Shown here piece after piece: positions 1 through 64,000 of a DNA stretch of 64,000 nt (positions are counted from its first letter, which is position 1; each line of letters begins with the position of its first letter). The translations under genes and the position numbers were made by a program. The notes beneath the pieces were generated by a model. That model was not told the origin of the DNA and ran no database searches. It was given only the letters and a program-made list of their open reading frames with translations. Source of the DNA: Senegalimassilia faecalis (GTDB taxonomy: Bacteria > Actinomycetota > Coriobacteriia > Coriobacteriales > Eggerthellaceae); NCBI RefSeq assembly GCF_004135645.1, contig NZ_SDPW01000001.1:2046001-2110000 (forward strand). The letters run 5' to 3'.

Positions 1-1580
1 CCCCACTCCACGGCGTGGTCGAGCATGCGCTCGATCGCCTCGGAGCCCAACCAGTCGTCTGCGTCAAGGAAGAACACGTACTTCCCCTGCGCCTTCTCCA
101 AGGCAACATTGCGAGGCTTCGCGGGCGACCCCGACGCAGCCTCCAAGCGTTCAACCTTGAACAGCGCAGGATAGCGTTCCTGATACGTGCACAGCGTTTC
201 CCACGTTGCATCGGTGGAGCCGTCATCGGTTACCAGCACTTCCATGCGCTCGCGTGGATACGTCTGCGCTAGCAGCGAGTCGAGCGCCCTGGTCAGACGA
301 GGCATAGCGTTATACGCCGGAATCACGATGCTCACATCGATACCGCTTGCGTCATGCGCCCGCAAAACATCAGCAGCTTTCACGTTCGTCGCTTCGTTAA
401 GCGGCGGCGCAAACACCTCGTTGTAGATACGCACGGTAGCTTGCCCATCGCACGCGCTCATGAACTTCTTGCGGAACGCCGCCACCTGCTGCGCGTCGAA
501 GCGCTCGTCAACGTGTTTCACCCAGTCGATAAGCGACTTGTTGTCGCGGAATACCGGCCCCGGCGTCAACTCCTCGTACGGGTAATAGAAGCCGCGCCAG
601 TCGCAATAATCGTCCAGGTCATACGCGAAAAATGCCATGGGCTTGCCGAAAAGCGAGTATTCGAACACCAGCGACGAATAGTCCGAAACGCACACATCGG
701 CAACGCACAGCAGCTGATCGATCGGCAAGCTGCGCGTAACATCGAACGCAAAGTCTTCGCAGCCTGCGGGAATGGGCGGCAACTGCTTCACGAACGGATG
801 ATGCTTGATAAGCAGAACGAATTCGCCGCCAACCGCAGCCTTCAGGCCGGCGATATCCAGCCGGTCGGGCCCTTCGGCAGAGGCAACACGACCGCGAAAC
901 GTCGGCGCGTACAGCAGCACGCGCTTGCCTCGCATCTGCGGAACAACGCTTTCCACGCTTTCGCGCGCGTTCGTCAAAAACTGCTGGTCGAAGAATACAT
1001 CCGTGCGGCTTACGCCAAGCGGCTTGATGATTTCGGGGCGATCTTGCAGCACCATGGCCTCTTCATACGCCCAAGCCACATCGGGGCTGCTAACGGTAAC
1101 TAGCGAGAGGTTCTTGTAGAACGGATGGCGCAGAAGCTCTTTTCGGGTGCCGCCGAATTTCAGGTCGGCCGTGCTCATACCCCACTTCTTGAACGCGCCG
1201 CATGCGTGCCACAGCTGCACGACGCGCGTTTCAGGGCGCAGCCTAACGCAGCTGACCAGATCGGAGGCATCCGCCAAAAAGACCACTTCAGCGCGGGAAA
1301 TCTCGTGCAGCGCCCAGATGCTGTTCTTCAGATACTGAACGTACGACACATGATTTTGGTTGAGCGTCATATAGCGCGGATGCTTACCGGCATCCAGCTC
1401 GAGCCGCTGGTACAGCAGCTCGAAGCTGTCGGGCATGTCCGTTTCCTTCGTCTCGAAAAACAGCACCCGACCAGCTGCAACCGGCTTGCGCGCAAAATAC
1501 TTATAAGCAATCGGGAACGCAAAACTCAACGTCGCGTTCTTTATGAAGCGCTTTGCAAAGCGCTTGAGAAAACGCTTCAT
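1..1580 (-). CDS. CDP-glycerol/ribitol glycerophosphotransferase fused to GT2 glycosyltransferase (3' end cut by window)
   Basis: About 526 residues are visible from an ATG at 1580 to the left edge; the C-terminus is missing. Residues about 40-390 are a TagF/TagB-type polyol-phosphate transferase domain, with the conserved VVQLWHACGAFKKWG segment, IKHHPF and SDYSSLVFEYSLFGKP. Residues about 415-526 begin a GT-A/GT2 domain (VSIVIPAYNAMPRL, DDGSTDAT, FLDADDW). The family adds glycerol- or ribitol-phosphate units from CDP-alditol at the cytoplasmic membrane face; the fused GT2 would add a sugar, possibly to make a sugar-alditol-phosphate repeat (inference). It is the last visible gene of the teichoic-acid-like operon, 45 bp after the next TagF-like gene. 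The AAGGAG lies very close to the ATG, so the start is not certain. The N-terminus is very basic (KRFLKRFAKRF), as expected for a peripheral membrane enzyme. Confidence 0.85.
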   Translation of the reverse strand, partial: MKRFLKRFAKRFIKNATLSFAFPIAYKYFARKPVAAGRVLFFETKETDMPDSFELLYQRLELDAGKHPRYMTLNQNHVSYVQYLKNSIWALHEISRAEVVFLADASDLVSCVRLRPETRVVQLWHACGAFKKWGMSTADLKFGGTRKELLRHPFYKNLSLVTVSSPDVAWAYEEAMVLQDRPEIIKPLGVSRTDVFFDQQFLTNARESVESVVPQMRGKRVLLYAPTFRGRVASAEGPDRLDIAGLKAAVGGEFVLLIKHHPFVKQLPPIPAGCEDFAFDVTRSLPIDQLLCVADVCVSDYSSLVFEYSLFGKPMAFFAYDLDDYCDWRGFYYPYEELTPGPVFRDNKSLIDWVKHVDERFDAQQVAAFRKKFMSACDGQATVRIYNEVFAPPLNEATNVKAADVLRAHDASGIDVSIVIPAYNAMPRLTRALDSLLAQTYPRERMEVLVTDDGSTDATWETLCTYQERYPALFKVERLEAASGSPAKPRNVALEKAQGKYVFFLDADDWLGSEAIERMLDHAVEW

Positions 1581-1625
1581 GCTCCTTCTTCCACATCAAT
1601 CCCACAGCAACGAATCGGGGCCGCT

Positions 1626-2801
1626 TTACTGCGCACGCTCCGTGCTTCCCTTCGCGCACTGAATGGCGAATGTCGCCAACTCGCCGGCCGGATCCTCGGC
1701 GCAATTTACAAACGAGTCTCCCACGAATCGCTGCAACTGCTGGTGCGGGTAAGCCGACGGCTCGACCGCCCACGATGCAAGCATGGCGGCAAGCTGCTCC
1801 GGCGTATCGGCCACAAGGCCGGGACACAATTCTAGCGGATCGGCGTTCAGACCAGGCGAAAGCCGATAATATTGTATGTCAGGAACATAGAAACCGACCA
1901 GCTTGCCCAACAAATATGCTTCATAAACTATCGATGAGTAATCGGTGATCACAATATCGGCATCGATAAGGCTGACCGGCACGTCCCCACCAGCATCTTT
2001 GCCCGCCGCAAGCGGATGCAAAGAGCACGAAACCCGGTAGCTTCCAGACTGAAACAGCTTGCCAGCCGCGCCGCGCAAGTCGGCAAACGGGTCAGCAGCC
2101 TTGTCGTACTTCCTGATGGTAGGCGCAAACAGCACCGTCGCCTTCTCGCTCGCGCGATTGGCATCGGCCTGAGCCGCTTGACGCATATCGCAAAGCTTGC
2201 GGTATTCGGGCCTCCCGATGGGAAGCACGCGTTCAACCGGGCACGCAAACGCTTCAGCAAACGCCGTCCGCGCACCTTCGCCAGAGCAGATCACCCACGA
2301 ATTGTTTCGGTGAATCTTGAACGCAGCAGCCTCTTCCGCCGCGTGGCCTTCGGCAACGTCGATTGCCTGATAGCCGAACTTCTTGAATGCGCCGAACGCG
2401 TGCCACAGCTGAATCACAACCGGAACCGCAGGGAACTCAAGGTGCTGGGCGCCGCGCAACGCAGTGGGCTGGCACGTAAAATCGAGCAAGCTGATAACCG
2501 GGTCGTAGCGATCGATCACGCAAACCTTGCACCGCGCAAGGTGATACAGCTCCCGAAGCACCAGGCCCGCATAGGCCAGCACCGACGACTTCTTGAAGTG
2601 CTGCGATAGGTAAACCGGCTGATAGCCGCGCGCCTGGAACGCCTTCCCGCATTCCAGGTAATCGTAAGAAGGCTCACCCGACTTGCGGGACACGAACAGC
2701 ACCTCGTCCCGCCGCTTAGCCAAGCAAAAGACGCCATACAACCCGCGAAACGCAACACGAGCAACGCCTGCGGCGACCTTTTTCGAAAAACGCAACGACA
2801 T
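1626..2801 (-). CDS. CDP-glycerol glycerophosphotransferase family protein (TagF/TagB-like)
   Basis: This 391-residue protein matches the polyol-phosphate transferase family that builds wall teichoic acid backbones from CDP-glycerol or CDP-ribitol. Visible signatures are VIQLWHAFGAFKKFGYQ near residue 130, FAPTIRKYD near 220, CSLHPLAAG near 260 and ITDYSSIVYEAYLLGKL near 285. Histidine and the DYSS serines are the conserved substrate-binding residues of the family. The N-terminus is basic and amphipathic with no signal peptide, as expected for a peripheral enzyme on the inner membrane face. It starts 3 bp after the TarJ-like gene and precedes the TagF-GT2 fusion, so it is part of one operon. 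Whether the substrate is CDP-ribitol, suggested by the TarIJ neighbours, or CDP-glycerol cannot be decided from sequence. Confidence 0.9.
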   Translation of the reverse strand: MSLRFSKKVAAGVARVAFRGLYGVFCLAKRRDEVLFVSRKSGEPSYDYLECGKAFQARGYQPVYLSQHFKKSSVLAYAGLVLRELYHLARCKVCVIDRYDPVISLLDFTCQPTALRGAQHLEFPAVPVVIQLWHAFGAFKKFGYQAIDVAEGHAAEEAAAFKIHRNNSWVICSGEGARTAFAEAFACPVERVLPIGRPEYRKLCDMRQAAQADANRASEKATVLFAPTIRKYDKAADPFADLRGAAGKLFQSGSYRVSCSLHPLAAGKDAGGDVPVSLIDADIVITDYSSIVYEAYLLGKLVGFYVPDIQYYRLSPGLNADPLELCPGLVADTPEQLAAMLASWAVEPSAYPHQQLQRFVGDSFVNCAEDPAGELATFAIQCAKGSTERAQ

Positions 2802-2804
2802 GGC

Positions 2805-3827
2805 CTACATGTCCCACTTCATGATGGTTTTCCCAGCGCTCTTGCGCAAATCCGCTTCGAACGCAGTGCACATGTCGGCAATGGAGCGTACGGGGAAAAC
2901 GCCGCCGATAAGCGACTCCAGATACCTTGCCATGTCGGGATGCTGCTTGTACATTTCCACAACGCTGACGAAATCCGCGCGACCGCTGCGACTGCTGCCG
3001 AACAGGCGCAGGCCCTTCTCAAGCACCATGCGCGTGTTCACCGGAACGGGGTTTTCCGACACGCCCAGCAACGAAACGGTTGCCTCGGGCCTTACCGCGT
3101 CGATGATCTGCTCGATGGCAGCCACCGACCCGTCGCCGCAGCAGCATTCGAAGGCGTGATCGCACGTGCACTCGCCCGGCGCGTCGTAGGTCAGGTGCGT
3201 TTCATCGGCGAACGTGAAGTCGTTCAGCTTGTACTCGTTTCGCCCATACACGCAAATCTGCGCTTGTGGATAGCGCATCTTCAGGATAAGCGAAACGATG
3301 AACCCCAGGTTGCCGTCGCCCCACACACCGATGCGGTCGCGCTTTTCGTGCGCGATGGAATCGAATCGGTTCACGGCATGGGCGGCAACGCTTACCAATT
3401 CGGTAAACGCTGCGACTTCGTTGGGAATGGAATCAGGCAAAGCAACCACGCGTTCGGGCGGCAGCACCACAAGCTCCTGCATGAAGCCGTCGAAGCCGCT
3501 GCCGCAGAACTTGCTGCTGCGCAGGTAGTTCTCCGCAATGTAATCGCTGGTCTCGCACGGCGCGTTCGGCACCATGACCACGCGCGAGCCGCGAGCAAAC
3601 GTGCCCGTTGCGTCCTTGACCACCACGCCGATGCCCTCGTGGATAAGCGCCATGGGCAGCTTCTTGGCAAGTACCTGCGGCGAGCGCGACCCCTGGTAGT
3701 AGCGGATGTCGGCATTGCACACGGAAAGATACGTAGGACGCACCACCACGCCCGCCGATGCGTTCAACTCCAGCTGAACCGGCTCGAAAACACGCGGCGC
3801 GGTGAGGCGATAGGCACAGCTAAGCAC
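2805..3827 (-). CDS. tarJ: Ribitol-5-phosphate dehydrogenase, zinc-type MDR family
   Basis: A 340-residue medium-chain dehydrogenase with an N-terminal GroES-like fold. Early Cys and His-Glu residues (SVCNADIRYYQG, ALIHEGIG) could ligand zinc, and a Rossmann domain starts at GVWGDGNLGFIVS. TarJ reduces ribulose-5-phosphate to ribitol-5-phosphate with NADPH, which TarI then activates with CTP. The assignment rests on similarity to that family and on the gene lying directly after a TarI-like cytidylyltransferase, overlapping it by 8 bp. The start is a GTG inside the end of tarI, so translation is probably coupled. The family distinction from other alditol dehydrogenases is by context. Confidence 0.85.
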   Translation of the reverse strand: MLSCAYRLTAPRVFEPVQLELNASAGVVVRPTYLSVCNADIRYYQGSRSPQVLAKKLPMALIHEGIGVVVKDATGTFARGSRVVMVPNAPCETSDYIAENYLRSSKFCGSGFDGFMQELVVLPPERVVALPDSIPNEVAAFTELVSVAAHAVNRFDSIAHEKRDRIGVWGDGNLGFIVSLILKMRYPQAQICVYGRNEYKLNDFTFADETHLTYDAPGECTCDHAFECCCGDGSVAAIEQIIDAVRPEATVSLLGVSENPVPVNTRMVLEKGLRLFGSSRSGRADFVSVVEMYKQHPDMARYLESLIGGVFPVRSIADMCTAFEADLRKSAGKTIMKWDM

Positions 3828-4548
3828 GGCGGCTTCCCATCAAAGCCGTTGCCACGCGCAAATCTTGCGGATACGTGATCTTCATGTTCGAAACGTCGCC
3901 GCGCACAAGGGCAACCGCTTTGCCGCGCAGCGTGTAGATTTTGCACGCATCCGTCAAAACAGCCTCTTCATCAGGCAAAAGGCTTTCCATAAGCGCTTTA
4001 AGCTCAAGCAGCTTGAACGACTGCGGCGTTTGCCCTTGATACAGCTGGCTTCTGTCGGGAATGGACGAGATGACCTTGCCGTCAGCGCTTTGCACAATAG
4101 TGTCGGTTGCGGGTACGACGGTATCGCAAGCTCCGCAGTCGATTGCGGCCTGGATGTTCTCTTCGATAATGCGATGGGACACGAACGGCCTGACAGCGTC
4201 GTGCGTGACGATGATGCTGCTATCGTCCACAGCATGGTTTTCGCACAGATACGAGATGGCGTTGCGCACGGTGTCGTTTCTGGTAGACCCTCCGGCAATG
4301 ACCGCAACATCTTGGCAGCAATCGGGGCAATAACGGCGCAGGAGGTCCTGCGTTTTCTGAATCCACGATTCGGGGCACAGCACCAGCACGCGCTCGAAAA
4401 CGCCTTCGGCGCAGAACTTCTCGACGGTGTGCGCGATGATGGGCTTCGACCCCAGCATCAGAAACTGCTTGGGCTTTTCGGGATTGCCCATGCGCGTTCC
4501 CGACCCGCCAGCAAGAATTGCCGCGTACACGTTGCGTCCGCTTTCCAT
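3820..4548 (-). CDS. tarI: D-ribitol-5-phosphate cytidylyltransferase (IspD/TarI family)
   Basis: This 242-residue nucleotidyltransferase carries the IspD-type signature AAILAGGSGTRMG near residue 10, the KPKQF motif near 25 and THDAVRPFVS near 125. IspD itself makes CDP-methylerythritol; TarI uses the same fold to make CDP-ribitol for teichoic acid. The tarJ overlap and the TagF-like genes downstream favour TarI. The ATG at 4548 has a good AAGGAG eight bases upstream. It follows the ABC exporter genes by 12 bp in the same operon. An IspD role in isoprenoid synthesis is the alternative but is unlikely in this context. Confidence 0.88.
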   Translation of the reverse strand: MESGRNVYAAILAGGSGTRMGNPEKPKQFLMLGSKPIIAHTVEKFCAEGVFERVLVLCPESWIQKTQDLLRRYCPDCCQDVAVIAGGSTRNDTVRNAISYLCENHAVDDSSIIVTHDAVRPFVSHRIIEENIQAAIDCGACDTVVPATDTIVQSADGKVISSIPDRSQLYQGQTPQSFKLLELKALMESLLPDEEAVLTDACKIYTLRGKAVALVRGDVSNMKITYPQDLRVATALMGSRRA

Positions 4549-4560
4549 GCGCTTCGCTCC

Positions 4561-5358
4561 TTAGTAGTTCTTCTCGTAATAGGCCGTTGCGGCTTCGATG
4601 GTGTCGTCGAACACTTTCTTGCCGTGGTCAAGCACGATGCCGCGGCTGCAGAATTCCTTCGCCGTGGAGCTGGTGTGCGTGACGAACAGCACCGTGACGT
4701 TCTCGTCCATCATAATCTCGCGGATGCGGGCGATGCACTTGCGTTGGAACGCGCGGTCGCCAACGGAAAGGGCCTCGTCGACCACCAGGATTTCCGGGTC
4801 GATGGCCACCGCGAACGCAAAGCCCAGGCGCGCCTTCATGCCGCTTGAGTACGTGCGCATGGGCTGGTCGATGTACAGGCCAAGTTCGGCGAACTCGATG
4901 ATCTTCGGCTCAAGCTCTTTGATCTCGTTGCGCTTCAGGCCCAGAATCTGACCGCGCAGCGATATGTTCTCGCGCCCCGTCAGCTGCATGTCGAAGCCTG
5001 CAGTAAGCTCCAGCAGTGCGCTGACGCGGCCTTTGACCTCGACGTTGCCCGTTGTGGGGTGCGTGACGCCCGTGACCATCTTCAGCGCCGTGCTTTTCCC
5101 GGCGCCGTTGCAGCCCAAAAACGCCACCGCTTCGCCCTTCTTCACCTCGAACGAAAGGTCGTCGCTGGCGTTGACGCTGCCCAGAAACGTGCCCTTCTTC
5201 TTGTAGTTGAAGATGCCCAGGAAGCGGCCGCGGTCGTTTTTGTACAGGTTGTACGTTTTCGTCACGTGGTCGAAGCGGATGACCACCTCGTCGCTGACGC
5301 TGGTTTTGTGCTTCGCCTTCGCGTCGCCCAACGTTTTCTGCTGGTCGTTAGAGGACAT
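4561..5358 (-). CDS. Teichoic-acid/polysaccharide ABC exporter, ATP-binding subunit (TagH-like)
   Basis: A 265-residue ATPase with Walker A GCNGAGKST, the TagH/Wzt-type signature YSSGMKARLGFA and Walker B ILVVDEALSVGD. It energises flipping of a lipid-linked polymer across the membrane with the permease encoded just upstream. The start is taken as the ATG at 5358 (MSSNDQQ), because the longer open frame runs back through the permease gene. This start overlaps the permease stop by 11 bp. Unlike the paralogue at 19918-21747 it has no C-terminal extension, so substrate recognition may lie elsewhere. Confidence 0.9.
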   Translation of the reverse strand: MSSNDQQKTLGDAKAKHKTSVSDEVVIRFDHVTKTYNLYKNDRGRFLGIFNYKKKGTFLGSVNASDDLSFEVKKGEAVAFLGCNGAGKSTALKMVTGVTHPTTGNVEVKGRVSALLELTAGFDMQLTGRENISLRGQILGLKRNEIKELEPKIIEFAELGLYIDQPMRTYSSGMKARLGFAFAVAIDPEILVVDEALSVGDRAFQRKCIARIREIMMDENVTVLFVTHTSSTAKEFCSRGIVLDHGKKVFDDTIEAATAYYEKNY

Positions 5359-6163
5359 CGGCCACCTCCTCGTTGAACTTCTTGTACACGAACAGCGCCA
5401 AAACAAGCGTCACCGCGAACACCAGCGCAAAGCCTGCGCACAGTGTGGGGTCTTCCCAGAACCACACCTTGTCGTAAAACGCCCCGCGAAACGAGGTGAC
5501 GAAAAACGTGATGGGATTGAAATACAGGATGGTTTGAATCCAGTCCACCGGGACGCTTTTCACGTCGAAAATGACGCCCGACAGCCAGAAGAAAGGCGTG
5601 GACATGGCGTTCATCAGGTTCTTCACGTCTTTGCTGATGGCCGACAGCTGGCTGAACATGATGGACACGATGTCCCAGAACACGAACATCAGCAGCAGCA
5701 AAATGGGCACTTGCAGCAAATACGCGTCGAACTGCATGCCGCACGCCGCGTAGATTACGAACAGGGCGACCATCAGCATAAGCTGCACAAGCATGGTGGC
5801 GCCGGTGTAGATGGTGGAAATGCCGCTGAGCGGGAACTTGATCTTGTTGACCAGGTACGGGTAACGATGCATGACGTCGATGCCGGCGCCAAGCATGTCC
5901 TGCATGAAGAACCACGGGATCAAGCCCGCGCACAGCCACAAGATGTACGGCGGCGCGCCGGCATCTGCCGCGCCGCTGCCAACGCGCAAGCCGATGTCAA
6001 GCGCAAACCAGAAGCAGAAGATGTACATGGCGGGCTTGATGAAGAACCACGACCACGACAGCACCGCGCCGCGGCTTTTCTTCACCAGTTCGAACAAGGC
6101 AAGGCGAGCGATTTGCTTTCGCCACTCCCAATTGTCCTTCAGTATTGTTCCGAGCGTGCTCAC
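5348..6163 (-). CDS. Polysaccharide/teichoic-acid ABC exporter permease (ABC-2, TagG-like)
   Basis: An ABC-2 type permease of about 271 residues with six predicted membrane segments. It has the amphipathic N-terminal stretch DNWEWRKQIARLALFELVKK and the typical NPITFFVTSFRGAFY segment near the C-terminus. The GTG at 6163 is chosen because TGGAG lies six bases upstream; an ATG four codons earlier (6175) is the alternative. It pairs with the ATPase that overlaps its 3' end. The two follow the LCP gene after a 70-bp gap holding a hairpin and a promoter-like extended -10, so the operon may have an internal start here. Confidence 0.88.
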   Translation of the reverse strand: MSTLGTILKDNWEWRKQIARLALFELVKKSRGAVLSWSWFFIKPAMYIFCFWFALDIGLRVGSGAADAGAPPYILWLCAGLIPWFFMQDMLGAGIDVMHRYPYLVNKIKFPLSGISTIYTGATMLVQLMLMVALFVIYAACGMQFDAYLLQVPILLLLMFVFWDIVSIMFSQLSAISKDVKNLMNAMSTPFFWLSGVIFDVKSVPVDWIQTILYFNPITFFVTSFRGAFYDKVWFWEDPTLCAGFALVFAVTLVLALFVYKKFNEEVADVL

Positions 6164-6201
6164 GCAGTTCTCCATTCAAAACGCCCTGTTAGCAACCACT
6201 G

Positions 6202-6210
6202 ATATTACCA
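6202..6210 (-). promoter_or_regulatory. Extended -10 promoter candidate for the tag exporter genes
   Basis: On the minus strand the bases read TGGTAATAT, a TGn-extended -10 element, about 40 bp upstream of the permease start. A similar TGGTATATT element precedes the gene starting at 59765. No clear -35 is seen. Confidence 0.35.
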
Positions 6211-6212
6211 TA

Positions 6213-6240
6213 GCCGTAGCAGCGCATGTGCTGCTACGGC
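6213..6240 (-). terminator. Hairpin overlapping the LCP stop codon
   Basis: An 11-bp perfect inverted repeat (GCCGTAGCAGC, 6213-6223 and 6230-6240) with a 6-base loop. It contains the LCP gene stop. No strong U-tract follows, so it may be a weak terminator, an attenuator or an RNA-stabilising element between LCP and the exporter genes. Confidence 0.45.
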
Positions 6241-7238
6241 ATAGCGGGGCCCTCAACGATGCCAGAGGGATCGCTGCCGGAATCCACCGCGGCCATAAGG
6301 TCTTCCCAGGCCTGCGAATTCTGGTCGACCACCCACAACCCGCTGCTGTTCACGTCGCCCGTGTACGGCCCCGTGCACGAGTACAGCGTCACGTCGTCTT
6401 TGTGCAGGGCGAAATCGACGGCCAGGTACCCCACCTTGCTCATATCAAGGTTCGTGGAGGTGCTGCGCTTCAGGCTGACCAGCGCCTGATCAATGTCGCT
6501 TTCGTTGGGCATGTTCAGCACGTTGCGGAAGATGGCGACCTCGATTTGGCGGACGTTCGCCTGGCGCACGGCGTCTTGGTTGTCGGCATATTCCTTGCGG
6601 GCGCGCGCGAACACCAGCGTTTCCGAGCCATCAAGGTGCTGGTTTTGGCCCTTCTGAACGGTGACGTCCTCGGCCGTTGAGGGGTCGGGCACTTTCACCG
6701 TGGCGGGAACGTCAACCGTCACGCCGCCTAAGGTATCGATGAAGTTTTCGAACCCGGTGAACGTGGTCATCATGTAGTAGTCGATTTCGACGCCTGTGAG
6801 ACGCTGGACCGCCTTGACGGTTTCCATGGGGTCGCCGTTGACAAGCGTATCGTTGATTTTGCTGCTTTCACCAGGCAAAACTGTGTCGCGCGGCACCGTT
6901 ACCAGCGTGATTTGGTAGCTTGCGGGGTCAACGCGCACAAGCGTGATGACGTCGGAATGCTGATTGACCTGAGCGTGATCGGACGCCTTGCCCGTGTACA
7001 GCGCCGTGCCCTTACGGGAGTCGGAACCAATCAGCAGCACGTAGAACGGGTCTTGCTGCTCAACCGCCGAAAGCTGCACGGTGTCGGCAACCTGCCGTGG
7101 ACCGGCCAGCGCGCCGATGCCCAAGCACACCGCAATGAACGCAGCGGCGAACACCGCAACGCCCGCAAAAGCACGCGCGGCCATGCGCGTTGACCTGCGC
7201 TTGTCATCTTCGCTGATACCGTGAGCTCCAGCTGCCAT
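6234..7238 (-). CDS. LytR-CpsA-Psr (LCP) family glycopolymer ligase
   Basis: A 334-residue membrane-anchored protein with one transmembrane helix at about residues 22-45 and an extracellular LCP domain. The catalytic signatures are VLLIGSDSR, ITLVTVPRDT and the later FARARKEY...DAVRQANVRQ arginines that bind the lipid pyrophosphate. LCP enzymes transfer undecaprenyl-linked teichoic acid or capsule polymer to peptidoglycan. The gene starts 3 bp after the TagO/MraY-like gene, and its stop codon lies inside a strong hairpin at 6213-6240. Its place between the lipid-carrier primer enzyme and the exporter fits attachment of the polymer made by this operon. Confidence 0.92.
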   Translation of the reverse strand: MAAGAHGISEDDKRRSTRMAARAFAGVAVFAAAFIAVCLGIGALAGPRQVADTVQLSAVEQQDPFYVLLIGSDSRKGTALYTGKASDHAQVNQHSDVITLVRVDPASYQITLVTVPRDTVLPGESSKINDTLVNGDPMETVKAVQRLTGVEIDYYMMTTFTGFENFIDTLGGVTVDVPATVKVPDPSTAEDVTVQKGQNQHLDGSETLVFARARKEYADNQDAVRQANVRQIEVAIFRNVLNMPNESDIDQALVSLKRSTSTNLDMSKVGYLAVDFALHKDDVTLYSCTGPYTGDVNSSGLWVVDQNSQAWEDLMAAVDSGSDPSGIVEGPAMP

Positions 7239-7241
7239 CGG

Positions 7242-8384
7242 CTACTTCACCTGCTTTCCCTGGCTGTGCGGCAAACGAGGGCCTGACCTGCCCTTATTGT
7301 CGTAGTGGTGCCTCAGCACCGGCTTGAACAGGCCGAAGTACCAAATGATCACGAATAGCGCAACGGCCAGCAGCGCAATGATGCCGATTTGCACCGGACC
7401 CGAGAAACTGCCGATGAGGCACCCCGCCACCGCAAGGCACGCGGAGCACAGCCACAGCAAGGCAACGGAACGCTTCTGGCTTAAGCCCGCGCGCATAAGG
7501 CGATGGTGAATGTGGCCGAAGTCGGCGTGATCGATGCGCTCGTGGTTGCGCAGGCGGCGGACAACGGCAGACATGGTGTCCAGCACGGGAACGCCGGCGA
7601 TGACCAGCGGCACCAGCATAACCACGAAGCCCTGCGCGCGCACCACGCCCGAAACCGAGATGACGCCGACCATAAGTCCCAGCAGATGGCTGCCGCAATC
7701 ACCCATGAACACCGATGCCGGGAAGAAGTTGTAGCGAAGAAACGCCAGGCACACGCCGATAACCGCCAGGCACACCAGGGCCATGGTGACGCTGCCGCGC
7801 TGCCACACGAGGAATAGCAAGCTGGAGCAAGCGATGGCGACGATGCCGGCGGCAAGGCCGTCGAGGCCGTCGATGAGGTTCGTGATGTTCACGAACACGA
7901 CCAGGTACGCAACGGTAAGCGGGAAGTCAAGCCATCCCAAGCTCACATAGCCGCCGGCCTGCGCAAACATGGTGTGCACCATGCCGATGGACACGCCCGA
8001 AGCGGCAACGATGCACGCGGAGACAACCTGGCCCAGGAACTTCAGTTTCGGCGGCAGCTGCGTGACGTCGTCAACAAGCCCGACGGCGAACATGGCGCTG
8101 ATGCCCAGGAACAACCCGATGTAGTTGATGCCGCTGAGCGTGTACAGGTCGTTGAGCTGCCAATCGAAGAACACCAGCCCGATGTAGGAGGCAAGAAACG
8201 CGGCGCAAAGCCCCAGGTACAGCGCGATGCCGCCGCAGCGCGGCACAGGGCCCCGGTTGACGCGGCGGTATCCGGGCTGGTCGATAGCGCCAAGCGCGAC
8301 GGCTATCCTGCGGGACAGCGGCACGGCGCAGTACGTGACGATAAACGCCACGCTAAACACTATGGCAACTTGAACAAAAGCCAC
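7242..8384 (-). CDS. MraY/WecA/TagO-like undecaprenyl-phosphate sugar-1-phosphate transferase
   Basis: A 380-residue polytopic membrane enzyme (about 10-11 helices) of the GT4/MraY superfamily. It shows the conserved cytoplasmic motifs VDDVTQLPPKLKF, NLIDGLDGLAAG, VFMGDCGSHLLG and HIHHRLMRAG; the HIHH motif is typical of the WecA/TagO branch rather than MraY. The branch transfers GlcNAc-1-phosphate (or a related sugar) from UDP-sugar to undecaprenyl phosphate, the first step in teichoic acid or glycan assembly. A GTG start at 8384 with an upstream AAGG is used. As the first gene of the minus-strand operon it sits opposite the GT2 gene at 8553, with an AT-rich 168-bp intergenic region. Confidence 0.92.
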   Translation of the reverse strand: MAFVQVAIVFSVAFIVTYCAVPLSRRIAVALGAIDQPGYRRVNRGPVPRCGGIALYLGLCAAFLASYIGLVFFDWQLNDLYTLSGINYIGLFLGISAMFAVGLVDDVTQLPPKLKFLGQVVSACIVAASGVSIGMVHTMFAQAGGYVSLGWLDFPLTVAYLVVFVNITNLIDGLDGLAAGIVAIACSSLLFLVWQRGSVTMALVCLAVIGVCLAFLRYNFFPASVFMGDCGSHLLGLMVGVISVSGVVRAQGFVVMLVPLVIAGVPVLDTMSAVVRRLRNHERIDHADFGHIHHRLMRAGLSQKRSVALLWLCSACLAVAGCLIGSFSGPVQIGIIALLAVALFVIIWYFGLFKPVLRHHYDNKGRSGPRLPHSQGKQVK

Positions 8385-8433
8385 AAGTTGGGACCTTGCC
8401 CCTTTCCATGCAGAGAACCGGTATTATGCAAAC

Positions 8434-8457
8434 TTACTTTATTATACTTTAAAGTAA
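8434..8457. promoter_or_regulatory. 24-bp palindrome in the divergent promoter region
   Basis: Perfect 8-bp arms TTACTTTA (8434-8441) and TAAAGTAA (8450-8457) lie in an AT-rich stretch between the divergent TagO-like and GT2 genes. A TATAAT on the minus strand and a TATACT on the plus strand overlap it, so it could be an operator covering both promoters. Confidence 0.4.
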
Positions 8458-8552
8458 ACCTTACGATTCCTCAACGCATCCGCCACCGAGGAGCATTCGA
8501 ACACCATCGGCAAACGTCAAGAACGCTTGCATTCTTGAAAGGAGCGAGGCAA

Positions 8553-9680
8553 TTGTGCGCACAGCTTCACAACGCGGCCGTTGACGTCATTGTTACCGCG
8601 CACAACATGGAATCCTGCATCGGCGCGTGCCTTGATTCGCTTGAACGCCAGACGTTCGAGTCGCTGCGCGTTGTTGTGGTGGAAGACGGGTCGACCGACG
8701 GCACCGCGGCGATTGCGCAAGATTTCGCTGCGCATCACGCGCGCTTCTCCGTTATTTCCACAGGCGGGCTTGGCGCCGGCGGCGCACGCAACAAGGGCAT
8801 GCAGGAAGTGCGCGCGCCCTACTTCATGATTCTGGACGGCGACGACGTGTTCCATCCCGACATGGTTGAGGCCCTGCACCGCGCGGCCATAGACGGCGGC
8901 GCCGACATCGCCATCTGCGACATGCAGGAAATGGACAACGCCACCGGCGCGCTGACCCATCCGTTGTGGGCCCTCAAGCAAAGTCAGCTTCCCACCGAAG
9001 GCGCGTTTGACGGATGGCGCGGCATGGACGGCAACATCTTCGCCGCCTTCATGGGCTGGCCGTGGGACAAGCTGTACCGCACCGAGTTCGTGCACGAGCG
9101 CGGGCTTTCGTTTCCTGAAGACCTTCCCAACAGCGAGGACATGGTGTTCACGTACCAGGCGCTGGTGTTGGCAAAGCGCCTTGCCGTGGCAAACCGGGTG
9201 CTGGTGGACCATCGCATGGGGCGCGGCAGCACGGTGTCAAGCTCGCGCGAACGGGCGCCGCTTGCCTTCTACGACGCCATTTGCCGCGTGAAAGCGTTTT
9301 TGCAGAAGCAGCCCGATGGCACGTGGGAAAAGCTGCAAAGGGATTACCTGAGCTGGGCGTTCGACTGGACGCTGTGGAATATCGAGACCATGCCCGACGA
9401 GGGCACGCGCCGCATGATGGCGCGCACGTTGCACGATGGGGCGCTCGAGGCGCTGGAGCTTGAGGAGCATCCTGCATTGTATTTTGCGGAGTATCCCCGC
9501 AGCATGCAGCGCTACGCCACGCTTATGACCTGGCTTGATGTAGATTCGCGCGACAACGGTCCGCTCGGTCGGCTTGACGCGCTGCCCTACGGCGCCTACA
9601 AGTTCTGGGACTTCATGAACCCCGCGCAGAAAGCGCTGGCCGCATGGAGGGAACGCCACCCGAAGCCAAGCGAGTGGTAA
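8553..9680 (+). CDS. GT2 family glycosyltransferase
   Basis: A 375-residue protein with an N-terminal GT-A domain (VDVIVTAHNMESC, VVEDGSTDGT, GARNKGM, MILDGDDVFHPDM) and a C-terminal region of about 150 residues with no recognised domain. The enzyme would move a sugar from a nucleotide donor to a lipid-linked glycan in the cytoplasm; donor and acceptor are unknown. The TTG start at 8553 is chosen because AAAGGAG lies eight bases upstream and the conserved domain starts directly after it. The open frame upstream is a shadow of the opposite-strand TagO-like gene. It is convergent with the next glycosyltransferase, leaving only 14 bp between stops. Confidence 0.85.
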   Translation: MCAQLHNAAVDVIVTAHNMESCIGACLDSLERQTFESLRVVVVEDGSTDGTAAIAQDFAAHHARFSVISTGGLGAGGARNKGMQEVRAPYFMILDGDDVFHPDMVEALHRAAIDGGADIAICDMQEMDNATGALTHPLWALKQSQLPTEGAFDGWRGMDGNIFAAFMGWPWDKLYRTEFVHERGLSFPEDLPNSEDMVFTYQALVLAKRLAVANRVLVDHRMGRGSTVSSSRERAPLAFYDAICRVKAFLQKQPDGTWEKLQRDYLSWAFDWTLWNIETMPDEGTRRMMARTLHDGALEALELEEHPALYFAEYPRSMQRYATLMTWLDVDSRDNGPLGRLDALPYGAYKFWDFMNPAQKALAAWRERHPKPSEW

Positions 9681-9694
9681 AGCGCGCAGCGACG

Positions 9695-10738
9695 TTACTC
9701 CCCCGGCTTGGCCTGCGGAAGCTCCACCAACTTGCGAATTTTCTGCGGGATGGCGATAAGCGCGTGGCCGATGCGGTATGCGTGCGACGTTTCGTACTCG
9801 TCGTACACATGCCCCATGCTGCGCCACAGGCCCAGCACGTGCATGTCGAACGCTGCGAGCTCTTCGGTGGAAAGCCCCTCGCGATACGCAGCCACGTCCG
9901 CTTCATCGATCTCACGAAGATAGCGAGCCGCCACCTCGCGCGTGTCGGACGTCCGCCATGCGTAAGCTTCGCAGAATTCACACGAGTATTCGCCAGCGTG
10001 TGCCGCCAGCCATTCTTGCATGCGCTGCGCCGTTACCGCCAAGCCGTGGACGTTGCGCATGGTCGGCCGCGTGGTCATGATGGAGCCTTCGCGCATGCGA
10101 CGCTGGTACAGCGGCTCGTTTAGAAACGCCACGCGCTGCGGATGTGGGATGAGCTGCATCTGGAACAGCACGTCCTCGTGCAGGATGCCGTCAAGAAAGC
10201 GCAGGCCACAGCCGTCAAGCAGCGCTTTGCGGACGGTGTATAGGCAGGCGGAGGGGCGAAACGCCTTCGTGCGCTCCATCAGCACGTACATGTCGGGGCC
10301 GCAATGCACGCCTTCGACGCTTTCGCGCACTTCTTGGTTCTCGTAGTGCTCCCTGCGAAGTTTGCGGCTTTCGTAGAACGACGCAGCGCCGAAATACAGC
10401 ATGTCTAGGTTGTCCGCCGCAATGCGCGCGTCCAGGCGCTCAAGCGCTTCGGGGTCATAGTAATCGTCGCCGTCCAGGAACATGATGAACTCGCCGGCGG
10501 CCGCGGCCATGCCCGCGTTGCGCGCGGCAGACAGGCCGGAGTTGCGCTCCAAGGTCAGCACGGTGAAGCGACCATCGCCAGCGATAGCGCGGCCGATGGC
10601 GTCAAGCGTGCCGTCTTGCGAGCAATCGTTGACCACGATGCACTCAAAATCGCCGAACGACTGGCTCTTGAGCGATTCCAGGCATTCACCGATGTAGCGT
10701 TCAACGTTGTATGCCGCAACAACAATGGAGAATCTCAC
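9695..10738 (-). CDS. GT2 family glycosyltransferase
   Basis: A 347-residue GT2 enzyme: FSIVVAAYNVERYIGECL at the N-terminus, VNDCSQDGT, SAARNAGM and MFLDGDDYYDPEA, followed by an alpha-helical C-terminal half. A GTG start at 10738 has AAGGA nine bases upstream. It is the last gene of a four-gene minus-strand run of GT2 genes (14096 to 9695) with gaps of 9-29 bp, so these are probably co-transcribed and act on the same glycan. The sugar specificity cannot be read from sequence. Confidence 0.88.
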   Translation of the reverse strand: MRFSIVVAAYNVERYIGECLESLKSQSFGDFECIVVNDCSQDGTLDAIGRAIAGDGRFTVLTLERNSGLSAARNAGMAAAAGEFIMFLDGDDYYDPEALERLDARIAADNLDMLYFGAASFYESRKLRREHYENQEVRESVEGVHCGPDMYVLMERTKAFRPSACLYTVRKALLDGCGLRFLDGILHEDVLFQMQLIPHPQRVAFLNEPLYQRRMREGSIMTTRPTMRNVHGLAVTAQRMQEWLAAHAGEYSCEFCEAYAWRTSDTREVAARYLREIDEADVAAYREGLSTEELAAFDMHVLGLWRSMGHVYDEYETSHAYRIGHALIAIPQKIRKLVELPQAKPGE

Positions 10739-10750
10739 GAGTGGCCGTCC

Positions 10751-11725
10751 TTAGAACGAGTCCGGATGCGCCGCCGCAAACGCCTCGGCGCCATCGCGAA
10801 GAAGCTGCTGCAGCAGAGCCGCGTCATCGGGCGCGAACAGGGAAAAGTCCAGCTCGCCCGCAGCGTTTGCCGCCTGGTATTCGGCGGCCACGCGCTGCGC
10901 GAAGGCCACGTGTTCGCTTTGCGAGATGCGCTCGTAGTTCCAGCGGTACTTTCCCCACTTGTCAACCGCAAGCCACGGCAGCAGCACCACCGCGCGCTCA
11001 GGACGCCGGCGAAGGAACGCCTCAGCGTCGGCCACTTCGTCGCACACTATGAACACCTTGTCGGTGGTCTTCGACGACGAACCAGGGTTGTCCATACGGT
11101 AATGCAGCAACGGCTTTTTGACCAGCGCGCATGTGCGGGCGGCAAACCACACCTTCAGGCTGAAGCCCGCGTCCTGGAATGCGGCGCCGGGCGTTTCGCG
11201 CAGAGAGATGCCCTCGCGCTCCAGAAACGACTTTCGGTACAGGCCCGTCCAGATGGACGGGATGGTGCACACGACGCGAGGCTGGTCGACGGGATCGAAC
11301 GGGCGCCTGTACGGCAGGCCGGCAAAGTTTTCCACCAGATGATCGGCGCCGTCGAAGTAGTTGTAGTAGTTGCACTTCACCACATCGGCGCCCGTGCGCT
11401 CAGCAGCCTTGAGGAGCTTCTTGAACATGCGACGGTCAGGAAAATCGTCGGGCTCGACGATGCCGACGTACTCGCCCGCCGCCTGGGACAGACCCATGTT
11501 CAGCGACGCGCCATAACCAGAGTTGGCCTTGTCAATCACGCGAACCCGCTGGTCGCGGTCAGCGTAGTCATGCAGGATAGCCGACGAGCCATCCGTCGCG
11601 CCGTCGTTGATGCAGATGATTTCGATGTCACGCAACGTTTGCCCACAAAGCGCATCCAGACACTGCGGCAAAAACCGCTCCACGTTATAAACCGGAACAA
11701 GAACCGAAACCTTTGGAGTGGACAC
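10751..11725 (-). CDS. GT2 family glycosyltransferase
   Basis: A 324-residue GT2 enzyme with VSVLVPVYNVERFLPQCL, INDGATDGSS, GASLNMGL and VEPDDFPDRRMF. The acidic DxD equivalent is EPDD, as in the paralogue at 13029-14096 (ESDD), and both share KVWFAAR/KVWATAT and LHYR segments, so they form one subfamily. The GTG at 11725 is preferred because GGGGGAG lies nine bases upstream; an in-frame ATG at 11743 is possible but has no good ribosome binding site. It is the third gene of the four-gene GT2 run. Confidence 0.85.
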   Translation of the reverse strand: MSTPKVSVLVPVYNVERFLPQCLDALCGQTLRDIEIICINDGATDGSSAILHDYADRDQRVRVIDKANSGYGASLNMGLSQAAGEYVGIVEPDDFPDRRMFKKLLKAAERTGADVVKCNYYNYFDGADHLVENFAGLPYRRPFDPVDQPRVVCTIPSIWTGLYRKSFLEREGISLRETPGAAFQDAGFSLKVWFAARTCALVKKPLLHYRMDNPGSSSKTTDKVFIVCDEVADAEAFLRRRPERAVVLLPWLAVDKWGKYRWNYERISQSEHVAFAQRVAAEYQAANAAGELDFSLFAPDDAALLQQLLRDGAEAFAAAHPDSF

Positions 11726-11754
11726 TTTGAATTGCTCCCCCATCAACCTAAGCG

Positions 11755-13017
11755 CTATCGGCCCTCGAAGCCGGCAGCTTTCAAACCGAATTTGCTGTCG
11801 TATTCAATCTGAAGCAACTGCAAAGAATCAGAAAGCTCGCGCTCGATCCTCTCGCGCTCAACATTCTCCATCATATACTCCTGCATGCTCGAAGCAGGAA
11901 GCGGCAGCACGCCCTTCAAAGCCCGCTTGAAAGCTGCTAAGCGATCACCAAGCTTTTGCTTGTAATAAGCCTTTGAACCAGCCAAACGTTTAGCGAACCC
12001 ATCAGCTAGCTCTTTAGTGCAACGCCACGAAACGCCTTTTTCGCGAGACTCTTGCATCGATACAACGATTTTCGAGTCTATTCCGCCCATAGACAGCCCA
12101 GCATCACGCAACTCTGGAGCCACATCGAAAACCAACGTTAGCAGGGCATCCGAAGCCTCGTTCAATTCATCACGCAAGCCGCAGCCCTCGCGATCTTCAA
12201 AAATCTGAACGCAATGGATGTCGAACAGAACGAACTCCAGCAACCAATCGAGCATATGTTCAGGGTACTTATCAAGCAGCCCACGCTGCTTCCAGTCGGC
12301 AAAAATCGCCGAAGCAATCTTCAAATGCCTCTTAACCTTCAGAATCCTATCGTGCGCAACGGACGACATTAATGAGTCGTCACGTATAACGCGATAGTAA
12401 TACAGGCAGTCAGAAATCAGCACCGTCTTTTTCGAGAGCGGATAGAGCAGGAAATGGAATACCTCGTCTTCGCCGAATCGAATGGCTTCGTTAAAGAATA
12501 TCGATTCTCTTAACAGCAATTCCTTCTTAACGGCAGATCGCCAAATATAAGGATGCGAATTCTCCTCGAACAACAGAGCCGGATCAAATCCGTCATACAC
12601 GACATCGCGAGTACTCAAGCATTTCGCAAGCCAAACATTGCCATCAAACGCCGGAAGACACTGAGCACCAAAAGTTACAACTTCGGCATCGGTCTTTTGG
12701 AAGGTGTCGAAAACAACCTTGCAAGCATTCTTGTCTAGGCAATCATCGGGATCGACGAACATGATGTACTTGCCGCTAGCTGCACGAATGCCCGCGTTAC
12801 GGGCCGAGGATACGCCACCGTTCTCTTTGCTGATAACGCGAACGCGCGCATCAAGCGCCTCGTGCATCCTGACCACCGATTCGGAGCGATCCAGGGCACC
12901 ATCGACAACGCAAATAATCTCGATGTCCGAAAACGTTTGAGCGCGCAAAGAATCGAGGCACAGGGATACGTAACGTTCGACGTTATAAACGGGAATTACA
13001 ATTGAAATCAAAGGCAT
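11755..13017 (-). CDS. GT2 family glycosyltransferase with long C-terminal extension
   Basis: A 420-residue protein: GT-A domain at residues 1-220 (LISIVIPVYNVERYVSLCL, VVDGALDRSE, SSARNAGI, MFVDPDDCLDKNA) and an alpha-helical extension to the end. One helix near the C-terminus (NVERERIERELSDSL) looks coiled-coil. The ATG at 13017 with AAGGGAG upstream is chosen over an earlier in-frame start inside the preceding gene; the two genes are 11 bp apart. Usual members have about 320-350 residues, so this one is long. Donor and acceptor are unknown. Confidence 0.85.
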   Translation of the reverse strand: MPLISIVIPVYNVERYVSLCLDSLRAQTFSDIEIICVVDGALDRSESVVRMHEALDARVRVISKENGGVSSARNAGIRAASGKYIMFVDPDDCLDKNACKVVFDTFQKTDAEVVTFGAQCLPAFDGNVWLAKCLSTRDVVYDGFDPALLFEENSHPYIWRSAVKKELLLRESIFFNEAIRFGEDEVFHFLLYPLSKKTVLISDCLYYYRVIRDDSLMSSVAHDRILKVKRHLKIASAIFADWKQRGLLDKYPEHMLDWLLEFVLFDIHCVQIFEDREGCGLRDELNEASDALLTLVFDVAPELRDAGLSMGGIDSKIVVSMQESREKGVSWRCTKELADGFAKRLAGSKAYYKQKLGDRLAAFKRALKGVLPLPASSMQEYMMENVERERIERELSDSLQLLQIEYDSKFGLKAAGFEGR

Positions 13018-13028
13018 GAGAACTCCCT

Positions 13029-14096
13029 TTATCTCCTTATTTTCCGCCAAAGAGCACGTAAGACAAGCGAGGGTCCGCCGATGTGGTAAAACCGCACCAA
13101 CTTCTTTCCATAGCCTTCTTCTTCCGGAGATTCACGCTGAGCATGAAACAATATCGGGTCAGTGAGCATGACAGCCAGGTCATCCTTTTTCCACGGATCA
13201 AAGATATCCAGGTCAACATACTGCGATTCGATGTCTCGCTGGAATTCTTCGGCAAATCGAACGATGAACTGCCTGCGCAGCGGTTCTGTCAAACGCTCGT
13301 AATTCCACATGTACGTGTCGTATTTCATTTTTTCTTCAACAGCTTTAAGCGATGCCTTTTCGGGGTGGCTCGCAAGGAATCGATCCATCTCGGCGTACTC
13401 ATCGCAAACGCAATATACTTTTGACGGCGAATTGATAGACGAAGATTCGTTATCCTGTCGGTAATGGAGGATTTCGTCCTGAATGTAATACGCCTTCGTT
13501 GCGGTAGCCCAAACTTTAAAATTGAAGCTAGAATCCTGGAAAGAGGCGCCGGGCGTCTCCAAGAAGCGAATGCCGTTATCTTTCAGGAAATCCCTTCGAT
13601 ACAGAGCGGACCAAATTGACGGCTTGAGATAGAAGATCTCCGTTTCGATCTGAGGGTTCACAAGATGCTCCGCCATATCATTCGACACAAGCTCAAACGG
13701 CTCATTACGCTCTTCGGGCTTCGACCAGTAGAACCAGAAGTTCGCTTTTACCACTTCGGCGTCATGGGTTTCTGCAGCTTGATACAGTTTCTCCAGCGCA
13801 TCAAGCTCGAAGTAGTCATCAGACTCAAGAATAGCAATATACTTGCCCTGAGCGGCGTCCAGACCCTTGTTCATCGAAGCGCCGTAGCCGGAATTCGCTT
13901 TATCGATCATCCGGAAACGGGAATCTTCCGCCATATATTCCCGAATAATGCTTGGCGAAGAGTCTGTCGAACCATCGTTGATACAGATTACCTCAATGTC
14001 TTCAAGCGTCTGATTACGCGCAGAGTCCAAGCACTGACGTAGATACTTCTCGACGTTATAAATTGGAACCAGAAGAGAAACCAACGGTTCAGACAT
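13029..14096 (-). CDS. GT2 family glycosyltransferase
   Basis: A 355-residue GT2 enzyme, first of the four-gene minus-strand run. Motifs: VSLLVPIYNVEKYLRQCL, INDGSTDSS, GASMNKGL and LESDDYFELDAL. The ATG at 14096 has AAGGAG about seven bases upstream; the longer frame starting at 14135 lacks one. The C-terminus (VLRALWRKIRR) is basic and probably membrane-associating. The gene is AT-richer than the flanking GT2 genes at 9.7-11.7 kb, which suggests a separate origin within this glycan locus. Confidence 0.87.
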   Translation of the reverse strand: MSEPLVSLLVPIYNVEKYLRQCLDSARNQTLEDIEVICINDGSTDSSPSIIREYMAEDSRFRMIDKANSGYGASMNKGLDAAQGKYIAILESDDYFELDALEKLYQAAETHDAEVVKANFWFYWSKPEERNEPFELVSNDMAEHLVNPQIETEIFYLKPSIWSALYRRDFLKDNGIRFLETPGASFQDSSFNFKVWATATKAYYIQDEILHYRQDNESSSINSPSKVYCVCDEYAEMDRFLASHPEKASLKAVEEKMKYDTYMWNYERLTEPLRRQFIVRFAEEFQRDIESQYVDLDIFDPWKKDDLAVMLTDPILFHAQRESPEEEGYGKKLVRFYHIGGPSLVLRALWRKIRR

Positions 14097-14186
14097 GAAC
14101 TTTCTCCTTAGCGTACGCCCATCCTCAAAGAACAATTGATAGTATCATACGTCTGCATCACAAATAGCAAACGCCAAAGGAGCAAC

Positions 14187-15215
14187 ATGCGCTTATACAA
14201 ATACGATTTCGTAAGAACGGTGGCAATTTTCTTCGTTGTCGCCGTCCACTCGCTCTACTTCGTCGACCAAAGCAGCACGGCCTGCCTATGGATTTACTGG
14301 GCTCTACAAGCGTTGTTCCTCACCGGCAACGTGCTGTTTTTCCTCTTGTCGGGAAAATTCAATCTTCGTGAAAGAACCGATGATGCAGGCGTGAAGAAAT
14401 TTTATTACAACAAGATTCGCAATATCGTCTTGCCCATTCTTATCTTCTTCCTCATCAGATCGTTTTACGACCTTTATCCTTCGATTTCGGTATCAGAATT
14501 CACAAAATACTTTATTAAGAACTCCTCGTATGGATTTGCAAGCACGGAATATTGGTTTGTTTTCTCGCTTATGGGATGCATCCTAGTTGCGCCTTTCTTA
14601 GCCCATGCGTTTGCAAAACTAACAAAGTTCGAACAAAAGACGTTCCTTGCAATAGGCCTAGCCTTTAACCTCCTGACCATTGTTGCCGAAAACGCTGGCT
14701 ACAGCTTTCGATGGGGATACCTCTTTTCAGGTTTTTCGTTCGCATTTTGCCTGGGTCAATATATCGAGGACTTCTTTACCCATCGGAACAAACGAATACT
14801 CGCCGCAGTCTCGCCTCTCTGCCTGATCGCAACTGTGCTTCTGATGAACGCAGGCATGACTTCAAACATTACTGACGTTTCCCCGATTTACACGATTTTA
14901 GCTTTAGGCGTTTATGCGCTGCTTTTGTTCCTCGGCGACAAGATGAAGCCCTCTAAGCTCGTATCGTTCATCGCAAAGCATTCATTTAGCATTTACCTTG
15001 TGCATATGATGATTCTCATCCCACTCAAGAACATGCTGCCGATTTTTCCTGGCGCACCGTCTTTTCTGATGTTCATTGGCGTCGCGCTGTTTGTGTTTAT
15101 AGCTTCAACTATCGCCGCATTCCTGATTGACACGACCATCGTCGAGTTCGCGAAAAAACTGTTCGACCGATTGTTCAAGCGATTCTTACCCAAGCAAGAC
15201 AACAAGGCCGCATAA
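14187..15215 (+). CDS. Acyltransferase 3 family membrane O-acyltransferase
   Basis: A 342-residue protein with about ten predicted membrane segments, matching the acyltransferase-3 family (WecH/OafA-type). The N-terminal signature KYDFVRTVAIFFVVAVHSLYF holds the conserved R and H residues. The family transfers acetyl or other acyl groups to surface polysaccharides or peptidoglycan at the membrane. The ATG at 14187 follows AAAGGAG by four bases. The gene is divergent from the GT2 run and convergent with licD at 15436; two hairpins lie between. It probably acetylates the glycan made by neighbouring enzymes. Confidence 0.85.
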   Translation: MRLYKYDFVRTVAIFFVVAVHSLYFVDQSSTACLWIYWALQALFLTGNVLFFLLSGKFNLRERTDDAGVKKFYYNKIRNIVLPILIFFLIRSFYDLYPSISVSEFTKYFIKNSSYGFASTEYWFVFSLMGCILVAPFLAHAFAKLTKFEQKTFLAIGLAFNLLTIVAENAGYSFRWGYLFSGFSFAFCLGQYIEDFFTHRNKRILAAVSPLCLIATVLLMNAGMTSNITDVSPIYTILALGVYALLLFLGDKMKPSKLVSFIAKHSFSIYLVHMMILIPLKNMLPIFPGAPSFLMFIGVALFVFIASTIAAFLIDTTIVEFAKKLFDRLFKRFLPKQDNKAA

Positions 15216-15259
15216 CGATGATGCTGCGTTGGTTAGCCTCAGCAACGCAGCATCATCGT
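15215..15259. terminator. 17-bp hairpin at the 3' end of the acyltransferase gene
   Basis: A perfect 17-bp inverted repeat (arms 15215-15231 and 15243-15259, core GATGATGCTGCG) with an 11-base loop begins at the stop codon. A second inverted repeat, ACCGAGCGATTG at 15282-15293 and its complement at 15314-15325, follows. Together they probably stop transcription between two convergent genes; no long U-tract is present. Confidence 0.55.
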
Positions 15260-15435
15260 GCAGCCATCAAGCAACTCTCGTACCGAGCGATTGCCGCAAT
15301 TTGAATATAGGCGCAATCGCTCGGTCGCCTATGCACTTGACAGCATACTCGCATCGCCACTCGCTTGCGCATTCTCCTGCCAGCACAACCTGCAAATTCG
15401 GAGGCCATTTGCGGGAATAAAAAGTCCGTCAAGCC

Positions 15436-16584
15436 TTAATGTTCGCGCAGTTGTTTCGTTATAGCGGCTTTCGTCTCCTCTTTTGCAAGAGCGCCGCTTG
15501 GCACATGACTATAATGCGAATGAATATCCTTCGGCAAGCTCCATATATCACCGTAATACCTAGATAGAATCCCCAGATAATCTCGAGGCACTGAAACGGC
15601 AGTGCCCGCAAACGGTAAACGTTCTACAGGAAAGATATCCTTTATGTCGTAGGACAAAATTCCATCGTTGCTATCGCAATAATTCTCGATAGAAAAAGTG
15701 ATGCCAGAACAATCCTCGCAGGATGCACTAGTAATGTTTATGCTCTCCGCCTTTGCCCGATAAGAGCGGAAGACGTCCCAAACATCTTCCGAAAGCGAGC
15801 TTTTGTCATTAGCGTCCAGAATTGGATTATCACGGTTCCAGAAAGCAAGCTTATCCGCTGAATTCATCTCGTCTATCATTGATTGCCTCAAGGAAACCAA
15901 ATCGCCAAACACCTCAGCGCCATATCGTTTGGAGTAATCAAAAATGAACAAATCGATGAAACAAGGGTTGTCGATATCACGGTACATAAAACGGAGCTGC
16001 CAACAATGCGCATGCCAGTCAAACGCACTGCTGATGCGATATTTATCACTGGCTTTTGTAACGTGGATTAATTTTTGAATATCCCCGCGCATCATGCCAA
16101 CGTCCAGATCATCATCCCAAGGAATAAAACCACCGTGGCGGACCGCACCAAGCAATGTGCCAAACATAAGCCAGTATTGGACGTTGTGCTCCCTGCAAAA
16201 TGAATCGAATTCGAAAAGGAGACGCGAATTCCCCTGTTGGAGCAATCGCAAATCACCCTCAGCCTCAGGAAGGGTTCCGAAAAACCTTCTTTTTGTCGAT
16301 TCGAGCGATTCCCCATCTTCTTGCATGATATTCCATAGCATCATTTTTGCATGCGTGTCATGAGCGTCAAAATCATCCTTTAACGAAGACGTCGATGCTG
16401 AAACCAAGTCACCCAATTCACTGCAGAGCTTTTGCAAATCCATATTCTGCTCACGAAGCTTCCAAACTTCATCATTGAGAACCCTGACATCATTCCGGAG
16501 ATCAAGCACTTCTGAGAACAATGCATGAAAGGAGCGCGACGAAGGCGGAACAAAACGACTAATCGCATCGTGCAACAAACCCAT
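15436..16584 (-). CDS. LicD family phosphotransferase with N-terminal coiled coil
   Basis: A 382-residue protein. Residues about 20-75 are a predicted coiled coil (LDLRNDVRVLNDEVWKLRE). The LicD domain begins near residue 115, with YWLMFGTLLGAVRHGGFIP and the metal-binding WDDDLDVGM motif, then a CFIDLFIFDY segment. LicD enzymes transfer phosphocholine (or other phosphorylated alcohols) from a CDP-activated donor to cell-surface glycans. It is the first of three LicD proteins in the window, and it differs by its long N-terminal helix, absent from those at 27501 and 29340. The gene is convergent with the acyltransferase. The acceptor sugar is unknown. Confidence 0.88.
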   Translation of the reverse strand: MGLLHDAISRFVPPSSRSFHALFSEVLDLRNDVRVLNDEVWKLREQNMDLQKLCSELGDLVSASTSSLKDDFDAHDTHAKMMLWNIMQEDGESLESTKRRFFGTLPEAEGDLRLLQQGNSRLLFEFDSFCREHNVQYWLMFGTLLGAVRHGGFIPWDDDLDVGMMRGDIQKLIHVTKASDKYRISSAFDWHAHCWQLRFMYRDIDNPCFIDLFIFDYSKRYGAEVFGDLVSLRQSMIDEMNSADKLAFWNRDNPILDANDKSSLSEDVWDVFRSYRAKAESINITSASCEDCSGITFSIENYCDSNDGILSYDIKDIFPVERLPFAGTAVSVPRDYLGILSRYYGDIWSLPKDIHSHYSHVPSGALAKEETKAAITKQLREH

Positions 16585-16694
16585 AGCTATCTATCCTCTC
16601 GAGTCAAACCATCCTATTGCGATACGCTCGGATAACGTCAATAAACGACTATCCCAGAATGCAAGAACGTACGGTTGCATACGACACTGTTGAG

Positions 16695-18722
16695 CTAACC
16701 ATCGATTTTATAAAAACGCATGTCGCCTTCTGAAGCCAATAAAGAAAACCCGGGAGTGTCTTCGTTGATCGAAGTGATACCGTTATACGTTTCAGCATCG
16801 GCGACACCATCGTCCAAACTCGATGACGAAGCGCCAATACCGCCCGCATCAAGCTGAAGGACATATTTTGCATTCAGAGCGGCAGCCGCATTTTTAACGG
16901 ATTCATTGTCGCTAATTTCGTCTAGATGTTCACGCACCAGAACGCTTTCCGGCTTTTCAGAACTTGCACCCGCCGTCATATAGCTTCGAAACATAACGTT
17001 AGCGCCATTCGACCCATACGAGAACACGCTTCCATCGTAGGGAATGTTAACAATGCCGCCCGGATCGTCTTTTGCAAGATCTAGCGCGTTGTTCACGAAA
17101 TCGGACTCTTCAACCGTATAACGACGCACGTCTTCAGCAGACAGCCAAATCAATTTGCTATCCACCACCTCAAACGCAGGCTCGTCATCGCCGATGCCAA
17201 TCATGCTCGATGGGCGATAGATAAAGCACACCCCGAATAAAACGACCAGACATCCGACAGTGCAGACAATTGGTTTCGAAATCTTCAATTTCGCCCCAAG
17301 GGCAACGACAGCCCGGAACACCACATACATGCCCATTGAAGCAAGAGGAATTGAAGAAAGTGCCACCAACGCAGCTATGCGATAGGCATCGTTGTACCAA
17401 AACCCAGCAAGCAAGCTCCTAAGAGGACCATCCGAGCTAGCGCAAAGCACGAACATTACGATGCAAATCGCATACGATACCGTTAAAGCCCGATATTTCT
17501 TTTTGAACAACGACCAGATGGCACCGATCAAAACGAGTCCGGCAAGCAACAACTGGCTAGGATAAGCGCGTAAAGACAAATCGAGAGCGCCAATGAGAGC
17601 CTGCAAACGCCCTTCGAAAGGAGGCCAGGGATAGGTCACTATACCCTCAAAAAACGGAAGGCGCCACGCAACTATCCACGCCAAAGCGAGAATCAGCACC
17701 ACTGACGCGCAAATCAATCCCGAACGCCTTTTGCTCACGCCCGCCAAACTCAGCGACCCCATGAGGTTCGCAGCACAAAGTGGAGCCGCAAGAACAATCA
17801 CGGTAAAAACAGCGTTGGGCTGCAGCGCAAAAAAAGCAAAGCATGCAGCGAGAAACGCTATACCCCACCTCAAGCGACCCGCTTTCGATTGGTCGACGGA
17901 GAAAACGGAAGCCACCGAGCAAACAGCTAAGGGAGTGACGGCATAAGCCGCAAGATTTGAATACAAAGGCCCGAACGTCAAGAATCCCCAAGGGAATGCA
18001 GAGAACGAGAGAGTAATGAACGACCCGAGCAAAACAATCAAACGATCCGAAAATGTTTTCAACATCAACAAAGCCATTGACGCAGGAAACACTATCCCCA
18101 TGAAAACGAACAATGAAGCGTTCTCGGCAATAGGAGCGCTTGCTCCCGAGATTGCCGACCCAAGTGCGGTCACTACATGCCAACCCGCAGGATAAAATGA
18201 ACCGCTCGACACGGTTGGAGCGATTCCGGACGATATCTCCTCAACAGAATACAAACTCGTATAGAGAATAGAATAGTTTCCATTCTCAACCATATAACGA
18301 ATAGTGTTTAAATGAGAAGCGTTATCGTACAGCTGAGCGAAAGAGTCAGGCCCATTTAAATCCCTGACGAAAAATAATCCTACGATAACGACCCCGACAA
18401 CGACATACAAAGCAAGCGCAAGCCAATCATTACCGGTCTTGCTATTGCGATAAATCGAAGCCTCTTTCCTTCTCGGAAAATGCGAGATGCCAAAACAGCC
18501 AATTGTCAAAACTGCAATAGGAAGAGCAATCATCCACCACTCGGCAAAGATGCCCAAAAGTCCAAGCAAAACGCCTGCAATCACATACAAAGAAATGGAA
18601 AAGATTGGGGAAATCGCAAGAGACATCAAAGAGTCATGCGAGAAAGACCGAACGAGAAAGAAGCCCGGCACGTACAGCAACAGCAATATAACTAAGGCGC
18701 ACAGAAAGAACAGCCCCCACAT
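16695..18722 (-). CDS. Large multi-pass membrane protein (DUF6541-like, possible GT-C fold)
   Basis: A 675-residue protein with about 13-14 membrane helices in residues 1-505 and a C-terminal extracytoplasmic domain of about 170 residues. The N-terminus reads FFLCALVILLLLYVPGFFL. The layout, including an acidic loop after the fourth or fifth helix (FVRDLNGPDSFAQLYDNASH), resembles DUF6541/GT-C type membrane glycosyltransferases that use polyprenyl-phosphate sugars outside the cell. That would fit with the dolichol-P-mannose-synthase-like GT2 at 21789. Substrate unknown. It is AT-richer than the flanking tag genes and transcribed away from the exporter operon at 19120. Confidence 0.7.
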   Translation of the reverse strand: MWGLFFLCALVILLLLYVPGFFLVRSFSHDSLMSLAISPIFSISLYVIAGVLLGLLGIFAEWWMIALPIAVLTIGCFGISHFPRRKEASIYRNSKTGNDWLALALYVVVGVVIVGLFFVRDLNGPDSFAQLYDNASHLNTIRYMVENGNYSILYTSLYSVEEISSGIAPTVSSGSFYPAGWHVVTALGSAISGASAPIAENASLFVFMGIVFPASMALLMLKTFSDRLIVLLGSFITLSFSAFPWGFLTFGPLYSNLAAYAVTPLAVCSVASVFSVDQSKAGRLRWGIAFLAACFAFFALQPNAVFTVIVLAAPLCAANLMGSLSLAGVSKRRSGLICASVVLILALAWIVAWRLPFFEGIVTYPWPPFEGRLQALIGALDLSLRAYPSQLLLAGLVLIGAIWSLFKKKYRALTVSYAICIVMFVLCASSDGPLRSLLAGFWYNDAYRIAALVALSSIPLASMGMYVVFRAVVALGAKLKISKPIVCTVGCLVVLFGVCFIYRPSSMIGIGDDEPAFEVVDSKLIWLSAEDVRRYTVEESDFVNNALDLAKDDPGGIVNIPYDGSVFSYGSNGANVMFRSYMTAGASSEKPESVLVREHLDEISDNESVKNAAAALNAKYVLQLDAGGIGASSSSLDDGVADAETYNGITSINEDTPGFSLLASEGDMRFYKIDG

Positions 18723-19119
18723 TTACTAATAACCCAGCCCTTTCATTTCACTACATCCGTCCATTGATTAACTGAATTGATAATATGCGAAAACAGACCG
18801 AGAGCAATCAGGTTTGCCGAAAGCCTTCTTGCTAAGTAAAACCTTCATCAAATGAGCAAGTCAATCACGAGAACGACCTAATCACTTTCGGCCAAACCGC
18901 ATACCAACCAAACGCCAAATAGCGCGCTTAAAGCAGGAATCAATAACCACTCGAATCCATAAGCCCCGCGTCGGCAGCACACAACAGGACACCAAGCACT
19001 CAACCCCCACCTATCAATTCATGATACATCCACCAACAGCTATCGTGTTTACGATATCATGAGCGGTTGTTGCAAACGAAAAGAAGAGCAACTCGTATTC
19101 GACGTACACAAGGAATGCA
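18723..19119. other. Intergenic region between divergent genes
   Basis: 397 AT-rich bases separate the membrane-protein gene from the second exporter operon. The only regular structure I see is a small palindromic stretch around GTTTACGATATCATG near 19048. A 32-codon minus-strand frame ending near 18893 (WIRVVIDSCFKRAIWRLVG) resembles the basic tail of a glycosyltransferase and may be a gene remnant, but this is weak. Confidence 0.3.
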
Positions 19120-19905
19120 ATGATCGAAGCCTTAAAGAAGAGCCAGCTGCACCGCAATTGGTTCACCATCACTTCCCTTGTTTCAAAAGACTTCAAGCTG
19201 AAATACCGCCGAAGCGTTCTTGGCGTGCTGTGGTCGGTTCTGAACCCGCTGCTGATGATGTGCGTCCTTGCCGCGGTCTTCACGAATGTCCTGAAATTCG
19301 GCGACGTTGCGAACTTCCCCATGTACCTTATCTTGGGAAACGTGTTGTTTACCCTTATGACCGACTCGACGACCGGCGCAATGACGTCGATTCTCGAATC
19401 TGCTCCGCTTATTAAGAAGATTCGCATCGCAAAGCTTATCTTCCCTATCGAAAAAGTGCTATTCCAGCTTGTAAACTTCGCCATCTCGCTTATTGCGGTT
19501 GTTCTGGTTATGGCCTTCTTCCGCATCGCCCCGACGGTGAACCTTTTCGCGTTGCCCCTGCTTCTTATCTATATGCTGCTGTTCTGTAGCGGACTTGGCA
19601 TGCTGCTTTCGGCGCTAGCCGTTTTCTTCCGAGACGTGTGCCACCTGTGGGGCGTCGTAATCACCGCATGGACGTACGCAACCCCTCTGTTCTATCCCGT
19701 TAGCCTATTACCCGATTGGATGCAGCAAGCTGAATTCTTCAACCCCATGTACCACTACGTGACGTATTTCCGCGATATCGCCATGTATAACTGCACGCCT
19801 GACCTGCAGGAAAACCTGATCTGCTTTGGTATGGCGCTTATCACTTTCGCCATCGGCTTGCTTGTATTTAAAAAGTCCGAGAAGAAGTTCATTCTCTACG
19901 TTTAG
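19120..19905 (+). CDS. Polysaccharide ABC exporter permease (ABC-2 type), second system
   Basis: A 261-residue ABC-2 permease with six helices. It has the family's N-terminal cytoplasmic segment (SKDFKLKYRRSVLGVLWSVLNP) and a central FFRDVCHLW motif typical of Wzm/TagG proteins. An AGGAA lies upstream of the ATG. It pairs with the ATPase 12 bp downstream to export a lipid-linked glycan. Sequence and gene order differ from the first exporter (4561-6163), so the locus encodes two separate ABC export systems. The unusual substrate-reading domain of the partner ATPase suggests a distinct polymer. Confidence 0.9.
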   Translation: MIEALKKSQLHRNWFTITSLVSKDFKLKYRRSVLGVLWSVLNPLLMMCVLAAVFTNVLKFGDVANFPMYLILGNVLFTLMTDSTTGAMTSILESAPLIKKIRIAKLIFPIEKVLFQLVNFAISLIAVVLVMAFFRIAPTVNLFALPLLLIYMLLFCSGLGMLLSALAVFFRDVCHLWGVVITAWTYATPLFYPVSLLPDWMQQAEFFNPMYHYVTYFRDIAMYNCTPDLQENLICFGMALITFAIGLLVFKKSEKKFILYV

Positions 19906-19917
19906 GCGGCTTATATC

Positions 19918-21747
19918 ATGACCGAAATCGTAAACACTTCCCCGCTGGCCAGCCACACTGATCAAAGCAGCGTCGTCGACACGCGGCCCGTAATGATTGA
20001 CGTCGACCACGTATCGATGGTGTTTAACATGGCCAGCGAGCAGCTGAACAGCCTGAAAGAATATGCCGTGGCCTTCGCCAAGCGCGAGCTTATGTTCAAG
20101 GAATTTCGAGCCATCGACGACGTATCGTTCACGGTGCGCAAGGGCGACGTGTTCGGCATTCTGGGAACCAATGGCTCCGGAAAGTCGACCATGCTCAAAA
20201 TCATCGCCGGCGTCCTTGAACCCAGCAGCGGCTCCTGCCACGTCAACGGCAATATCGCGCCGCTAATTGAGCTCGGCGCTGGTTTCGACTTCGAGCTGAC
20301 GGCCCGCGAGAACATCTATCTGAACGGCGCGTTGCTGGGCTACTCGCGCAAATTCATCAATCAGCATTTCGATGAGATTGTTGAGTTCGCCGAAATCGAG
20401 AAATTCCTGGACATGCCCATGAAGAATTACTCTTCGGGCATGGTGGCCAGAATAGCCTTCGCCATTGCAACGGTGATTGTTCCTGACGTCCTGATTGTGG
20501 ACGAGGTTCTTTCCGTTGGCGACTTCATGTTCCAGCAAAAATGCGAGCAGCGCATCATGAGCCTCATCAAAGAGCACGATGTGACTGTTTTGATTGTTTC
20601 GCACAACAATGACCAGATCGAGCGCCTTTGCAACAAGGCAATCTGGATCGAAAAGGGCCACGCGCGCATGATGGGATCCGCGTCGGAAGTTTGCGATGCG
20701 TACCGCGCGCTTGGAGGCCATATCGGAAGCGCCGAATCGGAAGCGATTGTGTACGACACGCTTGTTAGCCCGGTGCCCGTTGACGACCAGATCGCTACCA
20801 CCATTGCCGGCGATGACCGCTACGGTACCGCCGTAAAGCTTTCGGCGCTTTGCGAGCGTCCGAGTTCGGATGCGGTTGTCCTATCGGTTGCCGAGCTACC
20901 GTCGATTTGCTTCTCTGCAGCAGCGCTTGCAGCAGCTTATGATGCGCCGCTTCTGCTTATCAAGCCGGACCATATCCCCGACTCCACCATGCAAGAGCTG
21001 CAGCGCCTGAAACCTAGCACCATTATTGTTGCCGGCGTGGCAAGCGAGCGCGAGCAAGGTGTCCTGGCCGAGCTTCAGCAGCACTTCAACGATGCGCACC
21101 TTCAATTCGCACAGGCGACGGAACCGCAAACTGCAGCACTTGATATCTACCGCTCTGCAGAGCCTCAGCAATGGGGTGATTGCGCCATCGTTTCATGGGA
21201 CGGCTGCTTTGGCGACCAAATGTCGCTTTTGCCGTACTCGACGCTGAAGAAGGCGCCATATTTTTATATTGACGAGAACGATCAAATCGACAATGAAACT
21301 TGGGGAGTTCTTACGTCGGGCCATTTTAGTTCGGTTTTGTTTCTTGGAAGCGACCGAACGTTTCCAGACGAAATGCTCACGCGACTTCATAATAGCGGAG
21401 TTATCGGCACACGAATTTGCGAAGACAACGCATCGTTGGCGAACAAACGAATCAATGCGGACTACATAATCCCCACCTTGCAGCAACAGGGAAAGAACGT
21501 TCGTTCGCTTATAGTCTCGTCAACATGGCAGCCATTCAACTCGTTCAACATTGGAGGCTACGCCATCGAGAACGATGCCGCCATGCTGCTTGTAGATTCG
21601 ACCAACCTGGACAGCATGGCTTTCGCTATCCAATACCTCAAAGAGCTTAACGGGGACATCAACCGCTTGGTATTTGTCGGAGACGACAATCAATTCAACC
21701 GAATTGATAAACGGCTGCTCATTAAGGCAGTCCAGCAGGCAAAATAG
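19918..21747 (+). CDS. Polysaccharide ABC exporter ATPase fused to CWB2-like repeats
   Basis: A 609-residue protein. Residues 25-265 are a TagH/Wzt-type ATPase: Walker A GTNGSGKST at 83-91, signature YSSGMVARIAFA at 171-182, Walker B VLIVDEVLSVGD at 191-202. Residues about 290-609 resemble three cell-wall-binding repeat 2 (CWB2) units. The first has AGDDRYGTAVKLSAL at 297-311, then FSAAALAAAYDAPLLLI and KPSTIIVAGVASE, matching the order RYxTA / LaAaxxAPiLL / vyivGG of that family. The later two units are more diverged. CWB2 normally occurs in secreted proteins, where triplets bind anionic wall polymers. Here it follows a cytoplasmic ATPase and there is no signal peptide, so it should face the cytoplasm. 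By analogy with the Wzt C-terminal domain it may bind the polymer to be exported (inference). Confidence 0.85.
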   Translation: MTEIVNTSPLASHTDQSSVVDTRPVMIDVDHVSMVFNMASEQLNSLKEYAVAFAKRELMFKEFRAIDDVSFTVRKGDVFGILGTNGSGKSTMLKIIAGVLEPSSGSCHVNGNIAPLIELGAGFDFELTARENIYLNGALLGYSRKFINQHFDEIVEFAEIEKFLDMPMKNYSSGMVARIAFAIATVIVPDVLIVDEVLSVGDFMFQQKCEQRIMSLIKEHDVTVLIVSHNNDQIERLCNKAIWIEKGHARMMGSASEVCDAYRALGGHIGSAESEAIVYDTLVSPVPVDDQIATTIAGDDRYGTAVKLSALCERPSSDAVVLSVAELPSICFSAAALAAAYDAPLLLIKPDHIPDSTMQELQRLKPSTIIVAGVASEREQGVLAELQQHFNDAHLQFAQATEPQTAALDIYRSAEPQQWGDCAIVSWDGCFGDQMSLLPYSTLKKAPYFYIDENDQIDNETWGVLTSGHFSSVLFLGSDRTFPDEMLTRLHNSGVIGTRICEDNASLANKRINADYIIPTLQQQGKNVRSLIVSSTWQPFNSFNIGGYAIENDAAMLLVDSTNLDSMAFAIQYLKELNGDINRLVFVGDDNQFNRIDKRLLIKAVQQAK

Positions 21748-21788
21748 AGCAGAGGCCCTATAAGCCCTTAAGCGATGAAAGAAGCATC

Positions 21789-22514
21789 ATGGAAATGCCC
21801 TCTAACCGCATAGATCAAGCGCCGCGTGTCCTGATCGTGATACCAGCCTACAACGAAGAAGAGTCCATCGTTGCGGTTGCTAAGACGGTCTCAGACGCCG
21901 GATGGGACTACGTTGTCATCAACGATGGTTCAACCGATAGCACCTTTCAGCTTTGCAAGGATAACGGCATCAACGTGGTCTCCCTTCCGCAAAATCTTGG
22001 AATTGGCGGAGGCGTTCAAACGGGCCACAAGTATGCCCTGGAGCACGGATACGATATCAATATCCAATTTGATGGAGATGGCCAGCACGACGTGGCTTGC
22101 ATCCCCGACCTGGTGGACGCCATTTCACAAGGAGCAGACTTGGCCATCGGGTCGAGGTTTGCGGACGACAGGGAAAACTTTCGCTCAACATGGCTCAGGC
22201 GCGTGGGCATCAATTGGCTATCCTTCTGGATCAAACTATTTACCGGCAAAACCGCCACCGATCCTACGTCTGGTTTTCGAGCATGCAGCCGAACCGCTAT
22301 AGAATTGTTCAGCAAATCCTACCCTATCGACTATCCTGAACCGGAGTCTATCGTTCTCGCACTGAAAAATGGCCTTGCTATCAAGGATGTGGCCGTTTTA
22401 ATGCACGAACGCCAGGGGGGCAAGTCGTCAATCGGGGGCCTTTCAAGCATCTACTATATGGTTAAAGTCTCCATTGCGATTGCAATTACCGGCCTGGCAA
22501 AGAGCGCCCAGTAA
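21789..22514 (+). CDS. GT2 polyprenyl-phosphate sugar transferase (DPM1-like)
   Basis: A 241-residue GT2 enzyme with VLIVIPAYNEEESIVAV, INDGSTDST, QFDGDGQHD, GSRFADDR and PTSGFRACS, the pattern of dolichol-phosphate-mannose synthase-like enzymes that load a sugar onto undecaprenyl phosphate. It has no membrane helices of its own. The next gene, 18 bp downstream, encodes a DUF2304 membrane protein, a common partner of this type of GT2. The product would feed GT-C-like membrane transferases acting outside the cell, such as the proteins at 16695 or 31511 (inference). Confidence 0.88.
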   Translation: MEMPSNRIDQAPRVLIVIPAYNEEESIVAVAKTVSDAGWDYVVINDGSTDSTFQLCKDNGINVVSLPQNLGIGGGVQTGHKYALEHGYDINIQFDGDGQHDVACIPDLVDAISQGADLAIGSRFADDRENFRSTWLRRVGINWLSFWIKLFTGKTATDPTSGFRACSRTAIELFSKSYPIDYPEPESIVLALKNGLAIKDVAVLMHERQGGKSSIGGLSSIYYMVKVSIAIAITGLAKSAQ

Positions 22515-22532
22515 CAAGGTGGTTGATATCAG

Positions 22533-22895
22533 ATGATTTCCGTGCTTCAGATTGTTGTGATAATTGCTGCGATTGCCTTTTTCGCCTACGTCATATCGTT
22601 GGTTGCAAAAAACCGCATGCTTTTAAAATATTCGCTGCTTTGGATGCTGTTAACAGTGATTGCGGCAATTTGCGCGATTTTCCCAACTCCCATATATCGC
22701 CTGTCCACCCTGCTTGGTTTCGAAACCCCTTCAAATTTCATTTTCTTCATGGGGCTATTGCTTCTTATGGCAATCTGTCTTTCCCTTAGCGTCATCGTAA
22801 GCGGACAAACGATTAAAATTAAAAACTTAGTGCAGGAACAGGCTCTTTTGCAAAAGCGACTTGAGGATTTCAAAGCGCAAAACGATGAACAGTAG
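22533..22895 (+). CDS. DUF2304 membrane protein
   Basis: A 120-residue protein with three predicted helices (residues 4-24, 32-51, 66-88) and a charged C-terminal helix (VQEQALLQKRLEDFKAQ). This matches the DUF2304 family in size and layout. Members usually lie next to DPM1-like GT2 genes, as here, and are thought to anchor or assist them. It is the last gene of the exporter-GT2 operon starting at 19120; the next gene lies 207 bp further on. Confidence 0.82.
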   Translation: MISVLQIVVIIAAIAFFAYVISLVAKNRMLLKYSLLWMLLTVIAAICAIFPTPIYRLSTLLGFETPSNFIFFMGLLLLMAICLSLSVIVSGQTIKIKNLVQEQALLQKRLEDFKAQNDEQ

Positions 22896-22990
22896 AATCG
22901 CCGAATCGTTGGACTCGTAGATTTCCTCGCCTTCAGTCTTGCGATGCTTTTAGCCGTATATCCTGAGTATCACTGATTATACATACCAAA

Positions 22991-23012
22991 GGCTATCAAA
23001 ATGTTGATAGCC
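22991..23012 (+). terminator. Hairpin between DUF2304 and GT4 genes
   Basis: A perfect 9-bp inverted repeat GGCTATCAA / TTGATAGCC with a 4-base loop, about 95 bp after the DUF2304 stop. It lacks a U-tract, so it could be a weak terminator or a leader structure for the GT4 gene at 23103. Confidence 0.35.
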
Positions 23013-23102
23013 GCAAGCGAAACTCATAGTAACCAGCATGGCAAACATCGCCAGAAATGCGCCTGGAATTTAATTCTATTCGCTATCGAAGTAGGACTTA
23101 AC

Positions 23103-24254
23103 ATGAAATACAACATCGCCCTTTACACCGCATATTACGCCCCCCACATTGGCGGCGTAGAACGTTTCGTGGAAAGCTTAGCCGACAAACTTCAAAGCCA
23201 AGGTCATTGCGTCACTATCTTTACTTCCGCGTCATCCTTTAGTGACCAAATTACAAACACGGGAACCAGACTAATAACGATTCCTTCATTCTCCATAATG
23301 GGAGACCGCTTTCCGCTGCCAAAACCAACACCTAGCTGTTTAAGGGCACTTCAAACACAAAAAGAAGTGGCATTTGATGCAGTAATCGTAAACACGCGAT
23401 ACTATCCAATATCCTTGATGGGGTGCCTTACCGCAAAACGTAACAAAATTCAGCCCATCATCATTGACCACAGTTCAGGTTTTCTGTCGAAAACCGACAG
23501 CATTGCCGGGTTTGCAATTCGCATCTGGGAGCGAGCAATGACCTCGTTGCTAAATTTATTCAAACCCAACTATTATGGAGTTTCGCAAGGAAGCGTGCGT
23601 TGGCTAAAATCGCTTCGAATTGACGCAAATGGAGTAATACCGAATTCAATTGATGCTGACGCATACAAACAGATCAATTCAAATATCGACTGGAGAGCCA
23701 AGCTGTCTATAGGAGAAGATACGTGTATCGTTTCCTACGTTGGAAGATTGGTCCCCGAAAAGGGAGTCACGAACCTCATTGCAGCAATGAAGCAGATTGC
23801 TGGAACAGAGGATGATGTTGCTCTTGTCATAGCTGGGAACGGACCTTTGGAGCAAGAAGTTAAGCAGGTAACTTCACATAGCGTCTATTATGTCGGACCT
23901 TTAGCACCTGCTGATATATCGTCTTTGTTTGCAAGCAGCGATATATTTTGCCTGCCAACGGAATATCCGGAGGGGCTCCCCACGGTGCTTTTAGAAGCTG
24001 CAAGTCAAAATAACGCTATTGTGGTATCGAATTGCGCAGGTGCAAAAGAAGTCATCCCTGATGACAGCTATGGAACCATTCTCAGCAGCACAGCTCCGAA
24101 CGACATAGCTGAAGCTATTCTTCACTACGTTCGCAACCCCAAAGAAAGAGAAGAAGCTTCCGTCAAAGTAAACCATCACATAGCCCATGCATTTTCATGG
24201 AACGCAACGGCAAGCAAAGTCGTTCGGCTCATTGATGAATCGCTCCATAAATAA
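23103..24254 (+). CDS. GT4 family glycosyltransferase
   Basis: A 383-residue GT-B enzyme: N-terminal domain with HIGGVERFVESLADKL (residues 16-31), C-terminal domain with VGRLVPEKGVTNLI and the EX7E motif in EYPEGLPTVLLEAASQ. GT4 enzymes are retaining transferases that use NDP-sugars to extend lipid-linked glycans. The start is the ATG at 23103, where the conserved domain begins; an upstream in-frame extension is rich in unlikely residues and is omitted. The gene is AT-rich relative to neighbours, a sign of separate acquisition. Confidence 0.88.
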   Translation: MKYNIALYTAYYAPHIGGVERFVESLADKLQSQGHCVTIFTSASSFSDQITNTGTRLITIPSFSIMGDRFPLPKPTPSCLRALQTQKEVAFDAVIVNTRYYPISLMGCLTAKRNKIQPIIIDHSSGFLSKTDSIAGFAIRIWERAMTSLLNLFKPNYYGVSQGSVRWLKSLRIDANGVIPNSIDADAYKQINSNIDWRAKLSIGEDTCIVSYVGRLVPEKGVTNLIAAMKQIAGTEDDVALVIAGNGPLEQEVKQVTSHSVYYVGPLAPADISSLFASSDIFCLPTEYPEGLPTVLLEAASQNNAIVVSNCAGAKEVIPDDSYGTILSSTAPNDIAEAILHYVRNPKEREEASVKVNHHIAHAFSWNATASKVVRLIDESLHK

Positions 24255-24354
24255 ACAGACGATACACGAAGATACACGCATGATTGCAAACAAAGGGATG
24301 GCACTACCCTTAGCATCGCAGCCATCCCGTAAAACTTCATTGACTTGAAATATA

Positions 24355-24498
24355 CTACGCTTTCGTTTCAGCAGCCAGGTCGGCAGCTTCAAGCTCTTCG
24401 GCTTTCTTTGCGCCAGCACGTGCGCAAACGCGATGGCGCAGATACCCGCGGCAAGTTTGCGCCACCAGCACGGCGAATTCTCGTTTTGATAAACCCAT
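24355..24498 (-). CDS. Small hypothetical protein (47 aa)
   Basis: A 47-codon frame with ATG at 24498 and a well-spaced AAGGGGA upstream. The product begins MGLSKREFAVLVAQTC, has a basic middle and ends in an alanine- and glutamate-rich helix (KKAEELEAADLAAETKA). A different frame on the same strand is longer, but its start is too close to the ribosome binding site, so this frame is preferred. No family is recognised. It is convergent with the GT4 gene and downstream of the LicC-like gene's terminator, so it is probably a separate unit. Confidence 0.4.
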   Translation of the reverse strand: MGLSKREFAVLVAQTCRGYLRHRVCARAGAKKAEELEAADLAAETKA

Positions 24499-24631
24499 GA
24501 CATTCCCCTTACAATCTCAAGCGAGATTATAGGGATTGTTCAATAGCAATGTCTAGATTTGCGGGTTTGAACACACAAGGTTCATGTCGGTAGTCATGCA
24601 CACGAACCACAGCGCCCAAATGACACCCTGC

Positions 24632-24667
24632 AAAAAAGCGTGCACCCTTTCATGAGGTGCACGCTTT
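24632..24667 (-). terminator. Rho-independent terminator of the lic operon
   Basis: A 12-bp perfect stem (AAAGCGTGCACC at 24635-24646 and its complement at 24656-24667) with a 9-base loop, followed on the minus strand by TTTTTT. It lies 35 bp after the stop of the LicC-like gene at 24702. Confidence 0.85.
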
Positions 24668-24701
24668 GGCATTTCGTATATATTCAGCTTAACGCGCCCG
24701 A

Positions 24702-25559
24702 CTAGCAGCGGTACGCTTCGTCAATTTCCTGCAGTTCGGCGAACGTATCAATTTCGCGCACGTCATCGAATGTGCAAGCGCGCACACGCACATCGAAATC
24801 ATCCGGATACCAGTTCAAGGCAACATCATCCCAGAATATCTGCTTGCCATCATCGCGCTGGAAAACCGTTTGCAAGCAATCGGCCAAGCGGCGCCCGTCC
24901 GCATCGGTCCAATACGAGATGCCGAACATGTGATAGCAATCGTCGCCGCCCTTTGCAATGTGCACGGCGCGGCCGTCTTCGACCGTCAAGCACCAGTCGT
25001 CGGTATGCTCAACCGGCACGCCAATGTAGTTCGTAGCGTACTGATAACGCGTGATGAGCTTCGGGTTGCGCAGCAGCAAATCTGACTCGAACACGTAGGC
25101 ATCGCGCATATACTCAGCCGCGGCAATGGCCGACGAGATATTATTCGTGCAGTTATAGTGAGGGTTGTCAATAAAGTGAATGCCGGGGTTTTCCTGAGCC
25201 AGCACATCAAACTCGTGCGGCAGGTAGCCGCGCACCACGTAGATTTCGTCGATGCCCGCAGCGCGCACCGCATCGATAAGCCGCTGAATAATGCGAACGC
25301 CGTGCACGCGGATAAGCGGCTTAGGCGTGTTCAGCGTGATAGGCATCAAGCGCGAACCAAAGCCAGCGGCGAAAAACACCGCTCGCTTGGCGCGATACGG
25401 CTCAAGCGCTTCAATGCCGCTATCGGTGATTGCGCCGTCAGCGACAAAGCCCTGCTCGGCAAGCCAGGCAGCTTCCGCAGCCGGCACCTCACAAGCCGCC
25501 TGGCCCGTTCGCTTCGCTTCCTCAAGCGCCACCAGTGCGTTGAACTGCTGCTCGTTCAT
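24702..25559 (-). CDS. LicC-like phosphocholine cytidylyltransferase with degenerate N-terminal winged-helix part
   Basis: A 285-residue protein. Residues about 58-285 are a sugar-nucleotidyltransferase fold of the LicC type: AVFFAAGFGSRLMPITLNTP (58-77), then KPL, IYVVRGYLPHEF and YVFESDLLL. LicC makes CDP-choline from phosphocholine and CTP for transfer by LicD. Residues 1-57 look like the tail of a winged-helix domain (WLAEQGFVADGAITDSGIEALEPY), parallel to the same part of the 609-residue neighbour but without its helix-turn-helix. It lies 3 bp after that gene and ends the lic operon. The tandem suggests duplication. Activity on another phospho-alcohol is possible. Confidence 0.85.
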   Translation of the reverse strand: MNEQQFNALVALEEAKRTGQAACEVPAAEAAWLAEQGFVADGAITDSGIEALEPYRAKRAVFFAAGFGSRLMPITLNTPKPLIRVHGVRIIQRLIDAVRAAGIDEIYVVRGYLPHEFDVLAQENPGIHFIDNPHYNCTNNISSAIAAAEYMRDAYVFESDLLLRNPKLITRYQYATNYIGVPVEHTDDWCLTVEDGRAVHIAKGGDDCYHMFGISYWTDADGRRLADCLQTVFQRDDGKQIFWDDVALNWYPDDFDVRVRACTFDDVREIDTFAELQEIDEAYRC

Positions 25560-25562
25560 CGA

Positions 25563-27392
25563 TTACTCCGCTTCCTTCCCCATCCACACGTCGGACAACG
25601 CGCACGGTTCGTAAGGGAACTTGCCCGAACCGCGTAGCGCATCGACCGCATTCGCATACTCAATGGCCGAACGATACCACTTATAGAGCCATTCGCCCAT
25701 AGCGTTGCCCTGCGATTCCTTGTACATTGCCCACACGTACCAGTAAAACCCCACGACCGCCGTGCATGCCAAGCAGTGAAGCACCTCCTGCGCCGTTGCC
25801 GGACGACCGAAGTACAATTCCAGCACTGCAACGGACTCGGCAACGGAGTACCCCGAACCTTGAGCGAAGAAGTTTCCCAGGTCGCAGCCGTAATCGCCCA
25901 TAGCTGCGTACTCCCAATCGATCAGGTGCATGCGATCGGGACCCACCAGCACGTTGGGGCCATAGAAATCGTTATGGCACATCACCGGCGCTGCTCCTTC
26001 GGCGGCAAGGCGCTGCGCAATTCCCGCAATACGCTCGCTCAGCGCATCGAAATCCGCCGGGAACGGATACCATTTGTCACGCAACAGCTTCGTCACATGC
26101 TGCGTTTCCTGAGCGAAATCGAACGACCACGGCGATGTTTCGCCGCTTTCGTGCAAACAACGCACAAGCTCAAGCGCGCCGCGCACGTGCTGCGGATTGC
26201 GGTAATCAAACGAGACGCAGCCGTCAACGTAGCGCGAAATCTTCCAACCCTCATCGGCTTCCGCAAACACATACGTGTCGTCAAGCCCCAAGCGCTTGGC
26301 CAGGCGCAGCGCATATGCTTCGCTTCGGCGGTTCACGATCTCCTCCGTGCCATCACCAGGATGTCGATACACATAGCGAACCCCATGTACGCTGAACAGC
26401 ACCGACAGGTTCGTCAGACCCGCCTTCACCGGCTCGACGTCAACAATGTCTTCGCGCTCGCACGCAAGCGTCCGGCAAATGTTGTCCAGAATGGCGGAGT
26501 CCACGTTCGCCATGAAATCGCGGTCGAACGCGCATAAATCGCTAAGGTAGTCGAACTCGTACACCACGCCTGGCTCGAATTTATCGAGCATCATGGGCGG
26601 CAGCTCGCGCAAATGTTCCGCCAGCAGGTCCTCCCACAGTTTCGGTGCTGTTTCGGGCCGATAGTATTCCCGCCGCAGCACATCAAGAAACGCCTGCGAA
26701 AACGATACATCGAAGTAGGCATAGCCAAGCAGCGTCCACACTCCGGCGCCGCCTTGCTGCACGTGAGTGATCGTTCCGCGCGATGAACATTCGACACAGT
26801 GCTCAGCGGTTTCGCCCTCGGAAAACACCGAAGCATAGCATGCCTGGTATTGGTACGGCTCAAACACGTTGCGAGCATAGTAATTGTCCGACGAGCAGAT
26901 ATAGGTGTTGTGCAGCTTATCGGCCACCTGCATAAGCGTGCCGTTGTTGTTGCGTGTGGCGTATGTGGGGTTCACCACGATGTTCACGCCGAGCGCGTCT
27001 TCCAAGTAGAAGAACGCTTCCTTCATGTAACCAACCACCACGGTGATGTCGGTGATGCCCGCTTCCTTCAGCTGGCGAATCTGGCGCTCGATGAGCACTT
27101 CGCCACGCACCTCAAACAGGCCCTTCGGCTTTTCGTACGAAAGCGGAGCAAAGCGCGCGGAGATACCCGCCGCCATAATGATGGCATTATCGACCTTGTA
27201 TGGCTCCAGCGCGGCATAGCCCTGCGGGGTCAGGCGGAAGCCTTCGGCCAAGCCATCATCGGCGCATAACCGCAAGATGCGATTCGCGGAACCAAGCGAC
27301 ATTCCGGCAGCCGCAGCAAGTTGACGCTGATTGGCAATATCGTGCTGCGCCAGCGCACGGAGCACGTTGAAAACGCTGTGCGATATGTCCAC
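25563..27392 (-). CDS. Fused winged-helix / LicC-like cytidylyltransferase / LicA choline kinase
   Basis: A 609-residue three-domain protein. Residues 1-65 are a winged helix-turn-helix (QRQLAAAAGMSLGSANRILR). Residues 70-300 are a LicC-type nucleotidyltransferase (AIIMAAGISARFAPLSYEKP). Residues 310-600 are a choline/aminoglycoside kinase-like domain with the Brenner motif CHNDFYGPNVLV and LIDWEYAAMGDYGCDLGNFF. Together it could phosphorylate choline and activate it to CDP-choline, while the N-terminal domain controls transcription. The GTG start at 27392 follows AGGAG, which partly sits in a hairpin. No choline transporter (LicB) is seen in the window. Separate LicA and LicC proteins are the usual arrangement. 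Confidence 0.9.
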   Translation of the reverse strand: MDISHSVFNVLRALAQHDIANQRQLAAAAGMSLGSANRILRLCADDGLAEGFRLTPQGYAALEPYKVDNAIIMAAGISARFAPLSYEKPKGLFEVRGEVLIERQIRQLKEAGITDITVVVGYMKEAFFYLEDALGVNIVVNPTYATRNNNGTLMQVADKLHNTYICSSDNYYARNVFEPYQYQACYASVFSEGETAEHCVECSSRGTITHVQQGGAGVWTLLGYAYFDVSFSQAFLDVLRREYYRPETAPKLWEDLLAEHLRELPPMMLDKFEPGVVYEFDYLSDLCAFDRDFMANVDSAILDNICRTLACEREDIVDVEPVKAGLTNLSVLFSVHGVRYVYRHPGDGTEEIVNRRSEAYALRLAKRLGLDDTYVFAEADEGWKISRYVDGCVSFDYRNPQHVRGALELVRCLHESGETSPWSFDFAQETQHVTKLLRDKWYPFPADFDALSERIAGIAQRLAAEGAAPVMCHNDFYGPNVLVGPDRMHLIDWEYAAMGDYGCDLGNFFAQGSGYSVAESVAVLELYFGRPATAQEVLHCLACTAVVGFYWYVWAMYKESQGNAMGEWLYKWYRSAIEYANAVDALRGSGKFPYEPCALSDVWMGKEAE

Positions 27393-27403
27393 GTAAACAA
27401 ACT

Positions 27404-27435
27404 CCTAGACTCGAACTCTTGGAGACGAGTCTAGG
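27404..27435 (-). promoter_or_regulatory. Hairpin at the ribosome binding site of the licC-licA fusion gene
   Basis: A perfect 10-bp inverted repeat, CCTAGACTCG (27404-27413) and CGAGTCTAGG (27426-27435), with a 12-base loop. In the minus-strand transcript the second arm ends in CTAGG and runs into the AGGAG that serves the GTG at 27392, so folding would cover part of it. It may also be a protein operator. Confidence 0.55.
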
Positions 27436-27440
27436 GTGAG

Positions 27441-27476
27441 TGTTCATTTTTGTAAAGGCTTTGTTAAATATGAACA
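27441..27476. promoter_or_regulatory. Operator-like inverted repeat upstream of the licC-licA fusion
   Basis: TGTTCATTTTT (27441-27451) and AAATATGAACA (27466-27476) form an imperfect 11-bp dyad separated by 14 bp, in the AT-rich space between licD and the fusion gene. Because the fusion protein carries its own winged helix, this is a natural candidate for its binding site (inference). Confidence 0.45.
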
Positions 27477-27500
27477 GACTGCGCGAACGTAATCTTCTTG

Positions 27501-28343
27501 TTACATGCAATCGCCAAAATCCAACACACTGGGCGCATGATTACGGCGCTGGTTCTCAGGCGGAAGCTCATTCCAAGTCGGACCGTATTGCGTCCGCAAA
27601 TACCCATCAATATCGGCAGGGGCGGAAAAGGTGTACCCCTCAAACTCAATTTCACTCGTCGGAAGCAGCATCTCACGAGGATATGGACTAACAGCAGCGT
27701 ACGAGGATGCCATCATAAACGCCGTATTTGCATCATCGTAAGCCGCCTTCGCTGACGCATCGAACCCCTTGGCAATGCGCGATGGGTTCATAAAGGCTCG
27801 AACCAATACGTGGGCAACGCGGCAACCAAAGCGCTCAACCGACCCAAGCGCTCCAGAATGAGGAACGACAATATGCTTCGAGTGATACAGATACGAAAGG
27901 CTCTGCCACATTATGCAGCGCCGCCGCTGTCGCTTGGCTTTAGCAGAATCCGAGCATACGGCATCGTATGGGAAGATATCTATAAATATACCCTGATCGA
28001 ATCCCGCCTCCTGCGATTCTTCCGTCTCGAAGCGTGTGCCCGTCAACATAACCTTTGCGAAAAGTGCAGCCTGGTGGGGATTATCCTCCGGGCGCGTAAC
28101 GCAATAGCGGTCCCCAAGAGCCTCGGGTGCCACCGCAAGAAAACGCTCGTAGTCGTCTCGAGGCATACCCAAATCAACATCGTCATCCCAAGGGATGAAT
28201 CCACCGTGGCGCCTGGCTCCCAAAATCGTCCCAGAATCCAAAAAATATGCGATACCGTGCTCTCGACACACGCAGTCAATATCCACAAGCATTCCCAGCT
28301 CCGTCAGCTGCAAGCGACGAAGTACTTGTTGGTTGTATTGCAT
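27501..28343 (-). CDS. licD: LicD family phosphocholine transferase
   Basis: A 280-residue LicD protein: AYFLDSGTILGARRHGGFIP followed by WDDDVDLGMPRDDYERFL (metal/phosphate-binding DDD), then IDIFPYDAVCSDSAKAK and a C-terminal YLRTQYGPTWNELPP motif. This is the full-length, typical arrangement of LicD enzymes, which move phosphocholine from CDP-choline to a glycan. It is the first gene of the minus-strand lic set and lies 108 bp upstream of the kinase/cytidylyltransferase fusion, so donor synthesis and transfer are encoded together. The acceptor is unknown. Confidence 0.92.
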   Translation of the reverse strand: MQYNQQVLRRLQLTELGMLVDIDCVCREHGIAYFLDSGTILGARRHGGFIPWDDDVDLGMPRDDYERFLAVAPEALGDRYCVTRPEDNPHQAALFAKVMLTGTRFETEESQEAGFDQGIFIDIFPYDAVCSDSAKAKRQRRRCIMWQSLSYLYHSKHIVVPHSGALGSVERFGCRVAHVLVRAFMNPSRIAKGFDASAKAAYDDANTAFMMASSYAAVSPYPREMLLPTSEIEFEGYTFSAPADIDGYLRTQYGPTWNELPPENQRRNHAPSVLDFGDCM

Positions 28344-28396
28344 CTATTCTCCCTACGTCTATCGTTTCAGCCCAAGCTGTATACATGCAGATAAGA

Positions 28397-28402
28397 TATA
28401 AT
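28397..28402 (+). promoter_or_regulatory. -10 element in the licD / GT2 divergent region
   Basis: A consensus TATAAT lies 50 bp upstream of the plus-strand GT2 start at 28452, in an AT-rich 108-bp divergent region. No convincing -35 is seen, so it may need an activator. Confidence 0.4.
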
Positions 28403-28451
28403 AGACTATTCTATTGCATTATCTTTCTCATGCTCAAGGAAGGCACAGCCA

Positions 28452-29336
28452 ATGGCATCTTCTAATGAATTATGCATATTCACGCCAACATATAATCGTG
28501 CATATTGTCTTTCTGACCTGTTTGATAGCCTTTGCCGCCAGACAACAATGCAGTTTGAATGGCTTATTGTGGATGACGGATCGACCGACAACACGCAAGA
28601 ACTCGTAAGTAACTTCCAAGCTAAAGGTCAGTTCCCGATAACCTATATCAAGCAAGCCAACGGAGGAAAGCAGCGCGCCTTCAATACCGGCGTCCAACAT
28701 TGCAAGAGCGAATTGTTCATGTGCGTTGATTCCGATGACACAGTACCCGTTGATATGGTTGCAACGATTTTAAACAAGTGGGGCGAAGTGCACGACGACC
28801 CAACGATTGCCGGCGTAATCGGCATGGACGGAAAAGATGTCGCAACGCCCTTGCAAACAAGTTTTCCAAAAGGTTTGCAATTCACTACGATGTGGGATCT
28901 CTACTACAAACATCATCACAAAGGAGATGTAGCGGTAGCTCACAGGACAGAGATTTTAAAACAGTATCCTTTTGATGTCGCGCCAAACGAGAAGTTTATC
29001 GCCGAGACGTATGTGTTTCATCAAATTGATCAGCATTATAAACTCGCCGTCATTCCAAAAATTCTGATAATTGCGAACTACCGCGCAGATGGCTATTCGG
29101 CAAACGTTAGAAAAGTCACGCGCGAAAACCCAATTGGATATATGAAACTTAAGCGGATGTATATCGAATACGCTGAGACCTGGCGGCTTCGCTTCTATGA
29201 AACTATCCTTTATATGGTAGGGTGTCATTTCGCGCAGCAAAGCGGCGCCATTAGCAATGCACCTTACCGGTTTTTGGCAGCAGCTGCTTGGTTACCAGCG
29301 CAAATACTCTGTCACACTGTATACCGGCCAAAATAA
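28452..29336 (+). CDS. GT2 family glycosyltransferase
   Basis: A 294-residue GT2 enzyme with CIFTPTYNRAYCLSDLFDSL, VDDGSTDNT, AFNTGVQ and MCVDSDDTVPVDM; EKFIAETYVFHQID is the later conserved acidic segment. AAGGAAGG lies eight bases before the ATG. This subfamily often occurs in capsule and LicD-containing loci. It starts a three-gene AT-rich unit with licD and a flippase (28452-31413), which probably arrived together and makes one decorated glycan. Specificity unknown. Confidence 0.88.
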   Translation: MASSNELCIFTPTYNRAYCLSDLFDSLCRQTTMQFEWLIVDDGSTDNTQELVSNFQAKGQFPITYIKQANGGKQRAFNTGVQHCKSELFMCVDSDDTVPVDMVATILNKWGEVHDDPTIAGVIGMDGKDVATPLQTSFPKGLQFTTMWDLYYKHHHKGDVAVAHRTEILKQYPFDVAPNEKFIAETYVFHQIDQHYKLAVIPKILIIANYRADGYSANVRKVTRENPIGYMKLKRMYIEYAETWRLRFYETILYMVGCHFAQQSGAISNAPYRFLAAAAWLPAQILCHTVYRPK

Positions 29337-29339
29337 GAA

Positions 29340-30143
29340 GTGATGAAGATGAAAGAAATCAGCGTCAGCGAACGCAAAAAGTTACAATTAGATATCCTTC
29401 AAAAAATCGATGTTCTATGCCGCGAACAAGGATTTCGATATTACTTAAATTCAGGTACCTTACTTGGCGCAGTGCGCCACAAGGGCTACATTCCTTGGGA
29501 CGATGACATAGATATAACGATGCCTAGACCAGATTATGAAGCGTTCTACCGATTCTTCAAAGAAAACAACACCGACGACGAAATGCAGCTGATTTCGTAT
29601 CGCGACAAAACATCGATATATCCATTCTTCAAAATGGTCAATCCAAAAACAATTGTGATTGAACACTACATTGATCCGAAATATCGCACGGGCGCATGGG
29701 TTGACATCTTTCCTCTTGACGGCGTTAAAAAGAACGACAGCGAACCATTCAAGTTAAACGCAAAAGCCCATGCAAAATATAATGTTGTTGTCGCTAATCC
29801 CAATTACGGAACGACTAAATTAAGAAAACTGGTTAAGCGAATCCTTGTTCCCCTATATCGCAAAAACGATATCTACGAAATCGCACGGAACCTTGATAAC
29901 CAAGTTGCCTCTACACCAATATGCCCTGAAAACGACGTCGCGCTCGTGGTCTGGAGCTACGGAGAACAAGAGCGTATGCCTTACAGCATACTCGAAGCCA
30001 CCGAACTAGAATTCGAGGGGAAAATGTTCCTTGCGCCTCGCGACTGGGATCAGTATTTAACATCCGTATACGGTCAATATATGGAACTTCCTCCTGTCGA
30101 CCAAAGAGAAACCCACTTCTGCACTGCGTATTGGAAAGACTAG
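29340..30143 (+). CDS. LicD family phosphotransferase
   Basis: A 267-residue LicD protein with YYLNSGTLLGAVRHKGYIP, WDDDIDITMPRPDYEAFY and VDIFPLDGVKKNDSEP, ending in VYGQYMELPPVDQRETH. It is the third LicD in the window and is closer to the one at 27501 than to the coiled-coil form at 15436. GTG at 29340 and ATGs at 29343 and 29349 are possible starts; none has a clear ribosome binding site, and the gene starts 3 bp after the GT2 stop, suggesting coupling. The transferred group may be phosphocholine or another phospho-alcohol. Confidence 0.88.
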   Translation: MMKMKEISVSERKKLQLDILQKIDVLCREQGFRYYLNSGTLLGAVRHKGYIPWDDDIDITMPRPDYEAFYRFFKENNTDDEMQLISYRDKTSIYPFFKMVNPKTIVIEHYIDPKYRTGAWVDIFPLDGVKKNDSEPFKLNAKAHAKYNVVVANPNYGTTKLRKLVKRILVPLYRKNDIYEIARNLDNQVASTPICPENDVALVVWSYGEQERMPYSILEATELEFEGKMFLAPRDWDQYLTSVYGQYMELPPVDQRETHFCTAYWKD

Positions 30144-30150
30144 AACAAAA

Positions 30151-31413
30151 ATGGCAGACAATGCGGATAACGGCCTTTCTCTAAAACAAAATATGTTTTG
30201 GAATTCGTTCGGCTCACTTGTATACCTAGGATGCCAGTGGCTCATTACCGTTCTGGTCGTAAGATTGACAAACGGTTACGATGTTGCTGGCATGCTATCT
30301 TTGGCAATGTCCGTTTACAACATGTTCTCGTCTCTTGCGTTGTACCGAATGTACACATATCAAGTTTCGGATGTGAAGCACGAAAACTCTGTTGGCGAAT
30401 ACTTTGCTTTCCGAATCCTCACTTGCAGCATTGCTTTGGCCTGCATAGCTGTCTACTCAATTGCAACCTGCGAACCAGCTGCTCTGCCTGCTATCATTGC
30501 TTATGCTGCATACAAAATCGCAAGCCTGCTCATAGACGTTTTGCATGGCCTTGATCAGCAATTTCGACGAATGGATCTTGTCGGAAAATCCCTCACCATG
30601 CAGGGCGTTGTTTCTCTGCTGATTTTTTGCATTGCGCAAGTACTCACAAGCAATCTCGTTATCACGCTCATTGCAATGACGGTAGCTATTATCGCAATAG
30701 GACTTTTGTACGATTTGCCGCAATCAACGCATTTCGAACCGCTAAAAATCGGAATCAGCCGTAAGAAAGCCTGGCATTTACTAAGCTATTGCTTCCCTAT
30801 CGTGGTTGCCGCTGTCGCTTGCGGAGCGGCCCCATCGCTCCCAAAGCAGATCTTATCGTCAATGGAAGGCACGACCGCTTTAGGAATATACGCTTCTGTT
30901 GCAGCACCAGTGACCATAATTCAAATGGGCGCAAGCTATATTTACAACCCTTTGCTAGGTTACTTTTCCGAAGCGTATGCGAAAAAGGACATGCATCACC
31001 TGTTTCTTCTTCTTGTAAAAGCAAGCCTTGGAATAGCCGCACTCGGAATCGTTGCAGCAGTTGCTCTTGAATTCCTGGGAGAACCGATTTTGACGCTCAT
31101 GTACGGAAGCGGCATCGCGCCGTACACATACCTTCTGATTCCCGCCATTATCTGCTCAATGATTACAGCTTATGTGTGGTTCTTGAACGATGTCCTTGTT
31201 GCACTCCGCAAGTTTCGTGGAAGCTTCATTGGCAATGTATGTGCTGCGGCTCTCTCAGTTCCTGCAGCATTCGCGTTCATACCGCTATTCGGAATGAACG
31301 GCGTCAGCTTTGCGAACATCGTTGCTTACGCAATAAGCGCCCTCATCATGATCATCTCCCTGGTCTCATCGTTTCGTAGCCGCACCCAATGCGCCTCAGA
31401 TGCCCAGGAATAA
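30151..31413 (+). CDS. Polysaccharide flippase (Wzx/PST family)
   Basis: A 420-residue protein with about 12 membrane helices. It matches the oligosaccharide flippase family in length and in the N-terminal layout (SLKQNMFWNSFGSLVYLGCQW, then LTNGYDVAGMLSLAMSVYNM). Such proteins move undecaprenyl-linked repeat units to the outer face for polymerisation or attachment. It lies 7 bp after licD, so decorated units are probably its cargo. No Wzy polymerase is recognised nearby. It is a third, mechanistically different export route beside the two ABC systems. Confidence 0.88.
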   Translation: MADNADNGLSLKQNMFWNSFGSLVYLGCQWLITVLVVRLTNGYDVAGMLSLAMSVYNMFSSLALYRMYTYQVSDVKHENSVGEYFAFRILTCSIALACIAVYSIATCEPAALPAIIAYAAYKIASLLIDVLHGLDQQFRRMDLVGKSLTMQGVVSLLIFCIAQVLTSNLVITLIAMTVAIIAIGLLYDLPQSTHFEPLKIGISRKKAWHLLSYCFPIVVAAVACGAAPSLPKQILSSMEGTTALGIYASVAAPVTIIQMGASYIYNPLLGYFSEAYAKKDMHHLFLLLVKASLGIAALGIVAAVALEFLGEPILTLMYGSGIAPYTYLLIPAIICSMITAYVWFLNDVLVALRKFRGSFIGNVCAAALSVPAAFAFIPLFGMNGVSFANIVAYAISALIMIISLVSSFRSRTQCASDAQE

Positions 31414-31428
31414 CTTCAATCCTGGGCA
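31401..31428 (+). terminator. Hairpin at the flippase stop codon
   Basis: A 9-bp perfect stem, TGCCCAGGA / TCCTGGGCA, spans the TAA of the flippase gene with a 10-base loop. No U-tract follows; it may act as a convergent-end stop or protect the 3' end. Confidence 0.4.
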
Positions 31429-31510
31429 CCAATAATCCGCAGCGTTGTCGCCGCTATCGCGGAAAGCCATATCACAGAATCAGCATTCCTACGATATGGT
31501 TTTCCGGCAT

Positions 31511-33152
31511 CTACTCGTTCAACGAAAGGCGTATTTTTAAATCTTTATCCGCATGTAAATCAACGCTATTTCGTGGCTTCAAATCGCAAAAGCCAAATAG
31601 GAGAAACAAAGGAATCGCTAAATGGAGCGCAAACATATATCGAAAATCACTTGCTGGGGCCGCAAGCAGAAAAGTTGCCCACAATATGATGAATGGAATA
31701 CAGAAGATTGCGCCTGAACATCGCTTCTTTATAACGGCAATGAAAAAGCAAAGAACCATAAGCCACGCCAATGATCCAATTGAATACAGATGCGGAAATG
31801 CTAATACGGCCAGATTTAGCGCATCATTCAAAAACGCTTCGCTGACTGGCCAGGAAAAGCCTGAATCAACGCTATCCTGCGTTGCAAAATCGCCAAGCCC
31901 CGAACCAACAACATACCAAGTATGAGACTTTAAACTCCAGTAGTCCTTTGTTTGGTCAATCCACGCTTTAACGTACGTTCCAGGATTGTTGATCCCTACA
32001 CGCACCCAAGCACAAACAAATGATGCTTTGTTACTCTCGAGAAATTCATCGTTAAAATCAGGCGCGAATTTTATATAGTTCGGTGATGAGCTGTCATACA
32101 AACTTCCCCAGCTTTCAAGCGGGAGAATCTGAGCAAGAAATACCTGGTCTTCCTCGGAAATGTCCCCTCCATCGTGAATGGCTTTTCCAATTTGCTGCAA
32201 CGGCACGCCAATTGCTTCCGAAAAATGAGCCGGGACAACATTTGCGAAAGAATAAATCGGGCCGGTAATCACGCAGTACAACAGCGCAACGCAAACGGTC
32301 AATCCACCCAAGTATTTTCTAAAATCACGAGATACCGCAAAAACGAATATCGCCATGGTCGCGATAACGGCAATGAACCCGTTGCTTCGAAGCAGACAGC
32401 AAGCCAACGCTATGAGCAGCACGCCCCCCCCGAAGCAGATGAGCGGCATATTGTTTCGGGTTCACCTTAATATCTACGAGTAGCAAGGCAAAGCAGGCAA
32501 ATAGCCCAGAGAAGACGACATCTTTCCAAACCGTTACAGAATACCAAACCAGCAACGGGTCCCAAAGCAGAAACGCAAAGCACGCGAGAGTGAGCGCTGG
32601 CCGAAGAAAAAGCTCGGACACCTTACGAACAATAAAGCCACAGCACAATGCCAGCACAAACAGATGGGCGAACGCGACAATCGCTGCGCTCGTCGCTTGA
32701 GAGAATCCAAACAACATGCAGGCGTTATATATGATGTAAATAAGGAAAACATACGCAGCAGGATGATGATTGTTGAGAGTATCGTAACGAAAATGATCGG
32801 ATTCGAAAGGCATCCCAGAGACCATTTTCAATATATCGATGCTATCGGTAGAAAAACATCCCGGGTACAAAGGAGCAAGGCCGAGTACCACCCATATCGC
32901 AATGAATGAAACCGCCGCAAATGCAAACAAACGCGTTCCACCATTTCGCGATCGCTCGCATTCGCCAGGCTTAAAGGAGAATCTTGCGAGCAAAGACAAA
33001 ACCACGAATACGAGAACGCCTAGGGGAAACGCGAGCGCGGCGCAAGATACCAAACCACTTCCGTTAGAATACAGAGGAAGCGTCAAAGATAGTGAACATG
33101 CGGCGGAGAAGACAATCCCCAAAAGGCAACCCTTGCTCGAGCCAAATGACAA
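31511..33152 (-). pseudogene. DUF6020-like multi-pass membrane protein, split at a G8 tract (frameshift or phase-variable)
   Basis: Two overlapping frames encode the halves of one membrane protein. The 5' half (start 33152) gives about 10 helices with YPGCFSTDSIDIL, NNHHPAAYVFL and SVTVWKDVVFSG, a pattern I associate with DUF6020/GT-C-like membrane proteins. Its frame leaves register at eight G on the minus strand (C run 32424-32431) and stops at 32325. The 3' half (GGVLLIALACCLLRSNG onward, to 31511) is in the next frame. Seven G instead of eight would join HLLR to GGVLLIALA and give one protein of about 546 residues. No other damage is visible. This could be reversible slippage, a fixed mutation or a sequencing error. 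The intact protein would handle a surface glycan at the membrane (inference). Confidence 0.75.
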
Positions 33153-33482
33153 TATGAGATACGAGGAAATCTGTTCACAGATATTGCTTTTGGAATTAGC
33201 TCCAAAGCATGCTTCGGTTTACCGTTTGTCATCAAATAATACCGAGCCTCTCACTATTGATTGAATGCGATGCAGAAATAATAGGATATCTTAGAAATCC
33301 TATGTCAACAACTTCACAACTTTGGAGAAGAACTCTAGTAGGGCTCGACGCCGTAATCGGAAAGCAACTGCGCGCACAAACGCCAAGTCGTTCCTGAGCC
33401 CCGCATTCCGTCGCTTTTGTTGCGCGTGCCGCCCTTCCGCTTCGCTGGTATATACTGAGCCTCTAGCGAAGAAAGGTTGCGC
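33153..33482. other. Intergenic region upstream of DUF4869 gene
   Basis: 330 bases without a supported gene. It contains TTCACAACTTTGG at 33313-33325, also found upstream of the DUF4143 gene at 39780-39792, and a TATACT at about 33450 that could be the -10 of the DUF4869 gene. Long frames here are on the opposite strand and show no family resemblance. Confidence 0.4.
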
Positions 33483-33935
33483 ATGCTCACGATTCACTAC
33501 GGCGATATGGACGGCGTGGTCTACAACACGTCAGTTTATTTCAACAACGTGTACTCCCCAGAATGGTTCGAGGACCCCTTTGCCCAAAAGGTTATCAAGG
33601 CGGTCGATCGTGGCGTTGTGCTGGGACCGAACGCTATCGAAACGAAAATTCTGGGCGTCATTCCCCCCGAGAAGCTATCAAGCGGAACTAAAACGCTCCT
33701 CCTTATGCATTTCATGCCAGAGCGCGTTTACAACGCCTCGAACTGCGGCGACAACTGTGCGCGATGGATACTGGCAATCGGCAAGGCTCAGGACATCACG
33801 ATCAACCTGTACCATCTTATGAACTTCGGCAATCGCCGCTTCACCATCCACGTGGCGAACACGAGCGAAACCGTGCACACCATGGATGAACTTGTTTTGG
33901 TTGCAGGCAAGTGCCTAAGGGAGGCTGCGCAATGA
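33483..33935 (+). CDS. DUF4869 domain protein
   Basis: A 150-residue protein that resembles the DUF4869 family over its full length: LTIHYGDMDGVVYNTSVYF at the start, PFAQKVIKAVDRGVVLGPN, then CGDNCARWIL near residue 100 and NFGNRRFTIHVANT. Function unknown. AAAGG lies six bases before the ATG at 33483. Its last codons overlap the next gene by the ATGA type of overlap, so the two proteins are made in a fixed ratio and probably work together. I recall this family beside the same type of P-loop protein in Firmicutes; that recollection needs a neighbourhood search. Confidence 0.8.
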   Translation: MLTIHYGDMDGVVYNTSVYFNNVYSPEWFEDPFAQKVIKAVDRGVVLGPNAIETKILGVIPPEKLSSGTKTLLLMHFMPERVYNASNCGDNCARWILAIGKAQDITINLYHLMNFGNRRFTIHVANTSETVHTMDELVLVAGKCLREAAQ

Positions 33936-34900
33936 AGGGGTCTTACCAGGTCATAGCGCGCAACAACAAGGTGCAGATCAAGCTGACGATATCGCGAAAC
34001 CTCACCATCCTGCAAGGAAACAGCGCAACCGGCAAAACAACCTTGATCGAGTTGATTGCCGCCTACGACGAGCTTGGCGAAGACAGCGGCGCCTTCGTCA
34101 ACTGCGCAGCGCCTTGCAAGGTCCTGGCGGGGCGTAACTGGATGCACGACCTAGCCGCTATCGAGAACAGCATCGTATTCGTCGACGAAGATAACGCCTT
34201 CATGCGAACGTACGAATTCGCACACGCAGCGCGCCACAGCAGCAACTACTACGTACTGGTCGCGCGCGAATCGCTGCCGCAGCTGCCCTACAGCGTGGAC
34301 GAGATCTACGGGCTTAGAAACACCAACCGATCGACCACGAAATATCCCGTGTATTCGCGCACATATGCTTCAACATACCGCGTTTATGGCGACGCCTCTT
34401 TCGATGGCTCAAGACCGGATGTGGTTGTTGTAGAGGATAGCAATTCAGGGTTTGAGTTCTTTAACGCTTTGTGCAAGCGCAGCGGCATCCCCTGCATAAG
34501 CGCTGGCGGGAAATCTAACGTTTACAACGCCGTACTCGAACGGCAAGAAAGCAACGTACTTGTCATCGCAGACGGCGCAGCGTTTGGACCCGAAATGGAA
34601 CTTCTGACCTCGCTCCAAAGGTTCAAGAATATCCAGCTTTTCCTTCCCGAATCGTTTGAGTGGCTTGTACTGCAATCAGGGCTGTTCAACGACAAGCAAA
34701 CGCGGGATATGCTTGCGAACCCCGCCGCATACATCGAGAGCGAAAGCTTCTTTAGCTGGGAGCAGTTTTTCACCCACGAGTTGATTGAGAAGACGCAAGG
34801 AACGTACCTGGCCTACGACAAATCAAAGCTCAGCAGTGCGTATCTTGATGACCATGTGAGCAAGAAGATCGAAGGGCGCTTGCCGCAACTTGGGTTGTAG
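33932..34900 (+). CDS. P-loop NTPase partner of DUF4869 (often named 'translation initiation factor 2')
   Basis: A 322-residue protein with Walker A GNSATGKTTLIELI at residues 30-43, a Walker B-like SIVFVDEDNAFM near 85 and SNYYVLVARESL near 105. The first half resembles the core of a small AAA/P-loop ATPase; the second half is unrecognised (VVVVEDSNSGFEFFNALC at about 167-184). I see no GTPase G-motifs (NKxD) and no initiation-factor domains, so an 'initiation factor' name would be wrong. Start at 33932 overlaps the DUF4869 stop by 4 bp. Role unknown; a two-component stress or defence unit is one guess. Confidence 0.75.
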   Translation: MKGSYQVIARNNKVQIKLTISRNLTILQGNSATGKTTLIELIAAYDELGEDSGAFVNCAAPCKVLAGRNWMHDLAAIENSIVFVDEDNAFMRTYEFAHAARHSSNYYVLVARESLPQLPYSVDEIYGLRNTNRSTTKYPVYSRTYASTYRVYGDASFDGSRPDVVVVEDSNSGFEFFNALCKRSGIPCISAGGKSNVYNAVLERQESNVLVIADGAAFGPEMELLTSLQRFKNIQLFLPESFEWLVLQSGLFNDKQTRDMLANPAAYIESESFFSWEQFFTHELIEKTQGTYLAYDKSKLSSAYLDDHVSKKIEGRLPQLGL

Positions 34901-34938
34901 CCCGTGAGCTAGCGCTGTCGCAGAGCCGCAAAGCCCCT

Positions 34939-35098
34939 CTACCGAAAGCGCTGGTTTACGTATTCGCCGAAGCCGGGCAGGGCGAACGAGAAGCTGCCGT
35001 CGACGCCCTCTTCAATGACGCCGGCGTCGAGCAGGCGCTGCGGTACGTCGACACAACCTACTTTACGGCTCGGTTTGCTCGCAAAGCGCGTCGCTCCG
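34939..35098 (-). pseudogene. C-terminal remnant of an ATPase-family gene
   Basis: A minus-strand frame ending at 34939 reads SKPSRKVGCVDVPQRLLDAG, then a VIEEG stretch and FSFALPGFGEYVNQRF before the stop. That resembles the winged-helix C-terminus of AAA/DUF4143-type ATPases. There is no start, and it lies directly downstream of the decayed DUF4143 gene, so it is probably a leftover of another copy. Confidence 0.5.
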
Positions 35099-36400
35099 CT
35101 AGCCCCACAGCCCCTTGTTCGCGACGGCGTAGAGCGGGACGTTGCGCATCCAGTCTTGCTGGCGGTAGGGCGAGAGCGAGAAGCGCACGGCGTTCACCTG
35201 CGGATTCGCCTGCTTGAACGCGCGCAAGCTTTTTGCGCGCAGGTTCTCTTCCGCCTTGACCTCCATTGCGTACACCGCCCCCTGGTCTTGCGCAAGGAAG
35301 TCGATCTCCCCCGTCGAGCTCTTGGCCGACCAGTAATAGGGCCCAACGCCGCAATCGGAAATCAGCTGTTGGCACACATACTGCTCCGTTAAGGCCCCTT
35401 TGAATTCGGTGAAGATCCCGCTTCCCTGCACGATGCTTGCGGCATCGACGCCGCTCATGGCGCCAAGCAGCCCGATGTCGAGCAGGAACACCTTGAACGC
35501 CTTGTGGTCGTCATGTGCAGACAGCGGAAGCGCAGGTTTTTTCACCCGGGAAACCGTGCTGATAAGGCCCGCCTGCTGAAGCCAAATGAGCGCATCCTCG
35601 AAATCCTTCGCACGAGCACCTTCGCGAATGTGCCCAAAGACGAACTTCTTGTTTTTGTGCGAGAGGTGCGCCGGAATAGAATGCCACGCATCAAGCGCCT
35701 TCGGGAACAGCCGCATGGGCATGCGCTTGGCGAAATCGCGGGTATAGTCCTCCAGAATTTAATTCTGCAATGCCCTGACCTGGGCGAAATCATCGCTTTC
35801 AACATACTCGTTCACCACTGCAGGCATGCCGCCAACTAAGTAATACGTTTTCAACGCAAGGACTTCGCGCTCGGAGAACGCCGCCATGGTCTGCGTGTCC
35901 TGCGAGTCGAGCAGCAGGCGCAGCGACCGATCGCCCGTCGCGTCAAGATATTCGCGAAAGCTAAGGGGGTGCAAGTTGAGGGTTTCGACCTTGCCGACCG
36001 GATAACCCGAGCCCTCGTGCGCCGACAGGCCCAGCAACGAGCCCGCCGCCGCAACCGCATACGCAGGAAGCTCCTCGCAAAAATACTTCAACGCCGTGAT
36101 TGCGCGCGGGTTGTCTGAATTTCATCGAGAACGATAAGCGTGGAACCCGGCTTGATCTCCTGCCGCGTTGCAAGCGAAAGCCCCCATGAGAACGCGCTGG
36201 GCATCGAAGCCTTCGTCGAAAAGTGCACTTGCCGCCTGATTGGAATCGAGGCTCACGTAGGCAACGTTGTCGAACTCGCGCTTGCCGAATTCCTTCAGCA
36301 ACCACGTTTTCCCAACTTGGCGCGCCCCGTTGAGGATAAGCGGCTTTCTGTTAGCCTTGCTCTTCCAAGCAACAAGCTGCTCCATCAAATAGCGCTCCAT
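35099..36400 (-). pseudogene. Decayed AAA+DUF4143 ATPase gene
   Basis: Three pieces of one ATPase are in different states. From ATG 36400: MERYLMEQLVAWKSK, then Walker A NGARQVGKTWLLKEF. The frame shifts near 36190 (five G where four restore GLSLATRQEIKPGS) and again near 36115 (EIQ needs one more G to reach DNPRAITALKYF). After ALQN there is an in-frame TAA at 35761, followed by ILEDYTRDFAKRMPM and the DUF4143 C-terminal nuclease-like part (STGEIDFLAQDQGAVYAMEVKAEE). Three lesions make this a dead gene rather than an error. Intact members have about 430-450 residues, are common in gut bacteria, and have no settled function. Confidence 0.88.
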
Positions 36401-36413
36401 AAGCACCTCATTC

Positions 36414-36495
36414 CATGTTCCGCCTAATTTCTGTCAATTTCCCCACTTTTAAGGCCTAAGAAGTGGGAAAAATCGCATTTTCCAGGCGGAACATG
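36414..36495 (-). promoter_or_regulatory. Nested inverted repeats upstream of the decayed DUF4143 gene
   Basis: The outer arms CATGTTCCGCC (36414-36424) and GGCGGAACATG (36485-36495) are a perfect 11-bp repeat. Inside lies a second dyad, TTTCCCCACTT / AAGTGGGAAA, around a TTAAGGCCTAA centre. The layout suggests two operator sites or a folded leader for the gene starting at 36400. Confidence 0.45.
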
Positions 36496-36638
36496 ACAAA
36501 CGCTTCTTTTCGAACTTCGTGCGCTGCTGCATATGCGGGCCAATCGCAATATCAAAACCTGAGCGAAATCGCGCAGCATTACGCTCTGCAACGTTTTTCG
36601 CGACACACCTCAGACAGCTGCACACACTCATCTAGACC

Positions 36639-37919
36639 TTAGGCGGTTAGACACGTTATGGGAACCACGAACACGCCATCGTTGCGTCGCATCGCGTAAC
36701 CACCCGGCGTCAAAACCGCGCAAAATGCAGGCTCGCCCATAACCGTCGTGTCAATCTTCTCCTTCAGCGCAAGCAGGCTTTTTGCGCCGTCATCAGCGAA
36801 CGCCGACCCGAGTTTCGCCTCGAACAGGGCGTAGCGGCCATCTCTCAGCTGAACCACCGCATCCGCCTCGCGGCCCGATTCGTCATGGTAATGAAACACT
36901 TCTCCACCGAGAACCTGCGCATACACGCGTAAATCCCTTACGCACAGCGATTCGAACAGAAGCCCCATCGTCGACGTATCCATAAGCAGCGCCCTCGGCC
37001 CAATGCCAAGTGCAGCCGCGGCGATGGAGGGGCACGTAAAATGTCGCGTCGGCGTCTTCGTTATGCGGGATCTGGCATGCAGCGAAGGCGTCCAGGCCGA
37101 AAGCTCTTGAATGACGTATAGCCTTCTCAATGCCGCAAGGTACCCGTTTACCGTGTCTCGCGATAAGTCGATATCGCGGTTCTTCAAGTCTTTGTTGATG
37201 GATGCCTGAGTTGCCTGCGACGAAACCACGCGAGCGTACTCCTGCATGATCAAGCGGGCATATTGTGGATTTCGGCTCACCCCATCAGCACGAGAAATAT
37301 CCTGCTCCGCGATGGTGGTCAGGTAGTCGCGAGCAAGCTCAAGCGAGTCTTCCTTATCGGGCAAAGTCACCGCACGAGGCCAGCCGCCACGGCATATGAG
37401 GTACGCCATCTCTTCAACATCGCATTCGGAATACCCCGAGCAGTCGGTTTCACCGTTAAACAGCGCCGCCAGCGACACCTCGGCGGTAGAGTCCCTCGAT
37501 TCCGCAAGGCTCATAGGGCTCATATCGACCGATGCAATTCGGCCAGCGCCAGAATGCGAAGGCGCCGAGGCGGGGGTTGCAGATCCCGTCAGCAAAAAGC
37601 GTCCCGGCTCATCGCATTCGTCGACAGCAAACCGGACAGCATCCCAAAGCTGCGGCGCATCCTGCCACTCGTCGATAAGATGCGGAGCTGCACCTTCAAG
37701 CAGCACCGAGGGCTTCGTGTTTGCAAGCAGCAGATAATCTTGCCGCTTATCGGGATCTTGCATCATCGTCCAACTTGATGCGTGCTGCAATGCAGACTGG
37801 GTTTTACCGCACCATTTCGGTCCCCTGACCTCAACAGCGCCGATATACCCCAGCTTTCGCTCAATAAGCCTATCAACAAAGCGAGGAAGATACCGATTTG
37901 AATTCAATTTCGCACTCAT
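36639..37919 (-). CDS. AAA+DUF4143 ATPase
   Basis: A 426-residue ATPase: Walker A EVRGPKWCGKTQSALQ near residue 35, a Walker B-like PHLIDEWQDAPQLWDAV, sensor region FLLTGSATP, and a DUF4143 domain ending in a PD-(D/E)XK-like core (SGREADAVVQLRDGRYALFEAKLG). The ATG at 37919 with AAGGA upstream is chosen; a longer frame runs into promoter repeats. It belongs to a different subfamily from the proteins at 38291 and 54273. The promoter overlaps four 23-bp direct repeats, so expression is probably tightly controlled. Role unknown; transcription control or defence have been suggested for such ATPases. Confidence 0.88.
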   Translation of the reverse strand: MSAKLNSNRYLPRFVDRLIERKLGYIGAVEVRGPKWCGKTQSALQHASSWTMMQDPDKRQDYLLLANTKPSVLLEGAAPHLIDEWQDAPQLWDAVRFAVDECDEPGRFLLTGSATPASAPSHSGAGRIASVDMSPMSLAESRDSTAEVSLAALFNGETDCSGYSECDVEEMAYLICRGGWPRAVTLPDKEDSLELARDYLTTIAEQDISRADGVSRNPQYARLIMQEYARVVSSQATQASINKDLKNRDIDLSRDTVNGYLAALRRLYVIQELSAWTPSLHARSRITKTPTRHFTCPSIAAAALGIGPRALLMDTSTMGLLFESLCVRDLRVYAQVLGGEVFHYHDESGREADAVVQLRDGRYALFEAKLGSAFADDGAKSLLALKEKIDTTVMGEPAFCAVLTPGGYAMRRNDGVFVVPITCLTA

Positions 37920-37944
37920 AGCAGGGTCCTTCCTGCGAAAACAA

Positions 37945-38021
37945 CCGATTGCAAAGATTATAACCAACCAATTGCGAGGTTTTCAACCAACCGATTGCGA
38001 AATTTTTGACCAACCGATTGC
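37945..38021 (-). repeat. Four 23-bp direct repeats across the DUF4143 promoter
   Basis: The core CCGATTGC (once CCAATTGC) occurs at 37945, 37968, 37991 and 38014, exactly 23 bp apart, within a longer unit AACCAACCGATTGCGAAA. On the minus strand a promoter-like TTGAAA (37981-37986) and TATAAT (37957-37962) with an 18-bp spacer sit inside the array. This suggests tandem operator sites. The 23-bp period does not keep a reading frame, so the repeat is not protein-coding. Confidence 0.75.
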
Positions 38022-38290
38022 GAAACATGTAGCAGTCAAGTTTCGCAGCGCAGCGGATTGCGTAGCAAATAAACGGCGTAATCGTCACTAGTCATGCGAA
38101 ATCTCCTTGGTACTCGACTGCATGGCAGCTGGTACCCACCAGAGAGGCGGTGCCGAATGGAATATCGCCGGTGCTAAACAGCAATAACGCCTAGGTGGGC
38201 GAGCGGTGCTCAACCGCAACAACGATGGCATCGATTAACGCAAATACTCATTTCGGTAGTTTCAGCTTCGGCTTGCGACGCTTTTCGCGG

Positions 38291-39724
38291 TTACCAGGTT
38301 GGCGGATCAACGCGCAGTGAGGTTCTTGCTTCACTGGGCCGCTCAAAAGCGCCAACGTCAGCATTGAGCCGCTTGGTCAGGCTGCTGATCGAGTAAAGGG
38401 GCAGATACGACACGACTTTCCCGCACTTCTCCTTTTCTCGAGCAGCGAATTCGGAAAGCACTACTGCCTCGGAAATACCGAATTCATCTGCGGAAAGCAG
38501 ATTGTTTAAGGCGCTATGAATCTTGTAATCCTTGCCGGACTTCACTTCAATCGGCAGCACCTGAGCCTCGTTGGTCTCAACGACGAAATCAACCTCACCG
38601 CGCCGGTTGTTGTGGTAGTAGCGCAGCTTAACACCTGCCGCCGCAAGCTCCTGAGCGACGAAGTTTTCGTAAACCGCGCCGAAATTCACGCTTTTGGCAC
38701 CGGCAAGAACATCAGCGGCCACCTCGATGGGATTGCGGGACATAAGCATCCCGCAATCATGCGCATACAGCTTGAAGCGCGAGGACTCTTCAGTGCGTGC
38801 AAGCATGAACTTAGGCTCCGTAACGTTAACCGCCTTAAGCGCAGTCTTCGCGCCGACAAGCCATGCGAAATCGTTCGCAAACCGTTCATAACGCGCCTGC
38901 TTTCGTAACGAGTTCAACTGAAAGCGCTTGTTTTCCTTGGCAAGCTGCTGCGGAATCTCATCGTAGATAGCCTTGACCTGCAGCGACCTTCCGTTCGCAT
39001 ATTTGGCAATGTCTTTCCGATACAAACGGACAAGGTCATTAAGAACCTCACGAACAGCACTTAAATCGTGCGAGGAATCGAGGTATGTTTGCACGGCCTC
39101 AGGCATACCGCCGATTACAAGGTACAGGCGGAACAGGTCGATAAGCTTCCCGTGGACTTCGTCAGAAATCGCACCCGGACCGCCGTTGCCAACGCCGGCC
39201 GAGTCAAGCACCATTTGAGGAACGTTTTGCGCCCAGCAGAATTCCTCAAACGTCAGAGGGTACATATGGAGGATGGTCATATACCCAACGGGAAACGACT
39301 TCACTTCCGTCAGCTCGACGCCAAGCATCGAGCCAGACATGACAACATCGAATCTGCCGTCTTCGAGCAGGTACTTCGAAATGGTCACGATGTTCTGCGC
39401 CTTTTGCACTTCGTCGAAAAACAGCAGCGTCTTCCTATCGCCAAGCGGTTTGCCAGAAATAAGGGAAACCATCTCGACAACCTGACGAGCGTCTTGCGCT
39501 TTACCAAGAAGCTCGACCGCGCGGGCATCGTTAAGGAAGTCGATTTTGATGTAACTGGCGTATTCGTTGCGCGCAAATTCCTCGATGAGGAACGTTTTAC
39601 CGATCTGACGTGCGCCGTCGACCAGCAGCACCTTTCTTTTTGCAGCCGCCTTCCACCGCAGCAAAGCATCATAGGCCATTCGTTTTAGCAATGCAATCCA
39701 ATCTCTTGGCACTAACACAACCAT
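38291..39724 (-). CDS. AAA+DUF4143 ATPase
   Basis: A 477-residue ATPase. Walker A DGARQIGKTFLIEEF is near residue 36, with TLLFFDEVQKAQNIVTISKY (Walker B) near 95 and VVMSGSMLGVELTEVKSFPVG. The middle has FEEFCWAQNVPQ and LVIGGMPEAVQTYLD. The DUF4143 C-terminal part has NFGAVYENFVAQELAAAG and a nuclease-like RRGEVDFVVETNEAQVLPIEVKSGK. The decayed gene at 54273 belongs to the same subfamily. The start is taken at 39724; an ATG at 39679 is possible and neither has a strong ribosome binding site. The upstream AT-rich region contains two copies of a TTGTGA-AT motif. Confidence 0.88.
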   Translation of the reverse strand: MVVLVPRDWIALLKRMAYDALLRWKAAAKRKVLLVDGARQIGKTFLIEEFARNEYASYIKIDFLNDARAVELLGKAQDARQVVEMVSLISGKPLGDRKTLLFFDEVQKAQNIVTISKYLLEDGRFDVVMSGSMLGVELTEVKSFPVGYMTILHMYPLTFEEFCWAQNVPQMVLDSAGVGNGGPGAISDEVHGKLIDLFRLYLVIGGMPEAVQTYLDSSHDLSAVREVLNDLVRLYRKDIAKYANGRSLQVKAIYDEIPQQLAKENKRFQLNSLRKQARYERFANDFAWLVGAKTALKAVNVTEPKFMLARTEESSRFKLYAHDCGMLMSRNPIEVAADVLAGAKSVNFGAVYENFVAQELAAAGVKLRYYHNNRRGEVDFVVETNEAQVLPIEVKSGKDYKIHSALNNLLSADEFGISEAVVLSEFAAREKEKCGKVVSYLPLYSISSLTKRLNADVGAFERPSEARTSLRVDPPTW

Positions 39725-40031
39725 TTTTAGCTGCTATTTGTACATTATCACAACTAAATTTTGGCAGCATTTTGGCATTTTCACAACTTTGGCGAAGGAT
39801 TCAAGGCTCCCGCGATTGCAGCAGGCAAATTACTGCAATAAGCATGCAATAACCTTAGAGCTTGATGGACTTTTCGCATGCTCATGCGAAAAGTTCCTCG
39901 ATTCCTGTCGTTTTATCAACCGCTAGCGCCCACACTTAGCAATTGCATGATGGCCCAGAACACTCATCGGCACCATTCAGAGAGGACAAGCAAGCGGCCC
40001 GATCACTCAGGGCCGCTTTATCACTCCCGCG
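39725..40031. other. Intergenic region with terminator of the giant gene
   Basis: 307 bases, no gene seen. Near 39750-39795 are two similar units, GCCAAAATTTAGTTGTGATAAT and GCCAAAGTTGTGAAAAT in minus-strand reading, upstream of the DUF4143 gene: possible operator sites. The rest, near 39990-40018, holds the hairpin listed separately. Confidence 0.4.
39992..40018 (-). terminator. Hairpin downstream of the giant surface protein gene
   Basis: A 9-bp perfect GC-rich stem, AAGCGGCCC (39992-40000) and GGGCCGCTT (40010-40018), 14 bp after the stop at 40032. The following bases GCTTGCTTG are only weakly U-rich. Confidence 0.6.
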
Positions 40032-43000
40032 CTAGCTATGCGAAATGCCGCTGGTGTTGATCTTCGACAGCGTGTAGGTGATGTAATCTGAATTCGGATA
40101 TCCCGAGTTCAGGGCTATGTTCACTGGCGTGTCGATCACGCTGCCGCTAGCGTCCAGTAGCTCGGCCGACAGTACCAGGCGATAGTTCGCATATGTGAAG
40201 TTGTTGTCCTCAACATCCGTATTAACCTTGACTGTGAACGGGAACTGAAACATCTTCGCGCTCTTCTGAGTAGCAAACGCATTGTTAGCCTTCTGATCAA
40301 TGAAGACGAAAGCGTCCTTGGTGCCCATCGGCGTCAAAGTCCCTTCTCCAAGCGGGCTTTCGATAACTGAGAAGTGGCTTTTAACAGACTCGTCCTCATA
40401 CGTCCCATCCGTCCCCGTACGCTTTTGCAACTTCAACATGTAGCGCACCGAAGTTGCCTCGCCAATCCTGTCATCAGCATCAATCATGGCGGACAAATCA
40501 TACGTTCCATATGCGGCAATGGTACCGTTGGCCAACGCCAAATCGTTCACGTTGATACCCAGCTGCGATTGCATGCTCGCCGACAACTCGATCGTGGAAT
40601 CACCGTTTTCCTCGCGATAGTAACCAACGGTACCTGGGATGTTTGCGGTGATGCTCGACGTTTCCAACGTGCTTTCGCTTACAGCCAAACTAGACTGGAA
40701 ACGTATCCTCGTGAAAGCCGAAGGCACCTGCTGCTGGTTCAACTGACCCGCTGCAATACCGGATAAACAAGCCATCTCGCTCATCTGGATCGAGTCGATT
40801 TTCACTTGAACAGTAAATGCTGCATCCTCAGTGTCTGCAGCGGTAGCCACGCTCGCCGCGACAGAACGGATGCCCGACAAGTCGTAGGGCAGCTGCAACT
40901 TCATCTCACCGCCATCGGACGACCAGGGAACTGATGCTCCGGCATCCGTTTTCGTAGACCCTACGCTTTTCCATCCGCTACCATCCCAAGTGTAGTATTC
41001 GTCGCCCACCTTCACATAAAAGTGCGCGGTTCCACTCACACCAGTCGGCCAGCCGCCAGCGCTTGTCAAGCTGCCATCTTTTCCGTACTGCCCCAACGAA
41101 CTGCTGAGCTGAAAGTACAGCTTGTCATTGGGGTTGTATTGCTGATTCCTGTTGAAGGTTACCGTGTCGGTAACGTCAAGAGGTAATCGATACCCAACCC
41201 CATCTTCGTTTTTGCAGGTACCCATCTCCGCGTATGCTCCCGAAACGTTGTCGCTCAGCTTTTGCCCATAGTTCGTATAGATGCTATATGTTGAAGCCGT
41301 GTTGGAATGGCTATCGGCGTCGAGAAGCTTCTCAGCATTGCGAGGACGAAGCGTCGCGTTCACGCGGCTGTTCACATTCGTGTCGATGCTGGAATATGTG
41401 TAACCGTTCACTGCCGCCTTCGTACCCGCTGGCACGGTGATGACAAGGTAGAAGTTTTCGCTAGGCGAAATCTCCATGCCCTTGTTCTCGCCCTCGGCAA
41501 CAGTAGCAACCTTGAGGGTGTACCTTGTGGCCGTATCAGATTCATTAGTAACGCGATAATACTTTACATCATCGCCCGAGCCGATCTTGGCTCCCGGATT
41601 ATCATCCTTCGAGCACTCGACCCATACGCCGTTGTTGTCTTCCAACGCCGTTACGCCCATCGTTTGGCTGAACCAAGGCTCTTCATAGCGAGACTTCCCA
41701 TCGACCGCGGCAACGAAGTCCGTGAGCTTGACCGACGTGGCCCCGCTTTGAGGAACCGTGTAATAGTACTCCTTGTCGTTGTCCGCCGTGTCGACCAACG
41801 TCAGTTGCGTACCAGCCGGCAAGGTTGGAGTCTTTCCGCTAAACAGGATCGACTTGTTCAGCGGGCCCATAGAACCACCGCTGGCAAGGTGCGTGTCCCA
41901 ACCATATTCCGTTGCGGATCCGTTTGCCTCGTTGTACGTCCAGGTGAGATAACCGGCCATCGACTCGCCGGAGCTGCTCAGCACGTGGCTGTTTTCGCCT
42001 AGCGTGCTGTAATCATCGGGATTGAACTTCGTGCCGTACGCATAGCTGGCAGTGAAGTCAATCTCGAGCATGCGCTTCACGATGATGGGCACCTGTACCT
42101 TGTACTTCTGCCCCGTCTCGGAGAAGGTGACGGTCAGCAACGTAAAACGATGCCTCTCGTTATCCCAGCTCGTAGAAGCACGGAACCCCATTGAAGTGGT
42201 GCCATCACCCACGACATACAACGATGCCGCATCGGCCGAACGCACAAACGATCCATCCGACTGCAATTCGAACATCTCGGCCTTCGCCGTCACATGAGGG
42301 CCGCCGGCGTCGTTATTGAGACGCACAGCGTCGGAAAAGCCACCGTTCGTCACAAGGTTAAGATAGTTCGCGACGGTCGTCGTGTCGTTGCCCGAAATCA
42401 ACAGGATGGGGAAATCGTCAGCAACTTGCGGAAACTTTCCGGTGCCTTCTGAAGACACCGTATTGTTCTTGTTGTAAGTGCTCGCAGCAGTTCCGGCACT
42501 GTAGCTGTTTGTGTTGTTGTATTGACCATCATCGGTGATTCCCCCGATATTGGTATAGGTGTAGCGACCAGGCTGGGGAAACCTTGCTTGCTCTTTGATT
42601 GTAGCCGCCGTGTCGATTGCGGCACCGTCACCGAACAGGTATTTTGGATCCCCACCCGAGGCATCCTTAACCGATAACTTGTTTTCCGGGTTGGTCGTGA
42701 CATACGGACTCACCGACTTCACGGTAGCCATGGAACCGTCAGCATTGTCATCATCGTTGTACAACCTGTTACCAGGGACAGCCTTGGGCTCATCTTTGTA
42801 ATCGGCAAAAGCGATGTAGGACTTCTTGTTGATTGCAGCCTTTTGGCTATCCTGACGGTAGTGCATGATTCCTGGATTATCGCTATTCGTCGCTCCGGTT
42901 TTCAGCTTGATTGCCAAACCCGCAACAGCGAAACGAGTCAAATCGCTATCAGCGACATCACCGAGCAAAAGCCCTTGGTGCGTTTTGTCTTCGAAGGCGT

Positions 43001-46000
43001 TTTCGGCAATCAGGATATTGCACATTCGAATCGTACCTTTTGCATCGCCAACAACTCCGCCCGAATAGGTGTAATTGCCATCGGGATGCGTCCACCCCAT
43101 ACACGAGTTCTTCTTGAACAGACTGTTTTCCACACGTGAGTTAACCACCGTTACGCTTGAACCGGTGCTGGACGTCTGGCCAAGAACACCGCCCGAATAC
43201 GCTCCATCAATTTGAATCGAGTCAATCGAAACCCCATCCGCAACGAACGAGCCTCCTGCAAGGGTGCCCATGATTCCGCCGCCAGATTCACGCGAAGCGA
43301 TTCTGATATTCGAAACAATGCAATCGCTATAGGACGAATATCGATTCCCATAGCCAACAAGGCCGCCGACGTACCTATAACGCTGGTTCCCCTGTTGTTG
43401 GCAACCGAAATAGTAGGCGTCAGTATCAGAAGCATTTTTGTCCGAGGTCACTTTCGCATGGGAAACGCTAACGGTATTGTTTTCGACATAACCCGCAATA
43501 CCCCCCAATCCTCTAGTAAAGTTCACACCCGTAGAACTCGACCCCTCTGGCCAATCGGTAGTTACCGTCGCGTTCGAAACCGTTACGTATTTTCCTGGTG
43601 AAGTTTTCCCGCCAACAACAACCTGTCCGCCCGTAAGGCCAACAATGCCACCAGCGGTATTGGCTTCACCGTTCCATCCATTAGTCGCCCGAATCACGGA
43701 ATTCGATGCGACGGGATTATAAGTCGTCACGTCTACCTCGCAATTCGATTTGCGAATCTTGCCGACAAAGCCGCCAGCATTGTGAGACGCCGTCACGGTG
43801 CAATCGATATAGGACGAATCCATCAGTTTGACTGGCGCCTGGAGAGAGCCCCAGCTATTCCACTCGATCTGAGTCATTCTTGAATACCGGTCCGTTGCAT
43901 TCGTACGCATTTTCATATAGCCGGCGTTGCCGAGCAGGCCACCCGCGCTAGAGACGCCCGTAACCGCGCATCCCGTCATGTGAACGTTTTTGTAAATGCC
44001 ATAATCAACCTGGCTATTCAGGTTCGACGTGATGCCAGCAAGGCACCCGACGCCGATGTGAACAGTGTCGTCATTCTTGTTTTCCAATACTTTGCCCGAC
44101 TCATCAATGTATTGGATAGACAAGTTGCAACTATCGAACGTCAAGTCTTTAACGGTTGCACCATCGTTCGCCTTGATGCTCTGATCCACCTTCTGCGACG
44201 TATACATCACGTTTCCGAACAGGGCTCCAACACCCGATACCTTGTAATCGTCGTTGGCGTATTCCTTGACATTTGAGACAACCTTAATCGACGCCCCGTT
44301 GCCGTTGATGCACGCAATCGGGGGCGTAATGAAGCGACGCTCCGCAGAAGGATAATTCGATACGCAGGCATTCGAATAATAGCGTCCCGACAAGCCCAGA
44401 TAGCCAGACCCGTAATCGGTCATATCGTAGTCAATGCCTTCGCCGCTTTGCTTAGCAAACTCGATAGCTACGCCGGAAATACCAAGTGCGCAAATATATC
44501 CCGTTGCCCAATTTGCATTAGTTCTTACCAGATATGGTGAATTGATCTCGCGTTTGTTGTTTTGCACCTCGGTGCTATTAAGAGGACCTTGCCAATTCTG
44601 GTTACCCGGCGCTTGCAAGTCATCATATTTCGAAAGGGACCAATTTTCATCAGCGGTACTTGCAACTGCGCCTACCGTACTGTATGCAGAGTTTCTTACT
44701 TTGCCATATTGCTCATTACCGAATTTATACTTCTTTGCCGCTAAGGCCGCATTGTTATAGGTTCTTCCCCGGTACGCATATGAACCACAAAACGGGCCAA
44801 CGTTAGGCATCACATAGCCCGAGCTTGCTGCTCCGGCCGCCGCACCGCTATTGATGATTGCGGAAAGAACAAGCAGCCCCTGTTTATCACTGACCGTGAC
44901 TTTCGCAGCCTCGTTCTTGCTTCCCCATGAGTAATTGTTATAAGTATTCGTGGTCGTAACACAACCCGTATCATTAGAGTCAAGCAGATTCACCTTATAG
45001 CTGCTGTCGCCATTATCCACTACGCATTTCTCACTGAATGCGTAGCCGTCGATTACGCGGCCAACATAGGGGTTGTCGTAAAGCGATGAGCCACCGTCGC
45101 GCCATTTCGAAACGTCATCGCTCATGCTGCGGAAGATCACGCCTCCGCCAGCAATGACGCCAATATAACCGCCAATGGGAACCAAGTGTGCCGACGAGGC
45201 AGCTCCGGCAACGCTGAAATTGCCTGTGTTTGAAACCGTTACCCCATCGATGATGTTGTCGCCGCCCACGATACAGCCGATCACGCCACCGAAGAATGCT
45301 TGGGGGACGCCGTTATTCGAGCTGCTCTTACCCGCATACGCCACACCGTTCGAACCCTGCAGGGCTTCGCTGCTATCGTATTCAACCGTGAGGCCCTTCA
45401 CCACACTGCCGTAGCTGTAGGGGATAAGGCCCATCAGCGTGCTGCTCTTTTTTTTCAGCACGAGCTTCGTCGGAACCGACTGACCTGTTACATTTTTGTT
45501 CAAGTTGCCAACGATCACGCCACGGAACGGATTCACTTCATTGCCAAAGCCCTGGAATGAATCGCCATCTAGAACGATTTCTCCGGAATCACCTGGCTCG
45601 ATGCTGTAATAGGCGCTCTGCAAGTAGCGTTGCATCGTGTCGCCTTCAAGTTTATCCGTCGAGTTATTTTTGTTGACCCAGCCGTTGCTTGTGCTGTAGA
45701 CGTATGTTACTTCGTTATCGTGATTGCTGGAATCGGCGCGGCGCTGACACAGCGTCTCCTGATCCTTGACAATTGTGATTTCCCATCCGTCCATGGCTGC
45801 AGCGTTTCCACTGCGGATAAAGTTTGATACTGCATACAGTTGATTGGCATTTACTATTGCGTACGGATCACCATAAGTGCCGCAGCCGGTCACCAAACTC
45901 GGGATGCGCTGATTGACTTTGATTTCGTGGAAGCTTTTATGTGAGCCTACAGGATCGCCGTCGTCGCTTTTATAGACGTAAGGAAGATAATCTCCAAATT

Positions 46001-49000
46001 TCGCGTCGTTTTCATTGGCTATATGGCCTCGATGATCATCAACCAGATTGCTGGAGTCTCCATAGCCTTCTTCGTCGTAGTACCAGAACTGCGACCCGTG
46101 ATATTCGCCGTTGGAGTCAATCTCCTCACCAAACGTAACCATTCCAGCAGTCTGATCCGACTTCACGAAGGTATAGCTTGCCGTACCGGTTTTACCATCA
46201 CCGTAGGCGAAGCTTTCCAGCAAGCTTGCATGCGTGAATATGCTACCGCCATTATTCAATGACGGGACGAAGACCTGGTTAAAAGTAGCCGAAACCATGT
46301 CGGCATTGCTGCCGCCAAGATTGCCAAAGAGACTGGTGCCCGCAGTCACCCATTTGTTCTCACTATTCTTGTAGTCAGACTCCGAGATACTGAGTTCTTT
46401 AACGTCTAAACCCGCAAACGTAGTCATGTCAGCAACAAGCAGCGGGGCATAATCCGGATCCGCATTGGCTACACGAAGCCCCTTTAACGTCAGACCGTTA
46501 ATGTTCACGACGGCTCTTCCACCAGCCGTATCCGACCCATTGGCAATTTTGCAGATCAAAGCTCCTGAAGTGATGGTTTTCCCATCATCGTCGATGTTCA
46601 TTCCTATTGTGCCGGACAACGTCGTGTTCTCGACGTTCATCGTCTTGTTGTCCGAACCAGTTGCCGCAAAATGCCTGAACAAACCAGCGTGCATATTCAT
46701 ATGCTGCGTCTGCTCGCTATTCTTCTTGTTGCCGTTTTCCTTTGCATTGACCTTCTCGTAGGCGAAGGTAATCGAAGCATTCCTGATAAACATCGCAATA
46801 TTGCTGGCATCCACAGGATAGTAGCTATATCCTGTTAGGTCAATTTCACCTCTAATACGAGCAGTACTCGTCATATAGGGATAGCCGTCAGATCCTGATG
46901 TTTTCACGATGTAGTCCCGAATGCCAGCCGCTGCATAAGTGGCCGCACTCCAAAGCAGCACCTCTTCAGGAGTTTCTAGCCATTGGATCCCGGTATGCTT
47001 ATTCTTGCTTTGAACCACCTCGAACGCTCGATCGAGGTTGTAATAATAGCGAGAATATTTATTTGTGGGATGATCTTGGCCAAACGCTGTCCGGTTCTCA
47101 TACGAGTTACGCTGATCGGCATCTTCCATATGCAACTTGTCATCAACCGTATGGAGCGAGACAACGCCATCCACGCCAACGTCCGTGACCAGGTACTTGG
47201 TACTCCAGTTGACTCCACGCGTATCAGCAATCCATTCGTCAAAATTTGCCGAGCCCTTTGTGGTAACGGCCCCTTTGTCTTCGTTCACCTTATAAGCGGT
47301 TTCCCACGGTGCCGCGTCGAGCAGATAGAGGCCACTGAGCCAATCGAAATAGCTCCCGTTACCCCTTGTGACGTTCCTGCCAGCACTGCACACGAGCATA
47401 CCAAACCAATCGGCATTTGGCGCGCTGAACGTCGCACCGGTCAAATCGATTGCGTAATCATTGATCGTCCATTTACCACTTGCGGCATACACCAGGCCGC
47501 CAAATTGCGTGACATTTTGAGCGGATACCGACGACTCGTTCGCCGTGAGCGCATAGTTGGCGGCACCGTTGTTCGCATCGCCGAAGTCAACAACTGCCTT
47601 TCCCCAGCTATAGCCCAATAAGCCGCCAGCAGTTTTGTTTCCCGTACTAACTCTATTCTCAATCGTAAGATTATCCAACGCGAGTTTCAAAATAGAGACA
47701 TGGGACTCAGCCGAGTTTCCGTTCCAGGAATCCTTCTCCCTGATAACGCCGATGAAGCCGCCAACACCGGCATAAATGTTCCCGTCTTTGCCGTCTGCAT
47801 AATTGATATTGCCAGAGATCGAAAGCCCCGATGCCGTGATTTGGGCCGCAGAATTTGCAGCAACAAGACCAATAGCGCCGCCAACGTTTGCGTTGCCGTT
47901 TTCCGTTTTAGCTGATGTTATGTTTGCCACAACTGCCGCGCCTGAGCCAAACGTCACGCTGCCCCCAGCGACAGTACCGATGATGCCACCAACCCGCGCG
48001 ACCTTGCCATCACCTGTGTTCTCGTAGTTGATAGCCGGCTTAAACGTAGAGTTCGTAACGCTTACTGTGCCGCTACTTTTTGCAGCAAGCGGTCCGGCAT
48101 CCACGCCAGCTTTATCGTCGAAGCGCATCGAGCCATCGATTGTGAGACCCGTGATCGTCGCACCATCACCCAGGGCCATGAACAAGCCAAGACTATCGTG
48201 GCGATACACCATACCGTTGCCATCACTGGTGTCGGAAACATTGATAGCGTTGTCTCCGCGCCAACCGTAGGCTTCGCCAACGGCTAGTTTTATCGTTTTG
48301 CCGTTACCGCTTACCCTTCCGGAAAAAGTTTGGCTCGCTGCGGGAAGCTCGCTCGCGTTTCCGGGTATCCGATCCTTCGTCAAGCCCGTGATTCCCGTGC
48401 CCGACAAATCAATATCTCCTTGAAGATTTATCGTCGCTGTCGCGATAGAGCTCACATTTCCCGCAGTAACACCATCCACGCACGAAAAGTATCCGCTTGT
48501 TTGCCAAGCAATAGCCAATTTCGCGAAGTCTGCCGCGCTTGGAAGCTGAAACACCCCTCCGCTCTTTGCAAGATTTGTTCCGCTGAAATGCCAATTATGG
48601 CCGTCATCCAGGAAGATGAAGTTGCTGTCGAGATTACCGCCAAGACGAATCACCTGGCCAAAGTCATAAATATCGTCAAGCTGAACCACGTTCGTCGGAC
48701 GCACGTATTTCCAACCAGTCGACGTGCTTTCAGCCGTAATCTCATTTCCGCCGCTTCCAGTCGCAAAAATCAAAGAGTTGAAATTCTCGTGCACCAGCAG
48801 AGCGGTTTTATCGTTTTTCTTGAACTTTGCTCCAGACAAATCGGTAATGCCACTGAACTTGATTATCCCCCGCCAAGACGATCCGGCAATGCCAGCAGAC
48901 TCACCGTTGTCACCGCCAATAGCCGCATTATCTGCCGTTGACACTGACAGATTCCGAACGTCCAGCACGTTGTTCGTGTCAAGAACACCGACCGCCCCGC

Positions 49001-50855
49001 CGAGCCTGCAAACATTCTGGAAAAAAGGTCCTCCACCTTTGTATGTAACGCTCACGCCGTCAAGCACAAGGGCAACGGTGTTAAGGCTGCTGCCACCCTG
49101 GCCTTCGTATCCCACGACGCCACCAGCTTGTCGCACTTTCGTATCGCCGGACAGCGCAAATTCAATAGACGCATCGCCTGAGACCGTCAGCGCCCGAAGC
49201 GCATTGCCAGCATTGCCATCCTTCTGCCCCCAAACGGAACCAACTAAACCGCCATATGCACCGCGTTTCGTGGTATCAGAGCTATCACGGCCATAGACGA
49301 GATCGCTTTTATACGTTCCTCCATCAATCGAGACATCGCCATTAGACAAATTCAACTCGCCGAACAACGCACCCGCCCGAGGTGCCTTCGCCTCGTTCTT
49401 TTCATTGGAGACGCTGAGCTTGACGCCTCCGCCATAATTCAACGCTTTACCGGAAATCGTGACGGCGGCCGAACCCGCGACAGCACTCCCTGCAAACAGA
49501 ACTTGGCCAATCACGCCACCAGCGTATAGGCAGCCCGCGCTGTCGCCCACGTTGAGTGCAGGCTTGACGGTGCCCGCATCGGCTTCTCTGCTCGGAAGCG
49601 TCAGCGTCAACCCGTTCGCTTTGCCGATGAGGCCACCGGACGCATTCGCGCCTTTCACGGTGAACGCGGAGACGTCCACCCCTGCAGCGATTTCAACCTC
49701 CGCCGCTTCCGTCGTATCGCTCCCGTTATCGTCAACGCAAACTGCGCCGACGAGGCCACCGGCGTTTACGGCTGCGGTAACCGTCGGAGTGCTCACGATG
49801 TCATCAGGCAAGCTGACGCTTGCAATCGTAAGTTTGCCATATGCAACAGTATTCGCAATCAAGCCGGCATTTGCCGTCGTGGAAGCAACGGCAAAGCCCT
49901 TGCGGGTGGCACCGTCCGTAAAGGAATACCCGGCACTTACCGCCAAGTTGCCCGAAGCGGTTCCCAACAGCGCCGAGGATGCAGCGGGGGTTGAAGGTTC
50001 GACGGTGACGGAGGCATCGAACGGATTCGCAAGCTGCACCTGGACGTTAAGCGTCTGGTCATTGCCGTCGATGCTCGCCGCAACGATAGGCTCGTTGTAT
50101 GTCGGAGCACCTTCCCATCTGATTTTGATGGAGCTGCTTGCGCTGTGGAGCTTAACGCCGTTGAACAGCGTGCGAGTGATTCGAAGCCACATATCATTCG
50201 GCAAGGTAAGAGAACCCTCGAATGGAACGGCTTTGCTTCCAAGGCCTTGGAACGTATATCCGCTTACCGGAGTGCACAAATCCAACCCCTCAGTGCCAGT
50301 CATACCCGAAAGGGAGATGTTGGCAGATTGGTACAAGCCGGGATCAGCATTCGAGAGGATCGGCAATCCAGCAACACCAGTAACGTTTACCGCAGTGACA
50401 GCGTCGGCAGGCGCCGTTACTGTTCCGCAGCTGTTATCCTCGAAAGCCTTCGCCAAATCAGAAACGGTGTGAATCGTCGGATCGCTATTCGCGGCGGCCG
50501 CGTCCTCTGCAGCTTGATCTGAGTTCTCATCGGAAGGTGCTTCGCCAGCAAGGTCGGTGGATTGCGCAGCTTTACTATCGGCATTGGATGCTGCCGAGTC
50601 GGACGTCGCAGCATCGACATCAGTCGCGGATTCGGCGGGCTCCTCCTCGGAGGGTGCCGCTTGCTCCCCATCGGAATCGGCCCGGCTACCCTGATCGGCG
50701 GCAGCATTCTCCGAAGCCTCTTGCCGACCAGCCGTTGCGGCTGCATTCGCCACCGTCTCCGCCATTGCGGACGGGACGGGAACCAGACCCTGGACTATGA
50801 GCACTGCCGAAAGGCATATCGCCACTATGCGTTTTGCCGAATTCGTCACCTGCAC
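40032..50855 (-). CDS. Giant secreted beta-helix surface protein (3607 aa)
   Basis: A GTG at 50855, preceded by ATGAGGT four bases upstream, begins a signal peptide (basic RIVAICLSAVLIVQGLVPVP, cleavage after SAMA). The open frame continues much further upstream but has no better start. Residues about 35-120 are an acidic Ala/Ser/Glu/Asp linker. Residues about 230-2600 carry many GG-hydrophobic-G units (GGLVGAV, GGVIGQV, GGIIGTVAGG, GGFVGKI, GGVVGDAKG) typical of right-handed parallel beta-helices of the GLUG/pectate-lyase type. The last 800 residues are beta-rich, Ig-like (NDTTTVANYLNLV onward). I see no LPXTG, SLH, CWB2 or C-terminal membrane anchor. It is the last gene of an operon with three anchored proteins, and may be a secreted adhesin or fibre component held by them. 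Confidence 0.85.
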   Translation of the reverse strand: MQVTNSAKRIVAICLSAVLIVQGLVPVPSAMAETVANAAATAGRQEASENAAADQGSRADSDGEQAAPSEEEPAESATDVDAATSDSAASNADSKAAQSTDLAGEAPSDENSDQAAEDAAAANSDPTIHTVSDLAKAFEDNSCGTVTAPADAVTAVNVTGVAGLPILSNADPGLYQSANISLSGMTGTEGLDLCTPVSGYTFQGLGSKAVPFEGSLTLPNDMWLRITRTLFNGVKLHSASSSIKIRWEGAPTYNEPIVAASIDGNDQTLNVQVQLANPFDASVTVEPSTPAASSALLGTASGNLAVSAGYSFTDGATRKGFAVASTTANAGLIANTVAYGKLTIASVSLPDDIVSTPTVTAAVNAGGLVGAVCVDDNGSDTTEAAEVEIAAGVDVSAFTVKGANASGGLIGKANGLTLTLPSREADAGTVKPALNVGDSAGCLYAGGVIGQVLFAGSAVAGSAAVTISGKALNYGGGVKLSVSNEKNEAKAPRAGALFGELNLSNGDVSIDGGTYKSDLVYGRDSSDTTKRGAYGGLVGSVWGQKDGNAGNALRALTVSGDASIEFALSGDTKVRQAGGVVGYEGQGGSSLNTVALVLDGVSVTYKGGGPFFQNVCRLGGAVGVLDTNNVLDVRNLSVSTADNAAIGGDNGESAGIAGSSWRGIIKFSGITDLSGAKFKKNDKTALLVHENFNSLIFATGSGGNEITAESTSTGWKYVRPTNVVQLDDIYDFGQVIRLGGNLDSNFIFLDDGHNWHFSGTNLAKSGGVFQLPSAADFAKLAIAWQTSGYFSCVDGVTAGNVSSIATATINLQGDIDLSGTGITGLTKDRIPGNASELPAASQTFSGRVSGNGKTIKLAVGEAYGWRGDNAINVSDTSDGNGMVYRHDSLGLFMALGDGATITGLTIDGSMRFDDKAGVDAGPLAAKSSGTVSVTNSTFKPAINYENTGDGKVARVGGIIGTVAGGSVTFGSGAAVVANITSAKTENGNANVGGAIGLVAANSAAQITASGLSISGNINYADGKDGNIYAGVGGFIGVIREKDSWNGNSAESHVSILKLALDNLTIENRVSTGNKTAGGLLGYSWGKAVVDFGDANNGAANYALTANESSVSAQNVTQFGGLVYAASGKWTINDYAIDLTGATFSAPNADWFGMLVCSAGRNVTRGNGSYFDWLSGLYLLDAAPWETAYKVNEDKGAVTTKGSANFDEWIADTRGVNWSTKYLVTDVGVDGVVSLHTVDDKLHMEDADQRNSYENRTAFGQDHPTNKYSRYYYNLDRAFEVVQSKNKHTGIQWLETPEEVLLWSAATYAAAGIRDYIVKTSGSDGYPYMTSTARIRGEIDLTGYSYYPVDASNIAMFIRNASITFAYEKVNAKENGNKKNSEQTQHMNMHAGLFRHFAATGSDNKTMNVENTTLSGTIGMNIDDDGKTITSGALICKIANGSDTAGGRAVVNINGLTLKGLRVANADPDYAPLLVADMTTFAGLDVKELSISESDYKNSENKWVTAGTSLFGNLGGSNADMVSATFNQVFVPSLNNGGSIFTHASLLESFAYGDGKTGTASYTFVKSDQTAGMVTFGEEIDSNGEYHGSQFWYYDEEGYGDSSNLVDDHRGHIANENDAKFGDYLPYVYKSDDGDPVGSHKSFHEIKVNQRIPSLVTGCGTYGDPYAIVNANQLYAVSNFIRSGNAAAMDGWEITIVKDQETLCQRRADSSNHDNEVTYVYSTSNGWVNKNNSTDKLEGDTMQRYLQSAYYSIEPGDSGEIVLDGDSFQGFGNEVNPFRGVIVGNLNKNVTGQSVPTKLVLKKKSSTLMGLIPYSYGSVVKGLTVEYDSSEALQGSNGVAYAGKSSSNNGVPQAFFGGVIGCIVGGDNIIDGVTVSNTGNFSVAGAASSAHLVPIGGYIGVIAGGGVIFRSMSDDVSKWRDGGSSLYDNPYVGRVIDGYAFSEKCVVDNGDSSYKVNLLDSNDTGCVTTTNTYNNYSWGSKNEAAKVTVSDKQGLLVLSAIINSGAAAGAASSGYVMPNVGPFCGSYAYRGRTYNNAALAAKKYKFGNEQYGKVRNSAYSTVGAVASTADENWSLSKYDDLQAPGNQNWQGPLNSTEVQNNKREINSPYLVRTNANWATGYICALGISGVAIEFAKQSGEGIDYDMTDYGSGYLGLSGRYYSNACVSNYPSAERRFITPPIACINGNGASIKVVSNVKEYANDDYKVSGVGALFGNVMYTSQKVDQSIKANDGATVKDLTFDSCNLSIQYIDESGKVLENKNDDTVHIGVGCLAGITSNLNSQVDYGIYKNVHMTGCAVTGVSSAGGLLGNAGYMKMRTNATDRYSRMTQIEWNSWGSLQAPVKLMDSSYIDCTVTASHNAGGFVGKIRKSNCEVDVTTYNPVASNSVIRATNGWNGEANTAGGIVGLTGGQVVVGGKTSPGKYVTVSNATVTTDWPEGSSSTGVNFTRGLGGIAGYVENNTVSVSHAKVTSDKNASDTDAYYFGCQQQGNQRYRYVGGLVGYGNRYSSYSDCIVSNIRIASRESGGGIMGTLAGGSFVADGVSIDSIQIDGAYSGGVLGQTSSTGSSVTVVNSRVENSLFKKNSCMGWTHPDGNYTYSGGVVGDAKGTIRMCNILIAENAFEDKTHQGLLLGDVADSDLTRFAVAGLAIKLKTGATNSDNPGIMHYRQDSQKAAINKKSYIAFADYKDEPKAVPGNRLYNDDDNADGSMATVKSVSPYVTTNPENKLSVKDASGGDPKYLFGDGAAIDTAATIKEQARFPQPGRYTYTNIGGITDDGQYNNTNSYSAGTAASTYNKNNTVSSEGTGKFPQVADDFPILLISGNDTTTVANYLNLVTNGGFSDAVRLNNDAGGPHVTAKAEMFELQSDGSFVRSADAASLYVVGDGTTSMGFRASTSWDNERHRFTLLTVTFSETGQKYKVQVPIIVKRMLEIDFTASYAYGTKFNPDDYSTLGENSHVLSSSGESMAGYLTWTYNEANGSATEYGWDTHLASGGSMGPLNKSILFSGKTPTLPAGTQLTLVDTADNDKEYYYTVPQSGATSVKLTDFVAAVDGKSRYEEPWFSQTMGVTALEDNNGVWVECSKDDNPGAKIGSGDDVKYYRVTNESDTATRYTLKVATVAEGENKGMEISPSENFYLVITVPAGTKAAVNGYTYSSIDTNVNSRVNATLRPRNAEKLLDADSHSNTASTYSIYTNYGQKLSDNVSGAYAEMGTCKNEDGVGYRLPLDVTDTVTFNRNQQYNPNDKLYFQLSSSLGQYGKDGSLTSAGGWPTGVSGTAHFYVKVGDEYYTWDGSGWKSVGSTKTDAGASVPWSSDGGEMKLQLPYDLSGIRSVAASVATAADTEDAAFTVQVKIDSIQMSEMACLSGIAAGQLNQQQVPSAFTRIRFQSSLAVSESTLETSSITANIPGTVGYYREENGDSTIELSASMQSQLGINVNDLALANGTIAAYGTYDLSAMIDADDRIGEATSVRYMLKLQKRTGTDGTYEDESVKSHFSVIESPLGEGTLTPMGTKDAFVFIDQKANNAFATQKSAKMFQFPFTVKVNTDVEDNNFTYANYRLVLSAELLDASGSVIDTPVNIALNSGYPNSDYITYTLSKINTSGISHS

Positions 50856-50889
50856 GTTTACCTCATTCCATATGCACCGCAATCGCGGG

Positions 50890-51900
50890 TTAATCAACCT
50901 TCTTGACCGAAATGCCCAATTCGGACCAGTCGCTTGGCACCACGTCCCCATGACGGTAAAAATTCACGACGGTTCCGCCAGGCTGCAGGGTCAGCGTCGC
51001 TTTACCAGCCCGCTTGTCAACAACAGCACTGAACCTCGTATTGAAGAAGTAGTCCAAATCAACCTTGGTAGGGTCCCAACTCAGTTCGACTTGCGCCTCT
51101 TGAGCCGTGACAGTGATGCGGTAGTTGTAAGCGTCATACTTACTGAACGGGATGACGTTGCTGTCCATATCCTTCGCGTCCTTGTCGACGAACGCGCCTT
51201 CGACCGAAGCGCTCTGCACAACGACGCGCTCATTCGGGATGATTTTAGCGGCAAGGCAATTGAGCGTAGTGCCCGGGCTGTTCCGAACGTCAACCGCTGC
51301 TTTCACCGTAAAGTACGCATTTTCCGTTAAGGCTTGTTTCGGGAAGGTGATGGTGTACGTGTCGATTTTCGCGCGGCCACCCAAAAACGTTGAAGGCTGC
51401 CCAACTTCCGGCACGCCTTCACTGCGAGAAATCGTCCAATTATCGCCACTCCAATTATGGAGAACAACGGACAGCGTATAGGTTACGTCTTTCATGTTGA
51501 CGACGTTTTGGTCAGCGGGCAAGCAGTTGTAAACGCTGAACGTGAAGCTACAATTGCCCGAGGCATCAGGGTCGACCGCTAGCAATTGCTCGGCAGGGTT
51601 CTCCTCAGGATCTTGGGTATACGAATACAGCAGATCGGAGGCGAACAGGCTTTGCGTGTCGTTAGTAACGACGACACCTTTTAAATAGTCGCCAGCCATA
51701 AAGGCAGAGTATGTCACGCGCATACCCGTTGCCAGTGCCACTAAGCACAAAACAAGGGTGCCGGCCACGAGCGCACGCTTAGCATGCCTACGCACGGCGC
51801 GTGCAGCGGGCACCTTCGCCATCGCCTTCGCGGGAGCGTTCGCCGCGGCCTCGTTGATAGGTTGCACTTCGGCCTTCGTTTCGTTGTCTGCGCTGCTCAT
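50890..51900 (-). CDS. Membrane-anchored secreted protein, SipW/TasA-like family
   Basis: A 336-residue protein: 45-residue cytoplasmic N-terminus (basic RRHAKRALVAG), one helix at about 48-65 (LVLCLVALATGMRVTYSAFM), then an extracellular beta-rich domain with SFTFSVYNCLPADQN and RITVTAQEAQVELSWDP. The ATG at 51900 has AAGGAGG upstream. The helix-plus-beta layout matches the anchored proteins at 51958, 52788, 57708, 58920 and 60274, though the YAWFVSNN motif is replaced by TYSAFMAGDYLKG. It lies 34 bp before the giant protein gene and is probably part of the same surface structure. Function unknown. Confidence 0.72.
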   Translation of the reverse strand: MSSADNETKAEVQPINEAAANAPAKAMAKVPAARAVRRHAKRALVAGTLVLCLVALATGMRVTYSAFMAGDYLKGVVVTNDTQSLFASDLLYSYTQDPEENPAEQLLAVDPDASGNCSFTFSVYNCLPADQNVVNMKDVTYTLSVVLHNWSGDNWTISRSEGVPEVGQPSTFLGGRAKIDTYTITFPKQALTENAYFTVKAAVDVRNSPGTTLNCLAAKIIPNERVVVQSASVEGAFVDKDAKDMDSNVIPFSKYDAYNYRITVTAQEAQVELSWDPTKVDLDYFFNTRFSAVVDKRAGKATLTLQPGGTVVNFYRHGDVVPSDWSELGISVKKVD

Positions 51901-51957
51901 GTTCGACACCTCCTTCACTATCCTCGTTGTGCGATATATGCGCGCATGGTGGGTTTT

Positions 51958-52785
51958 CTACGACGTTGCTCCCGCTTCCGACCCTCGAGCGATCAGATAC
52001 AGGACGTCGGTCTCTTTCTGGCTTTCCGTCCATTGAAGCTTCAGAATGAAGTTCGTGACGTCAGCGGCAGAGCCATCTTCCTTCTGATCGAGGTTGTTGC
52101 TTGAGGTTCCCCCAAAAAGCGCATAGCGATACAACGGTGCAGCATTGGCTTGGATGCCGCCCGAATTTTCCTTACCCGCGTAATCGCCAAACGTCGGGTC
52201 TTTCGAATCTCGCGGCTTAGCGGCAATGCCCGAATCGCTTTGATTGATGAACTCGAATTCAATCGGGTTACCCACCGCCGTCCAGTAGTAAGGCTGTCCA
52301 AAAACCGTGCCAGACACCGTCTCGCTCCCCGTATGGCCCACTGCAACGCGATACACTTCGATATTCAAGTCGCTGATATTCGTGGTGTTCGCCAACTGCA
52401 GCTCGAACGGACCGCCATCGCTTTTCACGCAGAACGGGCGGTACAGGGTAACCTTCCCGTCCTGGTCCACGTTGTCGGACGTGTACGACATGTCGATTTG
52501 CTCGATGGCCGTAGCATTCGGGCCGAGCACGCGCAGCTGTTTGGGCTCCTGCACTTTTCCAACTGTTGACGCGCTTTGACCGGCAACAAACCAACCGAAC
52601 GTCAGGCAGACGATGATGGCGATAACAGCCAGAAGCGAAAGCGCAGCCATCAACCGCTTGCGCTTGTCGACGTACCAGGGACTTTTTGCCACCGCAGCCG
52701 AGGCGTCCTGCGGCGCGTCGACTTGCGCGGCGACGGACGGGGCCGTGGCCTCGAGCTCCGAGCTGTTGTTCGGACGATCGGTCAT
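51958..52785 (-). CDS. Membrane-anchored secreted protein, SipW/TasA-like family
   Basis: A 275-residue protein with a cytoplasmic tail (residues 1-42), a helix at about 45-66 (ALSLLAVIAIIVCLTFGWFVAG) and an extracellular beta-rich domain (FELQLANTTNISDLNIEVYR, NFILKLQWTESQKETDVLYL). The helix runs directly into the GWFVAGQSAS variant of the family motif YAWFVSNN. It starts 2 bp after the stop of the upstream gene. The domain edges suggest a small fibre-subunit-like fold, but no family is certain; a true TasA relation is inference. Confidence 0.72.
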   Translation of the reverse strand: MTDRPNNSSELEATAPSVAAQVDAPQDASAAVAKSPWYVDKRKRLMAALSLLAVIAIIVCLTFGWFVAGQSASTVGKVQEPKQLRVLGPNATAIEQIDMSYTSDNVDQDGKVTLYRPFCVKSDGGPFELQLANTTNISDLNIEVYRVAVGHTGSETVSGTVFGQPYYWTAVGNPIEFEFINQSDSGIAAKPRDSKDPTFGDYAGKENSGGIQANAAPLYRYALFGGTSSNNLDQKEDGSAADVTNFILKLQWTESQKETDVLYLIARGSEAGATS

Positions 52786-52787
52786 TG

Positions 52788-53810
52788 CTAGTTGTTCACC
52801 TCCTGCGCGGAGAAACGCAGCTGGAAATACTCGACCTGAGAGCCAAGCTGCTCGTCAGCGTAGTTGTAGTACAGCGAGCACGTGTCCATGTTGTTCGAGG
52901 ACATGCTTGGGGAAACCTCGGGGACCATTTTCGGCGTGAAGTACCGTCCCTGATTGTCGAGGGCTGCGTAGTAGCAGCCGAGATTTTTGTTGATATCGGC
53001 TTGCAGAGTTGCATAGCCCGCGCTGTCGAACGCCGTCGTGTCCGAGGCGGGAGCAAACAGGTTCTGGTAGTAATTCACATTGCCAGTCAGCACGAACGCC
53101 TGGAGCTGCGACGGCCATGCCCAGTAAAGCGTGCGGGTAACAGTCTTCGTAGTCTTGCCGCTTTCGTCTTGAAACTCGGACGACACAACGGTCAGGACAT
53201 CGGAGATCAGGGGGTTGGAGTAGTATCCGCTCGCATCCTTCCCCGGAAACACGCCTTCCCCATCCTTCTTCTCAAAGAACAGGATGTGCCCGCGGAATAG
53301 GTCACAGAGGGTGCCATCCTTCTGAACCTCCCCCACAGAGTTATCGCTTGTCCGCAGCTGCACCGCGCGCTCTAAGCTAACCTGGACGTTTCCCAAGTCG
53401 GTGGCTACAGGCGTGACGGTGAACTGGATGGTGCCCGAAGCACCAGGCCCAACTTCGCCGCCGTTGTAATTGTTCAGATTCACGGTTGCCGAAACCGCCA
53501 TGGAATCATTAGTGCCAAACGCAGCCACATTGTCATACACGCCTTGATGCGTATCGTCCCCCGAGACACCTGTCAACGCAAAACGATCGCCCTTCGCGCT
53601 GAGGGTTGCCGTTTCGGCCTTTACTTGGTTGTTGCTGACAAACCAGGCTAGGCTGGCGAGGATGATAATTATGGCTGCCATCACGAACAGGCCGCTTACC
53701 AGGAAACGCTTCCAGAAGTCCTTGAGCGTTTGCGCGTGGGCGTCGGCCGCTTGGCGGTATTGCTCCGCCGTTTTCGGCTCGAGTTCGCTTTGTTCGCGCT
53801 TGCTGGTCAT
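52788..53810 (-). CDS. Membrane-anchored secreted protein, SipW/TasA-like family
   Basis: A 340-residue protein: a cytoplasmic tail of about 35 residues, a helix (FLVSGLFVMAAIIIILASLA) ending in the motif WFVSNNQVKAETATLSAKGD, then an extracellular domain (FTVTPVATDLGNVQVSLERAV, LFRGHILFFEKKDGEG, VEYFQLRFSAQEV). The motif is nearly the same as WFVSNNTVKATTASVSAQ in the 58920 protein. The ATG at 53810 has no good ribosome binding site; a GTG at 53879 is the alternative. It is the first gene of the four-gene operon with the giant protein. A TAAAAT -10 lies at 53922-53927. Confidence 0.72.
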   Translation of the reverse strand: MTSKREQSELEPKTAEQYRQAADAHAQTLKDFWKRFLVSGLFVMAAIIIILASLAWFVSNNQVKAETATLSAKGDRFALTGVSGDDTHQGVYDNVAAFGTNDSMAVSATVNLNNYNGGEVGPGASGTIQFTVTPVATDLGNVQVSLERAVQLRTSDNSVGEVQKDGTLCDLFRGHILFFEKKDGEGVFPGKDASGYYSNPLISDVLTVVSSEFQDESGKTTKTVTRTLYWAWPSQLQAFVLTGNVNYYQNLFAPASDTTAFDSAGYATLQADINKNLGCYYAALDNQGRYFTPKMVPEVSPSMSSNNMDTCSLYYNYADEQLGSQVEYFQLRFSAQEVNN

Positions 53811-53921
53811 CTTGGTTGCCCGCCCGTGCGGCGAGATGCCGTCCTTTCGCGTTTCGCTTGCAGCTTCCGCGCTTCTCACCTGGGGAAACGCTTTGCTGCC
53901 GAATTTTTTACGTACGTTTTT

Positions 53922-53949
53922 ATTTTACCATCTACCTGGAGTTTTTCGA
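53922..53949 (-). promoter_or_regulatory. Promoter candidate of the giant-protein operon
   Basis: On the minus strand TCGAAA and TAAAAT with a 16-bp spacer lie about 110 bp before the first ATG. The -10 context GGTAAAATA recurs in the same position upstream of the gene at 57708, so the two units may share control. Confidence 0.4.
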
Positions 53950-54029
53950 TTATCCAGCTTGCAAATCTCACATATTGCGCGAGGCGTAAGGCAACGGTCG
54001 ACATTCGTGCTAACGCTGATCAAGGCGCA

Positions 54030-54225
54030 TAAACGTATCCGGATGACGCGCAGGAAATAGTCGAGCCGGGGGCAACCCGGCTCGACAGCCTAACAACCAC
54101 CGCGCCGCCCGCGACTCTGAAGTGCGACAGCCTAGGAGACGGGCTTGCTGGTGTACCTGCAGTATTCGAAAGCGGCCAGACCCGAGGCAAGCCGCTTTCG
54201 ACAACGATTCGGGAACTTCGCGCAG
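54030..54225 (+). repeat. Type I toxin-antitoxin-like repeat, copy A (truncated)
   Basis: This 196-bp copy has the toxin C-terminal frame (LTLIKAHKRIRMTRRK, TAG at 54058), hairpin 1 GTCGAGCCGGG / CCCGGCTCGAC at 54060-54086, and hairpin 2 CGAAAGCGGC / GCCGCTTTCG at 54167-54200. The antisense -10 is AATACT. No toxin start or leader remains, so it is 5'-truncated. It sits between the anchored-protein operon and the decayed DUF4143 gene. Confidence 0.7.
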
Positions 54226-54272
54226 GGGCCGGCACGCACCGGCCAACATGTGCGGCGCGTGCTAGCCAGCCG

Positions 54273-55475
54273 CTATTCGGGCCACACAATGGGCGGCAGC
54301 TCGATTTCATTCAGCAACTTCACCGATGACTCGCCCGACGACCCTTCTGCCGCCACGAACCCAGCCATATACAGCGGCAAATACGTTAACCGCTTTCCGC
54401 ACCTCGTTTGTAACGACACGTTCGCTTCGGTCAGCACCACCGCTTCCGAGATGCCGAATTCGCTGGTCCCCAAAAGGGTGTTCAGCGCCGTGTGAAGCTT
54501 ATAGTCCTTGCCGGACTTCACCTCGATAGGCAAAATTCCGCCCGTTGCCTTTTCCATCAGAAAATCCACTTCGCCACGCTTGCTATGGTGATAGTAGTAC
54601 AGCTCAACGCCCGCCGCAGCCAGCTCTTGCGCGACAAAGTTCTCGTACACCGCGCCGAAATTCACCGACCGCTCCCCCATAAGCGCCGACATCGCCGTCT
54701 GAGCAGGGTATTGAGCAACAAGCATTCCCACATCGGAGCTATAAAGCTTGAACCGATTGACCTCGGCGGTGCGAGCCAACATGGGCCGAGGGTCGGAAAC
54801 ATTGTCGACTTTCAGCGCAGCGCGGGCGGCGGTCAGCCATGCGAAATCGTTCGCGAAACGATTGTACTTCGCCTCTTTCGCCACCGCCTTGAGTTGAAAC
54901 CGTTTGTTCTCCTTGCTAAGCTGAGCGGGTATCTCTTGAAAATCGCCTTGACCTGCGGCGACCGCGTTCCCGCATATTTTGCGATGTCTTCGCGATATAG
55001 CCTAGCCAAATCCGTCTGAACTTCGCGGACCGCGCCTAAATCGCGCTTGCCAGTGATACTTTTCTGCACTGCTGCCGGCATTCCGCCGATCACGAGATAC
55101 CGGCGAAACAGCTGAATGAGCGCATCATGAACCGGTGCATCAACCGGAATCTTCTCTTCATAGCACGTGCGAACTTGGCTCAAAATCGTATCGGGAACGC
55201 CCTGTGCCCAGCAAAACTCCTCAAACGAAAGCGGAAACATGTCCAAAATGCGCAGATATCCGACCGGCATGGAGCGTATCCACCGCAGCTTCGATCCCAA
55301 CATAGACCCCGACAAAACCACATCGAAGCGCCCATCTTGCACAAGGTACTTCGACAGCGCAACCACTTCAGGGGCCATTTGCACTTCATCGAAAAAAAAT
55401 CAACGTGGAATCGGGCCGCAAAGCCTGACCTAGTTCGAGCGAAAGCAAATCGACAACCTGATCGGCGTTTTTTGC
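54273..55475 (-). pseudogene. Decayed AAA+DUF4143 ATPase gene, 5'-truncated
   Basis: It belongs to the same subfamily as the 38291 protein (VLSGSMLG, FEEFCWAQGVPD, NFGAVYENFVAQELAAAG, VDFLMEKATGGILPIEVKSGK). The part before FSAKNADQVVDLLSLELG, including Walker A, is missing. The frame breaks at a run of eight A/T near 55392-55399 (seven restore LIFFDEVQMAPEVV) and near 54950, where one missing base turns IFQEIPAQLSKEN into KRYPLSLARRT. Beyond that, the C-terminus to 54273 is intact. Two frameshifts and a lost 5' end show it is no longer functional. It is flanked by repeat copies A and B. Confidence 0.85.
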
Positions 55476-55566
55476 ACTGAATTATTCGTGGGCGCTCCCA
55501 GCGTCATTCGCAAAGCCGGCTGTATTCGTTGCCGCGCCGTTACCCGAACTCTAGCTTGCTAGCGAA

Positions 55567-55572
55567 TACAAT
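55567..55572 (+). promoter_or_regulatory. -10 element of the toxin-like peptide gene
   Basis: TACAAT, eight bases before CACCAGCAA at 55581, which is the same 5' sequence predicted for the opposing antisense RNA. No consensus -35 is seen. Confidence 0.4.
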
Positions 55573-55633
55573 AGGAACTCCACCAGCAAGGTCCGAACGT
55601 GGGCGGCGCTTCTTGCGAGAGGAGTGATCGCCT

Positions 55634-55747
55634 ATGGATATAATCCACGAAATTCTCGACTGCATGGCTGATATAGCCACGGTGCTGGCCTTCGCGCTTG
55701 CACTGATCGAGACATATAAACGGTGTCGGATGGGGCGGAAGAAGTAG
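55634..55747 (+). CDS. Type I toxin-like hydrophobic peptide (37 aa)
   Basis: ATG at 55634 with AGAGGAG nine bases upstream encodes 37 residues: MDIIHEILDC, a hydrophobic stretch ADIATVLAFALALIETY and a basic tail KRCRMGRKK. Size and layout match Fst/TxpA/holin-like type I toxins, which insert in the membrane. The tail is conserved in truncated copies A (KRIRMTRRK) and C (NRMTRKK), which supports it being coded. A hairpin starts at the stop codon, and an antisense promoter faces it from 55851-55880, so an RNA antitoxin probably controls it. No database match can be given. Confidence 0.6.
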   Translation: MDIIHEILDCMADIATVLAFALALIETYKRCRMGRKK

Positions 55748-55772
55748 TCGAGCCAGGTTGCAGCCTGGCTCG

Positions 55773-55843
55773 ATAATTCATATCCACCGCGCCGCCCGCG
55801 AGCTCTAAAGTCTAACCCACTGCAGAGACGGGCTTTGCTGGTG
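55773..55843 (-). ncRNA. Predicted antisense antitoxin RNA
   Basis: Predicted from the promoter at 55851-55880 and hairpin 1 as its stop; length about 70-100 nt. It overlaps the 3' region of the convergent toxin transcript. The 5' end CACCAGCAA equals the predicted 5' end of the toxin mRNA. It is an inference from layout; no transcript data are available. Confidence 0.4.
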
Positions 55844-55850
55844 TACCTGC

Positions 55851-55880
55851 AGTATACGAAAGCGGCCCGCCCCAAGGCAA
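55851..55880 (-). promoter_or_regulatory. Antisense RNA promoter of the toxin-like locus
   Basis: Minus strand: TTGCCT at 55880-55875 and consensus TATACT at 55856-55851 with an 18-bp spacer that contains one arm of hairpin 2. The RNA would start near 55843 with CACCAGCAAAG and run towards hairpin 1, opposite the 3' part of the toxin mRNA. Copy A has AATACT and copy C TATGCT in the same place. Confidence 0.6.
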
Positions 55881-55909
55881 GCCGCTTTCGGTAACGTTTT
55901 AGGAACTTC

Positions 55910-56062
55910 GTGGAAGGGCCGCACGCGACGAGCGAAGCGGAGCAGGAGACACTCGTCGCCGCGTTTATAAATGAGCGGCGCGCCTTCGGCGCTTTCGATT
56001 TGGTGCCGCTTTCGCTCGACGCTACGAAGCTGGACCTCAAGGGGCTTCGGATTCGCAGATGA
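55910..56062 (+). other. Possible gene fragment after repeat B
   Basis: A 50-codon frame from GTG 55910 reads EAEQETLVAAFINERRAFG, then AFDLVPLSLDATKLDLKGLR, ending 11 bp before the HipA-like stop. Composition looks protein-like, but no start site or family is recognised. It may be the tail of a gene displaced by the repeat. Confidence 0.3.
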
Positions 56063-56072
56063 GCCGAACCCG

Positions 56073-57341
56073 CTACAGGCGCTCGCCGCTCAACCGTACA
56101 CCCTTACGCAACATCGTAGCGTGACGAACAACGCGGTCAACACGCGCGCAAAGCGCCTGGTGCAGCTTATCGATGCGCCCGGAGTCATTCGCAATGAATG
56201 GGTTACCGCGCAAAATCTCGCACGCCTCTTCGGCAAATCCGTCCAACATCCGCGCATCAAACCAGCTCATGTCCACGCAGAAACGCTCCAGCTGACTATC
56301 GATGTCGCGCGCAAACGGCCGCACAGCCCCCGCCTTCTCGCTCACATATCCACGAAACGGCTGCCCCGTATCAACGTTGCACCAAAACGACTCGCCCGTG
56401 TCGAAAATCGGCGCTGCGGCCTTCCACTCACGCGTCTCGGTGTCGACGATGATGCCGAAGTTGTTCCAATGCCGGTCGAAATTCGCCGTAAGGTAGTCAA
56501 CCACCAGCATCTTCTCAACCGCCTGCAAAACATCCAGCCCGTGCGCCCGACACGCACTCACGTAGAAGTCGAACAGACTCTGGTCGTTCGACACCTTCGA
56601 CGACGCATGGATGTGAAACGCCGGCACGAATTCGCTGAACTCGTCCACCATGGTCGGGCACACGCTCGCCCACTTGGCAAAGCCGTTGTCTTCAAGCGCA
56701 TAGGAAGCGTACTCGCGCGCGCCCATAAGCCGCGCGCAAAGAGCCGTAGCGACAACCTCGTTGAACGGCTCCTGGTATCGGCAGCTTGCACGCCCCGCTT
56801 TGACCAGCACCTTCGTTCCATCAGGCTCAATCCGCCAGCGCTTCGGCAAGTTGCCGTTCAGCGCCGCATCGGGAGACAACTTCAAAAGCGCGTCCGATGA
56901 CCTCAGCTTCTTGACGATATCGGGCATGGAAGAATCATCGTGCGGAAGCATCAGCTCGCCGAATTCTTCCGGAAACGCGTTGGTGAAGCAGTTAATCTCG
57001 TCCCACGAGGCCGAAGATCCTTCCGGCCGAAGCCAATATTGGTCGGAAAGCGAAAGGCCAAAACCGCGCGCCATGATCTCCGTCACGCTGGTGTAGCCAA
57101 GCTGCTGCAGTCGTTCCTTGACCATCGGGCGAAGCGCTGGGATACCGCGATCTCTGAACCAAGCGGTCAGCCCAGACTTCACGAATGAACCTTGCGGATC
57201 AAGGCAGCAAATCGGAAGGTAGCGGGGCGAGATTTTCTGCACCTTTCCCACAACCGCCTGCCTGCCGGTATCCCAAGCAAAACGTGCCACTTCGTGGTCG
57301 CGACACATAAGCGTAAGCTGCAAGATTTGCGATTCCGCCAT
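56073..57341 (-). CDS. HipA-like kinase-fold protein without HipB partner
   Basis: A 422-residue protein. The C-terminal half carries HipA-type kinase motifs: TKVLVKAG and EPFNEVVATALCARLMG (nucleotide-binding part), catalytic DYLTANFDRHWNNFGII and PIFDTGESFW (metal-binding). HipA is a Ser/Thr kinase toxin normally paired with the DNA-binding HipB; no HipB-like gene lies next to this one. The N-terminal 150 residues differ from the usual HipA coupling domain (QILQLTLMCRDHEVARFAWD). The ATG at 57341 follows GGGGGTGAAGG; a longer frame from 57410 is less likely. The gene lies between repeat copies B and C. It may be an orphan kinase toxin or a diverged kinase with another role. Confidence 0.8.
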   Translation of the reverse strand: MAESQILQLTLMCRDHEVARFAWDTGRQAVVGKVQKISPRYLPICCLDPQGSFVKSGLTAWFRDRGIPALRPMVKERLQQLGYTSVTEIMARGFGLSLSDQYWLRPEGSSASWDEINCFTNAFPEEFGELMLPHDDSSMPDIVKKLRSSDALLKLSPDAALNGNLPKRWRIEPDGTKVLVKAGRASCRYQEPFNEVVATALCARLMGAREYASYALEDNGFAKWASVCPTMVDEFSEFVPAFHIHASSKVSNDQSLFDFYVSACRAHGLDVLQAVEKMLVVDYLTANFDRHWNNFGIIVDTETREWKAAAPIFDTGESFWCNVDTGQPFRGYVSEKAGAVRPFARDIDSQLERFCVDMSWFDARMLDGFAEEACEILRGNPFIANDSGRIDKLHQALCARVDRVVRHATMLRKGVRLSGERL

Positions 57342-57500
57342 TACCTTCACCCCCTGCCGAATTATCCGCGGATGCTGCCGACACCAAAGCAATCGCCAAC
57401 GATGTAACAAAACGCGCCGTCAGCAAGAGATGTCCACGTGATAAAAGAATACCAGGTTGCGCCCATCAATTTTTGCTAGCGCGTATTTAATGGATATATA

Positions 57501-57696
57501 CAGAACCGGATGACGCGCAAGAAGTAGTCGAGCCGGGCGGCAACCCGACTCACTAATCTAACAACCACCGCGCCGCCCGCAACTCTAAAGTGTGACAGCC
57601 TAGGAGACGGGCTTTGCTGGTGCACTTGTAGCATACGAAAGCGGCCCGCCCCAAGGCAAGCCGCTTTCGGTAACGATTCGGGAACTTCGCGGAAGG
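57501..57696 (+). repeat. Type I toxin-antitoxin-like repeat, copy C (truncated)
   Basis: It retains the toxin tail frame (GYIQNRMTRKK, TAG at 57525), a mismatched hairpin 1 (TCGAGCCGGG at 57528-57537 against CCCGACTCA) and an intact hairpin 2 (57636-57645 and 57660-57669). The antisense -10 reads TATGCT. The toxin start is absent. It lies between the HipA-like gene and the anchored-protein gene ending at 57708. Confidence 0.7.
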
Positions 57697-57707
57697 CAGC
57701 CGCTGAA

Positions 57708-58721
57708 TTAAGCAGCTGCTATGCCCGCAAGCTTTACGGTTACATCATAGGTACAAGGATCGTTTTCAATAGACTTGCCGTTTACACAATCGGAATCGGT
57801 ACCCTCCATCCAAATGTAAACATGAACGACAATTCCATCGTAACCAACACGAGCTACAACGGCCTCGGAATTGTCAGGAACCTTATAGGCGTCTCCATCC
57901 TTTGTGGCTACCCAATTTTTACCGGAAGTTTTAGCTCCGTTGGAATCCAACGTCACATCGATGTAGTTGCCACCGAAGATATGCCTATAGGATGCATAAT
58001 CGAGAACGGCCCCGCCATCGCGTTTCCAAATAGCAGTCCAACCATTCTTACCTTGAGCATCGTTGCCTTGGCCTGTTTCATCGTTGTTAGCGTAAACCAC
58101 ACGCAAGGATTCTGGGCCGGTTGCAGATTTGCCATCGGAACCAACCTCTTGCGTTGTAATGGCAACACGCATAGAGCCAGTGATCGTCTCAGAAGCACTG
58201 CCTACCGTTCCATCTGCGTTCTTCGCCGTCACGGCAATAGGAGCCCCGTCACTAGCATCAAGATAGACATCAGCCAGACCAGTCTCATTAATGGTGTAGA
58301 CAATGTAGTCGCTACGAATGAATGCATAGTAATCATCGTTGCCGACTTTGTAATTGCCAGGCTTGGCATTTGGACCAGTCTCAAAGATCGGCTGAACATA
58401 ACTCGTAATCAAGCCTTGGTTATTCCAGCCTTGGCAGATGTACCAATCTGATAAGTCATTGGAAGAAGCAGGGCTCAAGGTTGCACCATCCGAAAACGCA
58501 GCAAGCGACTTATCATTACCGCCATGCTGAGCGCCCTCGTCAAGCGTTGCAATCTGGAGAATGAAACCATTGGTCGTAGCGCTAATAGTAGAAGTTTTTG
58601 CTGAAACCGTATTGTTTGCAACATACCAGGCGTAAGTTGCAGCGCATAGAGCAAAAGCCGCAAGCATCACGCATGCCGCAGCCTGAACAAGCTGAATCTT
58701 CAGTTTGTTAATGCGCCACAT
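57708..58721 (-). CDS. Membrane-anchored secreted protein, YAWFVSNN-type (SipW/TasA-like)
   Basis: A 337-residue protein: short basic N-terminus (MWRINKLKIQ), helix at about 12-30 (VMLAAFALCAATYAWYVANN) and an extracellular domain with YIWMEGTDSDCVNGKSIEND near the end. That last motif resembles VVIWLDGDDPECVDDIVGG of the 60274 protein, so both share the beta-sandwich fold. The YAWYVANNTVSAKTSTISA segment is the family mark and overlaps the helix end like a SipW-type signal. The gene has AAGGG nine bases upstream of the ATG and is followed by repeat copy C. Function unknown; a fibre or pilus-like subunit is inferred. Confidence 0.78.
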   Translation of the reverse strand: MWRINKLKIQLVQAAACVMLAAFALCAATYAWYVANNTVSAKTSTISATTNGFILQIATLDEGAQHGGNDKSLAAFSDGATLSPASSNDLSDWYICQGWNNQGLITSYVQPIFETGPNAKPGNYKVGNDDYYAFIRSDYIVYTINETGLADVYLDASDGAPIAVTAKNADGTVGSASETITGSMRVAITTQEVGSDGKSATGPESLRVVYANNDETGQGNDAQGKNGWTAIWKRDGGAVLDYASYRHIFGGNYIDVTLDSNGAKTSGKNWVATKDGDAYKVPDNSEAVVARVGYDGIVVHVYIWMEGTDSDCVNGKSIENDPCTYDVTVKLAGIAAA

Positions 58722-58794
58722 AACTCACAGCCCTTCAAAAAACTAAACGTTAGCAAGAATGCTATATGGGATAAGTAGATAACCTCCTTATCCT

Positions 58795-58855
58795 ATTTTA
58801 CCCAAATCAAAGGCAACCGCAAATATACTCGCATGCGTCAATCAAGTGAGTATAT
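58795..58855 (-). promoter_or_regulatory. Promoter and inverted repeat of the 57708 gene
   Basis: Minus strand: TTGCGG (58817-58822) and TAAAAT (58795-58800) with a 16-bp spacer. Directly upstream, ATATACTC (58823-58830) and GAGTATAT (58848-58855) form a perfect 8-bp dyad that touches the -35 and could be an activator or repressor site. Confidence 0.5.
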
Positions 58856-58862
58856 CATCTAG

Positions 58863-58896
58863 CAAAACGCCCCCGCCAATCTCTGGCGAGGGCGTT
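58863..58896 (-). terminator. Terminator of the 58920 gene
   Basis: The inverted repeat AACGCCCCCGCCA (58866-58878) / TGGCGAGGGCGTT (58884-58896) has one mismatch and a 5-base loop, followed on the minus strand by TTTTGCT. It stands 24 bp after the stop codon. Confidence 0.75.
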
Positions 58897-58919
58897 GAGT
58901 CCGCTATTGCCTATGCTGA

Positions 58920-59765
58920 TTAAGCAGTAGCATTAGCGTCATTGGTGACGTCAACTTCATTGCCGTCGGTGTTGACGGGAGTCGCAGTAAACGAAACCGT
59001 AACGCCACAGTTCTTCAGGCTTGGAAGGTTGTCAGTGAAGACGGTTTCGTAAGACCCATCGTAAAACACGTAAATATCAACCGTAACCTTAGCATTAGCA
59101 GCAATGGTGGCAGCCAGAGCACCGTTATTCGTCAAATTGCTAGGAGCAACAGTCCCATCTCCATAAGCATTTGCCGCAACATCAGTGCTGCCAGCTTTCA
59201 ATTCGCCGTTTGCATTCCAAACAGTCCAGTAGTCACCGCATTTGACCAACACGCACATTGCGTCTTTAAGATTGTTGCCGGTCTGGTCAGCAATATTGCC
59301 AGCGTTAACAGTAACGCCCGAAACCTTCAGATCCTTAAAGGAGCCCGCATTCGCGTCAGTGGTTCCAATGTCAAAAGACTGCACCAGCGTATAGTCTCCA
59401 ACGTTAGCGGATGCTACCGCAAAGCGAGAACCCTGCAGCATAGTAGATGCATTAGCCTTTGAAGCATACGCAGACTCCCACGTGTACGAATTGGCAGCAA
59501 CCTCATCGTTCCACTGAACAGGATACAAATCAGTCTTCGCGTCTTTGCCAGCCGTCTGCGTAGCGCTCGTGTCTGTGAGCGCCGCACCCTTGGCGGCAAT
59601 CTTCAAAAACGGAGCATTAGATTGAGCACTTACCGAAGCGGTCGTAGCCTTGACCGTGTTATTGCTTACAAACCATGCGTATGTGCTGGCGGCTAGGGCT
59701 ATGGCCGCTACCAGCACCATGGCGATGGCGGCACCCATCTGTTTCTTTAGTGCCTTGGTTTCCAT
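58920..59765 (-). CDS. Membrane-anchored secreted protein, YAWFVSNN-type (SipW/TasA-like)
   Basis: A 281-residue protein: METKALKKQ, helix (GAAIAMVLVAAIALAAS), family motif TYAWFVSNNTVKATTASVSA, and an extracellular alanine/threonine-rich beta domain (TVDIYVFYDGSYETVFTDNL, CGVTVSFTATPVN) with no anchor at the C-terminus. The ATG at 59765 has AAAGGG upstream, and an extended -10 TGGTATATT lies at 59862-59870. This is the simplest and best-conserved member of the set. It has its own terminator, so it is probably monocistronic and could be the major subunit of a surface fibre (inference). Confidence 0.8.
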   Translation of the reverse strand: METKALKKQMGAAIAMVLVAAIALAASTYAWFVSNNTVKATTASVSAQSNAPFLKIAAKGAALTDTSATQTAGKDAKTDLYPVQWNDEVAANSYTWESAYASKANASTMLQGSRFAVASANVGDYTLVQSFDIGTTDANAGSFKDLKVSGVTVNAGNIADQTGNNLKDAMCVLVKCGDYWTVWNANGELKAGSTDVAANAYGDGTVAPSNLTNNGALAATIAANAKVTVDIYVFYDGSYETVFTDNLPSLKNCGVTVSFTATPVNTDGNEVDVTNDANATA

Positions 59766-60273
59766 GGCGGACCCTTTCTCTTTCCCTTTCCGTACTCGGA
59801 GCAAGGGATATGCCCGCGCTCCGCTGCAGAGGGATGTCACCCCCCTACTTAACCGCCCTGTAATATACCATGCAAGCGCTGTGATTCGCGCTAACTTTGC
59901 CGCACTTGCCCGCTCAAACCACAACATTTTGCAAGTTTTTTGCACTCCCCCACACCACCTGCGTTCGCTACCGCGAACATGACGTCGCGCCATCACACAT
60001 CGCAGCCGCATCTTGCAACGCAAGCAGGCAGGGCGTCCGACATCTGACGTTAGACAATCAATCCACGCCCGCAAATCTTTGGAATCGTGCAATCTCAGAG
60101 ACTTTCATACCCTTGGAATCGTGTATTTTCACCGGTATCGACACTTTTGGAAACGTGGGAACCGACAGCCTTCGCAATTTCAATCCCGCAGATGAACAGG
60201 CACAATGCTATTCGCCAACCGCCATGATTCCGCGACTTAAACAAGGGCGTCGTATCGGCGCCCTCGCCCCTCG
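59766..60273. other. 508-bp upstream region of the 58920 gene
   Basis: No gene is seen. It contains the extended -10 at 59862-59870 and three direct repeats TTGGAA(T/A)CGTG at 60079, 60113 and 60147, exactly 34 bp apart, listed separately. The 200 bases between them show no obvious structure. Confidence 0.5.
60079..60157. repeat. Three 11-bp motifs spaced 34 bp apart
   Basis: TTGGAATCGTG at 60079-60089 and 60113-60123 and TTGGAAACGTG at 60147-60157. Only the 11-bp core is shared; the 23-bp spacers differ. They lie 200-300 bp upstream of the putative promoter of the 58920 gene and could be activator binding sites. Confidence 0.5.
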
Positions 60274-61461
60274 CTATGCTGCGGGGGAGTTTTCTTGGTT
60301 GCGGCGGTTATCCCAGGTTACGTCGTGGTCTTTGTAGTAGTCGGGCGCGTCGTTGCCCGAGGCGCTGATAGGGTCGTTGCCCGTGAGCGTGTCGACGATG
60401 TCGCGCACGAACTTCACCACCAGGCCCGAGTTGTCCTCGTCGAGCGTTTCGAAGTCCATGGCGAACTCCACCGCGCCGCCGACGATGTCGTCGACGCATT
60501 CGGGATCGTCACCGTCGAGCCAGATGACCACCGTGTACTTGTCCACATTTCCCACCTGGAAGTTCTCTTCCGGGATGTTGCACACAATCTTGTCAGACTC
60601 GAAGTTGACACAGCCCGGCTCGGGGTTGCCGTCGGCCGCAGCCGCGGCGTACACCGTCGGCTCGCCGTTCTTCCAGATCTTCACGCGCGCGGCCTTCTCC
60701 ACGCCCTTCGACGCCGACACCACGCGTACGTTGCAGCTGTAGTTCAGATCGACCTTACCGGCGTTTCGGATGTAGAACGTGTACGCCACGTAGTTCTTGC
60801 CGTTGTGGCTACCGTCGATTTGGTCCAGGTCATCGGGCAGATCTTCCGTCGCGATGTTCGTTCCGTTCGTCACAGCCTGCGCCTGCAGGCGCGCGGTGGC
60901 CTGGCCGAAGTTGGGGTCCTCGTCGATGGCCACGCCATAGCGGAACAGCTCCAGGCGGTTGAGGTTGATGGTAAAGTTGCCCATGTTCTCCTGCATGAAC
61001 GACAGAGCGAACAGCAGGCCGAACAGCAACGCCAGCGCGATGAGGGCCTTCTGCAGCTTGTCCATGCGCAGAAGCGCCGCGCCGATGCGATGCATGCGAC
61101 GTTTCGGCAGGTACATGGACACGGCGGTTTCGGGGTCGATGTTCTCGATGCCCTCGCGTTCGATGAGGTCTTCCAGGTCTTGGATGCGCACGACGCCTTT
61201 GGCCGCGCGCTTGTCGGCGCGCTTGGCGGCCCGCCTTTCGCGGCGCGACTGGCCGCGTTTACCCTGCTCGCGGGCGGCCTCGCCCTCAAGCGTGGGGCGC
61301 GCGGCGGGCTTCACGCCGGTGGGTACGGGCACGTCGGGGGCAGCGGGTGCGGCCTCCGCAGGCTGCGCGGGCTGCGCTTCGGGCACGATGGGTGCACCGA
61401 GCTGTTCCGCCTGGTCAGCGGGCAAGTTCTTCGCCGTGTTCTTTCGCTTCAGTATGGCCAT
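60274..61461 (-). CDS. Membrane-anchored protein with extracellular beta domain, partner of PilZ
   Basis: A 395-residue protein with a large cytoplasmic part of about 130 residues: an Ala/Pro-rich linker, a basic segment RRERRAAKRADKRAAKG and VVRIQDLEDLIEREGIENID. One helix follows at about 138-158 (ALIALALLFGLLFALSFMQE), then an extracellular domain with YTFYIRNAGKVDLNYSCNVR and VVIWLDGDDPECVDDIVGG. The last motif resembles YIWMEGTDSDCVN in the 57708 protein. The gene begins 3 bp after the PilZ gene. Its long cytoplasmic part could receive a signal from PilZ or c-di-GMP and affect the outside domain. Function unknown. Confidence 0.75.
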   Translation of the reverse strand: MAILKRKNTAKNLPADQAEQLGAPIVPEAQPAQPAEAAPAAPDVPVPTGVKPAARPTLEGEAAREQGKRGQSRRERRAAKRADKRAAKGVVRIQDLEDLIEREGIENIDPETAVSMYLPKRRMHRIGAALLRMDKLQKALIALALLFGLLFALSFMQENMGNFTINLNRLELFRYGVAIDEDPNFGQATARLQAQAVTNGTNIATEDLPDDLDQIDGSHNGKNYVAYTFYIRNAGKVDLNYSCNVRVVSASKGVEKAARVKIWKNGEPTVYAAAAADGNPEPGCVNFESDKIVCNIPEENFQVGNVDKYTVVIWLDGDDPECVDDIVGGAVEFAMDFETLDEDNSGLVVKFVRDIVDTLTGNDPISASGNDAPDYYKDHDVTWDNRRNQENSPAA

Positions 61462-61464
61462 GGG

Positions 61465-62130
61465 CTACATCTTGTACTTCGCGCGGACGTATTCCATGTA
61501 CTCTTTCACCGTTTCGCGCTCGATGTCGTCGGCGTAGCGGAACTGCAGGCCGCACACGTTGCGGTACAGGCTGCCCTTCGGCGCCTGGCGCACCCAGCAC
61601 ACGATGCCAAGCTGCACGGGCAGCTCGTGGCGTTCGCCCTGCAGGCGGATGGTGGGCATCTGCACCTGCAGCGCCTCGCCGACGTCGGGGTAATCGTTCA
61701 GGTAGATAGCCACGCCACCTGCGGAAACGTCGATGGTCATGGCATCTTCGGTCTCGGGGTTGTCCACATTGTCGCGCTGGTACTCAAGGCGCATGGACAC
61801 CTTGAAACGTTCGTCGCGGCGCTTGAAGAACGTGCGCTGCTCGGCCACCTGGCGCATCTTCCAGAACGTGCGGATGCCCACTTTCTCCACCGCTTCGGGG
61901 TACCCGGCGATCATGAACGTGTTGTCGCCGACGGAATACTGCATGAGGAACTTCTGGTTCTCATCCAAAAGCAGCGGCTTGCCCGCAAGCATGGGGACGC
62001 TGACCAGGAAATATGCGTCGTCGATGGCCTCTTTGAACGTGGCCATCATGTTGAAGTCGGTCTTCTGGCCCATGGGCACGTCGAAGGCCATCTGCAGCTT
62101 CGTTCCCGGCTTGATTTGCAATTCCGCCAT
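61465..62130 (-). CDS. PilZ domain c-di-GMP-binding protein (YcgR-like)
   Basis: A 221-residue cytoplasmic protein. Residues 1-95 form a YcgR-type N-terminal beta domain; the PilZ domain starts near residue 100 with the RxxxR part RRDERFKVSMRLEY and has the D/NxSxxG box DVSAGGVAIYL near 137. Both c-di-GMP-binding motifs are complete. The start is the ATG at 62130 with AGGAG seven bases upstream; a much longer frame lacks a site. It is first in a two-gene unit with the anchored protein at 60274, so c-di-GMP may control the surface structures coded here. No cyclase or phosphodiesterase gene is seen in the window. Confidence 0.9.
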   Translation of the reverse strand: MAELQIKPGTKLQMAFDVPMGQKTDFNMMATFKEAIDDAYFLVSVPMLAGKPLLLDENQKFLMQYSVGDNTFMIAGYPEAVEKVGIRTFWKMRQVAEQRTFFKRRDERFKVSMRLEYQRDNVDNPETEDAMTIDVSAGGVAIYLNDYPDVGEALQVQMPTIRLQGERHELPVQLGIVCWVRQAPKGSLYRNVCGLQFRYADDIERETVKEYMEYVRAKYKM

Positions 62131-62565
62131 GTGGGGTCTCCTAATCCCCGCGCCGGCGCGCTGGCGGCCACCGTGACGAGGACGATTTCGCGTGTTGGTA
62201 CAGTCTGCCTTATTATATCCACCCCCGCGCACGGCGGCAGTGGAAATATGGCACCCTGCCGTATGTTTGCCGCGCCTTTGCGCGCACAATACCCGACCAA
62301 TCTGAAATACGCCTTGTCAACCCAATTGAACGCGCTTTTGCTGGTGCCAAAAGTATTACGTTTTCATAATATTTTGGTACGGTGGCTCGCTCCGTTATTT
62401 GGCTATAGCCGCACGCCGCTATTGAATCGGCGAATTCAATAGCAGGCTGGGGTTGCGGGGCGCGAATTGCGGGGCGTTGGCGGACGGTGAGTGTTAGCAT
62501 GGGTTGCAGGGATTGTCGGCGCGGGGTTTGCGACCGGCATGCGAGGTTCAAGCCAAGGAGGGACC
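62131..62565. promoter_or_regulatory. Divergent promoter region between PilZ and thioesterase genes
   Basis: The minus strand has TATAAT at 62212-62217 upstream of PilZ. Further on are an imperfect dyad, GTGCCAAAAGTATTA (62344-62358) with TAATATTTTGGTAC (62367-62380); a palindrome GGCTATAGCC at 62401-62410; and a perfect 10-bp repeat GCTATTGAAT / ATTCAATAGC at 62418-62443. The last three could be operators of the thioesterase gene. No gene is seen. Confidence 0.45.
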
Positions 62566-62970
62566 ATGGCATTCGAGGATGAAAAAGATCCGTATTGCAC
62601 CAGCGACAGGTTCGCCGCGAAAAACGGTATGAAGGTGGTTGAGCTGGGCGAAGACAGCGCCACCGCCACCATGACCATCGATGAGTCGTTCTTAAACGGC
62701 ATCGGCATCCCCATGGGCGGGTGCTATTTCACGCTGGGTGACTACTCGTTCGGCGCGGCGTGCCATTACATCAAGAACGAGATTGTGACGCTGAATTCGC
62801 AGATCGACTTCATCGCGTCGGCGCAGCTGGGCGACACGGTGTACGCGCGCTGCCATTGCGTGTCGGCCACGCGCCGCACCATGCGCTACGAGGTGGAGAT
62901 GACCGACCAGAACGGCAAGCTGCTGGCGCTTATGCACGTGACGGGCTACCGCAAGGGCCACAAGAAGTAG
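62566..62970 (+). CDS. Hotdog-fold thioesterase (PaaI/4HBT family)
   Basis: A 134-residue protein of the hotdog superfamily: FLNGIGIPMGGCYFTLGDYSFG matches the HGG-type catalytic segment (here MGG-C), and NSQIDFIASAQLGDTVYARCHCVS the later conserved strand. These enzymes hydrolyse acyl- or aryl-CoA. The ATG at 62566 has AAGGAGG at a good distance, and earlier codons in the frame have none. It forms a single-gene unit with a strong terminator and is unrelated to the envelope genes. The substrate is unknown. Confidence 0.85.
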   Translation: MAFEDEKDPYCTSDRFAAKNGMKVVELGEDSATATMTIDESFLNGIGIPMGGCYFTLGDYSFGAACHYIKNEIVTLNSQIDFIASAQLGDTVYARCHCVSATRRTMRYEVEMTDQNGKLLALMHVTGYRKGHKK

Positions 62971-63016
62971 TGGATGCCGGCGGTGCAAGCGGCGCCTATT
63001 GCGTTTGCCGCGATCG

Positions 63017-63062
63017 AAAGCCCCTGCTACTTGGGAATAAACCCAGGTGGCAGGGGCTTTTT
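63017..63062 (+). terminator. Rho-independent terminator of the thioesterase gene
   Basis: A 19-bp stem with few mismatches (arms 63017-63035 and 63042-63060, core AAAGCCCCTGC), a 6-base AATAAA loop and a TTTTT tract, 46 bp after the stop. Confidence 0.9.
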
Positions 63063-63254
63063 GGTGCGGGTCCGGTGGATAACAGTTGTGGGCGGTTTTT
63101 GGCGATGATTTTACGCTAGCTCTTCGTTTGTGGTTGGTTATCGATAAGGTTTCGTGCATTCACGAAAAGAAATGGCTGGTCGTGATGCGGCGCTTACCAA
63201 TAGCACGAGGCCAAACCGCCAGCAACCGAACAGGACACGCAATGGCATCGAGCG

Positions 63255-64000
63255 CTATGCCGTAGGCCCAAAAACAAACGCCAACGCCAGAAGCGCCGTC
63301 AGAAACGCTACGTTGACCAGGGTGAACGTGCGCAGGTAGTGCGTGCGGATGCCGGCTCGGCCGACTGAGACGGCCTTGAACGTGATGAGGCTTGCCATGG
63401 ACGCGATGAGCGTGCCCAGGCCGCCGAGGTTCGTGCCAACGATAAGCGCCGACCACTGGTCGGTGAGCCTCGACAACAGCACGGCGGCGGGCACGTTGCT
63501 GATGACCTGGCTGGCGCCGACAGCCGCCAGCAGCGCGTTACCGTCTACCGCCGCGACCAACGCGTCGTGCAGCAGCGGCACGCGCGCCATGTTGCCCACG
63601 AACACGAACAGCGCCACGAACGTGGCAAGCAGCCCCCAGTCGACGCGACGCAGCAAACTGGCGTCAGACAGCGCCGTTGCCAGCAACACCACCGCCAGCA
63701 GCATGCGCACGTCTAGCGCACCGGCAACGGCAGCAAAGCACGCAATGAATAGCGCCAGGTAGAGCGCGAATCGGATGGGATGGGTGGTGAATTCGGAAGA
63801 TTTTGCCTGGCCGCCAGGGCGTTCGCCTTCGGAAGAGCCCGGCCCACTCGGCGAGCAGAATGTTCTGGCATCGTTCGCATCCGCATTGCTTTCGCGATGA
63901 GTTTGCTGCCGATTGCGGACAACCGCGACCGAGCTCGTCACGCTTTCGGACTTCGCCAGCCCCTTCCCCTTCGCCATCTGGGTAGGCTTTTCGCGAAACG
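63255..64000 (-). CDS. SLC13/ArsB-type anion permease, C-terminal half (5' end outside window)
   Basis: The frame is open to the right edge; a methionine at 63977 lies in it but is probably internal. Visible are a hydrophilic Ser/Glu-rich loop (about 70 residues) and five or six helices with VGASQVISNVPAAVLLSRL, then IVGTNLGGLGTLIASMASLI, the repeat-2 signature of the ArsB/NhaD/CitMHS group. The hydrophilic segment looks like the central cytoplasmic loop of a two-halved permease. Likely substrates are arsenite, citrate or other anions; none can be chosen. A stop at 63255 ends the gene. Confidence 0.8.
   Translation of the reverse strand, partial: FREKPTQMAKGKGLAKSESVTSSVAVVRNRQQTHRESNADANDARTFCSPSGPGSSEGERPGGQAKSSEFTTHPIRFALYLALFIACFAAVAGALDVRMLLAVVLLATALSDASLLRRVDWGLLATFVALFVFVGNMARVPLLHDALVAAVDGNALLAAVGASQVISNVPAAVLLSRLTDQWSALIVGTNLGGLGTLIASMASLITFKAVSVGRAGIRTHYLRTFTLVNVAFLTALLALAFVFGPTA

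Follow-up and report, generated by a model that had tools for sequence, protein, structure and literature searches.

A run of eight guanines sits at the point where a gene for a membrane protein of the DUF6020 family (PF19484) changes its reading frame, and we asked whether this gene is a switch turned on and off by slippage, a gene broken once and now decaying, or an intact gene that was wrongly assembled. A slipped-strand contingency locus, seen in its OFF state, is in our view the probable explanation. The analysis started from a window of 64 kb (contig 1, bases 2046001-2110000) in a genome of 2.75 Mb that is assembled into two contigs; this genome is designated G000, and in what follows L-numbers denote loci and G-numbers genomes of the comparison set.

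The split DUF6020 gene and its surroundings

A sequence-only reading of this DNA had claimed that an eight-G tract at 32424-32431 splits a membrane protein, and direct inspection of the sequence placed a run of eight C on the plus strand, thus G8 on the minus strand on which the gene lies, at exactly these positions. The entire gene occupies 31511..33152 (minus strand). Its N-terminal ORF (32325..33152, minus strand; 275 aa, TTG start) matches PF19484 with an E value of 4.8e-06, and its C-terminal ORF, here named P0001 (31511..32449, minus strand; 312 aa), with an E value of 1.6e-17. The C-terminal half scores 63.5 bits, above the curated cut-off of 28.3, and the N-terminal half alone scores 25.6 bits, slightly below it. 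Against a profile built from 91 relatives, the N-terminal half corresponds to positions 48-263 and the C-terminal half to positions 274-550, so that the two span positions 48-550 and the frame shift is narrowed to a 28-nt interval containing the G8 run. The two frames are one base apart, and the final ~30 aa of the N-terminal ORF are an out-of-frame reading past the run. Neither half, compared with the family profile, showed a further gap or stop outside this interval, which bears out the earlier statement of two frames with no other lesion over 1.6 kb. Since both halves match the family in this way, the whole protein cannot be made from the gene as assembled.

According to a census of runs, the C8 at 32424-32431 is the sole G/C run of at least 7 in the window. 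Base-composition shuffles of the window gave a mean of 3.62 G7 matches, and at least two, the observed number, in 84 of 100 shuffles. By composition, 64 kb would often contain a run of such length, and what is unusual is its position; as the length of the G8 run is expected from base composition, our argument is built on its placement and on the relatives of the gene, not on its length.

The beginning of the gene was also inspected. The first half starts with a TTG at 33152 that has no clear Shine-Dalgarno sequence, an alternative TTG ~20 nt downstream is preceded by AAGGG, and an ATG ORF lies upstream in a different frame, so that by our own reading the choice of start codon is ambiguous. A second lesion at the N-terminus, as the upstream ATG ORF in the other frame might indicate, is not needed to explain the data, since the profile match begins normally in the first half. 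No sigma-70-like promoter pair was found before the gene.

Judging by the encoded domains, the surroundings of the DUF6020 gene are a surface polysaccharide region. It comprises genes for a polysaccharide flippase-like protein (30151..31413, plus strand; a weak Polysacc_synt match, under the cut-off), a LicD family protein (29340..30143, plus strand; PF04991, E 4.6e-43), a family 2 glycosyltransferase (28452..29336, plus strand; PF00535), a second LicD family protein (27501..28343, minus strand; PF04991, E 1.2e-42), a nucleotidyltransferase and choline-kinase-like protein (25563..27392, minus strand; PF12804, PF01636 and PF01633), and an ABC-2 permease of polysaccharide-export type with its ATPase (19120..21747, plus strand; PF01061 and PF00005). 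The two PF04991 genes confirm the licD adjacency claimed earlier, and together with the adjacent PF01633/PF12804 protein they form the gene arrangement of a putative LicD-linked phosphocholine decoration. The ATPase of the ABC exporter (19918-21747) matches CW_binding_2 (cell wall binding 2) in its C-terminal part. On the other side of the DUF6020 gene lies a divergent DUF4869 gene (33477..33935, plus strand; Pfam match), and by eye a DUF4869-like remnant also adjoins the relative L032. Judged from its neighbours only, DUF6020 is probably a membrane enzyme that acts on cell-surface glycans; a likeness to GT-C glycosyltransferases was searched for in PDB sequences and in other Pfam families, with no meaningful match.

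The window also holds four AAA_14/DUF4143 ATPases, two of which are split without any long homopolymer (35099-36091 and 54273-55384), which indicates that ordinary pseudogenes are present in the window as well. The other two copies, at 36639-37967 and 38291-39724, are intact. A very large, secreted-looking protein of 3639 aa is encoded at 40032-50951, and its gene carries no G/C run of at least 7.

Homopolymeric runs in DUF6020 relatives and control genes

Within the host's bacterial family, 58 of 138 genomes carry PF19484, and a match to P0001 was obtained in 25 of 100 relatives. For the survey, 100 stretches yielded 104 gene models, from which nine were removed as duplicates, giving 95 distinct DUF6020 genes; six short partial PF19484 matches were left out as separate loci. 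A G/C run of at least 7, within the gene or immediately upstream, was found in 8 of the 95 genes, all of these runs being 8-10 long and none in the survey being exactly 7. Seven are coding runs. By profile comparison five are out of frame (the window G8, C8 in L032, G9 in L034, C9 in L051 and C9 in L112) and two are in frame (G10 in L056 and G9 in L053). In L034, a good Shine-Dalgarno sequence and an ATG run directly into the G9, the frame ends a few codons on and the remainder of the gene continues in another frame after the run. The eighth run, a C9, lies ~50 nt before the ATG of L055; no sigma-70-like promoter pair was found around it, so that a role as promoter spacer is unsupported.

The ON and OFF registers are thus both found among the relatives, across species and not as alleles of one gene. 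Five out-of-frame and two in-frame runs of 8-10 are the pattern expected of a freely running slippage switch, and the occurrence of such runs in and out of frame in related genes suggests a reversible on/off switch. In a tree of 93 rows, made from C-terminal pieces only, the run-bearing genes are scattered, with sisters that have no run, and both the sites and the base (G or C) differ. Runs at differing sites, of G or C, on scattered branches point to separate origins.

A run at the exact site of the window G8 is absent from all relatives in the survey. The nearest relatives are only 39-43% identical and the comparison set includes no same-genus orthologue; L033, L037 and L038, which belong to these nearest relatives, have no run, and the run of L032 is at a different place. 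We read L033 as a plain deletion pseudogene. The frame of L032 is broken a second time, at a C4 run, so this copy may be inactivated or misassembled. Relatives without a homopolymer at this place were named in the sequence-only reading as a finding that would refute switching, and taken literally this is what we see at the window's site. A search for near relatives of the gene in genome contigs gave 47 pattern matches, none of which was confirmed, scans with exact flanks found no other run-length allele in genome contigs or viral contigs, and a plasmid search for alleles of the window run likewise returned none.

Two families, MurJ and the MATE transporters, served as controls. The MurJ set, from a family with matches in 135 of 138 genomes, consisted of 70 genes, of which 30 were those with the highest scores and 40 came from genomes that carry DUF6020. 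In this large membrane protein no gene of the 70 carried a run of at least 8; two runs of exactly 7 were present and none of the genes was broken. Among the 30 best-scoring MATE transporters, none had a run of at least 8 in its open frame, and in one gene a run of 9 immediately precedes the frame. Coding runs of at least 8 thus occur in 7 of 95 DUF6020 genes vs none of 100 controls (Fisher p 0.006), or 6 of 94 vs none of 100 when the window gene is excluded (Fisher p 0.012), in a DUF6020 sample that is uneven, as 6 of the 7 tract genes outside the window come from the loci most like P0001 and 1 from the rest. The contrast is weaker with upstream runs included, at 8 of 95 vs 1 of 100 (p 0.014), and at 7 of 94 vs 1 of 100 when the window gene is then excluded (p 0.026).

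We also counted runs in the neighbourhoods of these genes. The DUF6020 neighbourhoods (435,978 bases, overlaps kept) hold 3 runs of 7 and 10 runs of 8-10, the MurJ neighbourhoods (258,159 bases) 4 runs of 7 and none longer, and the MATE neighbourhoods (100,941 bases) 2 runs of 7 and one of 9. Among the ten long runs near DUF6020, two more fall in glycan or membrane genes. In G007 a family 2 glycosyltransferase gene (L043, 542-1310) is split by a G10 (864-873) beside an intact DUF6020 gene, and in L140 a long run lies within a membrane protein gene near DUF6020. A G10 in L113 (3812-3821) precedes a gene with a signal peptide, near a DUF6020 gene.

Poly-G runs across the same genome

Exact run lengths in G000, derived from 70 and 38 overlapping matches, are 11 runs of seven, 9 of eight, 7 of nine and 5 of ten, with none longer. 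This makes 21 runs of at least 8, vs 2-5 expected from geometric decay starting at the 11 runs of seven. Their placement was inspected in 18 stretches, covering 20 runs, and in the window.

Three of the 21 runs interrupt the ORF of a surface or membrane protein, namely the runs of the window gene, L064 and L074. In L064 (G000:C1:777700-783700) a G10 at 3005-3014 stands just past a signal peptide and is followed, in the other frame, by a 1294-aa fragment of a large surface protein (L249, 10942-14826). The arrangement in L074 (G000:C1:1724900-1730900) is of the same kind, with a G8 at 3053-3060 just past a signal peptide and a 1606-aa fragment of a large surface protein in the other frame (L250, 1038-5858). 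The two large proteins have no Pfam domain above cut-off, and by eye the C-termini in L249 and L250 are similar.

Most of the remaining runs are intergenic or at gene ends, as we read them from the ORF lists. Poly-G/C runs lie ~90-100 nt before genes for a LytTR response regulator (L076), a Tat-type oxidoreductase (L068) and a TetR-like regulator (L072), the last two named by eye. Two LuxR-type regulators and a GGDEF/HD protein (L065, L066 and L067) have runs of 9-10 C or G at their very C-terminal ends, where the effect of the runs, if any, would be on the protein tail only.

Proposed slippage switching, its alternatives and known systems

Contingency loci are recognized by a homopolymer of about 8 or more within a reading frame or promoter and by a one-base change of register that joins or splits an otherwise intact gene. 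Both are present in the window gene; conservation of the run at the same site in orthologues, a supporting feature that is not strictly defining, is not. As a contingency locus, the gene would work as follows. Slippage in replication would lengthen or shorten the G8 run by one G. There would be a register in which the halves join into one DUF6020 membrane protein of ~545 aa, and in the assembled register translation would leave the frame at the run and stop ~100 nt further on, so that the C-terminal half would be missing. Switching would vary the cell surface, if DUF6020 acts on surface glycans. Changes in the length of this run within living populations, selection for switching and a role of the protein in glycans are all inferred.

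Given that relatives lack a run at the same site, the gene could also be a one-off pseudogene, that is, an accessory gene broken by a single slippage at a chance G run and now decaying without switching back. The deletion in L033, the second lesion in L032, the two other broken accessory genes in the window and the ordinary frequency of runs of 7-8 G in 64 kb all speak for such decay. However, the gene has kept 1.6 kb free of any other lesion, in its family runs of 8-10 occur both in and out of frame whereas runs of 7 are absent, and G000 combines an excess of runs of 8-10 with two other split surface genes, which makes this explanation unlikely in our judgement, if a serious one.

Homopolymers are a common site of sequencing and assembly errors, and the true run might have another length in a gene that is intact and constant; L032 has two frame breaks associated with homopolymers, such as an error-prone assembly might yield. 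A codon-model scan of ~179 kb of G000 found 16 same-strand frame changes, 15 of which are ordinary gene boundaries, the remaining one lying inside an ORF of L078, at a distance of ~100 nt from the G8 of that locus. As the model assigned just 44% of the window to coding sequence and missed the split genes, the check is a partial one, which argues against many errors without being proof. Out-of-frame runs are also found in assemblies of very different make, of 2 (G041), 250 (G037) and 420 (G055) contigs, and we regard an error as distinctly improbable. A run of eight G could be slippery for polymerases as well, and with frames one base apart, slipping of RNA polymerase or the ribosome might yield some full protein with no change in the DNA. 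Slippage of DNA accounts better for the runs that are in frame and for the absence of a fixed site among the relatives, and we give slippery expression hardly any credence.

Among these readings, a slippage switch is the one that we retain. The phase variation proposed earlier is partly supported, by runs in both registers among the relatives, by the excess of runs in G000, by the two further split surface genes and by the LicD neighbours; against it, our searches found no allele of other length, and no relative carries a homopolymer at the position of the G8. We are evenly divided on a broader proposal, in which slippage switching would have come to act on DUF6020 proteins repeatedly within the family, with independent runs at several sites in six genera (seven with L055), and G000 would carry a phasome of 21 runs, among them runs in a glycan gene, in the genes of two large surface proteins and upstream of several regulators.

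Surface glycans and proteins are where bacteria meet phages and hosts. A slippage switch, if true, would make clonal populations mixed in their surface make-up, would mislead annotation, as switchable genes are dismissed as pseudogenes, and would offer a testable tie between surface variation and DUF6020, to which no role has been assigned. Searches of the available literature found nothing on DUF6020, including a tested function, and nothing on slippage switching under Eggerthella, Coriobacteri- or Gordonibacter. The mechanism is already known, and as far as searched DUF6020 is new as a gene family on which it acts.

Campylobacter and Neisseria have poly-G contingency loci, with G/C runs of at least 7 in surface genes. 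The runs described here are alike in this respect, and the host phyla and gene families are unrelated. In a survey of frame transitions across complete genomes, some of the gene clusters were assigned to phase variation; a term search of its text gave no mention of Eggerthella, Slackia or Coriobacteri- (PMC3711429). In Bifidobacterium breve UCC2003, replication slippage at a poly-G run switches sortase-dependent pili, with length changes followed by deep sequencing (PMC9187656). The DUF6020 gene resembles this system in its intragenic G run, its ON/OFF frame, its presumed surface function and an actinobacterial gut commensal as host; it differs in that lengths were measured there, whereas here single assemblies were compared, in DUF6020 genes with runs at differing sites (PMC9187656). 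In Gardnerella spp. the per-genome median for G/C runs of at least 8 is 20, with many of the runs upstream of genes or associated with surface proteins (PMC11287997). The 21 runs of G000 are close to this median; variation between colonies was demonstrated in Gardnerella, whereas G000 is known from one assembly (PMC11287997).

In Eggerthella lenta the capsule is switched through megabase inversions, and the available part of that paper names slipped-strand mispairing just in general terms (PMC13174815). If the host family is Eggerthellaceae, as we guess from the gene content, a slippage phasome would stand beside this known inversion switch and would be undescribed there, as far as searched. 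The two cases would be alike as phase variation of a surface polysaccharide, perhaps within a single bacterial family, and they differ in mechanism, an inversion being described in E. lenta and slippage being proposed for the DUF6020 gene (PMC13174815).

Follow-up and report, generated by a model that had tools for sequence, protein, structure and literature searches.

The window analysed here is a 64,000-nucleotide stretch of Senegalimassilia faecalis DNA (G000:C1:2046001-2110000), taken from a 2.75-Mb genome of the family Eggerthellaceae that is 99.9% complete. Its minus strand carries a gene cluster that is transcribed in the order PilZ, 60274, 58920, 57708, an insertion, P0004, P0003, P0002 and a giant gene. 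The features are listed below; genes are designated by a label or by their first coordinate, and ↓ marks a cleavage-type site.

39993-40019, minus strand: GC-rich hairpin with a weak T tail, just past the giant gene
40032-50855, minus strand: giant gene, GTG start with GAGG upstream, secreted protein of 3,607 aa
50890-51900, minus strand: P0002, SipW-type signal TYS↓AF, low-confidence Ig-like ectodomain
51958-52785, minus strand: P0003, SipW-type signal TFG↓WF, beta domain, proposed TasA-like fibre subunit
52788-53810, minus strand: P0004, SipW-type signal SLA↓WF, beta domain, PG box VGPGASGTIQF, proposed TasA-like subunit
53990-57700: insertion that splits the cluster into two halves, without counterpart in the congener G097
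54273-55384, minus strand: broken DUF4143-type ATPase gene, within the insertion
55634-55747, plus strand: small transmembrane (TM) ORF of 37 aa, MDIIHEILDCMADIATVLAFALALIETYKRCRMGRKK, with an AGGAG site and then a hairpin, in the best repeat copy of the insertion
56073-57410, minus strand: HipA_C-like gene, within the insertion
57708-58721, minus strand: predicted TasA-like protein, 337 aa, SipW-type signal TYA↓WY
58920-59765, minus strand: predicted TasA-like protein, 281 aa, SipW-type signal TYA↓WF, weak PF12389 match
60274-61461, minus strand: single-TM protein, ~135 aa on the cytoplasmic side plus an ectodomain, proposed membrane base
61465-62289, minus strand: PilZ gene, likely start 62130, YcgR-like (PF07238, E 6.7e-12), proposed c-di-GMP sensor

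Layout of the cluster and its counterpart in a congener

P0004, P0003 and P0002 are single-helix proteins of 340, 275 and 336 aa whose genes, all on the minus strand, are separated from each other and from the giant gene by 2, 57 and 34 bases. A sequence-only reading of this DNA had described three single-helix proteins and a 3,607-residue secreted protein in a tight operon, and we found its coordinates and lengths to be correct; a longer giant ORF reported by the ORF tool (3,639 aa) overlaps the preceding gene, and the 3,607-aa form was used. Two relatives of the small proteins and a PilZ gene, which had likewise been placed near the operon, lie just upstream (57708-58721, 58920-59765 and 61465-62130/62289), and a further member of the cluster, the single-TM protein 60274, sits between PilZ and 58920. 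The hairpin past the giant gene is a possible operon end and is missing from the list of a strict terminator scan. When all cluster proteins were searched against Pfam and NCBIfam, the PilZ protein and the neighbouring AAA/DUF4143 genes were the sole matches above cut-off. Downstream of the giant, two such AAA_14/DUF4143 ATPase genes (36639-37967 and 38291-39724, minus strand) are neighbours, and other DUF4143-like pieces were seen at 35099-35722 and 54273-55384; this family is locally multiplied and partly decayed.

The congener G097 (UBA5906) keeps the order PilZ-60274-58920-57708-P0004-P0003-start of P0002, and since the order is retained the arrangement is more than chance. Its homologues of 57708 and P0004 lie 165 bp apart with no insertion between them, such that the cluster can be taken as one unit into which the stretch 53990-57700 was probably inserted later; the reading frames of the split cluster are intact. 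The insertion contains three repeat copies of up to ~230 nt, partly decayed, which alternate with the HipA_C-like and ATPase genes. The 37-aa TM ORF and hairpin of the best copy resemble a type I toxin-like unit of the small hydrophobic kind, of which a similar copy (84%) is found in G097 (C170); the unit had no match in Rfam. The G097 contig stops inside the P0002 homologue, where the S↓AF site is kept, and hence short of the giant position; the remainder of this 84%-complete genome yielded no giant. In another congener, G096 (99% complete), we detected no SipW above cut-off and no small-protein genes of this type.

Conservation between the window and G097 is uneven. The fibre-like proteins share 44-49% identity with their homologues (P0004 47%, P0003 44%), whilst conservation is highest in PilZ (87%) and in the TM segment and ectodomain of 60274 (90%), a pattern which fits a conserved base and control with diversifying outer parts. 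Across 138 Eggerthellaceae genomes, convincing matches to P0004 and 60274 were obtained in the congener alone. The PilZ protein has intact RxxxR (RRDER) and DxSxxG (DVSAGG) motifs, and three GGDEF matches are present in the genome; the system is possibly under c-di-GMP control. The ectodomain of 60274 ends in a WLDGDDPEC motif that is common to 57708.

Cleavage context and fold of the small proteins

The helix of the small proteins ends in [AGS]↓[WA][FY], mostly with an aromatic residue at P2 as well. Nine proteins of the genome carry such a site, five of them in the window (P0004, P0003, P0002, 57708 and 58920) and four at a second locus, L012. The sites seen are TYA↓WF, TYA↓WY, TFA↓WF, SLA↓WF, TFG↓WF and TYS↓AF, the exceptions being a P1 glycine in P0003, a P1 serine in P0002 and a non-aromatic leucine at P2 in P0004. 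At the TasA site, TWA↓AF, cleavage by the ordinary signal peptidase (LepB) is impeded by the aromatic residues at P2' and P2, and SipW cuts instead (PMC10269814). Judging by these signals, together with the profile and fold comparisons below, we regard the small proteins as probable fibre subunits of the TasA/camelysin kind that SipW processes, rather than as permanent anchors. They had been described as anchored beta proteins; the beta domains hold, whilst permanent anchoring is now doubted because of the TasA-type cleavage context. No SipW-type site was found in 60274, and the giant carries an ordinary signal peptide (..VPVPSAMA↓ETV), not one of the SipW type.

The genome encodes two ER-type SipW peptidases ~200 kb from the window, scoring 113.8 and 81.7 bits against TIGR02228 (cut-off 51.85) and both carrying the Ser-His pair in S[DG]SM or TGSM and THR motifs. 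No sipW is present among the genes of the window operon, the nearest being ~0.2 Mb off. One of the two lies directly behind four genes of the small-protein family (L012 11524-15831; G000:C1 ~1896.5-1900.8 kb). This locus constitutes a second operon, with four apparently TasA-like proteins and a SipW and without a giant, located beside an apparent rRNA operon. The second sipW (L013 3075-3797) is found ~7 kb beyond it, behind an IS21-type istA/istB pair. The cleavage-type signals, the distant SipW genes and the insertion were absent from the sequence-only reading.

None of the small proteins in the window passes a curated model for TasA/camelysin or for the SipW signal (PF12389, TIGR04088, NF046066). 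The closest approaches were 12.9 bits against a cut-off of 19 for TIGR04088 (SipW-dependent signal), on one of the L012 paralogues, and 12.9 bits against a cut-off of 22.5 for PF12389 (camelysin), on the N-terminus of 58920; because these cut-offs are missed, the window proteins are not filed in the curated TasA/camelysin families. An alignment of the L012 proteins, 57708, 58920 and the congener homologues revealed a common signal, a proline found in every sequence and, at the C-terminal end, the motif W/Y-x-EG-x-D-x-x-C/S. By profile comparison P0004 matched the 57708 family (93%) and P0003 matched both P0004 (63%) and the 57708 family (60%), so that P0003, P0004, 57708 and 58920 form one profile group, with P0002 apart. 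A PDB sequence search with the small-protein profile returned no match. For 57708, an AF2 model was built from eight sequences (pLDDT 64, pTM 0.65). With this model, Foldseek ranked the TasA fibre 8aur first among 350,542 PDB chains (E 7.9e-3, probability 0.82), and VIA placed TasA at ranks 1, 2 and 4 (Z 5.6, 5.5 and 5.3), with an archaeal bundling pilus fifth and CanA sixth; these scores are moderate, and lie in a Z range where a mere common arrangement can score. What makes a TasA-like fold of 57708 probable in our view is that the leading ranks are largely taken by TasA structures and a TasA-like fibre from archaea, together with the signals, which are independent evidence.

The model of P0002 was poor (pLDDT 50) and appears Ig-like, with TasA absent among its best 50 matches. 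The likeness that had been claimed for the small proteins thus holds for the four that group by profile and not for P0002. TapA, which has a complete V-set Ig fold, starts TasA filaments (PMC10151520), and a TapA-like role for P0002 as initiator or connector is by analogy a fair guess: it has the SipW-type signal and is encoded beside the subunits, and its Ig-like fold comes from a low-confidence model.

The giant protein and related operons in the Eggerthellaceae

The giant begins with a Ser/Thr/Ala-rich N-terminal region, followed by three GGxxG blocks (aa 366-619, 956-1077 and 2305-2599) and a C-terminal domain with a motif common to other Eggerthellaceae giants (aa 3011-3049). The motif GG[LVIAF][VIALF]G occurs 18 times against an expectation of 0.56, with a maximum of 4 in 1,000 shuffles, and the repeats in the three blocks are mostly spaced by 36-58 residues. 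The protein had been called a giant beta-helix. A solenoid is likely from this strong enrichment, whilst none of the Pfam beta-helix models passes, Pectate_lyase_5 being a weak match (E 0.076); a PDB sequence search also returned nothing. No LPxTG was present in the last 60 residues, and with no C-terminal signal of this type we rejected the giant as a sortase-anchored protein or part of a sortase pilus.

Among the 138 Eggerthellaceae genomes there was no clear full-length homologue of the giant, and a search with its C-terminus likewise gave none. An HMM of the C-terminal stretch from the giants of five relatives did match the window giant (E 7.2e-6; i-E 1.2e-4 for the aligned part), ranking it above all other unrelated ORFs and 200 shuffles (best 0.01). 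As this single short stretch was chosen after a BLAST match (E 0.001) and by eye, the C-terminal kinship is supportive, not conclusive.

SipW-type peptidases occur in 58 of the 138 genomes. We read ~60 SipW neighbourhoods, with profile searches used for operon counts, and found operons laid out in the same way in six further genomes from five genera (G028, G052, G054, G066, G084 and G137). Co-occurrence elsewhere with a giant gene, proposed as a check on the sequence-only reading, is thereby borne out. The order in these relatives is a small protein (..AKYT), SipW, a small protein (..ARY), an Ig-like small protein and the giant, the last having 4,858, 4,758, 1,990, 1,844, 1,810 and ~1,830 aa. 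The giant gene follows the Ig-like gene immediately; the spacing measured in five cases lies between -44 and +46 bases. SipW is part of every surveyed operon by construction; adjacency to a giant is not. Small beta proteins, an Ig-like protein and a giant thus come in the same order as in the window, and the C-terminal stretch of the giant is common; unlike the window, the relatives have sipW within the operon and other giant repeats, and divergence puts most small-protein pairs beyond detection by sequence. The profile links that do exist are position-specific: P0004 matches group c1 of the relatives' operons (84%), and the best match of P0002 is group c3, the protein directly before the giant (70.4% or 28.8%, depending on direction), which suggests that P0002 is the counterpart of that gene. 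Furthermore, the c2 small protein of the G066 operon passes PF12389, at 22.8 bits against the cut-off of 22.5.

In four SipW operons, an uncharacterised protein of 450-580 aa (..LGRSASGPLGQ.. or ..LGRFS..) lies between the first small protein and the second SipW (L068 9539-11287, L067 7031-8668, L080 10231-11580 and L089 8976-10514); it has no evident counterpart in the window operon. Others (L069, L070, L072, L090, L100, L114 and L119) represent another type of SipW operon, with SipW alongside several proteins that are secreted or of the AYFTD type. Three of these (L069, L100 and L119) also encode secreted proteins of ~1,200-1,350 aa, in part unlike the type found in the six genomes.

A candidate fibre system and its alternatives

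Based on the gene order, the TasA-type cleavage context, the SipW genes with their Ser-His pair, the recurrence in relatives and the predicted TasA-like fold of one member, we consider it probable that the cluster specifies a divergent extracellular fibre system, one that operates as the Bacillus SipW/TasA (camelysin) fibres do and is coupled to a giant secreted beta-rich protein. In such a system Sec would export 58920, 57708, P0004 and P0003, a SipW encoded elsewhere would cleave them behind the membrane helix, and the N-terminus thus freed (W/A-F/Y-...) would complete the following subunit as a donor strand and so drive polymerisation. P0002, the last gene product before the giant, would start the fibre or link it to the giant, which may be made together with it and serve as the outer adhesive or spacer part. 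The protein 60274 would remain in the membrane as the fibre base, and the co-located PilZ protein may tie assembly to c-di-GMP. A more ambitious version, which we offer tentatively and would put somewhat below an even chance, is that the Eggerthellaceae possess a surface organelle peculiar to them. Its TasA-like, donor-strand fibre would have an Ig-like starter joined to a beta-solenoid adhesin of 1,800-4,900 aa encoded by the following gene, with assembly gated by c-di-GMP through PilZ and a conserved membrane base.

The strongest competitor leaves the small proteins as a TasA-like matrix and makes the giant an independent, co-transcribed adhesin or matrix protein outside the fibre. Its ordinary signal peptide would suit this, and the relatives' giants vary widely in length (1,810-4,858 aa) and in repeat type, as free-standing adhesins do; the Ig-like SipW-type protein directly before the giant in relatives nevertheless suggests a pair and the common C-terminal stretch a docking part, and we regard an independent giant as rather doubtful. 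That the small proteins stay uncleaved and tether the giant as membrane anchors, with no fibre, is less probable again. The cytoplasmic N-regions of P0002-P0004 are long (~35-45 aa), unlike a minimal signal peptide, the giant lacks LPxTG and needs some holder, and 60274 is without a SipW-type site, all of which would agree with anchoring. Against this, nine proteins retain the cleavage context of TasA, as does the congener (S↓AF, P0002 homologue), and SipW co-occurs both in the genome and inside the relatives' operons, making permanent anchors unlikely.

Type IV pilin-like or archaellin-like subunits were also considered, given that one N-terminus weakly matched Arch_flagellin (E 0.85) and that the archaeal bundling pilus is among the fold matches, although this pilus is itself TasA-like (PMC9674648). 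As the cleavage-like context follows the helix rather than preceding it, the helix would be lost, and TasA structures rank above pilins; this identity is highly improbable and was rejected.

The proposed SipW-processed fibre coupled to a giant can be compared with several known systems. Most of what is known of TasA-type fibres comes from Bacillus and archaea. As in the tapA-sipW-tasA biofilm fibre of Bacillus subtilis, the system has a TasA-type cleavage context, ER-type SipW in the genome and several beta subunits with a putatively Ig-like partner, and TasA is the top structural match of the 57708 model; it differs in having more subunits, a 3,607-aa giant and a PilZ gene, in having no sipW in the operon, and in that its small proteins give no match above curated family cut-offs. 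The Bacillus cereus operon sipW-calY1-bc_1280-calY2, with the chaperone-like CapP, is by its description alike in being sortase-independent and in combining an unrelated helper with at least two subunits of the camelysin type (PMC13082335, PMC10151520), and unlike in having no giant protein. Clostridium perfringens sipW-bsaA likewise involves a SipW-dependent secreted protein and filaments in biofilm, whereas the part of that report consulted names no giant and no Ig-like partner (PMC7395162). Archaeal bundling pili (7ueg), described as TasA-like fibres (PMC9674648), and the cannula protein CanA (9dlo) resemble 57708 by structural match, among its top six, and differ in being archaeal.

A literature search, with most subscription journals beyond its reach, returned no account of such a system in the Eggerthellaceae or Coriobacteriia. 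The earlier proposal of an undescribed surface fibre or adhesion apparatus therefore survives in part: it is the best reading and recurs in relatives, whilst the subunit type is already known (TasA/camelysin), and the new part, as read from sequence, is the coupling to a giant in seven genomes. Such systems escape current family models, lying below their detection limit. If the interpretation is true, a diverged TasA-type fibre with a giant secreted protein would be a candidate colonisation or biofilm organelle of a gut actinobacterial family.
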